A stretch of 64,000 nt of DNA. Origin: Steromphala cineraria. Its lineage: Eukaryota; Mollusca; Gastropoda; Trochida; Trochidae. The position numbers and the translations under genes were made by a program. Under the pieces are notes generated by a model that saw nothing but the letters and a program-made list of their open reading frames with translations, did no database searches and had not been told where the DNA came from. Positions 1 to 64,000 of this stretch are shown piece by piece. The stretch's first letter is position 1; every line of letters starts with the position of its first letter. The DNA lies in assembly GCA_916613615.1 (NCBI GenBank), contig OU744726.1:56684987-56748986 (forward strand), given 5' to 3'.

Positions 1-3000
1 AGTGGATAAATCTCTATAGTATGGTTTAGGTGGAGTGGTATTGCTGGTCCTGTTGAAGTGGATAAATCTCTATAGTATGGTTAAGGTGGTGTGGTATTGC
101 TGGTCCTGTTGAAGTGGATAAATCTCTATAGTATGGTTTAGGTGGAGTGGTATTGCTGGTCCTGTTGAAGTGGATAAATCTCTATAGTATGGTTAAGGTG
201 GAGTGGTATTGCTGGTCCTGTTGAAGTGGATAAATCTCTATAGTATGGTTTAGGTGGAGTGGTATAGCTGGTCCTGTTGAAGTGGATAAATCTCTATAGT
301 ATGGTTAAGGTGGAGTGGTATTGCTGGTCCTGTTGAAGTGGATTAATCTCTATAGTATGGTTTAGGTGGAGTGGTATAGCTGGTCCTGTTGAAGTGGATA
401 AATCTCTATAGTATGGTTTAGGTTAAATCGTATTGCTGGTCCTGTTGAAGTGGATAAATCTCTATAGTATGGTTTAGGTGGAGTGGTATTGCTGGTCCTG
501 TTGAAGTGGATAAATCTCTATAGTATGGTTAAGGTGGAGTGGTATTGCTGGTCCTATTGAAGTGGATAAATCTCTATAGTATGGTTTAGGTGGAGTGGTA
601 TTGCTGGTCCTGTTGAAGTGGATAAATCTCTATAGTATGGTTTAGGTGGAGTGGTATAGCTGGTCCTGTTGAAGTGGATAAATCTCTATAGTATGGTTTA
701 GGTTAAATCGTATTGCTGGTCCTGTTGAAGTGGATTAATCTCTATAGTATGGTTTAGGTGGAGTGGTATAGCTGGTCCTGTTGAAGTGGATAAATCTCTA
801 TAGTATGGTTTAGGTTAAATCGTATTGCTGGTCCTGTTGAAGTGGATAAATCTCTATAGTATGGTTTAGGTGGAGTGGTATTGCTGGTCCTGTTGAGGTG
901 GATACATCTCTATAGTATGGTTTAGGTGGAGTGGTATTGCTGGTCCTGTTGAAGTGGATAAATCTCTATAGTATGGTTTAGGTGGAGTGGTATAGCTGGT
1001 CCTGTTGAAGTGGATAAATCTCTATAGTATGGTTTAGGTTAAATCGTATTGCTGGTCCTGTTGAAGTGGATAAATCTCTATAGTATGGTTTAGGTGGAGT
1101 GGTATTGCTGGTCCTGTTGAAGTGGATAAATCTCTATAGTATGGTTTAGGTGGAGTGGTATTGCTGGTCCTGTTGAAGTGGATAAATCTCTATAGTATGG
1201 TTTAGGTGGAGTGGTATTGCTGGTCCTGTTGAGGTGGATAAATCTCTATGGTATGGTTAAGGTGGAGTGGTATTGCTGGTCTTGTTGAAATGAATAAATC
1301 TCTATAGTATGGTTAATGTTGAATGGTATTGCTGGTCCTGTTGAAGTGGATAAATCTCTATAGTATGGTTAAGGTGGAGTGGTATTGCTGGTCCTGTTGA
1401 AGTGGATAAATCTCTATAGTATGGTTAAGGTGGAGTGGTATAGCTGGTCCTGTTGAAGTGGATAAATCTCTATAGTATGGTTTAGGTGGAGTGGTATTGC
1501 TGGTCCTGTTGAAGTGGATACATCTCTATAGTATGGTTTAGGTGGAGTGGTATTGCTGGTCCTGTTGAAGTGGATAAATCTCTATAGTATGGTTTAGATG
1601 GAGTGGTATTGCTGGTCCTGTTGAAGTGGATAAATCTCTATAGTATGGTTTAGATGGAGTGGTATTGCTGGTACTGTTGAAGTGGATAAATCTCTATAGT
1701 ATGGTTAAGGTGGAGTGGTATTGCTGGTCCTGTTGAAGTTGATAAATCTCTATAGTATGGTTTAGATGGAGTGGTATTGCTGGTACTGTTGAAGTGGATA
1801 AATCTCTATAGTATGGTTTAGGTGGAGTGGTATAGCTGGTCCTGTTGAAGTGGATGAATCTCTATAGTATGGTTTAGGTGGAGTGGTATTGCTGGTCCTG
1901 TTGAAGTGGATAAATCTCTATAGTATGGTTAAGGTGGAGTGGTATTGCTGGTCCTGTTGAAGTGGATTAATCTCTATAGTATGGTTAAGTGGGAGTGGTA
2001 TTGCTGGTCCTGTTGAAGTGGATAAATCTCTATAGTATGGTTAAGGTGGAGTGGTATTGCTGGTCCTGTTGAAGTGGATTAATCTCTATAGTATGGTTAA
2101 GGTGGAGTGGTATTGCTGGTCCTGTTGAAGTGGATAAATCTCTATAGTATGGTTTAGATGGAGTGGTATTGCTGGTCCTGTTGAAGTGGATAAATCTCTA
2201 TAGTATGGTTTAGATGGAGTGGTATTGCTGGTACTGTTGAAGTGGATAAATCTCTATAGTATGGTTAAGGTGGAGTGGTATTGCTGGTCCTGTTGAAGTT
2301 GATAAATCTCTATAGTATGGTTTAGATGGAGTGGTATTGCTGGTACTGTTGAAGTGGATAAATCTCTATAGTATGGTTTAGGTGGAGTGGTATAGCTGGT
2401 CCTGTTGAAGTGGATGAATCTCTATAGTATGGTTTAGGTGGAGTGGTATTGCTGGTCCTGTTGAAGTGGATAAATCTCTATAGTATGGTTAAGGTGGAGT
2501 GGTATTGCTGGTCCTGTTGAAGTGGATTAATCTCTATAGTATGGTTAAGTGGGAGTGGTATTGCTGGTCCTGTTGAAGTGGATAAATCTCTATAGTATGG
2601 TTAAGGTGGAGTGGTATTGCTGGTCCTGTTGAAGTGGATTAATCTCTATAGTATGGTTAAGGTGGAGTGGTATTGCTGGTCCTGTTGAAGTGGATAAATC
2701 TCTATAGTATGGTTTAGGTGGAGTGGTATTGCTGGTCCTGTTGAAGTGGATAAATCTCTATAGTATGGTTTAGATGGAGTGGTATTGCTGGTCCTGTTGA
2801 AGTGGATAAATCTCTATAGTATGGTTTAGATGGAGTGGTATTGCTGGTACTGTTGAAGTGGATAAATCTCTATAGTATGGTTTAGGTGGAGTGGTATTGC
2901 TGGTCCTGTTGAAGTGGATAAATCTCTATAGTATGGTTAAGGTGGAGTGGTATTGCTGGTCCTGTTGAGGTGGATAAATCTCTATAGTATGGTTTAGGTG

Positions 3001-6000
3001 GAGTGGTATAGCTGGTCCTGTTGAAGTTGATAAATCTCTATAGTATGTTTTAGATGGAGTGGTATTGCTGGTACTGTTGAAGTGGATAAATCTCTATAGT
3101 ATGGTTTAGGTGGAGTGGTATAGCTGGTCCTGTTGAAGTGGATGAATCTCTATAGTATGGTTTAGGTGGAGTGGTATTGCTGGTCCTGTTGAAGTGGATA
3201 AATCTCTATAGTATGGTTTAGGTGGAGTGGTATTGCTGGTCCTGTTGAAGTGGATAAATCTCTATAGTATGGGTAAGGTAGAGTGGTATTGCTGGTCCTG
3301 TTGAAGTGGATGAATCTATATAGTATGGTTTAGGTGGAGTGGTATTGCTGGTCCTGTTGAAGTGGATAAATCTCTAAAGTATGGTTTAGGTGGAGTGGTA
3401 TTGCTGGTCCTGTTGAGGTGGATAAATCTCTATAGTATGGTTAAGGTGGAGTGGTATTGCTGGTCTTGTTGAAATGAATAAATCTCTATAGTATGGTTTA
3501 TGTTGAATGGTATTGCTGGTCCTGTTGAAGTGGATAAATCTCTATAGTATGGTTTAGGTGGAGTGGTATTGCTGGTCCTGTTGAAGTGGATAAATCTCTA
3601 TAGTATGGTTTAGATGGAGTGGTATTGCTGGTCCTGTTGAAGTGGATAAATCTCTATAGTATGGTTTAGATGGAGTGGTATTGCTGGTACTGTTGAAGTG
3701 GATAAATCTCTATAGTATGGTTAAGGTGGAGTGGTATTGCTGGTCCTGTTGAAGTTGATAAATCTCTATAGTATGGTTTAGATGGAGTGGTATTGCTGGT
3801 ACTGTTGAAGTGGATAAATCTCTATAGTATGGTTTAGGTGGAGTGGTATAGCTGGTCCTGTTGAAGTGGATGAATCTCTATAGTATGGTTTAGGTGGAGT
3901 GGTATTGCTGGTCCTGTTGAAGTGGATAAATCTCTATAGTATGGTTTAGGTGGAGTGGTATTGCTGGTCCTGTTGAAGTGGATAAATCTCTATAGTATGG
4001 GTAAGGTAGAGTGGTATTGCTGGTCCTGTTGAAGTGGATGAATCTATATAGTATGGTTTAGGTGGAGTGGTATTGCTGGTCCTGTTGAAGTGGATAAATC
4101 TCTATAGTATGGTTTAGGTGGAGTGGTATTGCTGGTCCTGTTGAGGTGGATAAATCTCTATAGTATGGTTAAGGTGGAGTGGTATTGCTGGTCTTGTTGA
4201 AATGAATAAATCTCTATAGTATGGTTTATGTTGAATGGTATTGCTGGTCCTGTTGAAGTGGATAAATCTCTATAGTATGGTTTAGGTGGAGTGGTATTGC
4301 TGGTCCTGTTGAAGTGGATAAATCTCTATAGTATGGTTTAGATGGAGTGGTATTGCTGGTCCTGTTGAAGTGGATAAATCTCTATAGTATGGTTTAGATG
4401 GAGTGGTATTGCTGGTACTGTTGAAGTGGATAAATCTCTATAGTATGGTTAAGGTGGAGTGGTATTGCTGGTCCTGTTGAAGTTGATAAATCTCTATAGT
4501 ATGGTTTAGATGGAGTGGTATTGCTGGTACTGTTGAAGTGGATAAATCTCTATAGTATGGTTTAGGTGGAGTGGTATAGCTGGTCCTGTTGAAGTGGATG
4601 AATCTCTATAGTATGGTTTAGGTGGAGTGGTATTGCTGGTCCTGTTGAAGTGGATAAATCTCTATAGTATGGTTTAGGTGGAGTGGTATTGCTGGTCCTG
4701 TTGAAGTGGATAAATCTCTATAGTATGGTTTAGGTGGAGTGGTATAGCTGGTCCTGTTGAAGTGGATAAATCTCTATAGTATGGTTTAGGTGGAGTGGTA
4801 TTGCTGGTCCTGTTGAGGTGGATAAATCTCTATAGTATGGTTTAGGTGGAGTGGTATAGCTGGTCCTGTTGAAGTGGATAAATCTCTATAGTATGGTTTA
4901 GGTGGAGTGGTATAGCTGGTCCTCTTGAGGTGGATAAATCTCTATAGTATGGTTAAGGTTAAATCGTATAGCTGGTCCTCTTGAAGTGGATAAATCTCTA
5001 TAGTATGGTTTAGGTGGAGTGGTATTGCTGGTCCTCTTGAAGTGGATAAATCTCTATAGTATGGTTTAGGTGGAGTGGTATTGCTGGTCCTCTTGAAGTG
5101 GATAAATCTATATAGTATGGTTTAGGTGGAGTGGTATAGCTGGTCCTGTTGAAGTGGATAAATCTCTATAGTATGGTTTAGGTGGAGTGGTATTGCTGGT
5201 CCTGTTGAAGTGGATAAATCTCTATAGTATGGTTTAGGTGGAGTGGTATAGCTGGTCCTGTTGAAGTGGATAAATCTCTATAGTATGGTTTAGGTGGAGT
5301 GGTATTGCTGGTCCTGTTGAGGTGGATAAATCTCTATAGTATGGTTTAGGTGGAGTGGTATTGATGGTCCTGTTGAAGTGGATAAATCTCTATAGTATGG
5401 TTTAGGTGGAGTGGTATTGCTGGTCCTGTTGAAGTGGATAAATCTCTATAGTATGGTTTAGGTGGAGTGGTATAGCTGGTCCTGTTGAAGTGGATGAATC
5501 TCTATAGTATGGTTTAGGTTAAATGGTATTGCTGGTCCTCTTGAAGTGGATAAATCTCTATAGTATGGTTTAGGTTAAATGGTATTGATGGTCCTGTTGA
5601 AGTGGATGAATCTCTATAGTATGGTTTAGGTTAAATGGTATTGATGGTCCTGTTGAAGTGGATAAATCTCTATAGTATGGTTTAGGTGGAGTGGTATAGC
5701 TGGTCCTGTTGAAGTGGATAAATCTCTATAGTATGGTTTAGGTGGAGTGGTATTGCTGGTCCTGTTGAGGTGGATAAATCTCTATAGTATGGTTTAGGTG
5801 GAGTGGTATAGCTGGTCCTGTTGAAGTGGATAAATCTCTATAGTATGGTTTAGGTGGAGTGGTATAGCTGGTCCTCTTGAGGTGGATAAATCTCTATAGT
5901 ATGGTTTAGGTTAAATCGTATAGCTGGTCCTCTTGAAGTGGATAAATCTCTATAGTATGGTTTAGGTGGAGTGGTATTGCTGGTCCTCTTGAAGTGGATA

Positions 6001-6070
6001 AATCTATATAGTATGGTTTAGGTGGAGTGGTATAGCTGGTCCTGTTGAAGTGGATAAATCTCTATAGTCA
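1..6070. repeat. 56-bp satellite array, left block
   Basis: About 108 head-to-tail copies of a 56-bp unit (core GTGGATAAATCTCTATAGTA, then a GGTTTAGGTGGAG-type segment) run from the first base of the window, so the array extends beyond it. Units differ by recurrent single changes (TTGCTGG/TAGCTGG, GGTTTAGG/GGTTAAGG, GGTTAAATCG). These changes recur in blocks: marker variants repeat at 560 bp (10 units, for example 1983 and 2543) and at 728 bp (13 units, for example 3270 and 3998). There are no unique spacers, so this is not CRISPR-like. The unit is not a multiple of three and stops occur in every frame, so it is not protein coding. Confidence 0.97.
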
Positions 6071-7626
6071 GTGTAGGAAACTACTGCCCGCCCGAACGCC
6101 CGCGACGGGTTAAGTCTGTGCAGGGCTGGCAAAAAATAAACATTACCAGCCCGATGGTCGGGCTAATCATATGAAATGAAAACTGTATCAAAATTAATTT
6201 TTGCTTTTGAAAATAATATTTTGCAAGAACGAAATCTCGAATGTGATTATCATGACAACAGTAGAGTTGATTCAATTTTGTAAACTTTTCATGTCGGTCA
6301 ACTGAGCTGCTAACTTATGCTTGACCGTGGCACCTAACAAAACACATTTTAGATTGCAAAAATATCTTTAAAATATCCTTTGTCTTTGACCTCAGGCTGC
6401 TGAATTCTCAGCCTGATAGTTCCTCTCTAGTTTCATGATTAATTTCCATTGATCTTTTGAAGCATTATTCAAAGTTTTGGGGATATCTTTTTAGCTACGA
6501 TAGAGGAAACAGAAAGTCGAAATACCCGTATGTCAGTCACCGTGTAGCAAGGTTGTTGAGTCCATTTTAATGTAGGGAGAGCAAGTGACAAAAACATCTA
6601 AATTCTTTGATGATATGTTGTCAAAAAATGCTACCTTATGTTTGACACCATTGAATGGAAAACTGTGTTTTCTTACAATAATATCTTCTAAAAAGTAAAT
6701 TGACTTTTGACCAAGGAAATAATAGTACAAACCTGTCATCCCCACACAATAATGGACCATTCTCCTAACAGCATACTTGGAATTAGGTCAAGACTTTGAT
6801 TGACAGTTTCCTTTCTCTCTGAAGTAAACTGTACACTGACATACACGTGGGTGATTTGTTTTGATTTTTTTTGTCATCAAAGCTTTTGAGTTTCATATCT
6901 GCATGTATTTTTTTAAATAAGTAAAAAAAATTACAGGTCTATGATAACAAACTTTACTTGTCTTAAATATGTCTGTCTTTTGTCAAAGTTGGCATGCTAA
7001 CGATTTGGAACTTATGCAAGAATGAAAGCCAATAATAGTAAATAAGGATTATTTAGCCCTTTTGAAATTTATAATTTGAAAACTTGAAATGAGAGAAAAA
7101 AAAAGTTTATAATATAATATATATATAATAACCTGTAACTGCATTTTGATAATGAGAATAATTATATAAACATGTTATTTGTAACTGCAAAACGTGAGGG
7201 CAAGTTATTAATCAACAAGGCAGGTAATAATATGGTTAAACGTAAATATACATTCTTGACCCTGAAGAAATTTGAAGAAGGATTTTGGTAAGTTGTTAGT
7301 CTATTAGTGACTGATGAAAACAATAAAATTGTGAACTACCGTGATTTGACTATTTCAAGTGTAAAATTAAACATATTGCTGGTGTTGAAACTGATCTCTT
7401 TCTGTTTCGATGCACAGTTACTGTTTCTAAAAGTTAATATTGAACACATTTGCATCAGCGTGGCGTTGAATGATTGCATTATTTCTAAATACTTGATCTT
7501 TTCATTATTGCTGACCTCAAATTTGAAACTATCATTGGACTGGCAACTTTTGAGGGGGGGCAGGTAAGTTTTCAAAGTAACCAGCCCTGGTGTCTGGTAG
7601 AATTTTTCGTTGAGTTTCCTACACTG
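6071..7626. mobile_element. Non-autonomous DNA transposon inserted in the satellite
   Basis: A 1556-bp AT-rich segment interrupts the 56-bp array. Its ends are inverted repeats starting CAGTGTAGGAAACT, with a second shared motif (CAGGGCTGG) further in. It is flanked by a 7-bp target duplication CTATAGT (6064-6070 and 7627-7633); removing one copy restores an intact satellite unit. A GC-rich stretch and a short palindrome (AGCCCGA/TCGGGCT) lie just inside the left end. Open frames inside are under 90 codons and none resembles a transposase, so it is probably non-autonomous. CAGTG...CACTG ends suggest hAT, but hAT normally duplicates 8 bp. The superfamily is unresolved; P- or Dada-like elements are alternatives. 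Confidence 0.85.
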
Positions 7627-10600
7627 CTATAGTATGGTTTAGGTGGAGTGGTATTGCTGGTCCTGTTGAAGTGGATAAATCTCTATAGTATGGTTTAGGT
7701 GGAGTGGTATAGCTGGTCCTGTTGAAGTGGATAAATCTCTATAGTATGGTTTAGGTGGAGTGGTATTGCTGGTCCTGTTGAGGTGGATAAATCTCTATAG
7801 TATGGTTTAGGTGGAGTGGTATTGCTGGTCCTGTTGAAGTGGATAAATCTCTATAGTATGGTTTAGGTGGAGTGGTATTGCTGGTCCTGTTGAAGTGGAT
7901 AAATCTCTATAGTATGGTTTAGGTGGAGTGGTATAGCTGGTCCTGTTGAAGTGGATGAATCTCTATAGTATGGTTTAGGTTAAATGGTATTGCTGGTCCT
8001 CTTGAAGTGGATAAATCTCTATAGTATGGTTTAGGTGGAGTGGTATAGCTGGTCCTGTTGAAGTGGATAAATCTCTATAGTATGGGTAAGGTAGAGTGGT
8101 ATTGCTGGTCCTGTTGAAGTGGATGAATCTATATAGTATGGTTTAGGTGGAGTGGTATAGCTGGTCCTGTTGAAGTGGATAAATCTCTATAGTATGGTTT
8201 AGGTGGAGTGGTATTGCTGGTCCTGTTGAAGTGGATAAATCTCTATAGTATGGTTTAGGTGGAGTGGTATTGCTGGTCCTGTTGAAGTGGATAAATCTCT
8301 ATAGTATGGTTTAGGTGGAGTGGTATTGCTGGTCCTGTTGAAGTGGATAAATCTCTATAGTATGGTTTAGGTGGAGTGGTATTGCTGGTCCTGTTGAAGT
8401 GGATAAATCTCTATAGTATGGTTAAGGTGGAGTGGTATTGCTGGTCCTGTTGAAGTGGATAAATCTCTATCGTATGGTTTAGGTGGAGTGGTATTGCTGG
8501 TCCTGTTGAAGTGGATAAATCACTTTAGTATGGTTTAGGTGGAGTGGTATTGCTGGTCCTGTTGAAGTGGATAAATCTCTATAGTATGGTTAAGGTGAAG
8601 TGGTATAGCTGGTCCTGTTGAAGTGGATAAATCTCTATAGTATGGTTTATGTGGAGTGGTATTGCTGGTCCTGTTGAAGTGGATGAATCTCTATAGTATG
8701 GTTTAGGTGGAGTGGTATTGCTGGTCCTGTTGAAGTGGATAAATCTCTATAGTATGGTTTAGGTGGAGTGGTATTGCTGGTCCTGTTGAAGTGGATAAAT
8801 CTCTATAGTATGGTTAAGGTGGAGTGGTATAGCTGGTCCTGTTGAAGTGGATGAATCTCTATAGTATGGTTTAGGTGGAGTGGTATTGCTGGTCCTGTTG
8901 AAGTGGATAAATCTCTATAGTATGGTTTAGATGGAGTGGTATTGCTGGTCCTGTTGAAGTGGATGAATCTCTATAGTATGGTTTAGGTTGAGTGGTATTG
9001 CTGGTCCTGTTGAAGTGGATAAACCTCTATAGTATGGTTTATGTGGAGTGGTGTTGCTGGTCCTGTTGAAGTGGATAAATCTCTATAGTATGGTTAAGGT
9101 GGAGTGGTATTGCTGGTCCTGTTGAAGTGGATAAATCTCTTTAGTATGGTTTATGTGGAGTGGTGTTGCTGGTCCTGTTGAAGTGGATGAATCTCTATAG
9201 TATGGTTTAGGTGGAGTGATATTGCTGGTCCTGTTGAAGTGGATAAATCTGTATAGTATGGTTTAGGTGGAGTGGTATTGCTGGTCCTGTTGAAGTGGAT
9301 AAATCTCTATAGTATGGTTTAGGTGGAGTGGTATTGCTGGTCCTGTTGAAGTGGATAAATCTCTATAGTATGGTTAAGGTGGAGTGGTATAGCTGGTCCT
9401 GTTGAAGTGGATGAATCTCTATAGTATGGTTTAGGTGGAGTGGTATTGCTGGTCCTGTTGAAGTGGATAAATCTCTATAGTATGGTTTAGGTTGAGTGGT
9501 ATTGCTGGTCCTGTTGAAGTGGATAAATCTCTATAGTATGGTTAAGGTGGAGTGGTATAGCTGGTCCTGTTGAAGTGGATGAATCTCTATAGTATGGTTT
9601 AGGTGGAGTGGTATTGCTGGTCCTGTTGAAGTGGATAAATCTCTATAGTATGGTTTAGATGGAGTGGTATTGCTGGTCCTGTTGAAGTGGATAAATCACT
9701 TTAGTATGGTTTAGGTGGAGTGGTATTGCTGGTCCTGTTGAAGTGGATAAATCTCTATAGTATGGTTAAGGTGAAGTGGTATAGCTGGTCCTGTTGAAGT
9801 GGATAAATCTCTATAGTATGGTTTATGTGGAGTGGTATTGCTGGTCCTGTTGAAGTGGATGAATCTCTATAGTATGGTTTAGGTGGAGTGGTATTGCTGG
9901 TCCTGTTGAAGTGGATAAATCTCTATAGTATGGTTTAGGTGGAGTGGTATTGCTGGTCCTGTTGAAGTGGATAAATCTCTATAGTATGGTTAAGGTGGAG
10001 TGGTATAGCTGGTCCTGTTGAAGTGGATGAATCTCTATAGTATGGTTTAGGTGGAGTGGTATTGCTGGTCCTGTTGAAGTGGATAAATCTCTATAGTATG
10101 GTTTAGGTGGAGTGGTATTGCTGGTCCTGTTGAAGTGGATGAATCTCTATAGTATGGTTTAGGTTGAGTGGTATTGCTGGTCCTGTTGAAGTGGATAAAC
10201 CTCTATAGTATGGTTAAGGTGGAGTGGTATTGCTGGTCCTGTTGAAGTGAATAAATCTCTATAGTATGGTTAAGGTGGAGTGGTATAGCTGGTCCTGTTG
10301 AAGTGGATAAATCTCTATAGTATGGTTAAGGTGGAGTGGTATTGCTGGTCCTGTTGAAGTGGATAAATCTCTTTAGTATGGTTTATGTGGAGTGGTGTTG
10401 CTGGTCCTGTTGAAGTGGATGAATCTCTATAGTATGGTTTAGGTGGAGTGGTATAGCTGGTCCTGTTGAAGTGGATAAATCTCTATAGTATGGTTAAGGT
10501 GGAGTGGTATTGCTGGTCCTGTTGAAGTGGATACATCTCTATAGTATGGTTTAGGTGGAGTGATATTGCTGGTCCTGTTGAAGTGGATAAATCTGTATAG

Positions 10601-13600
10601 TATGGTTTAGGTGGAGTGGTATTGCTGGTCCTGTTGAAGTGGATAAATCTCTATAGTATGGTTTAGGTGGAGTGGTATTGCTGGTCCTGTTGAAGTGGAT
10701 AAATCTCTATAGTATGGTTAAGGTGGAGTGGTATAGCTGGTCCTGTTGAAGTGGATGAATCTCTATAGTATGGTTTAGGTGGAGTGGTATTGCTGGTCCT
10801 GTTGAAGTGGATAAATCTCTATAGTATGGTTTAGGTTGAGTGGTATTGCTGGTCCTGTTGAAGTGGATAAATCTCTATAGTATGGTTAAGGTGGAGTGGT
10901 ATAGCTGGTCCTGTTGAAGTGGATGAATCTCTATAGTATGGTTTAGGTGGAGTGGTATTGCTGGTCCTGTTGAAGTGGATAAATCTCTATAGTATGGTTT
11001 AGGTGGAGTGGTATTGCTGGTCCTGTTGAAGTGGATGAATCTCTATAGTATGGTTTAGGTTGAGTGGTATTGCTGGTCCTGTTGAAGTGGATAAACCTCT
11101 ATAGTATGGTTAAGGTGGAGTGGTATTGCTGGTCCTGTTGAAGTGGATAAATCTCTATAGTATGGTTAAGGTGGAGTGGTATAGCTGGTCCTGTTGAAGT
11201 GGATAAATCTCTATAGTATGGTTAAGGTGGAGTGGTATTGCTGGTCCTGTTGAAGTGGATAAATCACTTTAGTATGGTTTATGTGGAGTGGTGTTGCTGG
11301 TCCTGTTGAAGTGGATGAATCTCTATAGTATGGTTTAGGTGGAGTGATATTGCTGGTCCTGTTGAAGTGGATAAATCTGTATAGTATGGTTTAGGTGGAG
11401 TGGTATTGCTGGTCCTGTTGAAGTGGATAAATCTCTATAGTATGGTTTAGGTGGAGTGGTATTGCTGGTCCTGTTGAAGTGGATAAATCTCTATAGTATG
11501 GTTAAGGTGGAGTGGTATAGCTGGTCCTGTTGAAGTGGATGAATCTCTATAGTATGGTTTAGGTGGAGTGGTATTGCTGGTCCTGTTGAAGTGGATAAAT
11601 CTCTATAGTATGGTTTAGGTTGAGTGGTATTGCTGGTCCTGTTGAAGTGGATAAACCTCTATAGTATGGTTAAGGTGGAGTGGTATTGCTGGTCCTGTTG
11701 AAGTGAATAAATCTCTATAGTATGGTTAAGGTGGAGTGGTATAGCTGGTCCTGTTGAAGTGGATAAATCTCTATAGTATGGTTTAGGTGGAGTGGTATTG
11801 CTGGTCCTGTTGAAGTTAATAAATCTCTATAGTATGGTTAAGGTGGAGTGGTATAGCTGGTCCTGTTGAAGTGGATAAATCTCTATAGTATGGTTAAGGT
11901 GGAGTGGTATAGCTGGTCCTGTTGAAGTGGATGAATCTCTATAGTATGGTTTAGGTGGAGTGGTATAGCTGGTCCTGTTGAAGTGGATAAATCTCTATAG
12001 TATGGTTTAGGTGGAGTGGTATAGCTGGTCCTGTTGAAGTGGATAAATCTCTATAGTATGGTTTAGGTGGAGTGGTATTGCTGGTCCTGTTGAGGTGGAT
12101 AAATCTCTATAGTATGGTTTAGGTGGAGTGGTATTGCTGGTCCTGTTGAAGTGGATAAATCTCTATAGTATGGTTTAGGTGGAGTGGTATTGCTGGTCCT
12201 GTTGAAGTGGATAAATCTCTATAGTATGGTTTAGGTGGAGTGGTATAGCTGGTCCTGTTGAAGTGGATGAATCTCTATAGTATGGTTTAGGTTAAATGGT
12301 ATTGCTGGTCCTCTTGAAGTGGATAAATCTCTATAGTATGGTTTAGGTGGAGTGGTATAGCTGGTCCTGTTGAAGTGGATAAATCTCTATAGTATGGGTA
12401 AGGTAGAGTGGTATTGCTGGTCCTGTTGAAGTGGATGAATCTATATAGTATGGTTTAGGTGGAGTGGTATAGCTGGTCCTGTTGAAGTGGATAAATCTCT
12501 ATAGTATGGTTTAGGTGGAGTGGTATTGCTGGTCCTGTTGAAGTGGATAAATCTCTATAGTATGGTTTAGGTGGAGTGGTATTGCTGGTCCTGTTGAAGT
12601 GGATAAATCTCTATAGTATGGTTTAGGTGGAGTGGTATTGCTGGTCCTGTTGAAGTGGATAAATCTCTATAGTATGGTTTAGGTGGAGTGGTATTGCTGG
12701 TCCTGTTGAAGTGGATAAATCTCTATAGTATGGTTAAGGTGGAGTGGTATTGCTGGTCCTGTTGAAGTGGATAAATCTCTATCGTATGGTTTAGGTGGAG
12801 TGGCATTGCTGGTCCTGTTGAAGTGGATAAATCACTTTAGTATGGTTTAGGTGGAGTGGTATTGCTGGTCCTGTTGAAGTGGATAAATCTCTATAGTATG
12901 GTTAAGGTGAAGTGGTATAGCTGGTCCTGTTGAAGTGGATAAATCTCTATAGTATGGTTTATGTGGAGTGGTATTGCTGGTCCTGTTGAAGTGGATGAAT
13001 CTCTATAGTATGGTTTAGGTGGAGTGGTATTGCTGGTCCTGTTGAAGTGGATAAATCTCTATAGTATGGTTTAGGTGGAGTGGTATTGCTGGTCCTGTTG
13101 AAGTGGATAAATCTCTATAGTATGGTTAAGGTGGAGTGGTATAGCTGGTCCTGTTGAAGTGGATGAATCTCTATAGTATGGTTTAGGTGGAGTGGTATTG
13201 CTGGTCCTGTTGAAGTGGATAAATCTCTATAGTATGGTTTAGATGGAGTGGTATTGCTGGTCCTGTTGAAGTGGATGAATCTCTATAGTATGGTTTAGGT
13301 TGAGTGGTATTGCTGGTCCTGTTGAAGTGGATAAACCTCTATAGTATGGTTTATGTGGAGTGGTGTTGCTGGTCCTGTTGAAGTGGATAAATCTCTATAG
13401 TATGGTTAAGGTGGAGTGGTATTGCTGGTCCTGTTGAAGTGGATTAATCTCTTTAGTATGGTTTATGTGGAGTGGTGTTGCTGGTCCTGTTGAAGTGGAT
13501 GAATCTCTATAGTATGGTTTAGGTGGAGTGATATTGCTGGTCCTGTTGAAGTGGATAAATCTGTATAGTATGGTTTAGGTGGAGTGGTATTGCTGGTCCT

Positions 13601-16600
13601 GTTGAAGTGGATAAATCTCTATAGTATGGTTTAGGTGGAGTGGTATTGCTGGTCCTGTTGAAGTGGATAAATCTCTATAGTATGGTTAAGGTGGAGTGGT
13701 ATAGCTGGTCCTGTTGAAGTGGATGAATCTCTATAGTATGGTTTAGGTGGAGTGGTATTGCTGGTCCTGTTGAAGTGGATAAATCTCTATAGTATGGTTT
13801 AGGTTGAGTGGTATTGCTGGTCCTGTTGAAGTGGATAAATCTCTATAGTATGGTTAAGGTGGAGTGGTATAGCTGGTCCTGTTGAAGTGGATGAATCTCT
13901 ATAGTATGGTTTAGGTGGAGTGGTATTGCTGGTCCTGTTGAAGTGGATAAATCTCTATAGTATGGTTTAGGTGGAGTGGTATTGCTGGTCCTGTTGAAGT
14001 GGATAAATCACTTTAGTATGGTTTAGGTGGAGTGGTATTGCTGGTCCTGTTGAAGTGGATAAATCTCTATAGTATGGTTAAGGTGAAGTGGTATAGCTGG
14101 TCCTGTTGAAGTGGATAAATCTCTATAGTATGGTTTATGTGGAGTGGTATTGCTGGTCCTGTTGAAGTGGATGAATCTCTATAGTATGGTTTAGGTGGAG
14201 TGGTATTGCTGGTCCTGTTGAAGTGGATAAATCTCTATAGTATGGTTTAGGTGGAGTGGTATTGCTGGTCCTGTTGAAGTGGATAAATCTCTATAGTATG
14301 GTTAAGGTGGAGTGGTATAGCTGGTCCTGTTGAAGTGGATGAATCTCTATAGTATGGTTTAGGTGGAGTGGTATTGCTGGTCCTGTTGAAGTGGATAAAT
14401 CTCTATAGTATGGTTTAGATGGAGTGGTATTGCTGGTCCTGTTGAAGTGGATGAATCTCTATAGTATGGTTTAGGTTGAGTGGTATTGCTGGTCCTGTTG
14501 AAGTGGATAAACCTCTATAGTATGGTTAAGGTGGAGTGGTATTGCTGGTCCTGTTGAAGTGAATAAATCTCTATAGTATGGTTAAGGTGGAGTGGTATAG
14601 CTGGTCCTGTTGAAGTGGATAAATCTCTATAGTATGGTTAAGGTGGAGTGGTATTGCTGGTCCTGTTGAAGTGGATAAATCTCTTTAGTATGGTTTATGT
14701 GGAGTGGTGTTGCTGGTCCTGTTGAAGTGGATGAATCTCTATAGTATGGTTTAGGTGGAGTGGTATAGCTGGTCCTGTTGAAGTGGATAAATCTCTATAG
14801 TATGGTTAAGGTGGAGTGGTATTGCTGGTCCTGTTGAAGTGGATACATCTCTATAGTATGGTTTAGGTGGAGTGATATTGCTGGTCCTGTTGAAGTGGAT
14901 AAATCTGTATAGTATGGTTTAGGTGGAGTGGTATTGCTGGTCCTGTTGAAGTGGATAAATCTCTATAGTATGGTTTAGGTGGAGTGGTATTGCTGGTCCT
15001 GTTGAAGTGGATAAATCTCTATAGTATGGTTAAGGTGGAGTGGTATAGCTGGTCCTGTTGAAGTGGATGAATCTCTATAGTATGGTTTAGGTGGAGTGGT
15101 ATTGCTGGTCCTGTTGAAGTGGATAAATCTCTATAGTATGGTTTAGGTTGAGTGGTATTGCTGGTCCTGTTGAAGTGGATAAATCTCTATAGTATGGTTA
15201 AGGTGGAGTGGTATTGCTGGTCCTGTTGAAGTGGATGAATCTCTATAGTATGGTTTAGGTGGAGTGGTATTGCTGGTCCTGTTGAAGTGGATAAATCTCT
15301 ATAGTATGGTTTAGATGGAGTGGTATTGCTGGTCCTGTTGAAGTGGATGAATCTCTATAGTATGGTTTAGGTTGAGTGGTATTGCTGGTCCTGTTGAAGT
15401 GGATAAACCTCTATAGTATGGTTAAGGTGGAGTGGTATTGCTGGTCCTGTTGAAGTGGATAAATCTCTATAGTATGGTTAAGGTGGAGTGGTATAGCTGG
15501 TCCTGTTGAAGTGGATAAATCTCTATAGTATGGTTAAGGTGGAGTGGTATTGCTGGTCCTGTTGAAGTGGATAAATCACTTTAGTATGGTTTATGTGGAG
15601 TGGTGTTGCTGGTCCTGTTGAAGTGGATGAATCTCTATAGTATGGTTTAGGTGGAGTGATATTGCTGGTCCTGTTGAAGTGGATAAATCTGTATAGTATG
15701 GTTTAGGTGGAGTGGTATTGCTGGTCCTGTTGAAGTGGATAAATCTCTATAGTATGGTTTAGGTGGAGTGGTATTGCTGGTCCTGTTGAAGTGGATAAAT
15801 CTCTATAGTATGGTTAAGGTGGAGTGGTATAGCTGGTCCTGTTGAAGTGGATGAATCTCTATAGTATGGTTTAGGTGGAGTGGTATTGCTGGTCCTGTTG
15901 AAGTGGATAAATCTCTATAGTATGGTTTAGGTTGAGTGGTATTGCTGGTCCTGTTGAAGTGGATAAACCTCTATAGTATGGTTAAGGTGGAGTGGTATTG
16001 CTGGTCCTGTTGAAGTGAATAAATCTCTATAGTATGGTTAAGGTGGAGTGGTATAGCTGGTCCTGTTGAAGTGGATAAATCTCTATAGTATGGTTTAGGT
16101 GGAGTGGTATTGCTGGTCCTGTTGAAGTTAATAAATCTCTATAGTATGGTTAAGGTGGAGTGGTATAGCTGGTCCTGTTGAAGTGGATAAATCTCTATAG
16201 TATGGTTAAGGTGGAGTGGTATAGCTGGTCCTGTTGAAGTGGATGAATCTCTATAGTATGGTTTAGGTGGAGTGGTATAGCTGGTCCTGTTGAAGTGGAT
16301 GAATCTCTATAGTATGGTTTAGGTTGAGTGGTATTGCTGGTCCTGTTGAAGTGGATAAACCTCTATAGTATGGTTTAGATGGAGTGGTATTGCTGGTCCT
16401 GTTGAAGTGGATAAATCTCTATAGTATGGTTTAGGTTGAGTGGTATTGCTGGTCCTGTTGAAGTGGATAAACCTCTATAGTATGGTTAAGGTGGAGTGGT
16501 ATTGCTGGTCCTGTTGAAGTGAATAAATCTCTATAGTATGGTTAAGGTGGAGTGGTATAGCTGGTCCTGTTGAAGTGGATAAATCTCTATAGTATGGTTA

Positions 16601-19541
16601 AGGTGGAGTGGTATTGCTGGTCCTGTTGAAGTGGATAAATCACTTTAGTATGGTTTATGTGGAGTGGTGTTGCTGGTCCTGTTGAAGTGGATGAATCTCT
16701 ATAGTATGGTTTAGGTGGAGTGATATTGCTGGTCCTGTTGAAGTGGATAAATCTGTATAGTATGGTTTAGGTGGAGTGGTATTGCTGGTCCTGTTGAAGT
16801 GGATAAATCTCTATAGTATGGTTTAGGTGGAGTGGTATTGCTGGTCCTGTTGAAGTGGATAAATCTCTATAGTATGGTTAAGGTGGAGTGGTATAGCTGG
16901 TCCTGTTGAAGTGGATGAATCTCTATAGTATGGTTTAGGTGGAGTGGTATTGCTGGTCCTGTTGAAGTGGATAAATCTCTATAGTATGGTTTAGGTTGAG
17001 TGGTATTGCTGCTCCTGTTGAAGTGGATAAATCTCTATAGTATGGTTAAGGTGGAGTGGTATAGCTGGTCCTGTTGAAGTGGATGAATCTCTATAGTATG
17101 GTTTAGGTGGAGTGGTATTGCTGGTCCTGTTGAAGTGGATAAATCTCTATAGTATGGTTTAGATGGAGTGGTATTGCTGGTCCTGTTGAAGTGGATGAAT
17201 CTCTATAGTATGGTTTAGGTTGAGTGGTATTGCTGGTCCTGTTGAAGTGGATAAACCTCTATAGTATGGTTTAGGTGGAGTGGTATTGCTGGTCCTGTTG
17301 AAGTGAATAAATCTCTATAGTATGGTTAAGGTGGAGTGGTATAGCTGGTCCTGTTGAAGTGGATAAATCTCTATAGTATGGTTAAGGTGGAGTGGTATTG
17401 CTGGTCCTGTTGAAGTGGATAAATCACTTTAGTATGGTTTATGTGGAGTGGTGTTGCTGGTCCTGTTGAAGTGGATGAATCTCTATAGTATGGTTTAGGT
17501 GGAGTGATATTGCTGGTCCTGTTGAAGTGGATAAATCTGTATAGTATGGTTTAGGTGGAGTGGTATTGCTGGTCCTGTTGAAGTGGATAAATCTCTATAG
17601 TATGGTTTAGGTGGAGTGGTATTGCTGGTCCTGTTGAAGTGGATAAATCTCTATAGTATGGTTAAGGTGGAGTGGTATAGCTGGTCCTGTTGAAGTGGAT
17701 GAATCTCTATAGTATGGTTTAGGTGGAGTGGTATTGCTGGTCCTGTTGAAGTGGATAAATCTCTATAGTATGGTTTAGGTTGAGTGGTATTGCTGGTCCT
17801 GTTGAAGTGGATAAACCTCTATAGTATGGTTAAGGTGGAGTGGTATTGCTGGTCCTGTTGAAGTGAATAAATCTCTATAGTATGGTTAAGGTGGAGTGGT
17901 ATAGCTGGTCCTGTTGAAGTGGATAAATCTCTATAGTATGGTTAAGGTGGAGTGGTATTGCTGGTCCTGTTGAAGTTAATAAATCTCTATAGTATGGTTA
18001 AGGTGGAGTGGTATAGCTGGTCCTGTTGAAGTGGATAAATCTCTATAGTATGGTTAAGGTGGAGTGGTATAGCTGGTCCTGTTGAAGTGGATAAACCTCT
18101 ATAGTATGGTTAAGGTGGAGTGGTATTGCTGGTCCTGTTGAAGTGAATAAATCTCTATAGAATGGTATATGTGGAGTGGTATTGCTGGTCCTGTTGAAGT
18201 GGATAAATATCTATAGTATGGTTTATGTGAAGTGGTATTGCTGGTCCTCTTGAGGTGGATAAATCTCTATAGTATGGTTTAGGTGGAGTGGTATTGCTGG
18301 TCCTGTTGAAGTGGATACATCTCTATAGTATGGTTTAGGTGGAGTGGTTTTGCTGGTCCTCTTGAAGTGAATAAATCTCTATAGTATGGTTAAGGTGGAG
18401 TGGTATAGCTGGTCCTGTTGAAGTGGATAAATCTCTATAGTATGGTTTAGGTGGAGTGGTATTGCTGGTCCTGTTGAAGTGGATAAATCTCTATAGTATG
18501 GTTTAGGTGGAGTGGTATTTATTGCTGGTCCTGTTGAAGTGGATAAATCTCTATAGTATGGTTTAGGTTAAATGGTATAGCTGGTCCTGTTGAAGTGGAT
18601 AAATCTCTATAGTATGGTTTAGGTGGAGTGGTATTGCTGGTCCTGTTGAAGTGGATAAATCTCTATAGTATGGTTTAGGTGGAGTGGTATTGCTGGTCCT
18701 GTTGAAGTGGATAAATCTCTATAGTATGGTTAAGGTGGAGTGGTATAGCTGGTCCTGTTGAAGTTGATAAATCTCTATAGTATGGTTTATGTGGAGTGGT
18801 ATTGCTGGTCCTGTTGAAGTGGATGAATCTCTATAGTATGGTTTAGGTGGAGTGGTATTGCTGGTCCTGTTGAAGTGGATAAATCTCTATAGTATGGTTT
18901 AGGTGGAGTGGTATTGCTGGTCCTGTTGAAGTGGATAAATCTCTATAGTATGGTTAAGGTGGAGTGGTATAGCTGGTCCTGTTGAAGTGGATAAATCTCT
19001 ATAGTATGGTTTATGTGGAGTGGTATTGCTGGTCCTGTTGAAGTGGATGAATCTCTATAGTATGGTTTATGTGGAGTGGTATTGCTGGTCCTGTTGAAGT
19101 GGATAAATCTCTATAGTATGGTTAAGGTGGAGTGGTATAGCTGGTCCTGTTGAAGTGGATAAATCTCTATAGTATGGTTTAGATGGAGTGGTATTGCTGG
19201 TCCTGTTGAAGTGGATGAATCTCTATAGTATGGTTAAGGTTGAGTGGTATTGCTGGTCCTGTTGAAGTGGATAAATCTCTATAGTATGGTTAAGGTGGAG
19301 TGGTATAGCTGGTCCTGTTGAAGTGGATGAATCTCTATAGTATGGTTAAGGTGTAGTGGTATTGCTGGTCCTGTTGAAGTGGATAAATCTCTATAGTATG
19401 GTTTAGGTGGAGTGGTATAGCTGGTCCTCTTGAGGTGAATAAATCTCTATAGTATGGTTAAGGTGTAGTGGTATTGCTGGTCCTGTTGAAGTGGATAAAT
19501 CTCTATAGTATGGTTAAGGTGGTGTGGTATTGCTGGTCTGG
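7627..19541. repeat. 56-bp satellite array, right block
   Basis: About 213 further units of the same 56-bp repeat, continuing in register from the transposon target duplication. It shows a large higher-order repeat: rare markers recur exactly 4312 bp apart (77 units). Examples are CGTATGG at 8471 and 12783, CACTTTAG at 8521 and 12833, GGATACATC at 10529 and 14841, and GAAGTTAAT at 11812 and 16124. A 1848-bp (33-unit) spacing follows (16124 and 17972). The duplicated blocks are not identical (for example TGGCATTG near 12803 against TGGTATTG near 8491), which argues against a simple assembly duplication. The array stops about 50 bp from the stop codon of the minus-strand cadherin gene. Confidence 0.97.
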
Positions 19542-19593
19542 TAAAGGTGAGGAAAACGCTGGCCGTGTCAGAAAAGGAAGTCGTCAGTGTGGT

Positions 19594-19672
19594 TTAGATG
19601 GAGAAGTAACTGCCCTCTTTGGTGGAGACAGGAGCGATCTGCGGGTAGGCTTGACACCCCTCACACTCCAAC
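19594..19672 (-). CDS. Cadherin gene exon 10: cytoplasmic tail and stop
   Basis: Acceptor GCGTCCAG|, phase 2, completing Arg803. It encodes LECEGCQAYPQIAPVSTKEG then SYFSI and a TAA at 19594-19596. The phase match and the open frame to a natural stop support it; the exon is short, so it is less certain than the others. The 56-bp satellite begins about 50 bp downstream. Confidence 0.75.
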
Positions 19673-22600
19673 CTGGACGCAGAAAGCACACGTTGCATCA
19701 TACAATACAGAATAAGGGCAAGATTAAGGGTTTGTCGTTTCTTTTAGTTAAAGACAAAACCTATGTATTGCAAAACATAACTGGGGCTAGTTTGTTTCTA
19801 ATCAGCTCATCACCATCAAAAACAAGGACAAGGCGATTTAGAGGACGATGTATTCGTAACGTAACACGATACCGATGATGCGGCGATGTCTAAGACTAAA
19901 AGGGGTTCAGATACCTGACGTTTACACTCATCACTGGGGATCCATTTGCAGTTTCAAGAGGCAAAATGCGGAGATTTCATTTAGGGACGTTTTATGCAAC
20001 AGTACACTATCACTTTCACAAAATAACACAACAATGGTTTAGTAGAACACCAACAAATTCTCAACATTAATCAACATTTCCTCAAACATGTATAGATAAT
20101 ATTAGACATGTACATCGTCTTTTACGTAAACACACAGTAGCAATATCTCCTTAGTTCAATATATATGCGTGTCACGGGCTTCACATTTTACCATCAGTAA
20201 ATACTTGGGAACGAGGTGCTGTATTCTAGCTGTCAGTGAAATGACTGGTTTTGCCAAATGACAATTGGGTGATGCCACATCCCAATCAGCCAAGTATAGC
20301 ACCTACCTGTCAGGTCTGACGTAGACGGGAGTCCTCTTGTGGCAGATGATGAGGCAGACACTGATGAGCAGACAGAAGCCGAGGATTCCCACCATCGTCT
20401 GGAGCAGCAGCACTCCATCACTGGACTCACACCCGGCACTCAGAGTCTCAGGACTGCCGCCAGTCCTCTCCCACCTGTCTCTCTCCTCGCTACTTGCTTC
20501 CCCGTGTACTGGCGTCGTTTTACTATCTTCCTCATTATCATCTATATTGTTCTTCTTCATGATCTTGCTTTTAGGGGTATATTCTGGAGCTTGGGTGATG
20601 CTGTTGCTACCATGTGGCTTTGTTTCCTTTGTCTTCTCAACATTCTTAGGTACAACTGTTGCACTGACGACTGTTTCTTTGACTAAATCAGCATTGTTGG
20701 CAGAAAATACATCAGTGACTGAAGTTGTATCTGAACAATTTACAATACTTTTAATTGCAAGTGTTGTCTTTTCTTGATTTTTAACCTCAATTATACCAGT
20801 AATCGTGTAAAAGATTTTTCTTTCGAGAACGATAATGTTGCCGACAAGATGAAGATGTTCTGTTACAACAGTGTCGGTGCGGACCATGGAGGCTACTGTA
20901 TCGTTGAGCGGGGAGTGCTCCACCCGCAACTGGAGACTGACCCAGCCAGCCACGGCACGGGACTGGGCTCCCAGGTCGCGTGCCTCCACCTGCAGTCGGA
21001 CAGTGCAGTTCGGACACTCCGGGACGGGGTCAGCTAGCAACAACCTGCCTGTGTCAGCGTCAACTTCGAATGTTCCATTCAACAGACATACAGAATCTGA
21101 AAAAGAAAGAAAGATATCTAAGTCAAAAGGCCTTACTCATTGCATCAATTATGAACTTTGATATTCCCGGCCCATCACTGCACTGAGGTATATCCGAAGC
21201 ATGAGTAAACATTTTGAAGGATTCGTGAAAAACCGTTTTGGAGGACTTGACAGGTATAGCCCTTTTATTGCACTGACGGATGCATGGACCGCGCAACGAA
21301 ATAAATACCTTTGGTTTCCTTCAGGTTATAATTAAAGAGTCACTTGCATCAAATAAGTAAACCTTGCTGACTGAACAGATTGATGAGGGACGGAAAAAAT
21401 ACCACACATAAAGCCCTAAACCCATATCGCCTTTGAGGCCGATAAGCTTAACATTCAGTCAAATATGCGTTAGAGAAAACAGCAAAGTATTTCTTAGAAT
21501 TAAAAAAAACCTTGATCCACAGAGAGAAGCCGGTACTTGATTTGACCATCTTGACCCGCGTCCCTATCTGTGGCTAGAAGGGTAGGAGTTGCTTCCCCGG
21601 ACCCTTGTGTATGGGCGAAGGTGAGGTCGGGATGTGAGCTGTTCCCATGGCCCGCCCAGACAGGCCCGTACTCGTTCAAAGGCTCCACCTATACAACAGT
21701 GGACATCAAACTATACAGTGAACGATCTACACTTCTGTTTTGTGTCTGCTTGTGTTTGCTAGTGTAGAGCATATTATCACGTTACCTGCACTGTGATGGT
21801 GGCTGTGCCAGTGTTCTGTCTGCCGTCCCGCGCCTCGTCCACAGCTAGGACCAAGATGTAGTGCCGCAGATCCACCCCGGACTCATCGCAGTCTAGCAGA
21901 CTAGAGTTGACCAGCAAGGATTTACCGTCCAGCCAGAAGCCGCGGACTGGGCGCAGGAGAGACAGCGTCACATTCTCACCGTCTCTGTCGTCTGGGTCCC
22001 TCACGCTGAACTTCACTAATGATTTCACTGTGAGGGAAACAAAACCAACCCGTTATTATAATTAATTTAAATGTACTCGTTTGAGGGGTCGGTTTATTTT
22101 GCATTTGAACGTACATGTATGACATTTGTTAATGTCTTTCTCAGACAAATGTGCTGTCATCAAGAGTTAAACAAGTGAGAAAACAAACCGAGTAAGTGTA
22201 CCATAGAGACCGACAGCTTGCGACAGTACCGTCATTAAGATGTTTGGTGACGTCACTGTCCTGCCATGACAATGGTAACTGGACAAAGTCTTATGTTCAC
22301 TTGTGCAAATTTCAGATAATGCAGTAGTTATATATATGTTATAAACATATGTAAATGTGTATTTTTGCCCTCTCAAACCGTCATTGTGGTGTCTGTCTAT
22401 AGAAACTACTCACCCCCTTCTCCCCCCTCTCTGACTGTCACATTGTAGTCCCGCTGTGAGAAGGAGGGCGGGTTGTCGTTGATGTTGTACACGGTTATGT
22501 TGAAGCCGCGCACTGTCTTGTGTTGAGCTGCATCCCTGACGGCGAGACTGACCCCCAGAAGCAGCGTCTGCTGGTTCATCTTGTCTAGATCCAGCCCCTT

Positions 22601-25600
22601 CCGCACGTACAGCACCCCTGTCTGCGGGGCCACCGTGTAGTACAGCGCTCCGAAACCTACAGACAACTCACTTGCACAATGCATTGCCATCATCATGTTG
22701 GGAGATAAATGTGACTAACGCTAATCTTGGAGGAGAAATTACCGTTGCCAAATAATCAAGGTTCAAGTGGTATTTTTTACCTTAAACGGGACATTTTTCA
22801 CTGATGTCGAGTGCTTTTAGGTACATGTAAGCGTTATTCTGTCAATTTGAAATGTAAAATTGGCAGACGCAAAGACATATAATATAATATAAGAAAAAAA
22901 TATATAAGACATTAATATACATGGTATATGTAGAATTTTGACTTCTGTTATGAACACTCAAAGGGTTTTGATACATTACCAGAATGACAAAGGTGCAATA
23001 AAGATACTACATTATACTTGAAGTCGCCACTACGACAGGAAATTGCTACAGTTCCAACCTGAGAGCGAGTATGTGAGTTTGTCGCCGGTATCCACGTCAT
23101 GGGCGGAAGTTATAGCTCCCACCACAGAGCCGACCGGAAGCTCCTCGGGGACTCGAACAGGGCGGATACTGCCGATTTCCGGGTATTTGTCGTTGACATC
23201 CGTCACCACAACAATGAGCACCGCTGTCACCATGTTTAAATCGTCTTTAGCTCTACAACACGCGGGCCTCAACTTGTTACACGCAGTACCAGCTGCAATA
23301 GCTATCTTAGATGACGTAACGAGGAGAAGTCAATGAATTCATTGAACTCAAAATACTGTACTTGACTAAAATAATGATTTTGCATTTACTTTTCTATATT
23401 ATCAATTGTAAACTCGAAACACTCAGCCCAGTTGTCCGTGAGGCAGTCTACGCCTTTAAGATAGAAGTCATCCAATTGGTCACTCAGCCAGACTCTGAGT
23501 TGCATGTCTTCAGTTCATCCTCAGATAAAAGCTAGCCTATACTAAGTAGCTAGCTTACACTATGTGGAGAGTGTAGAGTGAGACCCCGCGTATACTATGT
23601 AGCTAGCTTACACTATGTGGGGAGTGTAGAGTGAGACACAGCGTATACTGTATAGCTAGCTTACACTATATGGAGAGTGTAGAGTGAGACACAGCGTATA
23701 CTATGTAGCTAGCTTAAAATATGTGGAGAGTGTAGAGTGAGACACAACGTATACTATGTAGCTAGCTTACACTATGTGGAGAGTGTAGAGTGAGACACAA
23801 CGTATACTATGTAGCTAGCTTACACTATGTGGAGAGTGTAGAGTGAGACACAGCGTATACTGTATAGCTAGCTTACACTATTTGGAGAGTGTAGAGTGAG
23901 ACACAGCGTATACTGTATAGCTAGCTTACACTATGTGGAGAGTGTAGAGTGAGACACAGCGTATACTATGTAGCTAGCTTACACTATGTGGAGAGTGTAG
24001 AGTGAGACACAGCGTATACTGTATAGCTAGCTTACACTATGTGGAGAGAGTAGCGTGAGATACAGTGTGTACTATGTAGCTAGCTTACACTATGTGGAGA
24101 GTGTAGAGTGAGACACAGCGTTTACTGTATAGCTAGCTTACACTATGTGGAGAGAGTAGCATGAGACACAGCGTATACTGTATAGCTAGCTTACACTATG
24201 TGGAGAGTGTAGAGTGAGCCACAGCGTAAACTATGTAGCTAGCTTACACTATGTGGAGAGTGTAGAGTGAGACACAGCGTATACTGTATAGCTAGCTTAC
24301 ACTATGTGGAGAGTGTAGAGTGAGACACAGCGTGTACTATGTAGCTAGCTTACACTATGTGGAGAGTGTAGAGTGAGACACAGCGTATACTGTATAGCTA
24401 GCTTACACTATGTGGAGAGAGTAGCGTGAGATACAGTGTGTACTATGTAGCTAGCTTACACTATGTGGAGAGTGTAGAGTGAGACACAACGTATACTGTA
24501 TAGCTAGCTTACACTATGTGGAGAGTGTAGAGTGAGACACAGCGTGTACTATGTAGCTAGCTTACACTATGTGGAGAGTGTAGAGTGAGACACAGCGTAT
24601 ACTATGTAGCTAGCTTACACTATGTGGAGAGTGTAGAGTGAGACACAGCGTATACTGTATAGCTAGCTTACACTATGTGGAGAGTGTAGAGTGAGACACA
24701 GCGTGTACTATGTAGCTAGCTTACACTATGTGGGGAGTGTAGAGTGAGACACAGCGTATACTGTATAGCTAGCTTACACTATGTGGAGAGAGTAGCGTGA
24801 GATACAGTGTGTACTATGTAGCTAGCTTACACTATGTGGAGAGTGTAGAGTGAGACACAACGTATACTGTATAGCTAGCTTACACTATGTGGAGAGTGTA
24901 GAGTGAGACACAGCGTGTACTATGTAGCTAGCTTACACTATGTGGAGAGAGTAGCGTGAGACACAGCGTATACTGTTTAGCTAGCTTATACTATGTGGAG
25001 AGTGTAGAGTGAGACACAGCGTGTACTAAGTAGCTAGCTTACACTATGTGGAGAGAGTAGCGTGAGACACAGCATGTACTATGTAGCGAGCTTACTAGCT
25101 ATTTTGAGAGTGTAGAGTGAGACACAGCGTATACTGTATAGCTAGCTTACACTATGTGGAGAGTGTAGAGTGAGCCACAGCGTATACTTTGTAGCTAGCT
25201 TACACTATGTGGAGAGTGTAGAGTGTAGAGTGAGACACAGCGTATACTGTATAGCTAGCTTACACTATGTGGAGAGTGTAGAGTGAGACACAGCGTGTAC
25301 TATGTAGGTAGCTTACATTATGTGGAGAGTGTAGAGTGAGACACAGCGTGTTCTATGTAGCTAGCTTACACTATTTGGAGAGTGTAGAGTGAGACACAGC
25401 GTATACTGTAGGGCAAACTGACCGAGGTTCGGACACCACCCAAAGTCGCCCGAACTTCGGACACTTTTGATTAGAAGCTGACGAAGTTATACGTGCAATA
25501 TCTACATGTCATTTGTTTCAGAATGTTTCTTTGCAATTTGTCTTGATATATATTTCTCTTGATAAGCATTTTATTATCGTACCTATTTCCCAACTTACTT

Positions 25601-28600
25601 TTTCGGACAGAGGCAATAAACCGGTTCATGGAGAAAATTGGCGAAATATTTGTTTTCCTGTAAATGTTTGCAAACATTTCAGGAAATGTAGGAAGCGCCA
25701 AAAGATCATATGCGTTATTTGTTTTAAAAGAGAAACTACTATATAATCAAATTCCGATAAATATTTGCAATTAAAAAGTGAATTTAGAAGTAAATATCAG
25801 TATTTTCGAAATATATTAAAATGACCTTGGTTTGGACAGTTTTGACCATGGTTCGGACACTTATAGATTTTCTTTATAAAGAATTGAAAAACATATAAAT
25901 TAACTTACAATTGCTAAGGAAACATAGAGAAACATTCAACCAACACATATTACAAAATTATTTATTCTTAAATCATTTAGTTTAGACTGTACAGTGTTTT
26001 TGCATCAATGCTTGCAAATGCCATTGTGACGTCATCAGATTCTAGCGGCGTATTCGGGAGTTGCCGAGAAGTTTATCTTCGGAAAGGAAGCCGTGTATTA
26101 TCAGAATTTTGAATCATATTTGCAAATTATCGGTTTATCATTGTAAATAAACGAGTTAATATGTGTTGGGTGATAAAGTTAACCTTTTTGAGGCACGTAT
26201 TAAAGCTGTGATGTATGCGAGAACATTGAGTGGTACTGTCCGAGGTTAGGTCATGACTGTCCGAACCCTGGGCGAGTTGATATACACAATCAAAACCGTT
26301 AATTTCAGTTAATCTACAAATATTTCTACAAAAATAAATCGTAATACAATCAAAAATGTCATTCTTAATGGCATAATTGGCTTAAAATTGTTTTCTTCCA
26401 ATGATAATTTACAATACGATCTTTGAAAATATTTGGATCAGAACACCGTCCGAACCTCGGTCAGTTTGCCCTATAGCTAACTTACACAATGTGGAGAGTG
26501 TAGAGTGAGACACAGCGTGTACTATGTAGCTAGCTTACACTATGTGGAGAGAGTAGCGTGAGAAAGAGCGTGTACTATGTAGCGAGCTTACTAGCTATTT
26601 GGAGAGTGTAGAGTGAGACACAGCGTGTACTATGTAGCTAGCTTACACTATGTGGAGAGTGTAGAGTGAGATACAGTGTGTACTATGTAGCTAGATTACA
26701 CTATGTGGAGAGTGTAGAGTGAGACACAGCGTATACTGTATAGCTAGCTTACACTATAGGGAGAGTTTAGAGTGAGACAGCGTATACTGTATAGCTAGCT
26801 TACACTATAGGGAGAGTTTAGAGTGAGACAGCGTATACTGTATAGCTAGCTTACACTATAGGGAGAGTTTAGAGTGAGACAGCGTATACTGTATGGTTGA
26901 GATAATGACCTAATGCCGAGTGGTTATGGTTGAAATAATGACCGCTGACTGAGTGAATATCTGTGATAACCATCGAGCGATCAGCGAGATGGTTATCACA
27001 GATATTCACGAGGTCGAGGTTTTTATTTCACATACACTACATGGTTATTGTTAAAACTGTTTTCAATTTTTAATGAAAATATCAATATTAGCCGAATATA
27101 AGTTTGTTGATAATGAGTTCAAATGTGACAATGGTGTCTAGCATGGTTAACTTCCACTCCTGAGGAATGGATCAATTTCATGTTAACACTGCGCGTATTT
27201 CACGTGCAGTTGGAGATAATACTGGCGAAATTGTCGGTAAAACAATTCTAAGCCGTTTACCAACTGTGCATTTTCATTCTTTTACCGAGCTATTAACCTT
27301 AAAATGTCACACTGAACTGAACTATAATTTAATTATTTTGATACAAATTTTAAACGAACGTCATTGGAATTGTGTTTGGTGGCAAATGATGTAAAATGTA
27401 ATAATCCGTCATTAGTCAAAAATTGTGGCTGCACGGACGTCGTCTATTTCATCTTGTGATGCACGGACTTCTTGTACACTTCTTGTTCACGTGCAGCACA
27501 CAACCTAAAGCACATGGTTTCAAGAAGGTTGGTACAATGGAGTGCTCTCCGCGGCCGGTGTCAAACAGATATATTTGCCGGTGTTACGAGGTCTTTCCCG
27601 GAGGCAATTAAGGTGAGATTGATAGCAAAGTATACTTTATTTGTTGTTTCATGTAATAGACTCGGAAATATGTTTTAGCATTACAAGGAATCAAAAGAAG
27701 CGTGTACGCATTTTCTGCTTTTTTGTATTGTAATATGTATATATAATGCAGACACATATGGGTATTAGCTAGATTTCTGAATTTGAGATCAGTTTGGTGT
27801 GATATTATCTGCAATAAATTTCGTGTGAACGTTGAAACTATCAATCGTCCATTAAACAATAAGATACTAAATTATTCAAAAGTTGATGTTAGAAATGACA
27901 GTTCCAAACTTAAGTTTCTATTTCGGGGAAAGCGTGATGATATGAAATATGCATGTATGTAAATGGAAATGTGTTTTTGTCAGCACTTGAAATCAGACTG
28001 TTAGTAGCGTTAAACCTTTGAATGTTTCAGGAACTACGCATTGATGATAGCTGGACAGTTTAATATTTGCTGATATTGAAGTCGGCTTTGTGCATTGTTT
28101 CAAAAGGACCATTTCAAATGTTTGTGACCTCCCGACAACTGACTTCCTTTGAAGGATTTGGAACATTAATTGAAGAGAACACTAGCATAGATACTGAGGC
28201 CCAACGGGATTGTGTGTGGGAGTGTTTGATAAATGTAAATGTTTCAACTCGCCGCATGTTCAAGGAAACCAAATAGAAAGAATTGAAAGCAGTATAAACA
28301 TGTAATATGAAAATGACTTCAAAAGTTCTCTGTAATAAAGAGTATTTTTTCTGTCTTTTGTTTTCTTTTATTATCGTTCTTGCGGCCTTTGATATTCTTT
28401 AGAATGGCATATTGAAATAAAGACATAATATATCTGAATGCACAGGTGAAAATCACAACAAATTCTAAAGAATATCAAAAGTCACAATTAGAGTCGAAGG
28501 GTCATTTAGACCCGTAAGCCGAGGGTAAGTATTTTTCGAGGTGCGATACGGTGAAGATGGCGAGGCGTAGCCGAGACATGTTGACCGTATCGAACCGAGA

Positions 28601-31600
28601 TATCAGTTATCAAGAGGTTGGTTATCAGATAACCAACCTTGTGATAACCAACCTCCAGGTTGATCTAAGGTCAGTTATCTAAAAATAACTACCTCTGATA
28701 TTGACCAGATAACCACACCACGTGGTGTATAGTTAGCTTACACTATGTGGAGGGTGTAGCGAGACCGTGTTTCGTAGTCGAGACTCTTCATTAGAAGGAG
28801 GCTGGATCCAGAGCACTGGAAGATGTCGCTGAACTCGCCACTCACGGAGAAATGCACCATGTCCTTGTCCGGGTCGTGTGCCTTTAGCTCGAACACCACC
28901 TTACATTCAACAGAAGGAGTAAGGGATTTCTTATTTCCGAAATAAATGTGAACATACAAAACATCTCACCTGAACACAATGCTGCTACGTTAACCTCAGC
29001 TATATATATATACATAGTTGTCTCACCTTGTTGGTGCCAGTATCCTCCGGTACCTCTGCCACTGTCCCTCCGCGTGGGTCGGGGAACACAAACTCTGGCG
29101 GTGAGTCTTCTCAAAGATAAACACAAACCTTTGATATCATATCAAGCAATTTTCGTTACATCAAATTCAATATTACGAGTACATTCACCCATTAAATATA
29201 ATTGATGACGATGTCGTCGGTTGATTACAGGTTACATAACCTACCTTGAATAAATCTCCACTTGACGTGATTACGCTGACCGAGGAGGTGGAGAAAGTTG
29301 ACTAGGAATGGTTTAGGGGTGCGGAGTTGCATGAGCACATGTTTGCCCACTGCGGACCCATTGCCAAGTCTGAGCGCCCCGGTGCTGTCCCAGGATAGCC
29401 AGAACGTCTTGAAGGAGTTACAGTCGAGCCAGTAACCTTTCACTGAGCTGGAGGGTCGCAGACACTTGGTAAAGCAGGTGTCCTTGATGTTGTTGGCATC
29501 AGTGCCGAGAGAGAGGAGGAAATAGCGGGCGGTCGCGAGCTTGATGTTGTGGATCTGGGACAGGACTAGGATGGCGCCCGAGCACGCTTTAACCTGCATG
29601 ACGAGAGAGTCCCGTCCCGCGATCACCACTCCCTTGTCGTTCATGGCCACCACATCAATGGAAGACTTATCTACACCGGTCTCCGCCTCGATATATGTGC
29701 CTGCAAGTGGAACTCAATCAGATGATGGGAAAGAGGTAACTGATTTAGTCACTGGATAATGAAATTTTCTGTTGTGCATTGTCTACAATTGACTATTTTT
29801 TTATCATTCTTTGTGATGTGTGTGGGGAAAATTAAGATTAAAGATTAAGATGGAATTCCGATCTTTTGTTTGATATTACTATAGCATTTGATAGCGTTAG
29901 ACATATGAAGCCACAGTCTGCTGAGAAGGTGAAGGGTCACGTGATCCTTTTTAGACGGCCAAAAACAATAAGTCTTTTGAATCTTGTATCAAGGATTATT
30001 TTTTATGTTATTTTATGAATGCTTGACTACAAAGTAAAATAAAAGCTTCATCAATCACGCGTTTCGTATGAAGTATAAAACAGGTATCTTCGATGCATTG
30101 TTAGAATTTTATATATTCTTCTCCACGGTCGACGAATTACCGAGTTCACTGAGTATATGTAGTAAATAATAACCCGGTACCGAGAGGTTATGGAAAATAA
30201 CCTCGCGAGGGCGTAGCCCGAGCAGAGGTTATGTCCATAACCCGAGACAAACGGGTTATTATTTGACTTACACTCCCGCGGAAGACTCCTGTAATGGTTT
30301 CAACTTATCTTGTTTATATACAATTAATTTCAAAACGTTTAACTGATATCATTAGCGGGTTTATCATGTCTTGATAAGAAAAATATTCAAAATACCCCCA
30401 GATTAGGGTTTTAGAAATAAACGCTTGATTTCTTACATTATAAACTATTTTAGTACGGTGTTTCAACGAATGAGAAACGTTTTAGTGATCCATTTTGGGG
30501 GTTTGATATATACTGATAAGAATACTATTTTAGACTACTTACAATACCCCCTGCTTAGGGTTTTAAAACTAAAAACTTGATTCCTTACATTAAAAACTAT
30601 TTTATTGCAATATTAATATATATTTATAGGGAAAGCAAAAAAAAACAAGACAACATGACACACAACAATTTATATCAACTGGCATGGATCATCGGCAGCT
30701 CAACAGGTAAGAGCGCTGCTTGACAACATAGAGGTCCCTGGTTCGAATCCCACTGTCGTTGTTCATAAATCTCAACTTTCTTGTTCGGTTAAAAATCCAA
30801 ATCTTACAAGTCCAATTGTTTACGTTTGTTTACAATCTTATAAACGACCAAGGTGGTTATGTTAAAAACACGAGAACGAGGTTATGCTTGGGTTTTCAAA
30901 ACCCGAGGAAAGAATGCTGAGCGGAAAGTAAGACCGAAAGTGAAGCTTGAGGTCTTACTTCCCGCGAAGCTTTCTTTCCGGTCTATTGTTTTGAGGGTCT
31001 CTTGTTTTCTCGTAATAACCTCCCAGGAGGTTTTACATCAGGGCATTATATGCATTTACACCCCTTGGGCGGTTATATCCCTTCTTTTTTCAATTGGTTT
31101 TAACTCATAACTACCTTCCTATAGCTGTTTACCCCTTACACCCCTTGGGAAGTTATTGCCTTTATTTTAGTTGAATGTTATGTGCCGTGAGCTCCATCCG
31201 CGTAGGTTGGTTATCTCATAACCACCTTGGTCGGTTATAAGATTGTAAACAATTGCAAACAATTGGACTTGTAAAATTTGGATTTTTAATCAAACAAGAA
31301 AGTTAAGATTTATGAACAACGAAAGTGGGATTCGAACCAGGGACCTCTATGTTGTCAAGCAACGCTCGTACCTGTTGAGCTACCGTGGATCCATGCCAGT
31401 TGATGTAAATTTTTGTGAGTCATGTTTGTTTTTTTATTTTCCCCTATAAATATATATTAATATTGCAATAAAATAGTTTTTAATGTAAGGAATCAAGTTT
31501 TTAGTTCTAAAACCCGTAGCATGGGGTATCGTAAGTAGTCTGAAATAGTATTCTTGTCAAGAAATATCAAACCCGCAAAATGGATCACTAAAACGTTTTC

Positions 31601-34600
31601 AATTATTTGTATGTAAAACAATTTAGTTGAAACACCGTAATAAAATAGTTTTTATTGTAAGAAATCAAGCGTTTATTTCTAAAACCCTAATATGGGGGTA
31701 ATTTAAGTATTTTTTCTTATCAAGAAATGATAAACCCGCGAATGATATCAGTAAAACGATTTTTAATTAATTGTTTATCAACAAATTAAGTTGAAACTAT
31801 TGCAGGAGTCTTCCGCGGGAGTGTAAGTCAAATAATGACCCGTTTGCCTCGGGTTATGGAAATAACCTCTGCTCGGGCTACGCCCTCGCGAGGTTATTTT
31901 CCATAACCCCTCGGTACCGGGTCATTATTTACTACATGTAAGACCTACTCGGAGGTTGGAAGGTTTTTATATAAAAAATTCAAAGGTTTTTAAATTCAAA
32001 TCTATAACCCCAAAGACGATAGTCTTATTACAAAATCTCCAAAGGTGCATGCTCCCAAGGTGGATTGGAACGTCCAACCCTTTGAACCGTAAGCGCGCAC
32101 TCAAACCACTAGTCTAACGGGCCAGACAGAAGTGTAGGCTATTTTTAACAATCTAATTGAGGTTCGGATTTCAGTAAAAAAATCGGCACTTAATATAGTG
32201 TTGCACCTTTTACTTGTGATACCAAATACGGTATCAACCACGTGACGTGTCCATTGTCATTTGTAAAACACCCGGATGCTTTGCACGTGCATTTTGTGCT
32301 ATGTCAAATACAAAGAGTTGGTTGAACACACTGCTTGTTTTGAAGGAAACTTATTTTAATCGCATTTTATTCAGAATTCAAACGAAACTAAAAAGTAATG
32401 TAATCCAATAATGCAAGTTTAAAATAAATTCGACAAAAATCAATCCTTGATATTTGGTGGATTTTTTTTGTCTGATCAGTCTATGAATATGATGAACAGT
32501 ATGATGGTTGTGGGATGTTAATTTACGGTATCTAAGTTAGTTAAAACAATCGAGCTCTGTTTTCCTAGGGATTTCAAAACCTTCGGTCCTCAGGTTTTGA
32601 AATTCCAAGCATAACCGAGCTCGAGTGTTTTTAACTTTACATAAAGTAGCTAGGGGTGACTAGGGGTGAATGTGGCCACTTCCTGATGTATATTCTAATT
32701 GGTGTAGAGGATAAAAACCTCTGCCTAGGTTTGGAGGTTTATGAGATAATAACATGGATATAATAACTAGTGGACATTTTAATATTTGCAAAGCGATAGC
32801 AAGGGTTATTAGCAATTAATCAAGGGTTTCATAAAAGTCATATGCTACGCCTTCAAGTATTGTAATATAACAATATTTATAACTTCCCATATATTTTCCA
32901 TTTGCATTGCCTTCATGCTGATTCATATATTTAAAATGTACTTTCATCTTTTCAGACTTTTTGGACAAATGGAATACATTGCTGAGTGTTTTTACGATTT
33001 TCTCTAGTGTTATAACAAAATTAACAAATATTTGTTGTTTGTGTTTCAGTCTCATAAAGCCCTGGTTGTGAGTTATAGTGCATGCTGGGGGTGGTCCATT
33101 TTGCTAGTGGAGGAAGATATTCAGACGCACATTTTCTGAATGAAGCAACGTTTACTGCATGTTTTCATATTTTGTGCTTTAAACGAGGTTAAAGTTTACC
33201 ATATATGCTCACTGCATTCCTTAATGTATGGATGTTTTATCAATAGAAATATATGTTAACTCGGTGTTATATTAAACTTATAATCAACGTGGAAAACTTG
33301 AAGTATGTGTGTAAGAAAACGATTATAACGTAATTTCTTTGGAAACAATCTGGTCTGTAAACACCACAACATGAAAGCGTCCCCTACACCTTGTTCCATA
33401 TGGTGCTGTACAGTTTACAGAAAGGTGCACTGATGGTGCTGTACAGAGAGGTGCACTGGTCTACCCACCTGCCCTGGTCTCCCTGACCACACAAAGCAGC
33501 ACATACAGCTGATGGTGCTGTACAGAGAGGTGCACTGGTCTACCCACCTGCCCTGGTCTCCCTGACCACACACAGCAGCACATACAGCTGATGGTGCTGT
33601 ACAGAGAGGTGCACTGGTCTACCCACCTGCCCTGGTCTCCCTGACCACACATGCAGCACATACAGCTGATGGTGCTGTACAGAGAGGTGCACTGGTCTAC
33701 CCACCTGCCCTGGTCTCCCTGACCACACACAGCAGCACATACAGCTGATGGTGCTGTACAGAGAGGTGCACTGGTCTACCCACCTGCCCTGGTCTCCCTG
33801 ACCACACACAGCAGCACATACAGCTGATGGTGCTGTACAGAGAGGTGCACTGGTCTACCCACCTGCCCTGGTCTCCCTGACCACACACAGCAGCACATAC
33901 AGCTGATGGTGCTGTACAGAGAGGTGCACTGGTCTACCCACCTGCCCTCGTCTCCCTGACCACACAAAGCAGCACATACAGCTGATTGTGCTGTACAGAG
34001 AGGTGCACTGGTCTACCCACCTGCCCTGGTCTCCCTGACCACACAAAGCAGCACATACAGCTGATGGTGCTGTACAGAGAGGTGCACTGGTCTACCCACC
34101 TGTCCTGGTCTCCCTGACCACACAAAGCAGCACATACAGCTGATGGTGCTGTACAGAGAGGTGCACTGGTCTACCCACCTGCCCTGGTCTCCCTGACCAC
34201 ACAAAGCAGCACATACAGCTGATGGTGCTGTACAGAGAGGTGCACTGGTCTACCTACCTGCCCTGGTCTCCCTGACCACACAAAGCAGCACATACAGCTG
34301 ATGGTGCTGTACAGAGAGGTGCACTGGTCTACCCACCTGCCCTGGTCTCCCTGACCACACACAGCAGCACATACAGCTGATGGTGCTGTACAGAGAGGTG
34401 CACTGGTCTACCCACCTGTCCTGGTCTCCCTGACCACACATGCAGCACATACAGCTGATGGTGCTGTACAGAGAGGTGCACTGGTCTACCCACCTGCCCT
34501 GGTCTCCCTGACCACACATGCAGCACATACAGCTGATGGTGCTGTACAGAGAGGTGCACTGGTCTACCCACCTGCCCTGGTCTCCCTGACCACACACAGC

Positions 34601-34717
34601 AGCACATACAGCTGATGGTGCTGTACAGAGAGGTGCACTGGTCTACCCACCTGCCCTCGTCTCCCTGGCCACACACAGCAGCACATACGTCACATACAGC
34701 AGCTGGACCCCACCCAT
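19594..34717 (-). CDS. Transmembrane cadherin with N-terminal Methyltransf_FA domain, 10 coding exons
   Basis: Ten exons join with matching phases at every junction into one 2487-nt frame (828 residues): 34651-34717, 29245-29700, 29027-29106, 28742-28899, 23059-23252, 22414-22656, 21786-22027, 21511-21688, 20307-21096, 19594-19672. Domain order: signal peptide 1-22; Methyltransf_FA-like domain about 30-174 (LVMQVKAC, TFWLSWD); cadherin repeats about 175-276, 277-380, 381-486 and 487-605, with calcium-motif residues AHDPDKD, DVNDKYP, NINDNPP and ATDRDAG; a Ser/Thr-rich stalk 606-766; a membrane span 767-791; a 37-residue tail ending SYFSI. It is probably a surface adhesion or recognition receptor. 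Repeat 3 ends in LNEYGP instead of DxNDN. The tail is short and I see no catenin-binding region. Introns 1 and 4 hold minisatellites derived from this gene. The exact cadherin class and function are unknown to me. Confidence 0.92.
19673..20306 (-). other. Cadherin intron 9
   Basis: 634 bp of AT-rich sequence between exons 9 and 10. I see no further coding exon or element in it. Confidence 0.6.
20307..21096 (-). CDS. Cadherin gene exon 9: repeat 4, stalk and membrane span
   Basis: 790 nt between acceptor TTTCTTTTTCAG| and a consensus donor ACAG|GTAGGT. It encodes GTFEVDADTGRLLLADPVPE, a CPNC pair, VEARDLGAQ, and a long Ser/Thr/Lys-rich stalk with several Asn-glycosylation sequons. The hydrophobic span GVLLLQTMVGILGFCLLISV follows, then CHKR. 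A TAG lies in the donor itself, so an unspliced reading would stop at PDR. The phase-2 join to exon 10 is preferred. Confidence 0.92.
21511..21688 (-). CDS. Cadherin gene exon 8: start of repeat 4
   Basis: 178 nt, phase 0 in and phase 1 out. It encodes VEPLNEYGPVW and LLATDRDAGQDGQIKYRLLS. The donor is a weak CAAG|GTTTTT, but the joined codon and the continuing cadherin motif (SVDQ then DSVCLLNGTFEVDADTG) support it. Confidence 0.88.
21786..22027 (-). CDS. Cadherin gene exon 7: cadherin repeat 3
   Basis: 242 nt, acceptor TTTCCCTCACAG| and donor GTGCAG|GTAACG, phase 1 in and phase 0 out. It encodes KFSVRDPDDRDGENVTLSLL, FWLDGKSLLVNSSLLDCDES and TATITVQ. Confidence 0.92.
22414..22656 (-). CDS. 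Cadherin gene exon 6: repeat 2 end, repeat 3 start
   Basis: 243 nt, phase 1 to phase 1, acceptor GTCTGTAG|GT and donor GGGG|GTGAGT. It encodes GFGALYYTVAPQTGVLYV, then VYNINDNPPSF and YNVTVREGGEG. The NDNPPSF linker marks the boundary between repeats 2 and 3. Confidence 0.92.
22657..23058 (-). other. Cadherin intron 5
   Basis: 402 bp, AT-rich. Nothing recognisable beyond the splice sites. Introns 6 (22028-22413), 7 (21689-21785) and 8 (21097-21510) likewise hold nothing I can name. Confidence 0.6.
23059..23252 (-). CDS. Cadherin gene exon 5: end of repeat 1, start of repeat 2
   Basis: 194 nt, phase 2 in (TGTTGTAG|A) and phase 1 out (CTCAG|GTTGGA). It encodes AKDDLNMVTAVLIVVVTDVN, then DKYPEI and the VPEELPVGSVVG strand of repeat 2, ending LTYSLS. 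The frame stays open upstream to 23292, where another acceptor exists, but its phase does not match exon 4. Confidence 0.9.
23390..23494 (-). other. Possible cryptic or cassette exon in cadherin intron 4
   Basis: An open stretch on the gene strand between a CAACTCAG| acceptor and a GAAAA|GTAAAT donor. It is 105 nt, phase 2 at both ends, so it could be skipped or included between exons 4 and 5 without changing frame. It would add 35 codons including FYLKGVDCLTDNWAECFEF. Inclusion would break the canonical HIV-AKDD strand of cadherin repeat 1, and the acceptor has no good pyrimidine tract. Confidence 0.25.
23529..25410. repeat. 53-bp minisatellite, main block (cadherin intron 4)
   Basis: About 35 tandem copies of a 53-bp unit containing TAGCTAGCTTACACTATGTG, then GAGAGTGTAGAGTGAGACAC. 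Units vary mostly at GTATACTGTATAG versus GTGTACTATGTAG. On the gene strand each unit contains CACATAGT|GTAAGC, the exact donor junction of cadherin exon 4, with upstream bases matching the exon's last coding bases. The array continues at 26472 after a transposon. Confidence 0.95.
25411..26471. mobile_element. TA-flanked inverted-repeat transposon inside the minisatellite
   Basis: 1061 bp bounded by perfect inverted termini GGGCAAACTGACCGAGGTTC (extending GGAC) and flanked by TA on both sides (25409-25410, 26472-26473). Removing the element plus one TA restores the 53-bp unit. The GAGGTTCGGAC motif also occurs in diverged form several times internally. No transposase frame is seen. TA duplication and TIRs fit a non-autonomous Tc1/mariner-type element; the family is not identified. 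Confidence 0.88.
26472..26894. repeat. 53-bp minisatellite, second block
   Basis: About eight units continuing the array. The last three are a shortened 51-bp version carrying CACTATAGGGAGAGTTTAG. The block ends at a 5-bp sequence TGTAT (26890-26894), repeated at 28726-28730 next to the exon 4 donor. Confidence 0.93.
26895..28725. mobile_element. 1.8-kb palindrome-rich insertion between the minisatellite and exon 4
   Basis: Flanked by TGTAT on both sides; removing it joins the array to the exon 4 donor so that the junction itself reads as a 53-bp unit. It contains several hairpins: 22-nt arms at about 26951-27009 (GTGAATATCTGTGATAACCATC and its complement), GGTTGGTTATC/GATAACCAACC near 28617, and inverted arms near 28388-28480. 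Short open frames and an AATAAA-like signal near 28334 might be a captured transcript fragment, but no family is recognised. The ends are not clear inverted repeats, so the class is unknown. Confidence 0.6.
28742..28899 (-). CDS. Cadherin gene exon 4: middle of cadherin repeat 1
   Basis: 158 nt, phase 0 to phase 2. It encodes VVFELKAHDPDKDMVHFSVS through SLDYETRSRYTLHIV. The donor is CACATAGT|GTAAGC (intron bases 28736-28741). The last codon is completed by exon 5 to give HIVAKDD, the canonical cadherin strand. The 3' 30 nt plus the donor are the founder-like unit of the 53-bp minisatellite in the following intron. Confidence 0.9.
29027..29106 (-). CDS. Cadherin gene exon 3: start of cadherin repeat 1
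   Basis: 80 nt, phase 1 in and phase 0 out (donor AACAAG|GTGAGA). It encodes DSPPEFVFP through AEVPEDTGTNK, the standard beginning of a cadherin repeat with the calcium-binding Glu. The acceptor (TTGAGAAG|) is weak in pyrimidines; a GAG 3 nt upstream is an alternative. Confidence 0.85.
29245..29700 (-). CDS. Cadherin gene exon 2: Methyltransf_FA-like domain
   Basis: 456 nt between acceptor CACTTGCAG| and donor CAAG|GTAGGT, phase 1 at both ends. The product (residues 23-174) has the pattern of the Pfam farnesoic acid O-methyltransferase domain: VKACSGAILVLSQ, a YFLLSLGTDANN stretch, FKTFWLSWDSTGALRLGNGS and a terminal VKWRF. In metazoans this domain is generally an extracellular module without demonstrated methyltransferase activity. 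Four cysteines (DTCFTKC plus others) fit an extracellular setting. Confidence 0.88.
29701..30156 (-). other. Cadherin intron 1, portion next to exon 2
   Basis: AT-rich intronic sequence in which I see nothing beyond the exon 2 acceptor at its low-coordinate end. Confidence 0.5.
30686..30762 (+). repeat. tRNA-like sequence in left fold-back arm
   Basis: It contains an A-box-like AGCTCAACAGGTAAGAGC and a perfect B box GGTTCGAATCC at tRNA spacing, with a TTGACAA anticodon-like loop. The anticodon stem does not pair, so this is a tRNA-derived relic or SINE head and not a functional tRNA gene. Confidence 0.65.
31315..31395 (-). repeat. tRNA-like sequence in right fold-back arm
   Basis: Inverted counterpart of the copy at 30686-30762, with GGTAGCTCAACAGGTACGAGC and the B box GGTTCGAATCC on the minus strand. 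The anticodon stem is likewise unpaired. Confidence 0.65.
32050..32128 (-). repeat. Degenerate tRNA-like sequence
   Basis: The minus strand reads TTAGACTAGTGGTTTGAG (A-box-like), then GACGTTCCAATCC (degenerate B box) at about tRNA spacing. It is probably a tRNA pseudogene or SINE head. Confidence 0.4.
32528..32642. repeat. Imperfect inverted repeat
   Basis: Arms of about 50 nt around a short loop at TTCGGTCCTCA. The inner stem GGATTTCAAAACC/GGTTTTGAAATTCC and outer CGAGCTC pairs are visible. It may be the end of a hairpin element. Confidence 0.5.
32643..33395 (-). other. Cadherin intron 1, remaining portion
   Basis: AT-rich intronic sequence. I see no exon or named repeat here. Confidence 0.5.
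33396..34644. repeat. 79-bp minisatellite (cadherin intron 1)
   Basis: About 15 tandem copies of a 79-bp unit (some 78 bp) with very few differences, ending at cadherin exon 1, whose 3' end is the sixteenth unit. On the gene strand each unit reads the exon 1 codons for YVLLCVVRETRAG and an intact AG|GTGGGT donor, then CTCTCTGTACAG, which resembles an acceptor. Long overlapping open frames in the array are a by-product of the repetition. Confidence 0.95.
34651..34717 (-). CDS. Cadherin gene exon 1: start codon and signal peptide
   Basis: The start ATG (34715-34717) sits in a strong ACCATGG context. It encodes MGGVQLLYVTYVLLCVA followed by RETRA: hydrophobic, signal-peptide length, with a plausible cut after Ala22. 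The donor is GCAG|GTGGGT (intron bases 34645-34650), phase 1, which joins exon 2 as a Gly codon. The exon's 3' part and donor are the terminal unit of the 79-bp minisatellite in intron 1. No 5' untranslated exon was identified. Confidence 0.88.
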
Positions 34718-36410
34718 GGTCGCACTGACAACTTTATCTCCGTCTTCCCTCACTAGTCAAACAGCCTTCAGTTCACACCCCATACAATGTATCCACACTG
34801 ACAACTTCTACAGCGCTACCCAGAATGAGTTGGGGGCAACTGTAGCTTCAATACTCGATAGACCATTGCAATTTATTTTCTTTGCAAGGAGGCCCATTAG
34901 TTTCCTGGCTTGATATAAGAAACTAATACATTTTCTTCTTTTGTTCTCGTCGGTGTCAAAATAGATTTTTGTATGGCACTATGTGATTAAACTAGTTTAT
35001 TGATGTTCGAAGACAAAAGAAAGAATTTGACGTTAGTATCGTTGTGCACTGTCGAATGGATCGTATTCCGTGCTGTTCAACTGCTCGTCGCAGCCCATGT
35101 TTAGTGCTGCAGCTTTAGTGCTGATATGTACATGTGCATACTAAGTCAATTTACTTACAGTAATAAATAATAACTATTGATTTGCGTTCACCAGGAGGTA
35201 TTTCATGTTTGCCTAGCTTTTTCACTGTTCGTTTCTCTACCATAAGCTGAAAAGCATCATGTAAACGTAGAGCTTAAAATTGAAGTGATGAAAAATGAAC
35301 TTTTATTTGCCACATGCAAGTAAACAGAAAACCCGTTTTTACATTACCACATGCATATGTAATAAGATATTTATGTTAGAAAAAGTACGTTTTACTACAA
35401 TCCGCAATAAAGTAATCTACCAAGAAAGTTTTTTGGAAAATATGCACTTAATTTAGTTACAAATGTGCAGTAAATTTGATCGTTTAAAACCTGAAGTACT
35501 AAATGCAACATTTATTGAATCTGCCAAATATAAGATATCGGAGGATCTTGAGGCTTTGCCTGAAGAGCAAAAAGGGGAAACATTTATCACAGTGACGATG
35601 CCAAAACTGTATTTAATAAATGAGTGATATATAATATATTCTTTGAAATAATATTTCATATTTGTTCTCAGATAACCTCTTAATGTTATATCTAAAAGCT
35701 GCACACATAACTACTTCAGCCGTTTTTTGGTTGTTTTTGTTTGTTTGGTTTTTTTTGGTTTGGTGTTTTATATTGTTCTCAGTAATTCTTGACCGTAACA
35801 CAAAAATGTGCATGCACAGACGGTCTGGTATATTCAACTAATTAATAGTCATAGCCCATATATATCATTCTGCATATTAGTATAGGTCAGGTGTCCTATC
35901 ATGGTTAATAATTTTCCCTTATACCGGTATTGTTTGGTCGTGTACATAGATGTATGTATAACTTTGACTCTTTGGTTCGTTGGCCTTGTATTAAAAAAAG
36001 TGACTTGTAACTTACAACAACATTGTAACATTAGCAACATTTCCTTCTGTGGAGAATCATGGTAATATATGTAATTAAATATGAATACTTAATGGGAGGG
36101 TGCGGGCGCTGATGCTGCCTACCAAAATGTATGTATGTATCTATTACACCACATATGTATATCCTATAAGTAGTTTATCGCGTCCACCATATCACATTCA
36201 TTAAATTGAACTAATTCATACTTCATAATTGTACCCATGAGCTCTTTTGTTCTGACCACACAAGGGATCACATCAATTGTACCATCTCTCCATTGTTTAT
36301 AGGTACCCCCTTGGATGTACAGGCAAGATTTGCACCAACCATCATAAAGTTTCTTATCTGAATACAACATCATCAAACTAACTCCTGTGTTGTGTCTTCT
36401 TTAAAATAGG
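34718..36410. other. Gene-free stretch 5' of the cadherin gene
   Basis: AT-rich sequence with a T/G-rich tract near 35720-35770. It should hold the cadherin promoter and any 5' untranslated exon, but I cannot place either. Confidence 0.4.
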
Positions 36411-36417
36411 AATATAT

Positions 36418-36505
36418 TGTCTCTGTCGGGGTTCGAACCAGTCAGAGAGGATGGTATATTCATGCTCTGCAAATTAACTATAATGTTTCTTATTGAGCTA
36501 AAAGT
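36418..36505 (-). repeat. tRNA-like sequence
   Basis: The minus strand carries TTTAGCTCAATAAGAAAC (A-box-like) and, about 50 bp on, a perfect B box GGTTCGAACCCC. The spacing is longer than in a normal tRNA and no clean cloverleaf forms. It is likely a SINE head or pseudogene. Confidence 0.45.
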
Positions 36506-36579
36506 TATATTGTTATTTCAATGTGTATCAGGATTCACATTGTGAATAAGCGCATGATCAACTCACTCCGGCGGCTCTG

Positions 36580-36715
36580 TGTTTCTTTTAGAGAGTAGCC
36601 ACATACAGCTGCTAAATATTATATCTGTGTTTCCTTTAGAGAGTAGCCACATACAGCTGCTAAATATTATATCTGTGTTTCCTTTAGAGAGTAGCCACAT
36701 ACAGCTGCTAAATAT
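36580..36715. repeat. Three tandem copies of a 48-bp unit
   Basis: Units start at about 36591, 36639 and 36687 (GAGAGTAGCCACATACAGCT). They are almost identical. The unit shares CACATACAGCTG with the 79-bp minisatellite. Confidence 0.9.
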
Positions 36716-36835
36716 GATATACAGTTGTCACCAACGATAGTGTTTAACCTATCGATATAGTTAGAACAGTCACAGTAATGTTTCTCAAATATAAACTTAA
36801 ATGATCGTTAGGTAATGAACAGTTGGTGTTTTCAG

Positions 36836-36910
36836 TCTTCGGTGCTTTAGTGGTCAGCTTACTTGGGTTGAAACCAACAGGTCACAGGTTCGAATCCATA
36901 TTTCGACTGC
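36836..36910 (+). repeat. tRNA-like sequence
   Basis: TTTAGTGGTCAGCTTAC followed by GGTTGAAACC and B box GGTTCGAATCC at tRNA spacing. The T stem pairs poorly, so it is unlikely to be a functional tRNA gene. Confidence 0.5.
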
Positions 36911-37289
36911 TACATTTGTGAAAAGCTGGTGTAAAAAAAAGATTAATCAGTGTTTTGCAAATTAAAATTTAAAGTTACCATATAATTTAAGTTGCATCAA
37001 TAGCAGATGTTCATGGGGAACACACTGAATATGCCTGATGAACAAGGTGACATTATCTGGAGCCATATCATCACAAAGATGAAAGTGGGGGCCACTTTTG
37101 TACATACCGTAGTTTTTCATTCAGAATAATTATCTTTTTAATGTATGGGTGATTTCACAACTAGAGGACCATTTCATGTCACAATGGTTCGCATGACATA
37201 ATGTTGTGCATATTATTTCTGTAGAAGTGTTCGATATTGGTGTAGACTGATCCGCATGGATTCCAATAGAAAACCGTAAGCTTGTTATA

Positions 37290-38062
37290 ATATGATGAAA
37301 CATCAGGATGAGCACGGCAGTGTTAACTGGGTGTCCCATATTAGACTGTTGTTGTTTAAAACTGGATTCTCATATATTTATATTGCCCAGGATTGTGGAT
37401 ATATGAATCATTTCCTAAGATTGTTTAAAAAACGATGTATAGATTTAGAAATTCAGAATTGGTTTCAGCAAATCAATAGTTCAATATTCCTGAGTCACTA
37501 TAGTTCTTATAATCACTATTGGCCCCAGAAAGTTATTTACTATCAAATTCTTTTGAAAAAGACTTAAAAGTTGTTCTCATAAAGTTTCGTATACTTTCTC
37601 ATAATTTGAAGATACATAACCAACGTTATAAGAAAAGTAGAGAAACTGTTGTTAAATCTACTTTAATATGTGACAAGTGTGATACTATGAGTGTCGAAGA
37701 TGAGTTCCACTTTATATTGAATTGTCCATATATATACTTCTAGTAGAAACACATTTATTCCAAAATATTTTCATCACTATCCTACCCGCGAAAAACTACA
37801 GCAACTTATGTCTTCAAAAGATATTTACCTATTGAAAGGACTGGCGTTGTATTTGAAAAGAAACCTATTTGCAAAATGATTTTCATATTTTCCCATATTT
37901 TGATGTTGTGGAAGCATTGTATTTAGCATTTACTGTCAAATTATATACCCATGTTATTGTTGTTGCACTCCACATACAAAAAATAAATGAATTTCAACAA
38001 AATTGTATACTGGACCACGAGGCCTCCAATACTGAATAAAGACTTTGAGACTTTGAGACATC
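37290..38062 (+). pseudogene. LINE retrotransposon C-terminal remnant
   Basis: A broken reading frame on the plus strand resembles the region after the reverse transcriptase of metazoan non-LTR elements: NWVSHIRLLLFKTGFSYI, then a frame change near 37515, then LIKFRILSHNLKIHNQRYKK and the zinc-knuckle-like CDKCDTMSVEDEFHFILNCP. A second frame change near 37735 is followed by RNTFIPKYFHHYPTREKLQQ to a stop at about 37879. The 3' tail ends in AATAAAGACTTTGAGACTTT. It is 5'-truncated and frameshifted, so inactive. The clade is not determined. Confidence 0.75.
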
Positions 38063-38117
38063 TCTGACGCTTTTAAAGCAAGCAATGTTTTCTCTGCTTC
38101 TGATGAAAAAAGCAGGA

Positions 38118-39016
38118 CAGAGGCCACCCGGACAAATGCCACCTAGGACAAAAGCCACCTAGGACAAAATCCACCTAGGACAAAAGCAACCCACTTATGT
38201 ATTGTAATATATTAATATTATGAGTATGATAATACTATATTATGATACCATACGATATTATTTTGTCATATGATTCATCCACTAACAATATTCTCAAGAA
38301 AAAAATTGAAAACAAGTATATTTACCGATATGCAAAGGTATGTAATAATACCCGTATACTTGAGGGTACGCAGTGAAAACCTCAAAGTCTTGAGGCGCCA
38401 ATGGATGACTTGACAGAATCTAGACCCTGAAATTAAAGTATGATTATTCTGTGTAACTCTTTTGATTTGACATTGTTTTTAACTTATTAATGAAGGGGCG
38501 TGGACGATCTCATTTTGTAGGGAATTCCACAGCATTAACTATGAGTTCTACAATTAATTGCTTGAATTCAGGAATTATTTCTAAAATTGTAGCTGCTTTG
38601 TTCCAATACTCGTCCTGGTATAAGATCGCTTAGGTAGTCTGTTGCCAGATTGTGATACATTTTAAAGAAACGTTATGACTTTTAAATCGATATCTTTTTT
38701 CTTTAAGAGTTTGTTTCCTTATATATTTTATCATGACTAGTGCCACGTACCGCGCCGCAAATAGTTCGCAATGCGTCATAATGTAAATTTTCCAATATAC
38801 TATCTTTGTTTAACGAAGACATGGGTTAGAAATAGAATTACAGTATCTGTCTTGTTTGTTATAAACTTTTTAAAATTTTGGGTGGGTTTTTCCCGGGTGG
38901 CTTTTGTCTGGGTGGCTTTTGTCCTAGATGGAAATTGTCCTAGGTGGCTTTTGTCCAGGTGGTTTTTGTCCGGGTGGCTTTTATCCGGGTATGGGTGGCT
39001 TTTGTCCTAGACCCAT
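38118..39016. mobile_element. Element with inverted arrays of a 16-bp motif at both ends
   Basis: Four to five copies of CCACCTAGGACAAAAG-type units lie at the left end (38125-38190) and about eight inverted copies (GGTGGCTTTTGTCC) at the right end (38878-39015), enclosing about 0.7 kb of AT-rich sequence. The architecture suggests a non-autonomous fold-back or MITE-like element. No target duplication was identified. Confidence 0.65.
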
Positions 39017-39069
39017 GAACAACATAAGCCGTATGCTCCTCATACACCATTAGGCCTAGGGGGAAAAAG

Positions 39070-39934
39070 TCATGAGCAGCCCCGTCTAAGGACGGGCTGC
39101 TTTCAGGTTTTGTGCAGTTTCCGCCGCCGCCGCCGCGTTCGCCGCGCTCATACTCATGGCTATAACTTTTTTCTACTAAGCTTTCCAGAACTTGTATTCA
39201 TAACTTACTGCTTATGCCTCGGGGGAACGATTTTGACATGTTCACTTTCAAGGTCAAGGTCACGAGCTATAAAATCACTAAAAAATTCCTTGTAAACGCG
39301 ATAACTTGAAAAGTTGTTGTGCTATGAAGCTCTAACTTGGTATGTATCATCCTTGGAAGAGTAAAAAAAGGTGAAAAGGTTTTCGTTACAATCTGTCCAT
39401 GGTCAAGGTCACAGCAAGGTCACTTCTTTAGCATGGTTTTGTGAAAATGCTTTATTTTAACAAAACACTTTTAATCAATAGATGATTGTTATCCTCAATG
39501 AAAAGTGTTCATTGATTGTGTAACCTTGAAGGTCAAAGGTCAAGGTCATGAGATTTGTGTTATTGCAATGTGCAACTAATTTGGATATAACTTAATCCCA
39601 TTAAGCTTTTCAGAACTCATGAACATGTATAAGTGTTTACACCTCTGGGGAATTACAATGACATGTTCACTTTCAAGGTCAAAGGTCAAGGTCACAGCAA
39701 GGTCAACATATATTGAGAAAATGGATTATTTTAATTTTTAACACTTTAATTCGTTACATTAATGTTATATTCAATGAAATGTATTCATTGATTGTGTGAC
39801 CTTGAGTGTCAAAAGTCAAGGTCACAAGAAAATGCCCAATATGCTGAGGCTTGTAGAAGGCGGAACAGGATAAGGCGAAACCCCAAGTTTCGGGGCTGCT
39901 CTGCTTTTGCGGTGTCCCGCAAACGCTAATCTAG
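39070..39934 (+). mobile_element. Helitron-like non-autonomous element, copy 1
   Basis: It starts near TCATGAGCAGCCCC with a hairpin (AGCAGCCCCGTC...GACGGGCTGCT) and a (GCC)n tract. It ends with a hairpin (TTTTGCGG...CCCGCAAA) followed about 10 nt later by CTAG and then T, the usual Helitron 3' layout (hairpin, CTRR). The interior repeats nuclear-receptor-type half sites (TCAAGGTCA, AGGTCAAGGTCA). A second copy lies inverted at 51727-53031, about 80-85% alike by eye. No Rep/helicase is encoded. Confidence 0.65.
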
Positions 39935-42618
39935 TTTGTTTCTGGTTTCCGCCAGCGTCAGTTCAATACCCCTGCATCAAGCTTTTTTTTCATATGTTGA
40001 CAAGGAGGAAAATGGAAATGTAGTCCCCCAGGCCCAGAAACAAACATTGAAACTTCAACTTTTATAATATAACTCGTTACTATTCGTGTAGGCATTCTAA
40101 TACACAGCTTTAAAGTCATCCAAAGTTTTTATTCATTTATTTTTTGCAAATTCCATTGAATAATTTACGGTCATTACCATCACAAATTTTGCGTAATGGT
40201 TATGACCATGCAGCTGTGATTGTAATGACTATAAATTTGTCATTACCATCACGGCCACTTATGCTCATGATACTTTTAAAGTGATACATATATTTCGTAT
40301 TATTTAATTAATTGTATTTGCCTTTTTGTGCATAGAACCATACCTTCCAGATATTATTTGGCATATACCATGTGTAACTGCATCTCATTTTTGTTCTTTT
40401 ATGGTAATTCTAAATTTCGGGAAATGAAACTAAGTTTTTAAGAGAGATTGAACTTAAGGAAATTGCTTAATGTTCGCCATATCTTTTAATTCAATGTTCC
40501 TGTGGTAATAAATAGTAGTATTGACAACAAACTTAATTAGTTCTAATAAAAGAAAAATTATAAAATTTAAAAGACCAAGATTCAAATATTCAGTCGTGAT
40601 TGTAATAACATATTCTTTTGAAATATATTTATGTGCTAAAATTCAAAAAAATATTTTTTTATAAAGTGTGTGCTCATTTATACATTTTTCATCTTAATTA
40701 CATTGCCTATCATTCAATCCTCTGAAAACTGTTAAAAGGAACAATTATTTTTGCAAAGGCCTTTAGCTAGTTGTGAAATCACCCGTAAATGGCAAAATGT
40801 AGGATTTTTTAATATTCTTAATTATGTATGGAATCTCCCCATTCTATGTTTTTGGATTACTTCAAAACATAAGGATTTCGGATGCATCAGTTCTGGAGGA
40901 GAACTAAAAACGTTGACGAACTTAAAACTTTTTTATTATTTGCAGTCCGTTTCTGTTAATTATTAATTTTTGATGAAACCGGAAGTTGGGAATCTCCAAC
41001 GTGAGGGAATTCCCTTTCCGGCGATTTGTTTATCCTGAACACTGAACATCAAGCCTTGATGAAAATTGTCTAGGTAACATAATTTTAATATATACATTAA
41101 CCCGTTGATGTTTATTTTCTGTGGAAAAAAATCGTTCCATAGATGAGATAATTGACTTTTTCAAAAGTGTGTAATCTTTCTGAATAACTTACTTGTTTGA
41201 AGGTGGTCGTCCAGGCTAATATGTGTAATATTCCATCAGTTGTTCAAAATAATAAGTACCTTATACCAAATATACACAAATATATCTAGCAGTTCTAACT
41301 TTGGAAATTATGTTTTGCACCAGAGAAATAACATGGGGTTGACATAATCAGTCATTGGAGTCATTTTTGATAATCAATATTAACCAAACTTAGTGTGTGG
41401 ATAGAATTAGATTCAATAAGAACATTTAAAATTAAAATTTTCAAAATATTTGATTGTTAAGGCACTACAGCAACCCTCTAAAAATAGAATCAATTTTGTT
41501 TTTAAGTGAAGTTGTTTTTGACCTTCTTGTGATTTTGACGATTTGATGTTTTGGGCTGTATGTGTACCGAGATTACTGCTGAAATTTTCAGAGCCTCACT
41601 GTGACCTTGTGATGGTCACCAAAATCAACTTGGCCCAGCATCTTTGTATAATGCAGCTATGTGTAAAGAGAAACTAGTTAAAGGCACCACTTAAGCAGCT
41701 TTAATTTCATCCGCCATTTTATAAGGTTAGCATTGCGAGAAAACAAATGTGCTGTGATATGCTTATTCATTAACATAATTAAGTAATAACTACATGATTG
41801 ATAGAAGAGGAGCATACAATGTATTTACAAATAATTCATATTAAAAGTTACCAGTTAAGACAGCATTTTGTCATAGTAATGTATTCCACGATCGTAGCTT
41901 CGATGATTGGCTTCATTTCACGATGTTTTTATTTTTCTAGCGATACACTTTATTTTTTGTCAAATTGTCAAATCCTTAACAACTAAATGCTTATTTCACA
42001 AACATTTATAATGAAATTAGTGTGAAATTATCATGTAAAAATCATATATAATTGTATCAGGAAAGTCATCTTGAATTTCGTTTCCACAAAAAATACCCGC
42101 TCGAATGGTCCCTTTTAATGGTTCTTGAGATATACTGCTAACAAGCTGTATAGTAGTGTAAGAAAAAAACCTGAAAGTTAGCCAGCCCAAAAGTGGTATT
42201 TTGTATATTAATAATGTCAAATTTGAAAAAAAAATGAAACTTATTAGCCAACACTATCAATAACCAAAAACCAGGCTGTTGGACTGACCATATTTCATAT
42301 ACTGTGTATAGTCTATGCAGGTTTCAATGCTGGGATTTTCAATCCCTTGCTGTGACTTTGGAAATGATGTGAAGGTTATCCAAATTGACTTACTGGTAGT
42401 CTGGCGCTTTCCAATTAAAAAGCTTTGCGCAAGTTATGACTGGTTCTTGAGAGTAATATTTCTTGTTATGCCTTTGGAATAAAGGTCAAAGTCATAAACC
42501 TCTATGAGAACCTTATTCTCAAGGTGATGAACCAATATAAGGAAAAAAAGAAGTTTTTGAGATATTCAATTTCTTAGGTAAAGACAGATGGACACTACAC
42601 AAATACTATGGGTGTAGG
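39935..42618. other. Gene-free AT-rich stretch
   Basis: I see no gene here. There are scattered AGGTCA-like motifs and short TCATTACCATCAC repeats near 40170-40255. The longest open frame (40751-40966) has no recognisable feature. Confidence 0.5.
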
Positions 42619-44393
42619 TGATTTCGTAGGAGGATCCAGTTCGTAGGAGGATATTTCGGTGATTTCGTAGGAGGATTGGACGGTGGTTTCGTAGAAGTAG
42701 ATATTATGTTAGAGAATGGTTGAGTATTGGCAATGTATATTTGTGTTGGTTGTTTTTATAAATAAAAATCAAATGGTAAGTATGATGTTATTAAACAATG
42801 ATCAACAATTACTAGCAACGACTGGAAGATGATGCAATTTTATATTGGATTGGATTTTACTGGATTATCAGTAATTACTGATTAATAGTTTGAGATGCTT
42901 GTTTTAAGAAATAAAGTAATCTGGTTAGTTTGAAAAAGGTAAGTCGCCGTCAAAGCATCTGACAATCAAAACATGCATCTTAATTTCACCAGTACATGTT
43001 TCAAATAGGCATATGAATTATATTAGATGTTTGTTATTATCAGTAGAGTGTTATTATTTCAGACTGGTTATAACTAAGTCTATCAGTATATTTGTGTTGG
43101 TTGTTTTTATAAATAAAAATCAAATGGTAAGTATGATGTTATTAAACAATGATCAACAATTACTAGCAACGACTGGAAGATGATGCAATTTTATATTGGA
43201 TTGGATTTTACTGGATTATCAGTAATTACTGATTAATAGTTTGAGATGCTTGTTTTAAGAAATAAAGTAATCTGGTTAGTTTGAAAAAGGTAAGTCGCCG
43301 TCAAAGCATCTGACAATCAAAACATGCATCTTAATTTCACCAGTACATGTTTCAAATAGGCATATGAATTATATTAGATGTTTGTTATTATCAGTAGAGT
43401 GTTATTATTTCAGACTGGTTATAACTAAGTCTATCAGTATATTTGTGTTGGTTGTTTTTATAAATAAAAATCAAATGGTAAGTATGATGTTATTAAACAA
43501 TGATCAACAATTACTAGCAACGACTGGAAGATGATGCAATTTTATATTGGATTGGATTTTACTGGATTATCAGTAATTACTGATTAATAGTTTGAGATGC
43601 TTGTTTTAAGAAATAAAGTAATCTGGTTAGTTTGAAAAAGGTAAGTCGCCGTCAAAGCATCTGACAATCAAAACATGCATCTTAATTTCACCAGTACATG
43701 TTTCAAATAGGCATATGAATTATATTAGATGTTTGTTATTATCAGTAGAGTGTTATTATTTCAGACTGGTTATAACTAAGTCTATCAGTATATTTGTGTT
43801 GGTTGTTTTTATAAATAAAAATCAAATGGTAAGTATGATGTTATTAAACAATGATCAACAATTACTAGCAACGACTGGAAGATGATGCAATTTTATATTG
43901 GATTGGATTTTACTGGATTATCAGTAATTACTGATTAATAGTTTGAGATGCTTGTTTTAAGAAATAAAGTAATCTGGTTAGTTTGAAAAAGGTAAGTCGC
44001 CGTCAAAGCATCTGACAATCAAAACATGCATCTTAATTTCACCAGTACATGTTTCAAATAGGCATATGAATTATATTAGATGTTTGTTATTATCAGTAGA
44101 GTGTTATTATTTCAGACTGGTTATAACTAAGTCTATCAGTATCCCTCCAAGTCCCGCCCCCTCGTGTACCTTGATGTCCTTTAGTATCGATCAGTGTCAA
44201 AATAAGTACTCGAAATTAATTAATCGACTTAAGCAATCAGTGCCTTATTGATATTTAGTGATAATTGTTCTTTAGTTGATATACCGGTAAGTGATTGGTT
44301 TATAATAAATATCACTCCTAAGAAATCACCTTCTACGAAAAAAATCCTCCTACGAAATCACCGCTTCTACGAAACGGATCCTCCTACGAAATC
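42619..44393. mobile_element. Inverted-terminus element carrying a 4 x 351-bp tandem array
   Basis: The ends are inverted repeats TGATTTCGTAGGAGGATCC. The TTTCGTAGGAGGAT motif occurs three times near the left end (42619-42695) and repeatedly inverted near the right end (44330-44393). The tandem array fills most of the interior. No transposase is seen. The exact boundaries and target duplication are uncertain. Confidence 0.65.
42737..44142. repeat. Four near-identical 351-bp tandem repeats
   Basis: The unit begins near TATTTGTGTTGGTTG, with repeat starts 351 bp apart (the TTGTGTT anchor at 42741, 43092, 43443 and 43794). I see no differences between copies on reading. It ends at TCTATCAGTAT near 44143. 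Confidence 0.95.
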
Positions 44394-44987
44394 ACTGGTT
44401 CCCAATACTATTATCCCACTCATGTATGCTTTACATAGAACTCCATTATTTGATGTTGATAACTTGTCATTCAAAAGATGTGTATATGGCATATTTAGAT
44501 GTACTTTCTCAAGTTGATCAATATAATTTAGTCTTCAAATATTGACTCCATGTAAGAGATTTAGTGTTATCTTTGAATAAAATAATTAGAACACGAAATG
44601 TCAACATTTTCCAAGCTTGAATATAGATATTGTCAAAAGCTATTGATTTTTTGTGCAATCAGAGTTACAAAAGGATGTAAAATCACTGGCTCAATATTGC
44701 TAAACTGTATCTCGCTAACAGATATCCCTCTCTATATTATGTAAATGGTGCCCTCATATTACCAATTTTTAAGTACTGACCTTCAGAGCCAATGGTTTTA
44801 TTTTTATATCATATCATTTATTAGGAAAGTTCTATCACAAAGTTCTCATATTATTCTATTCTGAAGACATCCATGGACCTTTAATGAAGGAAATAACGTC
44901 TATGTTGATAAGAATGTTGTATCAAAACAGTATTAAGAAATTGTGCATCTATATCATTAACTTAGAAGAGTTTTCCTCTGCTTACAG
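44394..44987. other. Sequence 5' of TMEM168 coding exon
   Basis: AT-rich, no coding signal. It ends in a good acceptor TTTTCCTCTGCTTACAG| at 44987, so this is probably the last part of an intron lying after a TMEM168 5' untranslated exon that I cannot place. Confidence 0.55.
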
Positions 44988-45033
44988 ATGCCAGTGATGT
45001 TGTGAAGCTGCCCTGTGCACATGTGGGCGCTCC
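44988..45033 (+). other. TMEM168 5' untranslated segment
   Basis: It follows a pyrimidine-rich acceptor ending at 44987. It contains two short upstream ATGs that close quickly or overlap the start (ATGCCAGTGATGTTGTGA; ATGTGGGCGCTCCATGTT), which might lower translation. Confidence 0.5.
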
Positions 45034-46316
45034 ATGTTTAGAGTGGTGCATGCTGTGCGCTATATATTGGTGCGCAGCCCCAGTGCAGCCATGCAGCGAG
45101 TGCGGGAGATGCAGATGAAGCTGAACGTGCAGTACGTGGGCTACGTGCCGGAGGTGGTCCTACTGGTGGCCCTTGGGCTGGGACTCTACACACAGTGGTC
45201 CTACACACGTGACACAGCCATCTCCATCATCTCACTCCTCGGACTCTTTGTGTTTGCTATCTCCTGCGCTCTAAGGTATTACTTCAGCCTGCAGAATGTG
45301 GGCAATGCCCTGTTCTATGTGTGGACAGGTTGTCTCACCGGCATCATTGCATTTGTTGAAAAGACCGAGTATGACGATGTTACACATGAGGTGATGGAGC
45401 TGCTCTTTCTGACAAGCATGGTGTCGGCGTGGTGCTGGAACGTGTTGGCGAGGGTGCTTCATCTTGCCAAGCAGGAGCCCGTGATCATCTCCCAGTCGGA
45501 GGCCCTTGAGTGTCTTGGTCTCGTCATAGCTACCTCCTGTGTCATGGACACTGTACAAGCTCTCTCCCTGTCCTTGTATGTGCTTGCATTTGCTGTTCAC
45601 CTTGTGGCTCTACGTACAAAATCTTTCCTTGGGATGCTAAGTTTCATTGCTTTTTTAAGTATCGGCGTGTTTGTATTTTTTCCTGATCTACATATGACTC
45701 CAAACAAATATGCCTTAATCTGTTTTGTAGGAAGACATTCGTTCCAGCAAATCATCGACTTTTATTTTTCCTCACTAACAACAATAGAAAGATGGAAGCC
45801 ATTTTTCAGTCTGTCAAAATTGTTACGTCACCTGGCTATCATACTCGTGCTCTGCCTTGAACTAACTTTAGCAGTGATAATAGGAGTTCAGTCTTTGAAT
45901 CACAAGGAATGGTTTGTTGTTGTTCCAATATTTGCTTCATTTGTAACTATTTGGAGTTTGTTTCATGTGATATATGTGATCTCATGCTGGAAATTAATGT
46001 GTAAAATCACAGACTGCAACCTGACATATCTGAGTTTAGCAGATGAACAGCAGAGCTTTAACCGGATTATGGCCGCCAAGGGTATTCGTCACTTCAGCCT
46101 GATTTCGCAGCGCCTTGTGTGCCTGTCCTTGACCACCAGTGTTGTGCTTGTGGGGGTGGGATGGGAGACTCGCACCCCCCACAGCCTCAGCCTCGCCCTC
46201 ATCCTCCTGCCCATAGAGGCCATGTCCCTCAGTCTCTTCTGGGCTCTGGCTGACTCCCTCGGGGGCACCTGCACAGGCTTTGGGGTCATCGCTCCAGTCA
46301 CCTCCAGTGCATCCAG
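45034..46316 (+). CDS. TMEM168: TMEM168 coding exon 1
   Basis: 1283 nt with all membrane segments. Donor ATCCAG|GTAATT, phase 2. Confidence 0.95.
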
Positions 46317-48284
46317 GTAATTTGTGGCATCTTAGTTATGTTCCCTTATGATTATCATCCACAAGAAGGTTGTTGGGGGCTTTTTTTTTTAATTCATTGA
46401 CGATACATTTGGTATTTGATGTGAAAACAGAGACATACATGTTATGCACCAAGGTTGAATTTTTTTATGAATTAAAAAGGAACTGTTAACAGGCCTTGTT
46501 TACTTCTTCACTTCCTAAATGGACCAATTTTAGTTGAATTGGTATTGAGATACATGAGTTCATTAAATCATGTCATTTACAAATTTACAAATAAGATTAT
46601 GCATTTTTCATAAAAATGTGATGAATTTTAGAAAAGTGACTCAAAACTTCAAACTAATCTATTGACTTTGATCCAGTTTGGTATTAAGATACTTTCTAAC
46701 ATTGAAGTGTGTGACAGTTGAAGATTTTGAAAATATTTATATGTATACATATTGGGGTTTTTTTTGTAAAAAAGGAGATGAATGTGAAAGAATTTGTAGT
46801 TAATTATGATTTGAATCATAAATTGTAATCTTCTTGGTAGTTATTAATCAAATTCATCACTGAGATCCAGAAATACATTGCAATAAATGTGAATTTAAAC
46901 TTTTTTGTAATTTGATATTTTGGGCACAATGTGACAAGTCTTCTTTTGCTCCCAACTATTATCTATTGGCTTTATCACCCACGACTTTAACTGAGCAGCA
47001 CAAAATAACTGAAGGTGTAGTATTGTTAGCATATATTCCACTCTGATTAGCTTAGGATTTGATTGAGTAAACTCTTTTGATGCATAATTATCAAACTTAA
47101 TGGTGTCCTAAATTTATAATTGAACATTGTGTCAATTTATATTAACTGTAATTTTGTCAACATTAATGTAGTAATATTACCGTGTAGATCAAACAGTCCG
47201 GTGAAGCTGCTGTCCTCGTCCATGCTACAAGACATGACGAACCGAGCAACCAGCACCCTGAACCACATCCACCGCTTGTTTGCATTCCACATGATTGATA
47301 ACTTCGGCTGTGACTACTCCACCAGTGGTTTGAGTCGAGAGTATGTGGAGAACAAGATGAAGTCCTTCTTCCAGCAGCGCACGGTGGACGGTCCACGCTT
47401 CGACACGTATCTCCTGTACTATAGCGGAGACGTACATGAGAGTGGGGAGCTGGCTGTAGCAGGTAGGAGCTCACACTGCATCTCACCACCAAACACAACA
47501 CCTTACACAGACTCCCAGTATTTATTCAGTGAGATTTGAACAATTTGTAAATTAGATTAAGTATCTAAAGCTTTCAAAGTAATGTATTACATTGAAATTT
47601 TTCAAAATATCTAACAAAAAACTTTCAATTGAAAATTCAATTGATGAATCTTTTTGAATGAAGAGACAAGAAGCATTGAGGGTGATGTGTAGATGTGTAG
47701 ATGTGTACACTGTACAGTGTTGACCTCTCCTTGCAGACAACAAGCCAGTGGGCGTGGAGACAGTGCTGGAGTGGTGGAGCCAGTCAAACTCCGCATCTGG
47801 GTCTCGCCTCATCATCATACTTGACATCACAAACTCTGCTTCCTGGGTCCGCACAGTGAGGGCCTGCAGGGATGAGTTTGTAGCGGTGCAGACTTGCCGC
47901 TACTCCAAGCCCCTAGACCCAGAATCAGGTGGCCAGAGGGGTGTGGGCAGCTTCACGCGGGACTGGGTGGAGCACAACGCTGGTAAGGAGGTGGAGCCAG
48001 GCTGGCAGGACAAGGGTCGGTCAACACGGGCGGTGTATGTGGTGTCCAGACACTGGACAGACTTCACCTTCCATCTGCCAACCCCTGAGGACTTCACTGA
48101 GTACTGGGATGCCAACTTCCCCAAGATGACCAAGCCTCTGATGCGAGTTGTCAACCTGTCCAGCTCTGGTGCTCTCTGCTGTGTGTGTACCAGTGTCCTC
48201 CGGTGTCTGCGCCGCAAGCAGATGAAATGGCTGCCACCTAAAGAGATAGATACTGGTCATGGCTTCAAACTTGTCAGATCCTAG
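45034..48284 (+). CDS. TMEM168: Transmembrane protein 168
   Basis: Three exons (45034-46316, 47188-47462, 47737-48284) join in phase into 2106 nt, 701 residues (the human protein is 697). The whole length matches the TMEM168 family: an N-terminal region with YVGYVPEVVLLVALGLGLY, about eleven hydrophobic segments (roughly 41-55, 62-80, 92-108, 121-140, 158-193, 197-215, 267-285, 294-318, 360-376, 384-403), ERWKPF and RIMAAKGIRHF motifs, then a soluble C-terminal part with GCDYSTSGLS, RTVDGPRFDTYLLYYSG and a conserved ending DTGHGFKLVRS. It is an integral membrane protein of poorly known function; vertebrate work points to intracellular membranes and an effect on a cardiac sodium channel. The start was chosen by alignment with the family. 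It is convergent with TRMU downstream. Confidence 0.95.
46317..47187 (+). other. TMEM168 intron 1
   Basis: 871 bp AT-rich intron. Nothing else recognised. Confidence 0.6.
47188..47462 (+). CDS. TMEM168: TMEM168 coding exon 2
   Basis: 275 nt, acceptor ACCGTGTAG|A, donor GTAGCAG|GTAGGA, phase 2 in and phase 1 out. It encodes NHIHRLFAFHMIDNFGCDYS and VDGPRFDTYLLYYSG. Confidence 0.94.
47737..48284 (+). CDS. TMEM168: TMEM168 coding exon 3
   Basis: 548 nt, acceptor CTCTCCTTGCAG|, phase 1. It encodes LEWWSQSNSASGSRLIIILD through the stop. Contains FTRDWVEHNAG and VSRHWTDFTFHLPTPEDF, both typical of the family. Confidence 0.95.
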
Positions 48285-51200
48285 TTGTTCATTTGTTTAA
48301 GAGCCACTCAATGAGTTGTTAGGGCCAAACTTAATCAATAGTGATGTGATTGAAAAGCACCGTTTGGTGCTGAAAAGTATCGTTCAAAGCTAACCCACAT
48401 TGTATAGTGATAATAACAAGTTATGAACTATCAATCATGATCGAAAACCAGACAATGACAAATGTCAATCAGTCAAGCGTTATTTTAGAAAAGTATCAGT
48501 TAGCCTGAAATTGTTGAGTTGATAGTGTTTGATAGGTTTTTTGATAAATATGAAATGAAATGAATGAATGCTGATTGGAAACAAGAAGTTTCTTAAATTC
48601 ATATCACCAATTAAGGGATTTAGGTTCAAATCAAAGCTGAACAATATGTGATGAAAGTCACAGGGTGGCTCTTTCAGACTTTTAGAATCAATGTTAGGGG
48701 ATGATCCATGTTTTGATTTTACCTCAAATATTGATGAGGATTGTTTTTTTAAGGTTGTTTGATTTATCATACCAGCAAGCATTCATACATAATTTCAATT
48801 GGTACTGTCACATGGTTTACATACTAATAGTTTATTTCATGTCAGCACATATCATTGGTAACACAGGGAGACATATATCCAATGCTTAGATTGATGATAA
48901 TTGTTTAATTGTTGATGACAAGGTTGAGATGAGTCACATATCATCTATTTAGACAGAAAATAACTTTTATTCGCAATTGGTCTAAATTTTATCTAAACAC
49001 TTTGTTAGAAACTCATAATTTTGAATATTTTCAATGGAATCCAAAGTTGTCTACTTTGTGTAACTTTAACAGTTTTTAACAGATTCTCTTTATATTGAAA
49101 TGAATCTATTCACTCTATCATTGATATTTACCTTTTAGGATTAAGTTATCATCAGTTAGCTTGGCACTTTGTTCTCTGCGCAGTGATGGTTGTTGATTTT
49201 AAAGAATGTTGGTACAAGATGATCAAATTCTGAAGATAATCATCTAAGATCATCTATTTTGCATCCTTCATCCTTCAAATTGTAAAATTGTTGTATGACA
49301 GTATCTGCAAGAGTATAACTTCTGGTACCCTGTTGGTCTAGTCCCTTGAACCCACACCCATATCTTGTGACTGAAACATGGTCACAATTTCTCAAGAAGC
49401 TAACTAACTTCTTTGATTTATTATTTTGAAACTTCATCTTTTCATGTTTGAGAAAGAAGAAAAAGCCTTTTAAAAATATTTTGATTTGGAATCTTCTTAA
49501 CTAGGCAAGATGAACCCTATGTGTGTTTGGCCACAAAATCAAAAGTATCTGTTTCTAGAGAATGTATTATTCTTCACATGGTTATGTACAAGACATATGG
49601 TTATGAAAGATATTGAGGACTCTATCCGGTCCATGCCTTAGATCTTTATATAAGGACAATGTAGCTAGCGTGTGGCTTTGGTTACCCCTCATTGTGTTTT
49701 ATGTTGCTTGCATAGATTATTCTATTTGGCCAAAGCAGCCATGTGGTTCAGTATTATCATGAGTGGGTCTAATCAATGTTGTTGGTGTCATGCCAAGCTA
49801 TGAAACCTTCATATCATCTTGTCTGCTTACCTTTATATCATCTTGTCTGCTTACCCTATCATTAAGTGTTTACTTAAGATAGATAGATAGATACAAAAAA
49901 AGACTTCGGATCTAAAATCTAGACTAAGTCACCAAAATATTTGTTTTGTTAAGAAGCAGTGCCCTTTTGAGTGTATGTGTTTGACCGATGATAATCTTAT
50001 CTAAATTATAATTGATCCAGAAACTGAGTTTGTTGTGTTTCATACATAAGTTACATAATAGTGAATATGATTATGAAATATGTCAACACAACATAAACAT
50101 CTATGGTTTGCTGTAAAGAAATGCAATGATGTCTATAAGTAATGTGATATTTAATGATGTCACAAAAGTACCTTTTAAATTCTCTTCAAACCCTTACATC
50201 TTGGAAAGGCTTAATATTAACTGAAATGAGAACTAGGGCAGCAACGTAAACTGTAAATGTGATTTAACTGTGGAGACCATATTACCAACAAAGTACCATA
50301 CAATAAGCACTGTGAGGAGAATCCTGTCTGGAAAAATATGTGTTTTTGAGTTGTACCTTCCATGTTATCCCTTATGTAATGTGTGTTTGCATATTTCATA
50401 TGAGCTTCCTGAACATGTGTTTCTAATTTGAATATAATTTTTCATACTTTTTGACAGCAACAAGCAAAGATGTATATTTACTTTGAAAATAAATTATTGA
50501 TAAAGTAACATGTTTCTTATATTGTTTCTTTTGTGAAAAATAGTTTTGTGATGGAGGAAAGTGTTTGAAGTACATTTCAGTACCACAGTACCTTGTTGAC
50601 AGACCTTCACTGCTTCAACAAGTGGTTGTATATGAACACTTACTAGGAGCGTCAGGCTCTCAACTCTACTTACTCTACAGTGTACAGACAAGCAGATCTT
50701 GACTTTCAGCCCATCAAACTTGCCTAATGGGCATATGGTGTGGGCCATCGTCCATCAGGGCCATGTGTCATCCCTATTTTCCTGAAACAAGTAATGCTAA
50801 ATACCTTTAGAATATCCTCTTTGAATTTTGCAGGCTAAGATCAGAATGCTATTTCCAGTGGTGGACCCCTTCAAAGCCATGATTGAATGTCCATTGTAAT
50901 TAAATCGGTATATTATATCAACAGATAATATTATTATGTCATACTGTTGATCTTACATTGACGGATGATGCACCATAGCACTGAACTTTGACACCTGGTC
51001 GGTTGGAAAATCTGAAGGCGGCTTTCAATTAGATGTATTCATAACTTTTGATTTTCAAATGGTTAGTGTAGTTTGTGGTTGTTAGTGACAATACTGACTG
51101 TAGAACACAAAAACTTGCCTGGCAAATAATAATAGCACATAAGCATGCTCAATGTCAATACATACGAAAAAATTGCATGTAAGGTAACTGTTTTATAAAA

Positions 51201-51726
51201 TAAAAAAACATTTGTACTAATATCATTCATTTTTGTTCAAAGAATGAAACATAATGGTAAATGTTTTTTATCATTAAAAATCTATCCTTTTATTTAGTTT
51301 CTTTGTAGATACAAATTTTTGTTAAATTTTTAAGAATGGTTCAATTGACACACTGTAGAACATTAGCTATCATAGGTTTCTTCAGCTCACAATGATTTGG
51401 CAATTTTGGAACTGTTTGTGACAAAAAATTGTTGGATCAATAACCAGTTTCATTATTTGCACACATGAGGTCATCAGGACTACTTCTCATATAGGTCAGT
51501 GTTAGATCTACAGTATTAAATGCTATGGAACTGTTGATATAAAGTTAGTTTGGATTTTACTTGTAAAAATAGAATTCTCCGCAGAATGTCTGGAACAGAG
51601 GGGAACTTGGTGGTTGGGTTTTTAAAACAATTATATGATATATCTTCTGACATGTCTTAAAATCTCTTAAAAGCAATTAAGTGCTTTTGAAATTTACTTT
51701 CATAATCCGTGAAATTATAGGAAAAA
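48285..51726. other. Intergenic region between the convergent TMEM168 and TRMU
   Basis: It holds the TMEM168 3' untranslated region. The first AATAAA I notice in a good setting is near 50488, which would give a long 3' UTR of about 2.2 kb. I see no gene in it. Confidence 0.45.
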
Positions 51727-53031
51727 CTAGATTAGCGTTTGCGGGATACCGCAAAAGTAGAGCAGCCCCGGAACTTTGGGTTTCGCCTTACCCTGTTCCG
51801 CCTTTTACAGGCCTCACCAAATTGGGAATTTTCTCGTGACCTTGACCTTTGACACTCAAGGTCACACAATCAATGAACACATTTCATTGAGTATAACATT
51901 ATTGTAATGAAATAAAGTGTTAAAAATTAAATTAATCCATTTTCTCCATATATGTTGACCTTGCTTTGACCTTCGACAGTTAGTACCCAAAACTTTTTGA
52001 AAATGTTGTACTTCTCAAGAGATAATATATACAAAATCTAAACTTCATAGCACAAAAACTTTTCAAGTTATTGTGTTTACAAGGAATTGCAATAACTCAT
52101 ATCTCATGACCTTGACCTTTGACCTTCAAGGTCACACAATAATTGAACACTTTTTATTGAGTATAACAATCATGTATTGATTAAAAGTGATCATAGTTAA
52201 AATTAAGCATTTTTGCTAAACCATGCTAAAGTCAAGACCTTGCTGTGACCTTGACCTTTGACAGATTGCAGCCAAAACCTTTTCAAATTTTTTTACTTTT
52301 CCAAGGATGATATATACCAAGTTAGAGCTTCATAGCACAAAAACTTTTCAAGTAACCGTGTTTACAAAGAATTTTGTGGTGATTTTATAACTCGTGACCT
52401 TGACCTTTGAACTTGAAAGTGAACATGTCATAATGATTCCCTGGAAGTATTAACATTTAGACATGTTCATGAGTTCTGAAAAGCTAAATTGGATAAAGTT
52501 ATACCCCAATTTAGTGCATTTTGTAATAACTCATATCTCATGACCTTGACCTTTGACCTTCAAGGTCAGACAATCATTGAACACTTTTTATTGAGTATAA
52601 CAATCATGTATTGATTAAAAGTGTTCATAGTTAAAATAAAGCATTTTCGCTAAAACATGCTTACGTCATGACCTTGCTGTGACCTTGACCTTTGACGGAT
52701 TGTAGCCAAAACCTTTTCAAAATTTTTTACTTTTCCAAGGATGATATATACCAAGTTAGAGCTTCATAGCACAAAAACTTTTCAAGTTATCGCGTTTACA
52801 AGGAATTCTTAGAGTGAATACATAGCTCGTGACCTTGACCTTTGACCTTGAAAGTGAACGTGTCAAAATTGTTCCCCCGAGGTATGAGTAGTAAGGTATG
52901 AGTAAGAGTTCTGGAAAGCTTAGGGGAAAAAAGTTATAGCTAGTAGTACGAGTGCGGCGGCGGCGGCGGCGGCGATGGAAACTTCACAAATACTGATAGC
53001 AGCCCCGTCCTTAGACGGGGCTGCTAATTAT
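51727..53031 (-). mobile_element. Helitron-like non-autonomous element, copy 2
   Basis: Same family as 39070-39934 but inverted: on the minus strand it starts with the AGCAGCCCCGTC/GACGGGGCTGCT hairpin near 53028 and a (GCC)n tract, and ends with the TTTTGCGG...CCGCAAA hairpin plus CTAG at 51727-51730. It is about 440 bp longer because an internal unit of about 434 bp is duplicated (motif starts 52101 and 52535). Dense TGACCTTGACCTTTGACC motifs are present throughout. Confidence 0.65.
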
Positions 53032-53157
53032 GGGAGTACCCCTGGTATGTTTGGATATGTTAGGGAAAAGTCAAGGAATAGTTAGCTTTGAAACATTTAA
53101 TGTTTTAAAGATCACAAATCAAAGCCACAAAGAGCAAAACTCTCATTTTCTTGATTG

Positions 53158-53163
53158 TTTAAT
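53158..53163 (-). terminator. Candidate TRMU polyadenylation signal
   Basis: ATTAAA on the minus strand, about 90 nt downstream of the TRMU stop codon. It is a common variant of AATAAA at a plausible distance. Confidence 0.45.
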
Positions 53164-53252
53164 GACCTCTTATAGAACCAAATACATTTGCCCCCCAAAG
53201 TAAAATAGTTTATCACAGTATGCTGCAGATCTCCGACACTGAGAGCATGCCA

Positions 53253-53597
53253 TCAAGTGAAATCTTTGGAGAGTGAGACTCGGTTTCCATAGTTGAGAGT
53301 GTAGAGTGAGGGTCCCGGTCTGATGATCCTGGCACTGCCCAGACACTCTGAGCCCTGGTAGAACACTGCGTACTGGCCTGCTGTGATAGCTCGCATGGGC
53401 TGGAGAAGGGAGACAATGAGGCAGTTGGAGCCGCTCAAGGTGGCAGTGCACTTGACTAGTGGGTGTTTGTGCTGGAAGCGGAACTCTGCATCAAACATCT
53501 GCTCGCTCATGAGCTTCCTGGGGGGAGCATTGATCCAGTGGGCTGCCTCCGTGAAGAAGGTCTGACAGAAGAGGGACGAGTGGTCGGTACCAGGAGC
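53253..53597 (-). CDS. TRMU: TRMU exon 8 (terminal)
   Basis: 345 nt with stop, acceptor TTCTCTATCGCCAG|, phase 0. Encodes [20 protein letters not shown] through the C-terminal barrel to KDFT. Confidence 0.94.
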   Translation of the reverse strand, partial: APGTDHSSLFCQTFFTEAAHWINAPPRKLMSEQMFDAEFRFQHKHPLVKCTATLSGSNCLIVSLLQPMRAITAGQYAVFYQGSECLGSARIIRPGPSLYTLNYGNRVSLSKDFT

Positions 53598-56500
53598 CTG
53601 GCGATAGAGAAACATGCAAATCATATTAGAGTTGGTTCACCAGAAAGCAAGGGAATTCACTCTTGTTGTTCACACTGAAGCTAACCAGTTTGGTTTCATA
53701 TTGTCCCTGATTATACAACGTTGTATAAACTTATAATACAATTGTGTAGTACAGTATTTTGCAACAGATAAAGAATGACGGTTTACATTTTTCTGGTTAT
53801 TTTTACATTAAGATTGTATGTAATTATAAAAATATGGAACCACCTGATATCACTTATTATGTGAATGTGACTGATTTTTAAACTGAAATCTGTGTTCATG
53901 AGAAGAGATCAACATTCAGTCTCCTGATAGTAAAGATGTTACTCTGGAATATCAACTTTCCACAAGTACTTTTAAAGCATGTAAATCTGTCACCCCTATA
54001 CCCTTGAAATAAGCTCATTGAAAGTTCAAGAGATAAATGTGTACTTGAGGATCCTACGTGCTAACTTTGATCCTCTATGTTCATTGCAGGTCCAAACAGA
54101 TTATCAAGCATAAGGTTGAAAATGTTTAAAGTGACTGATGCCATGGCCTCATGTGGTCTAAATAACCTGATGGGGTAAAATTCTATGTAACAAAAATAAA
54201 TAAAATAGAACCACTGGCTATGTAGCTCATCAGGCCTCATATAAATTTTGCTTAAAGGGGTTCTTCAACCCGAAAATTTAACTTCCAAAGTTTCATTAGC
54301 GAGTCCCCATGAGGGTTGTAAATATCGATCAGCTCGCCCCCTACTCAGCGCTGTTTTTATTGCACATTCCCTACTCGCGCTAGTTCTGGGAACAAATTAC
54401 ATAGCAAGGTATAAATGGAAAGACTATAAACTGTTATGGTTGCTTCTCTGTCATCGAATTATCTTTATTAATAATTTCATTGAATCATTGATTGAGAGCA
54501 AGTTGTTTTAAGTCAAAGCACCATTAAAAAATCTCTTTTAAAGATGATAACACCTATGTGACAAAACAGGACAATCAGCGGTCACTGTCATTGGCAAGCA
54601 AATCTTTGTTCATATGAATGCCTCTCCCGACGACATACATATAGTATATTAATATTCATTTATATGTGATGTTCACAGAAATTGATTTGGTTTAAGCATA
54701 TTTATATTTCAAAGAAAACAATGAAAAAAAGATTGTCGAACAAACTATAATGGCCTATTTGAACGCCACTCTTTTTACATATTTCATAAAACTGCACACG
54801 AACACAAGAAAGTGTGAATCTTCAAAGCTAAGGAAAACATATGAGTAAATGTTAACATGTAAGTACGTAATAAGTATGTAAATGTTGCTAGGTATGCCTA
54901 GTATTGAAGTTAGCTGCAGCCTCAGATGAAACAAAAAATGATTAACTTCAAAATAGTTAATGTTCACCAATATACTACTCTTGTTGATAAACTGTTGTAA
55001 TGATTCAATAATGTAAGTGTTTTCCAAGATAGTCAGATAACAGTTGCCGTAAATAACTGTCATTATGTTAAATCCATGAATATAGAAATACAAATTGATT
55101 CTTAAATTTTTATATTTCCGACATTGAAGAAATTGATATGCGTCCCTAACTATATTTTATTATTGTCATGCAACATATTGAAGCGACCTTGAATTAAGTT
55201 CTTTTGAGGTTGTTGGCCAATCTGTTCATGTAATATTCAAAGAATATTTTATACATATTAAACATGACATTTCGTTAAAGTTACATTCATACTGTCCTGT
55301 TGTGCTGTCATTCAAGCAAATTGAGACTGTATAAAATGAAACACAAACGTTGTATTAATTTGTAATTAATTAATTAAACTCATCTGGTATTACTGATATC
55401 TATTTCAGTTGTTCCTCTCTGTTAAAAAAAGATTTGGCCAAGATGTAACTGCTTATTAAGAACTCAGCATAGTGTTCTAGGAAGAACTTTTGTCTATGCA
55501 ATACACAAGTCATGTTGCTATTGGGTGCAAATGCTTGATAGTGACAAAATTATTTGGTTAAGAATCTACTAACAGCTGTACCGCCAGTACCAAGTTTCTG
55601 TCAAGTTTGATCCCCCGTACCCATCTAAACACTCTCATTAACAGTGGTCAATTAGGTTTGACGAGCTAGGTTGCAGACCCCCTTTAAGGGTGTGGCCAAT
55701 CTGGTTACCCCATATTAGTGACTATGGGGTGTCAAAATTCACAAGTTAGAATTCTCTTTACCCAACTAAGGAGTCTGTAATGTATGGTTTCAGCTTTCCC
55801 AAAAGCTATAGATTATAATCCTCAATAGTCAAGGAGTATGTAAACAAGGTTTCAACTTTCTGGGCCTTATGCTTCTGGAGAAGAAGTTGAAAATAGGTTT
55901 TGATGGTATGGTCCCTGTTGCCCTTATTCGGGGTCACAGAGTCACCAAAGCTTTAAATTAAAATCCTCACTAGTCAAGGAGTAAGTGCACACAGTTTCAG
56001 CTTTCTGGGCCTTATGCATCTGAGAAGAAGTTGAAAGTGCACGAAGTTTATGGACGGCAGGACACTCGGATACTTTTGCCATGCCATCAGACCTTTCAGC
56101 ACCCTTTCTTCAAAATTAAAGAGATATTTTGTAAATGAATTACCACAATGATATCCTGTGTCTGTGGACGAACTTCGGCTATGAAATATGGTAACTTTTG
56201 ACCACCAATAAGAGCCCTTTGTCCAACAGTCCAAAAATGTGTACCTGTAAATGAACAATATGTAACATATCCTTAAACAGTCAAAAATAGTGCTATTGAT
56301 CAAAGAATGACATGGTCCATTACAACTACAATACATCCTCTCCATATCATGTAGATGTGCTTTTTGGTGGTTTCAACTTATGTTCAATTCTTTTCGTTTT
56401 TCTTTTTTGTTTCCATGGCAACAGTCTGGACTTTGTCATTTTGATGCAGATGGGTTGAGTTAGTTCCGGAGCATAACTCTATACATGTACTGCACTTCAT

Positions 56501-59500
56501 GTCTTTATTCTGGTTATTTATTCAATAGCCAACATATGTTTGACATAATCCTCAATTTTTGTTTGTACATCTTGTCGTTTACGTAACAATAAATTTCCTA
56601 ACAAAGTTGATGAAACCGCTGATTGACTAAGCTGACAATTTGCCGTAACAGTAATGAGGATGTTTGATTGACCGTGGACAAAGTTGATCATACTGTTAAT
56701 TGACTAAAGCTGACACTGAATGAGTTCGCTTAAAATAATGCTAATTTGGCTTTGGGGGATGAAATTCAGTTTGCTATATCAGTAAATTCCCTATATCTGA
56801 GTTCGCTATAAGCATATAATTTTAATGATAATATATATAGGACTTTTGACGGGACTTAGAAATTTGTTCGCTATATAATTGAGTTTGGTATATATCCGTG
56901 TTTTACTGTATATATTTTTGGGTGTCATGGCAACAGTTTTAAGTTGATCTAGTTTGCATGACAACTATGGAGATGTTGATTAACGATTCTCATTAATATC
57001 ACCAAAACTTACAGATTATGTTGTTTTATAGATGGTGTATGAGGGAGACATGTTTATACAAGTAAAAACTCTTTCTAATTTATTTAACATGCAATGCCCT
57101 GACTTACTGTAACGGTATGTGAACATTTCGGTTGAAGGATGCTGGATACCCTGCCATAAGTCCATCAGGCCTGAAGGGCTGAATATATTACATTAACTTG
57201 CATTGGCAATACACCATTTCAGCACCATTCTTAAATTAAAATTGTAAAACCGCAATTTCATTAAATCAAATAGTGCACCTTTATGATGTCCAACTGTTTC
57301 TCCAGTCTCTACATGGATGAATCTTCCCGCACATGGCTCAATGTACTGAAGTTGTTTAAAAAATAAAAATAGATTCATACATAAAGCAAAGCAAAAGAGA
57401 AGCTAAGAGAGAAATGAAAATATAAATTTGTATGAATTCAGATTATTTAACAGCTAATTAGCTTTAAAAAGCCTTTTAATGTTTAGTAGGTCAGTTTCAG
57501 TGAAAGTATGCATAAGATCAGAGCTTCCCTTCATGAAACAATTAGGGGAGGTATGGTAAGAATCATTTGGTAATTATTTAATAAACAATATTATTATATT
57601 TGTATATTGTCTTTCCTCAGTAAACTTTCACATTTTTATCTTCTCAAGGATGCATGACTCAGGGCAGCTGAAATACTAAGTGAATAAGGTTTATTGGTCA
57701 TAAATTTGGTGATTCTGTGTTAAGCCCTACTAATAAACCAGCCAACAAGGAGAGACATTGCACCACTTCATATATCAGCACGAAAATGTAAGGCCAATAC
57801 ACTAGATTACACAAGGTTAGCCTTAGGCTTGCTATGGATTAGACATTATCAACCATGACCAAATCTACAAACTAAAGTCTTTGTGACAAACCTGTCTATC
57901 ATATACCTGAGAACTTTAAACAAATTGCAATCAAAATACCACTGACCTGTTCTATAAAGTTGTGAAAATTTCTTGATCCAATGAAACATATTCCCATACT
58001 CTGAAATAAAGAATTAAGATTGTTAATTATGTAATGATTAGGTCTGTGCACTATAAATTTCATTGAGCTATTTATCACAATATAATCACACCAACTAATT
58101 TCAAGTCAAAGTTTTAAGAATGTCTTGTTGGACTGTTTTAAGAATGATAGTTAAATATTTTTAATATGTAAACTATGCCATCAACATTTACTTGCAAATT
58201 TTATCTGACCTGAAAGGCATTTCATCAAATGTATAATGTATAAACTGCATAAAAAAACTAAAAAGAATTTATTGTTATGTTCATTCAATATAATGCAATG
58301 TTAGTGCAATAAAAATGTGGTGAAATACTCAGCCCTAGTAATGATAAACTATGTATTGAATAACAGGTATATTCAAATATGCAGTATGATACTAACAATG
58401 ACAAGCAAGGCACATTCATACTTCTCTTTTGTTTGCAATTTTTTCCATGCCAGCATGTTTTGCAATTTTCTTGACATAAGTTTTTGCAAGATCTCCAATT
58501 GGGAATATTGACTTCTGTAGAGCATGTTGGGAAATCTGAGAGAGGAAGAATGTTTGATCTTTGATAGTGTCTGCAGCTGTCAGGAGTTTCACACCTACAA
58601 CAAGCACACAATTAGCTATCAACCATAATCAAAACAAAAATGAATTTAACTTATAACTTTAACCTATGTTTAAAAGATCAAAGCTATAGCTGAACCTGTT
58701 CAAAATTTATGCTCATTATACCCCCACCCCCAAATGCTTAAAGTTTCAATTTCCATTGAACTCATGTCTGTGAGGATGATGAAAACGAATACCTTTGATG
58801 GGGTCCACCGTTTCCATGTCATATCCACAGGATGTTCTAGCGTAGTGACCTGTTGCTATAGCATCAGCCCCAAGTTTCTCTACAGCATGATTAAAGAAGG
58901 CATCAAACTTGATCACTTTGTTGCACATTATGTCTGGGTTCGGTGTAAGTCCATTTTCATATCCTTTTATAAGCTCACTGCAATTCATCAGATACAGAAA
59001 TAAACCCTTGGCTCTGCCACTCATAAGGCTTTCATAATACATAACCTGAGGCAAATAATCAATTAAAACAAGTTTTGGATGCAAAGAACTCTGCACACAG
59101 ATTAGTTTAAAGCTTTCTGTTATCAGCAGAAAGAAGAACAAGGATTTTAGAAAAATATAATTAGAGGAAGACATGTATTGCCGAAAGTGCTACAGGCCTT
59201 ATTGTCTAAAATGTAATTGAGGCATATACAGCAACTTAAACATCTTACTAAATGGTGCCCACAATCATTTTTTTAAATATTGCTTATTTGTAACATTTTA
59301 CTCTATTTGACAGGGAAAGTTGTTTGTAACTTTTATCTTAAATGTATTATTCTCATAGATATTATAACTATAATAACTATAAGTATAATGTTAAAATTTT
59401 CATATAATATACAATTCATATATGTGGCTCAAAATGAAACATACATAAAAAAAATTATATTCTAGGGTTTTCTTAAATTTACTTTCATTTCTTTAACACA

Positions 59501-61832
59501 ACATAGTGAATATACTTTCATCATCATAATACCAATGACTGGTTTGATCAAATATTGATGGCTTAAATTAATTGAGGTATATATATAATTTTGCATTTAA
59601 GTAGTTACGGTTAAGTACCTAAAAACTCCATTCCAGTATTCTTTCACAAAGTTAACCTGATTCAGTGGTATTTCAAGATGTTCACAGACAAACTGTGCAT
59701 CTTCTAGATCTGCATCAGCAGTGCATTTTCCAGTTTCATCAGTTGAATCCCAGTTTTTCATGAACAGGCCTTGAACATCATAACCTGCAAACAAAGAAAT
59801 ACGATTTACACCCCTTACCAGCTCTTTCAACAATAGCCAATGAAATCGCTGTTTACATTCGGAACAATTCAAAATACTAACAGAAGATCTTTCTGAAAAC
59901 TATCCGAGTGAAGTTTAATATCAAACTTCAGTCTGCATGGTTGTTTTCATGTTTTCTATGAGCACTGAGAATGAAGCGAAAATAAACCCCTAATGTTTCA
60001 CTCAAATAAAGTGTTTCTTTCCCTTGTAAAACGCATACTTAATACTTACCTAATATTTAAATACTTGAAATTATTTATTTTAAAAAACATGTCCTCGCTT
60101 AATCAGTGGTAAAATCGCTGCATGATTCATTTAACAAGCTATCTTCTGATTGAACTATTCTACTTCCGTGCAGTGGGTTGAAATGCTAGCACAGAAACAA
60201 CGACCAATGATGTCAGGGAGGAACGGAAAGGTTTAGGAACTTTTTCGTGGCGCCTGTGACGTTGTGAAGATGGGTACATTCATGGGAGGCAGTTTTGATA
60301 GAATAAGAATGATCTGAATCTCCTCCGTGAAAATGGATGTACTGTATATTTCAATTTATAAGGCGACCTTGTGCATAGGGAGAGTGCCTTTCTCAGAGTA
60401 AGAGTAAATTTCAGCCGATAATTTTTAAGTGAAATGTCATGTAGGTGTTTTCATAGACACAGGGTTTTTGTAGACAGAAATATTGGTGGGTTCCTACTTC
60501 CTACTTCCTAGACACTTGTAGAAAGGGCAATAAAAATATTTTTGACAAACATTTGATGAAATGTTATGCCTTTATGTATGTTATGTCAAAATAACCAAAA
60601 ATTATTACATAGGTACATTGTAATGTATTTTGATATTGTAACATGACTTCGGTAAATACTTGTTTCTGATTGGTTGATTTGAAGGATTTCCCAGTGTTAA
60701 ATGGCAATGAACACCCGCAAATTGGCTGTGGCGAATCACCGCGAAAGGATACATTATTTGGTTCGCCTCAACATTAAAATGTTCTAATTCTCCCAATATT
60801 CGTGCCAGATTCACATTTTACTGTTGTTGATGTCATTTTCTAACTTGCGCATTCCCGTAGATGCCAAAAATCCTTTTCTATTTGCTTTAGTTTTATGTAA
60901 CTAAACTTTCTTAATTGGCTAAGTTTCTCCTAATTTGCCGCCTTGTGCCATTCGGCCAGTTTCTTTCTAATGCCGTTCCCATGGCATGACGTCACAAAGG
61001 CCAACGGTTATGACGTCATAATGATCGCGTCACCGTCACAATTGTCTGGGCGAGTTAAAGATATTTGTTCAGTCGGGTTTGTTCCTGTTGGTGTATGAAT
61101 TATATAACTGTTTTATCTCTCATAAATGTCACAGTGAAAACTATAAGATCTCATCGTTATGAGTGCAAGTGGTTTGCAATATAAGCACTATTTTGATGTC
61201 TCAATAACACTGGGAATTCCTTCTTCTTCATAGCTGCGAATACCTATAACAATAATGGATCAGTCGTTAGATCCTTTCAACTCAGAGTTCCCTACGCAAA
61301 AATAGAGTTCGTTCTTAAAATGCTTAGAACTAACGGTCATGTTACAAATTCGATAAATAGTTGTGTTTGTAAAATTTCCGGGATTCATTGTTATTCAACA
61401 CCCGCAAATTTAGTTTAATACCGACGGCGTTAGCCGGAGGTTTTAAACACTTAAATATGTGGGTGTTGAATAACAATGAATCCCGGAAATTTTACAAACG
61501 CAACTTTTTATCTTCTAAATTGATTTGAAACTATATTTCAATAAAACAAGCCAAAAATTGTTGTTTCTTGTATTTGGTTCTTTGTGAAAAAATAAATTTA
61601 TTAGGTAAGTTTGATGAAAGACATAAGATATTTGATCAATACAGCGCATAATTTAATAAAACATTTCTTTGCATTTGAAAATCATGTCCAGTATCCCTTT
61701 AAGATTTTTTTAAAGAAATATATATAAAATCATAGTTGCTGAAATACCTTTTTTCTTGAGAATCAATGCTGCAACTGCACTATCAACACCACCAGATATA
61801 CCAACGACAACTTTCCGGGACAGGCTACTCAT
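53253..61832 (-). CDS. TRMU: Mitochondrial tRNA-specific 2-thiouridylase 1
   Basis: Eight exons (61748-61832, 59619-59784, 58793-58977, 58422-58594, 57947-58000, 57279-57345, 56144-56244, 53253-53597) join in phase into 1176 nt, 391 residues. The enzyme (MnmA/MTU1) inserts sulfur at C2 of the wobble uridine of mitochondrial tRNAs for Lys, Glu and Gln. Visible signatures: ATP-binding PP-loop [11 protein letters not shown] near residue 13; FMKNWDS; catalytic Cys102 in [35 protein letters not shown]; second catalytic Cys208 in [23 protein letters not shown]; and the C-terminal barrel with [18 protein letters not shown]. The start [15 protein letters not shown] matches family length. An in-frame upstream ATG region reaches about 61985 and would add about 50 residues, but that stretch overlaps the likely promoter. 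Confidence 0.95.
53598..56143 (-). other. TRMU intron 7
   Basis: 2.5-kb intron. Two diverged direct copies of a segment about 142 bp apart lie at about 55815-55900 and 55957-56040 (CCTCAATAGTCAAGG versus CCTCACTAGTCAAGG, both followed by TTTCTGGGCCTTATGC). The rest is unassigned. Confidence 0.6.
56144..56244 (-). CDS. TRMU: TRMU exon 7
   Basis: 101 nt, acceptor CATTTACAG|, donor ATTGTG|GTAATT. Encodes [20 protein letters not shown] and [14 protein letters not shown]. Confidence 0.93.
57279..57345 (-). CDS. TRMU: TRMU exon 6 (67 nt)
   Basis: Acceptor AACAACTTCAG|, donor CATAAAG|GTGCAC. Encodes [20 protein letters not shown] then HK. Confidence 0.92.
57947..58000 (-). CDS. TRMU: TRMU exon 5 (54 nt)
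   Basis: Very small exon, acceptor CTTTATTTCAG|, donor GAACAG|GTCAGT, phase 0 at both ends. It encodes [18 protein letters not shown], including the second catalytic Cys, so it cannot be skipped without loss of activity. Confidence 0.93.
58422..58594 (-). CDS. TRMU: TRMU exon 4
   Basis: 173 nt, acceptor CTTGTTGTAG|, donor AAGAGAA|GTATGA, ends in phase 0. Encodes [20 protein letters not shown]. Confidence 0.94.
58793..58977 (-). CDS. TRMU: TRMU exon 3
   Basis: 185 nt, acceptor GAATTGCAG|T chosen because the phase-2 join gives WNGVFSELI, as in the family. Contains the first catalytic Cys. Donor ATCAAAG|GTATTC. Confidence 0.93.
59619..59784 (-). CDS. TRMU: TRMU exon 2
   Basis: 166 nt, acceptor TTTGTTTGCAG|, donor TTTTTAG|GTACTT. 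Encodes [20 protein letters not shown] and VKEYWNGVF. Confidence 0.94.
59785..61747 (-). other. TRMU intron 1
   Basis: About 2-kb intron holding one hairpin element at 61352-61512 and otherwise nothing I can name. Intron 2 (58978-59618) is likewise plain AT-rich sequence. Confidence 0.5.
61352..61512. mobile_element. Hairpin MITE-like inverted repeat
   Basis: Two arms of about 60 nt with only a few mismatches (GTTTGTAAAATTTCCGGGAT and its complement) enclose a 40-nt loop containing GGCGTTAGCCGG. The loop style (GGCG-TAGCC) resembles that of the fold-back element at 30157-31937. Confidence 0.75.
61748..61832 (-). CDS. TRMU: TRMU exon 1
   Basis: 85 nt, start ATG at 61830-61832 with A at -3. 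Encodes the PP-loop. Donor AAAAAAG|GTATTT, phase 1. Confidence 0.92.
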
Positions 61833-62181
61833 TATTTCTTTAAATGTTAATGATATCGTATGTACAACAAGAAATAATTTCACAACATGCGATAGCAGAC
61901 GCCATATTTCAGAGAGGTACTCGGATAGGTTGTATCGAAACGTTTCATTGGTTGCTTCTAAAAGATTGTCCAATGAAAGACACATTTACATTGCTTTGTC
62001 TTGAATGCTATGACTGGCTGTCATAAACCAATTACATGATCCGTTACAAGTTAAAGGGCCTTTTTGCTCTTCCTGTTAAAGAGCTCTATTTTGCATCAGC
62101 GTTTCCGGAAATGTAGCTTGTTAAGAAACGATATACAATAGCTAATATTTTGATGCCCCTGTTGTGTTGATAAGCTTTCCA
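61833..62181. promoter_or_regulatory. Probable bidirectional promoter of TRMU and the next gene
   Basis: Only 349 bp separate the TRMU start codon from a plus-strand start codon. The interval holds three CCAAT boxes (ATTGG 61947-61951, CCAAT 61970-61974 and 62028-62032) and an ETS-type CCGGAA at 62105-62110. I see no obvious TATA box. Confidence 0.55.
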
Positions 62182-62286
62182 ATGATGAACGAGAGTAGCG
62201 ATGGGCTGGTAAGCCAGGAAGATGTCCATAGACTGTTGGAACATTTCTCAAAATCCACTCATAAAGTCAGAACAGGTGACATGAAG
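62182..62286 (+). CDS. First coding exon of an unrecognised gene (partial)
   Basis: An open frame from ATGATG encodes MMNESSDGLVSQEDVHRLLE, then HFSKSTHKVRTGDMK (35 codons), and ends at a consensus donor ATGAAG|GTAGGC, phase 0. It is divergent from TRMU across a short CCAAT-containing interval, which supports a real start. The HRLLEHFSK stretch looks helical and charged. I do not recognise the family, and the rest lies beyond the window. Confidence 0.6.
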
Positions 62287-63389
62287 GTAGGCTGCGGAAT
62301 TAAATCTGGTGACATATGATATCTGATGGGCGTTTGTTTTTGTTAAAGATTTTTGTATTTCGTAACTTCCTAACATTATAACAAAACGGGGCTATTGCAT
62401 TTTACATGGTCCTTTTGATAACCAACTGCAAACCCAAAAAGCTGGAAACCCTAAACGAATGTTGACAGGTACCAAACGTTTGAAAAATGAAAGTCTTATC
62501 CTAGGGCTAATGAAGAAAATCCAATGGCTAAAAAGATGACAAAAAGACGACTGATGTGTAACCAGCTAGTTTACCCCCATGTTATTTAGTGTCATCTATA
62601 GATTATATATGCTAAGCGTTGAGAGACTAGAAAAATGTTCTTGCCACTGAGCTTGATATTGGTTTTACAAGTGAAAATTTCACAGAGGGGATGACATCAT
62701 CTGTACTATGTTTTGAAGTCACTACATCAACACGGCATCATTGTTGTAACTAAGCTAAGTTACGATGCAACAATGGTATTATGTCTCAAGAAAAATCTTG
62801 AGTGTAGACGTTTTGGATGTAAATCACAACATTTTTTATCTCTGCCTCAGGGACTTATAATAAATAGAATATCTTTCGTTTTCAGTGTGATGTCACTTAT
62901 TGTCATGTCATGACGGGATAAATCTTATATTTTGAAGAGTTAATACTATTCTATAGTTAAACTGCCTTTATCCCCTCGGTTGGCTTACTGAGAGATAATC
63001 AATACATTTATACTGGGAAAAAAGATATCCTCTATGTATCTCATGGTAACATGAATTTGGTGTTTTTCTGTTTTTGGCAATCAATAATCTCTCATGACAA
63101 GCGGTAGGTCAGAGGACAAATTACAAAATTCCTTACATGGGGCAATGTCAACTTGGCAATGAAATCGGTTTTCAGCTATGGAAATATGGATAAAAGATAT
63201 TGCATATAAAAATACCATTAGCTGAATAAAGCATCAAGTGAGTCTACATTTACTCTTTCTAAGTATCAATGATTGTCAACAGAATAAGACATAATTGGCC
63301 ATGTATGACGCCGCTTAATTAAAATACTAGGGAAACAATATAGGGTTATGCTTATGCAATTTTCACTTTTTCAGTATATATATATATTT
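62287..63389 (+). other. Probable intron of the unrecognised gene
   Basis: AT-rich, no exon that I can support. Confidence 0.4.
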
Positions 63390-63625
63390 TTTATGCCCCC
63401 GGGTATATTGTTTTTCACCTGTCCATCTGTCCGTTTGTCCACAAAAACTTTAACCTTGGTCATAAGTTTTGATTGGTCAGAGCTAGGTCTTTGATACTTG
63501 ACATATGGATCCCTTGTGATGAGACCTTTCAGATGACACCATGACATTTGACCTTGTGACCTTGACCTTGACACAGCGAGCAGAATGCATCCGGGGGCAT
63601 TCGTGTTTCACAAACACATCTTGTT
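63390..63625. repeat. Dispersed repeat with CCCCCGG ends
   Basis: It begins ATGCCCCCGGG and ends near CCGGGGGCAT followed by TTTCACAAACACATCTTG. The interior has TGACCTTGTGACCTTGACCTTGAC half-site motifs. It looks like a common mollusc-type interspersed repeat; the class is not determined. Confidence 0.55.
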
Positions 63626-64000
63626 TTATCAAGTTCTGTTACACTTAAAAGACAGACAGACAAAAACAAAATATTGCTCTTTATTGTGATGTTTATGTAT
63701 TAGAATACTCCACTCTAAACAAAAGATATATGTTTCCAAAGTAAGTAGGTGATATAGCCAACAATGTTACGACCCCTACAGTATTTTAGGAGAAGCAAGT
63801 CGTAAAAATCACCGTCCAACATATGAAAATTATGTTTATTTCCAACTTTATAAGTGTCTAAAGTCTATTTTCTACAATTCAATTGCAAATTTGTGATTTG
63901 TGCTACATTAAATATGACACCATTTTAAAAATCAGAAAAAAATTAACTTGTTATAATTTATTGTTTTGGATAAATTTTTCTCCAAATTTTATCTTGTGAT
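63626..64000. other. Terminal AT-rich stretch
   Basis: Nothing recognisable. Confidence 0.4.

Follow-up and report, generated by a model that had tools for sequence, protein, structure and literature searches.

Tandem arrays beside three exon ends of one cadherin gene in Steromphala cineraria and their probable birth from exon-edge duplications

The cadherin locus on contig OU744726.1 of the gastropod Steromphala cineraria raises the question of how three different tandem arrays came to lie beside exon ends of a single gene, and whether exon edges favour the birth of such arrays. The window, i.e., the whole stretch of DNA that was analysed, comprises 64,000 nucleotides (positions 56,684,987 to 56,748,986, assembly GCA_916613615.1). 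Its minus strand holds an open gene of ten exons (Table 1), which, as read from the sequence, connect in frame via GT-AG sites and encode a product of 828 amino acids. An apparent phase mismatch between exons 4 and 5 was removed when an acceptor for exon 5 with a phase matching that of exon 4 was found. In the product, PF12248 (a Methyltransf_FA-like domain) is matched with E = 3.4e-6 and PF00028 (cadherin, three stretches) with E = 4.5e-28, and its leader and membrane segments were identified by eye. The 120 of 215 protein matches listed are distant cadherins only, with a Pomacea protein at the top (28% identity over 51%), Pinctada and Mercenaria proteins among the next best, and no orthologue covering either the exon-1 or the exon-10 end. 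An earlier note on this DNA had placed arrays of 79, 53, and 56 bp on the downstream side of exons of this gene, and all three lie where it put them; no tandem array is listed within the region of exons 5 to 9. Two other structures were observed in the window: a large foldback in intron 1 (30154-31940), with arms of approximately 230 nt that are 92% and 89% complementary and one pair nested in the other, and a 351-bp tandem repeat of 4 copies (42735-44142) with 100% matches, which is apparently very recent.

Table 1. Features of the cadherin locus in window coordinates
Feature	Position	Strand	Remark
Gene model	ATG 34717; exon ends 34651, 29245, 29027, 28742, 23059, 22414, 21786, 21511, 20307; stop 19594	-	
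Exon 1	34651..34717	-	ATG and leader-like segment; ends GCAG/GTGGGT, phase 1; source and terminal unit of 79-bp array
79-bp array	33430..34688	-	16 copies, 97% matches
Exon 2	29245..29700	-	Methyltransf_FA-like domain (PF12248)
Exon 3	29027..29106	-	
Exon 4	28742..28899	-	cadherin LDYETRSRYTLHIV; ends ATAGT/GTAAGC, phase 2; source and terminal unit of 53-bp array
Insertion of 1831 bp	26895..28725	.	between exon-4 unit and remaining 53-bp array; 5-bp target-site duplication ATACA
53-bp array, exon-proximal part	26474..26890 (copies at 26474-26881)	-	7.7 copies
Terminal-inverted-repeat element of 1061 bp	25411..26471	.	within 53-bp array; 29-nt inverted ends, TA target-site duplication
53-bp array, distal part	23534..25407	-	35 copies; self-matches at 371 bp (7 units)
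Exons 5-9 and introns	20307..23252	-	cadherin domains, membrane anchor (by eye)
Exon 10 up to stop codon	19594..19672	-	end CTCCATCTAAACCACACT, extending past stop, matches 56-bp unit 16/18
56-bp satellite	1..19538	-	begins about 55 bp past stop and extends beyond the window by about 20.8 kb to the left; interruption at about 6068-7627

The 79-bp unit consists of 40 bp of the exon-1 end and 39 bp of intron that include the donor, and exon 1 itself is directly the terminal unit of the array. At its far end, the array grades by eye into intron sequence resembling the intron half of the unit. For each of the three units, 19 exon boundaries (±45 bp) were scored against 1000 dinucleotide shuffles each, and the top-scoring boundary of every unit was the adjacent one. 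The 79-bp unit scored 151 against the exon-1 donor (maximum of the null, 37; next-best boundary, 19).

The 53-bp unit contains the end of exon 4 and its donor, against which it scored 50 (maximum of the null, 29; next-best boundary, 18). The exon-4 unit is in register with the array because the gap between them is an insertion flanked by a target-site duplication: ATACA flanks the insertion on both sides, and joining the flanks yields a unit of 51 bp that resembles the two units next to it (51 and 51 bp). Leaving out the terminal-inverted-repeat element likewise restores the register of the array, and the two empty sites give a 51- and 53-bp register; both insertions came later than the array. 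The earlier proposal that the real exon-donor junction is a terminal unit of its array is thus borne out, at once for the 79-bp array and, for the 53-bp array, when the insertion is recognised; in the alignment of units to exon ends that the note had called for, both units match far better than shuffled sequence.

The 56-bp satellite extends from -20845 to 19538 in window coordinates, i.e., approximately 40.4 kb including an interruption of 1.6 kb. Its unit scored 26 against the stop-codon edge of exon 10 (maximum of the null, 25), which is a weak match, albeit the best among the 19 boundaries, and it matched two other boundaries more weakly still, scoring 19 (p = 0.003) at the exon-2 donor and 16 (p = 0.025) at the exon-5 acceptor. 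The match to the stop edge is an 18-bp core. A search of the whole gene was not significant (26; the maximum of 40 shuffles was 35), and one of exon 10 and the 3'UTR only gave p = 0.00095 (20,000 shuffles of the unit) and p = 0.002 (5000 shuffles of the region); 2 of 3720 real 128-bp windows scored as high. After 57 comparisons, this match appears borderline. Homology to exon ends is strongly supported for the 79- and 53-bp units and weakly for the 56-bp unit.

Divergence along the 56-bp block is 0.024 to 0.035 in 18 of 20 bins of 2 kb, and the other two bins contain non-array sequence. The 41 kb past the stop codon contain a single AATAAA (at +1071) and one ATTAAA (at +13.0 kb), and the 3' end of the cadherin transcript may lie inside satellite sequence. 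To the left, the satellite ends next to a reading frame on the plus strand that shows a weak match to CpG_bind_C (E = 0.0047, below the cut-off) and the stop codon of which overlaps an AATAAA; the satellite seems to occupy the space between two converging gene ends. The 56-bp unit, the length of tens of kilobases, and the multi-unit periods present in the arrays are as in dispersed satellite families, whereas the unit here is confined to one block: all 262 genome-wide copies (262/262) of an exact 32-mer lie in it, and dispersed satellite DNA was therefore rejected as a description of this array. DNA searches with parts of the 79-bp and of the 53-bp array, which skip very common words, likewise found this locus only in the 1.27-Gb genome (281 contigs). 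Occurrence of the same satellites throughout the genome, which the earlier note had named as evidence against its proposal, was thus not what we found.

We consider it fairly probable (about 0.6) that three independent minisatellites or satellites were born inside one gene from tandem duplications of exon 3' edges. Each time, a small tandem duplication would have spanned the exon 3' edge, i.e., the exon-1 donor, the exon-4 donor, and the stop codon of exon 10. Selection for coding and splicing would hold the exon's own copy fixed, and the copies on the intron side or downstream would be free to multiply through slippage or unequal exchange and to be homogenised locally, in a neutral expansion. 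Splicing would proceed correctly from the first donor via exon definition. The matches between units and edges, the terminal-unit register, the occurrence of the arrays only here, a paralogue with the exon-4 edge and no array (see below), the later insertions, and the even divergence all speak for this explanation; against it, the 56-bp case stands on an 18-bp core match.

A further point against it is the strain on purely random seeding. Stripped of arrays and insertions, the locus has 8847 bases; the chance that three randomly placed seeds (79, 53, and 56 bp) each cover an exon 3' edge in it is P = 2.0e-4, or P = 1.4e-3 if any edge counts. These values are not true significance levels, since the locus was picked after the fact because of its pattern. 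In a rival explanation, exon edges, donors above all, are hot spots for array birth in this genome on account of some mechanism; a GC step from exon to intron, breaks linked to transcription or splicing, or AGGT microhomology would be examples. We regard this as a tentative and rather unlikely alternative, to which the 3/3 arrays of the cadherin gene at exon edges lend some weight, as do other genes.

Three further exon-edge arrays were found at other genes, two at donors and one at an acceptor. At the ASC gene that lies approximately 48 kb left of the window (L013:1635-4848 on C32, about 45-48 kb left), the first unit of a 56-bp array of 58 copies is the exon-donor junction of an ASC-family (sodium-channel-like) exon, which ends ATCATGG/GTGAGT (Pfam E = 1.9e-4, below its cut-off). 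A 54-bp array of 8 copies comes next, and the reading frame of its candidate source exon stops. The other two come from 12 additional loci of 10 kb each, sampled at round positions on C1-C4 and C32; 8 of the 12 contain an array longer than 150 bp. A 103-bp array of 10 copies (L025:30-1066; C3:5.0 Mb) carries the end and donor of an EGF-like exon (Laminin EGF, E = 0.011, below the cut-off), which is its terminal unit. A 90-bp array of 4 copies (L024:6270-6633; C2:15.0 Mb) lies upstream of a calcyphosin-like exon (PDB match, E = 1.6e-20), the real acceptor of which is the terminal unit; exon 5' edges can therefore also seed arrays, and a rule restricted to donors was rejected. Both belong to the nine complex arrays of at least 3.9 copies in the sample, a count that excludes the simple-sequence arrays of L026 (complexity filter) and all arrays of less than 3.9 copies. 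The proportion of 2/9 has P = 0.028 if 3% is expected (a guess from gene numbers), 0.07 if 5%, and 0.23 if 10%. In the other seven arrays, no exon could be recognised either by eye or in the small number of frames scanned, the left flank of one being beyond the sequence examined; nor was one recognisable by eye at the four arrays of the sampled locus L023. Beside 16 arrays there are 82 reading frames, ten of which were scanned with Pfam, with one weak match and nine without any.

A donor bias was also looked for on C1 with patterns of three 8-mers 50-80 bp apart. Within the first 55 Mb, the matches listed for the donor pattern AGGTRAGT make up at least 9 separate arrays, and the scrambled 8-mers gave 1 (AGTTRAGG, 55 Mb), 4 (GGTARTGA, 55 Mb), and at least 2 (AGTGRAGT, first 32.4 Mb, among the matches listed); the background frequency of the scrambled 8-mers in 303 kb (18, 18, and 27) is equal to or higher than that of the donor (18). 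The 9 arrays in 55 Mb compare with 7 in 142.4 Mb for the three scrambled 8-mers pooled, an approximately threefold difference (p = 0.016) in small numbers, which is slightly favoured by the donor stretch ending on a match (the 100th). This enrichment on part of C1 is a hint only. Raw match counts show no excess of the donor over the reversed pattern (4525 vs 5078) and differ widely among controls (4043, 2098, and 5122), and the donor scores of 24 arrays were in no general excess over shuffles.

The earlier note had proposed that arrays are seeded repeatedly at exon ends of this gene, for example by R-loop-associated amplification at donor sites. The seeding itself is strongly indicated for the 79- and 53-bp arrays and weakly for the 56-bp array, and the bias toward edges is suggested but unproven. 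The donor-linked mechanism does not fit the acceptor-edge array elsewhere or the stop-edge array here. R-loop-driven amplification goes with a G-rich coding strand in the repeats; the coding-strand G-skew is +0.16, -0.30, and -0.57 in the cadherin gene and -0.31, +0.48, and -0.14 in the others (two of the six units being positive and four negative), and without a constant sign this mechanism was rejected, which also weighs against hot spots. The note had suggested repeating the comparison at other cadherin paralogues: in 17 exon loci of paralogues, taken with flanks of 1.5 kb (some of them overlapping, mostly exon-2-like), there is no array of at least 3 copies, which likewise weighs against hot spots. 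That short tandem duplication across exon-intron boundaries is unusually frequent here, such that genes gather arrays of their own with copied splice sites, and that one such array has grown into a 40-kb satellite, is a doubtful proposition; if true, splice-site-bearing duplications would be a recurrent source of new satellites.

It is very improbable that the arrays came first and that exonisation of satellite sequence gave rise to the end of exon 1 or of exon 10. The leader and the C-terminal segment may be young as far as the homologues reached, all distant relatives, can tell; however, the edge of exon 4 is common to the paralogue L036 (42% identity in the stretch that matches), in which the corresponding exon ends at the same position and phase (ATCAG/GTAAAA vs ATAGT/GTAAGC) with no array in the 1.5 kb examined beyond it. 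The exon-4 edge is therefore older than the 53-bp array. The ATG of exon 1 lies outside the 79-bp array, whose far end runs into the unit-like intron sequence, and for exons 1 and 10 we infer the same order, with the exon first. In intron gain by tandem duplication, the passages of PMC4974935 on ATP2A1 and potato RdRp describe duplication of an AG/GT-bearing segment, and such a segment is duplicated beside an exon here as well. Unlike in those cases, the copies sit in an existing intron: the exon-4 intron is shared with L036 in position and phase, and a new intron between duplicated copies was rejected for it. Repeated matches to the domains of the cadherin gene were also observed at C6:36776466-36783947, C5:23693009-23705243, and C43:6488503-6505282, with match starts exactly 1413 bp apart on C6 and mostly approximately 2005 bp apart on C43, which suggests tandem copies of exons or genes.

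Slightly less probable still is that the arrays are functional, the extra donors, as decoys or as platforms for U1 binding, tuning splicing or keeping polyadenylation from occurring prematurely. Nearly all units have an intact donor, the GT being intact in 41 of 43 aligned 53-bp units, 15 of 15 79-bp units, and 57 of 57 units of the ASC array, and the scarcity of AATAAA and ATTAAA past the stop codon would suit such a role. The donor hexamers, however, show no extra conservation over other 6-bp windows (fractions of 0.17, 0.84, 0.21, and 0.34) and hence no sign of selection. Reading through the first donor brings an immediate stop (AGG* in exon 1, HIV* in exon 4), and use of later donors would be harmful. 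Intact but no more conserved than their surroundings, the copied donors look like passengers, as passive copying predicts. A human minisatellite that reportedly provides multiple splice donor sites, to judge by the title of a study by Turri from 1995, and that we take to be in the gene 6-16/IFI6, favours function to some extent and is alike in carrying splice donors. At our locus, too, units of tens of bp with variants are repeated in tandem and the real junction lies inside the repeat (79 and 53 bp; not applicable to 56 bp). The present arrays differ in having units of 53-79 bp, in being three in one gene, one of them a 40-kb array at a stop edge, and in that their extra donors would add stops if used. 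An assembly artefact or chance similarity is hardly credible: long arrays are hard to assemble and the 56-bp match alone could be chance, but collapse or misjoin would not be expected to yield variant units, multi-unit patterns, or insertions flanked by clean target-site duplications, and the shuffle tests exclude chance for the 79- and 53-bp units.

Intronic minisatellites are said to have been studied in connection with alternative splicing in C. elegans. In Sparus aurata, intronic minisatellites with length variants occur in introns 1 and 3 of the growth hormone gene, and a 150-bp block lies at the 5' end of intron 1 of myostatin-2 (PMC3045353); these are likewise tandem blocks in introns, one at an intron start, whereas an exon end within the blocks is not stated in the passages concerned. 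The open-licence papers listed on minisatellites and splice edges, intron gain, and tandem repeats in bivalve cadherins or genomes describe, in their titles and the beginnings of their abstracts, no case of several exon-edge arrays in one gene. Single exon-edge repeats have already been reported, and three in one gene is unusual.

The birth of a minisatellite or satellite is seldom caught with its seed still identifiable. An exon edge is a labelled seed, in which the copy held by selection records the ancestral sequence, so that the origin and the direction of growth can be read. The locus also raises the question of how a gene is spliced correctly with dozens of intact donors just past the real ones. 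Exon edges of this genome may be prone to array growth; if they are truly favoured, array birth would be tied to gene structure, as a source of private satellites, and if they are not, the exon edge would still be a clean natural marker for the birth of arrays.
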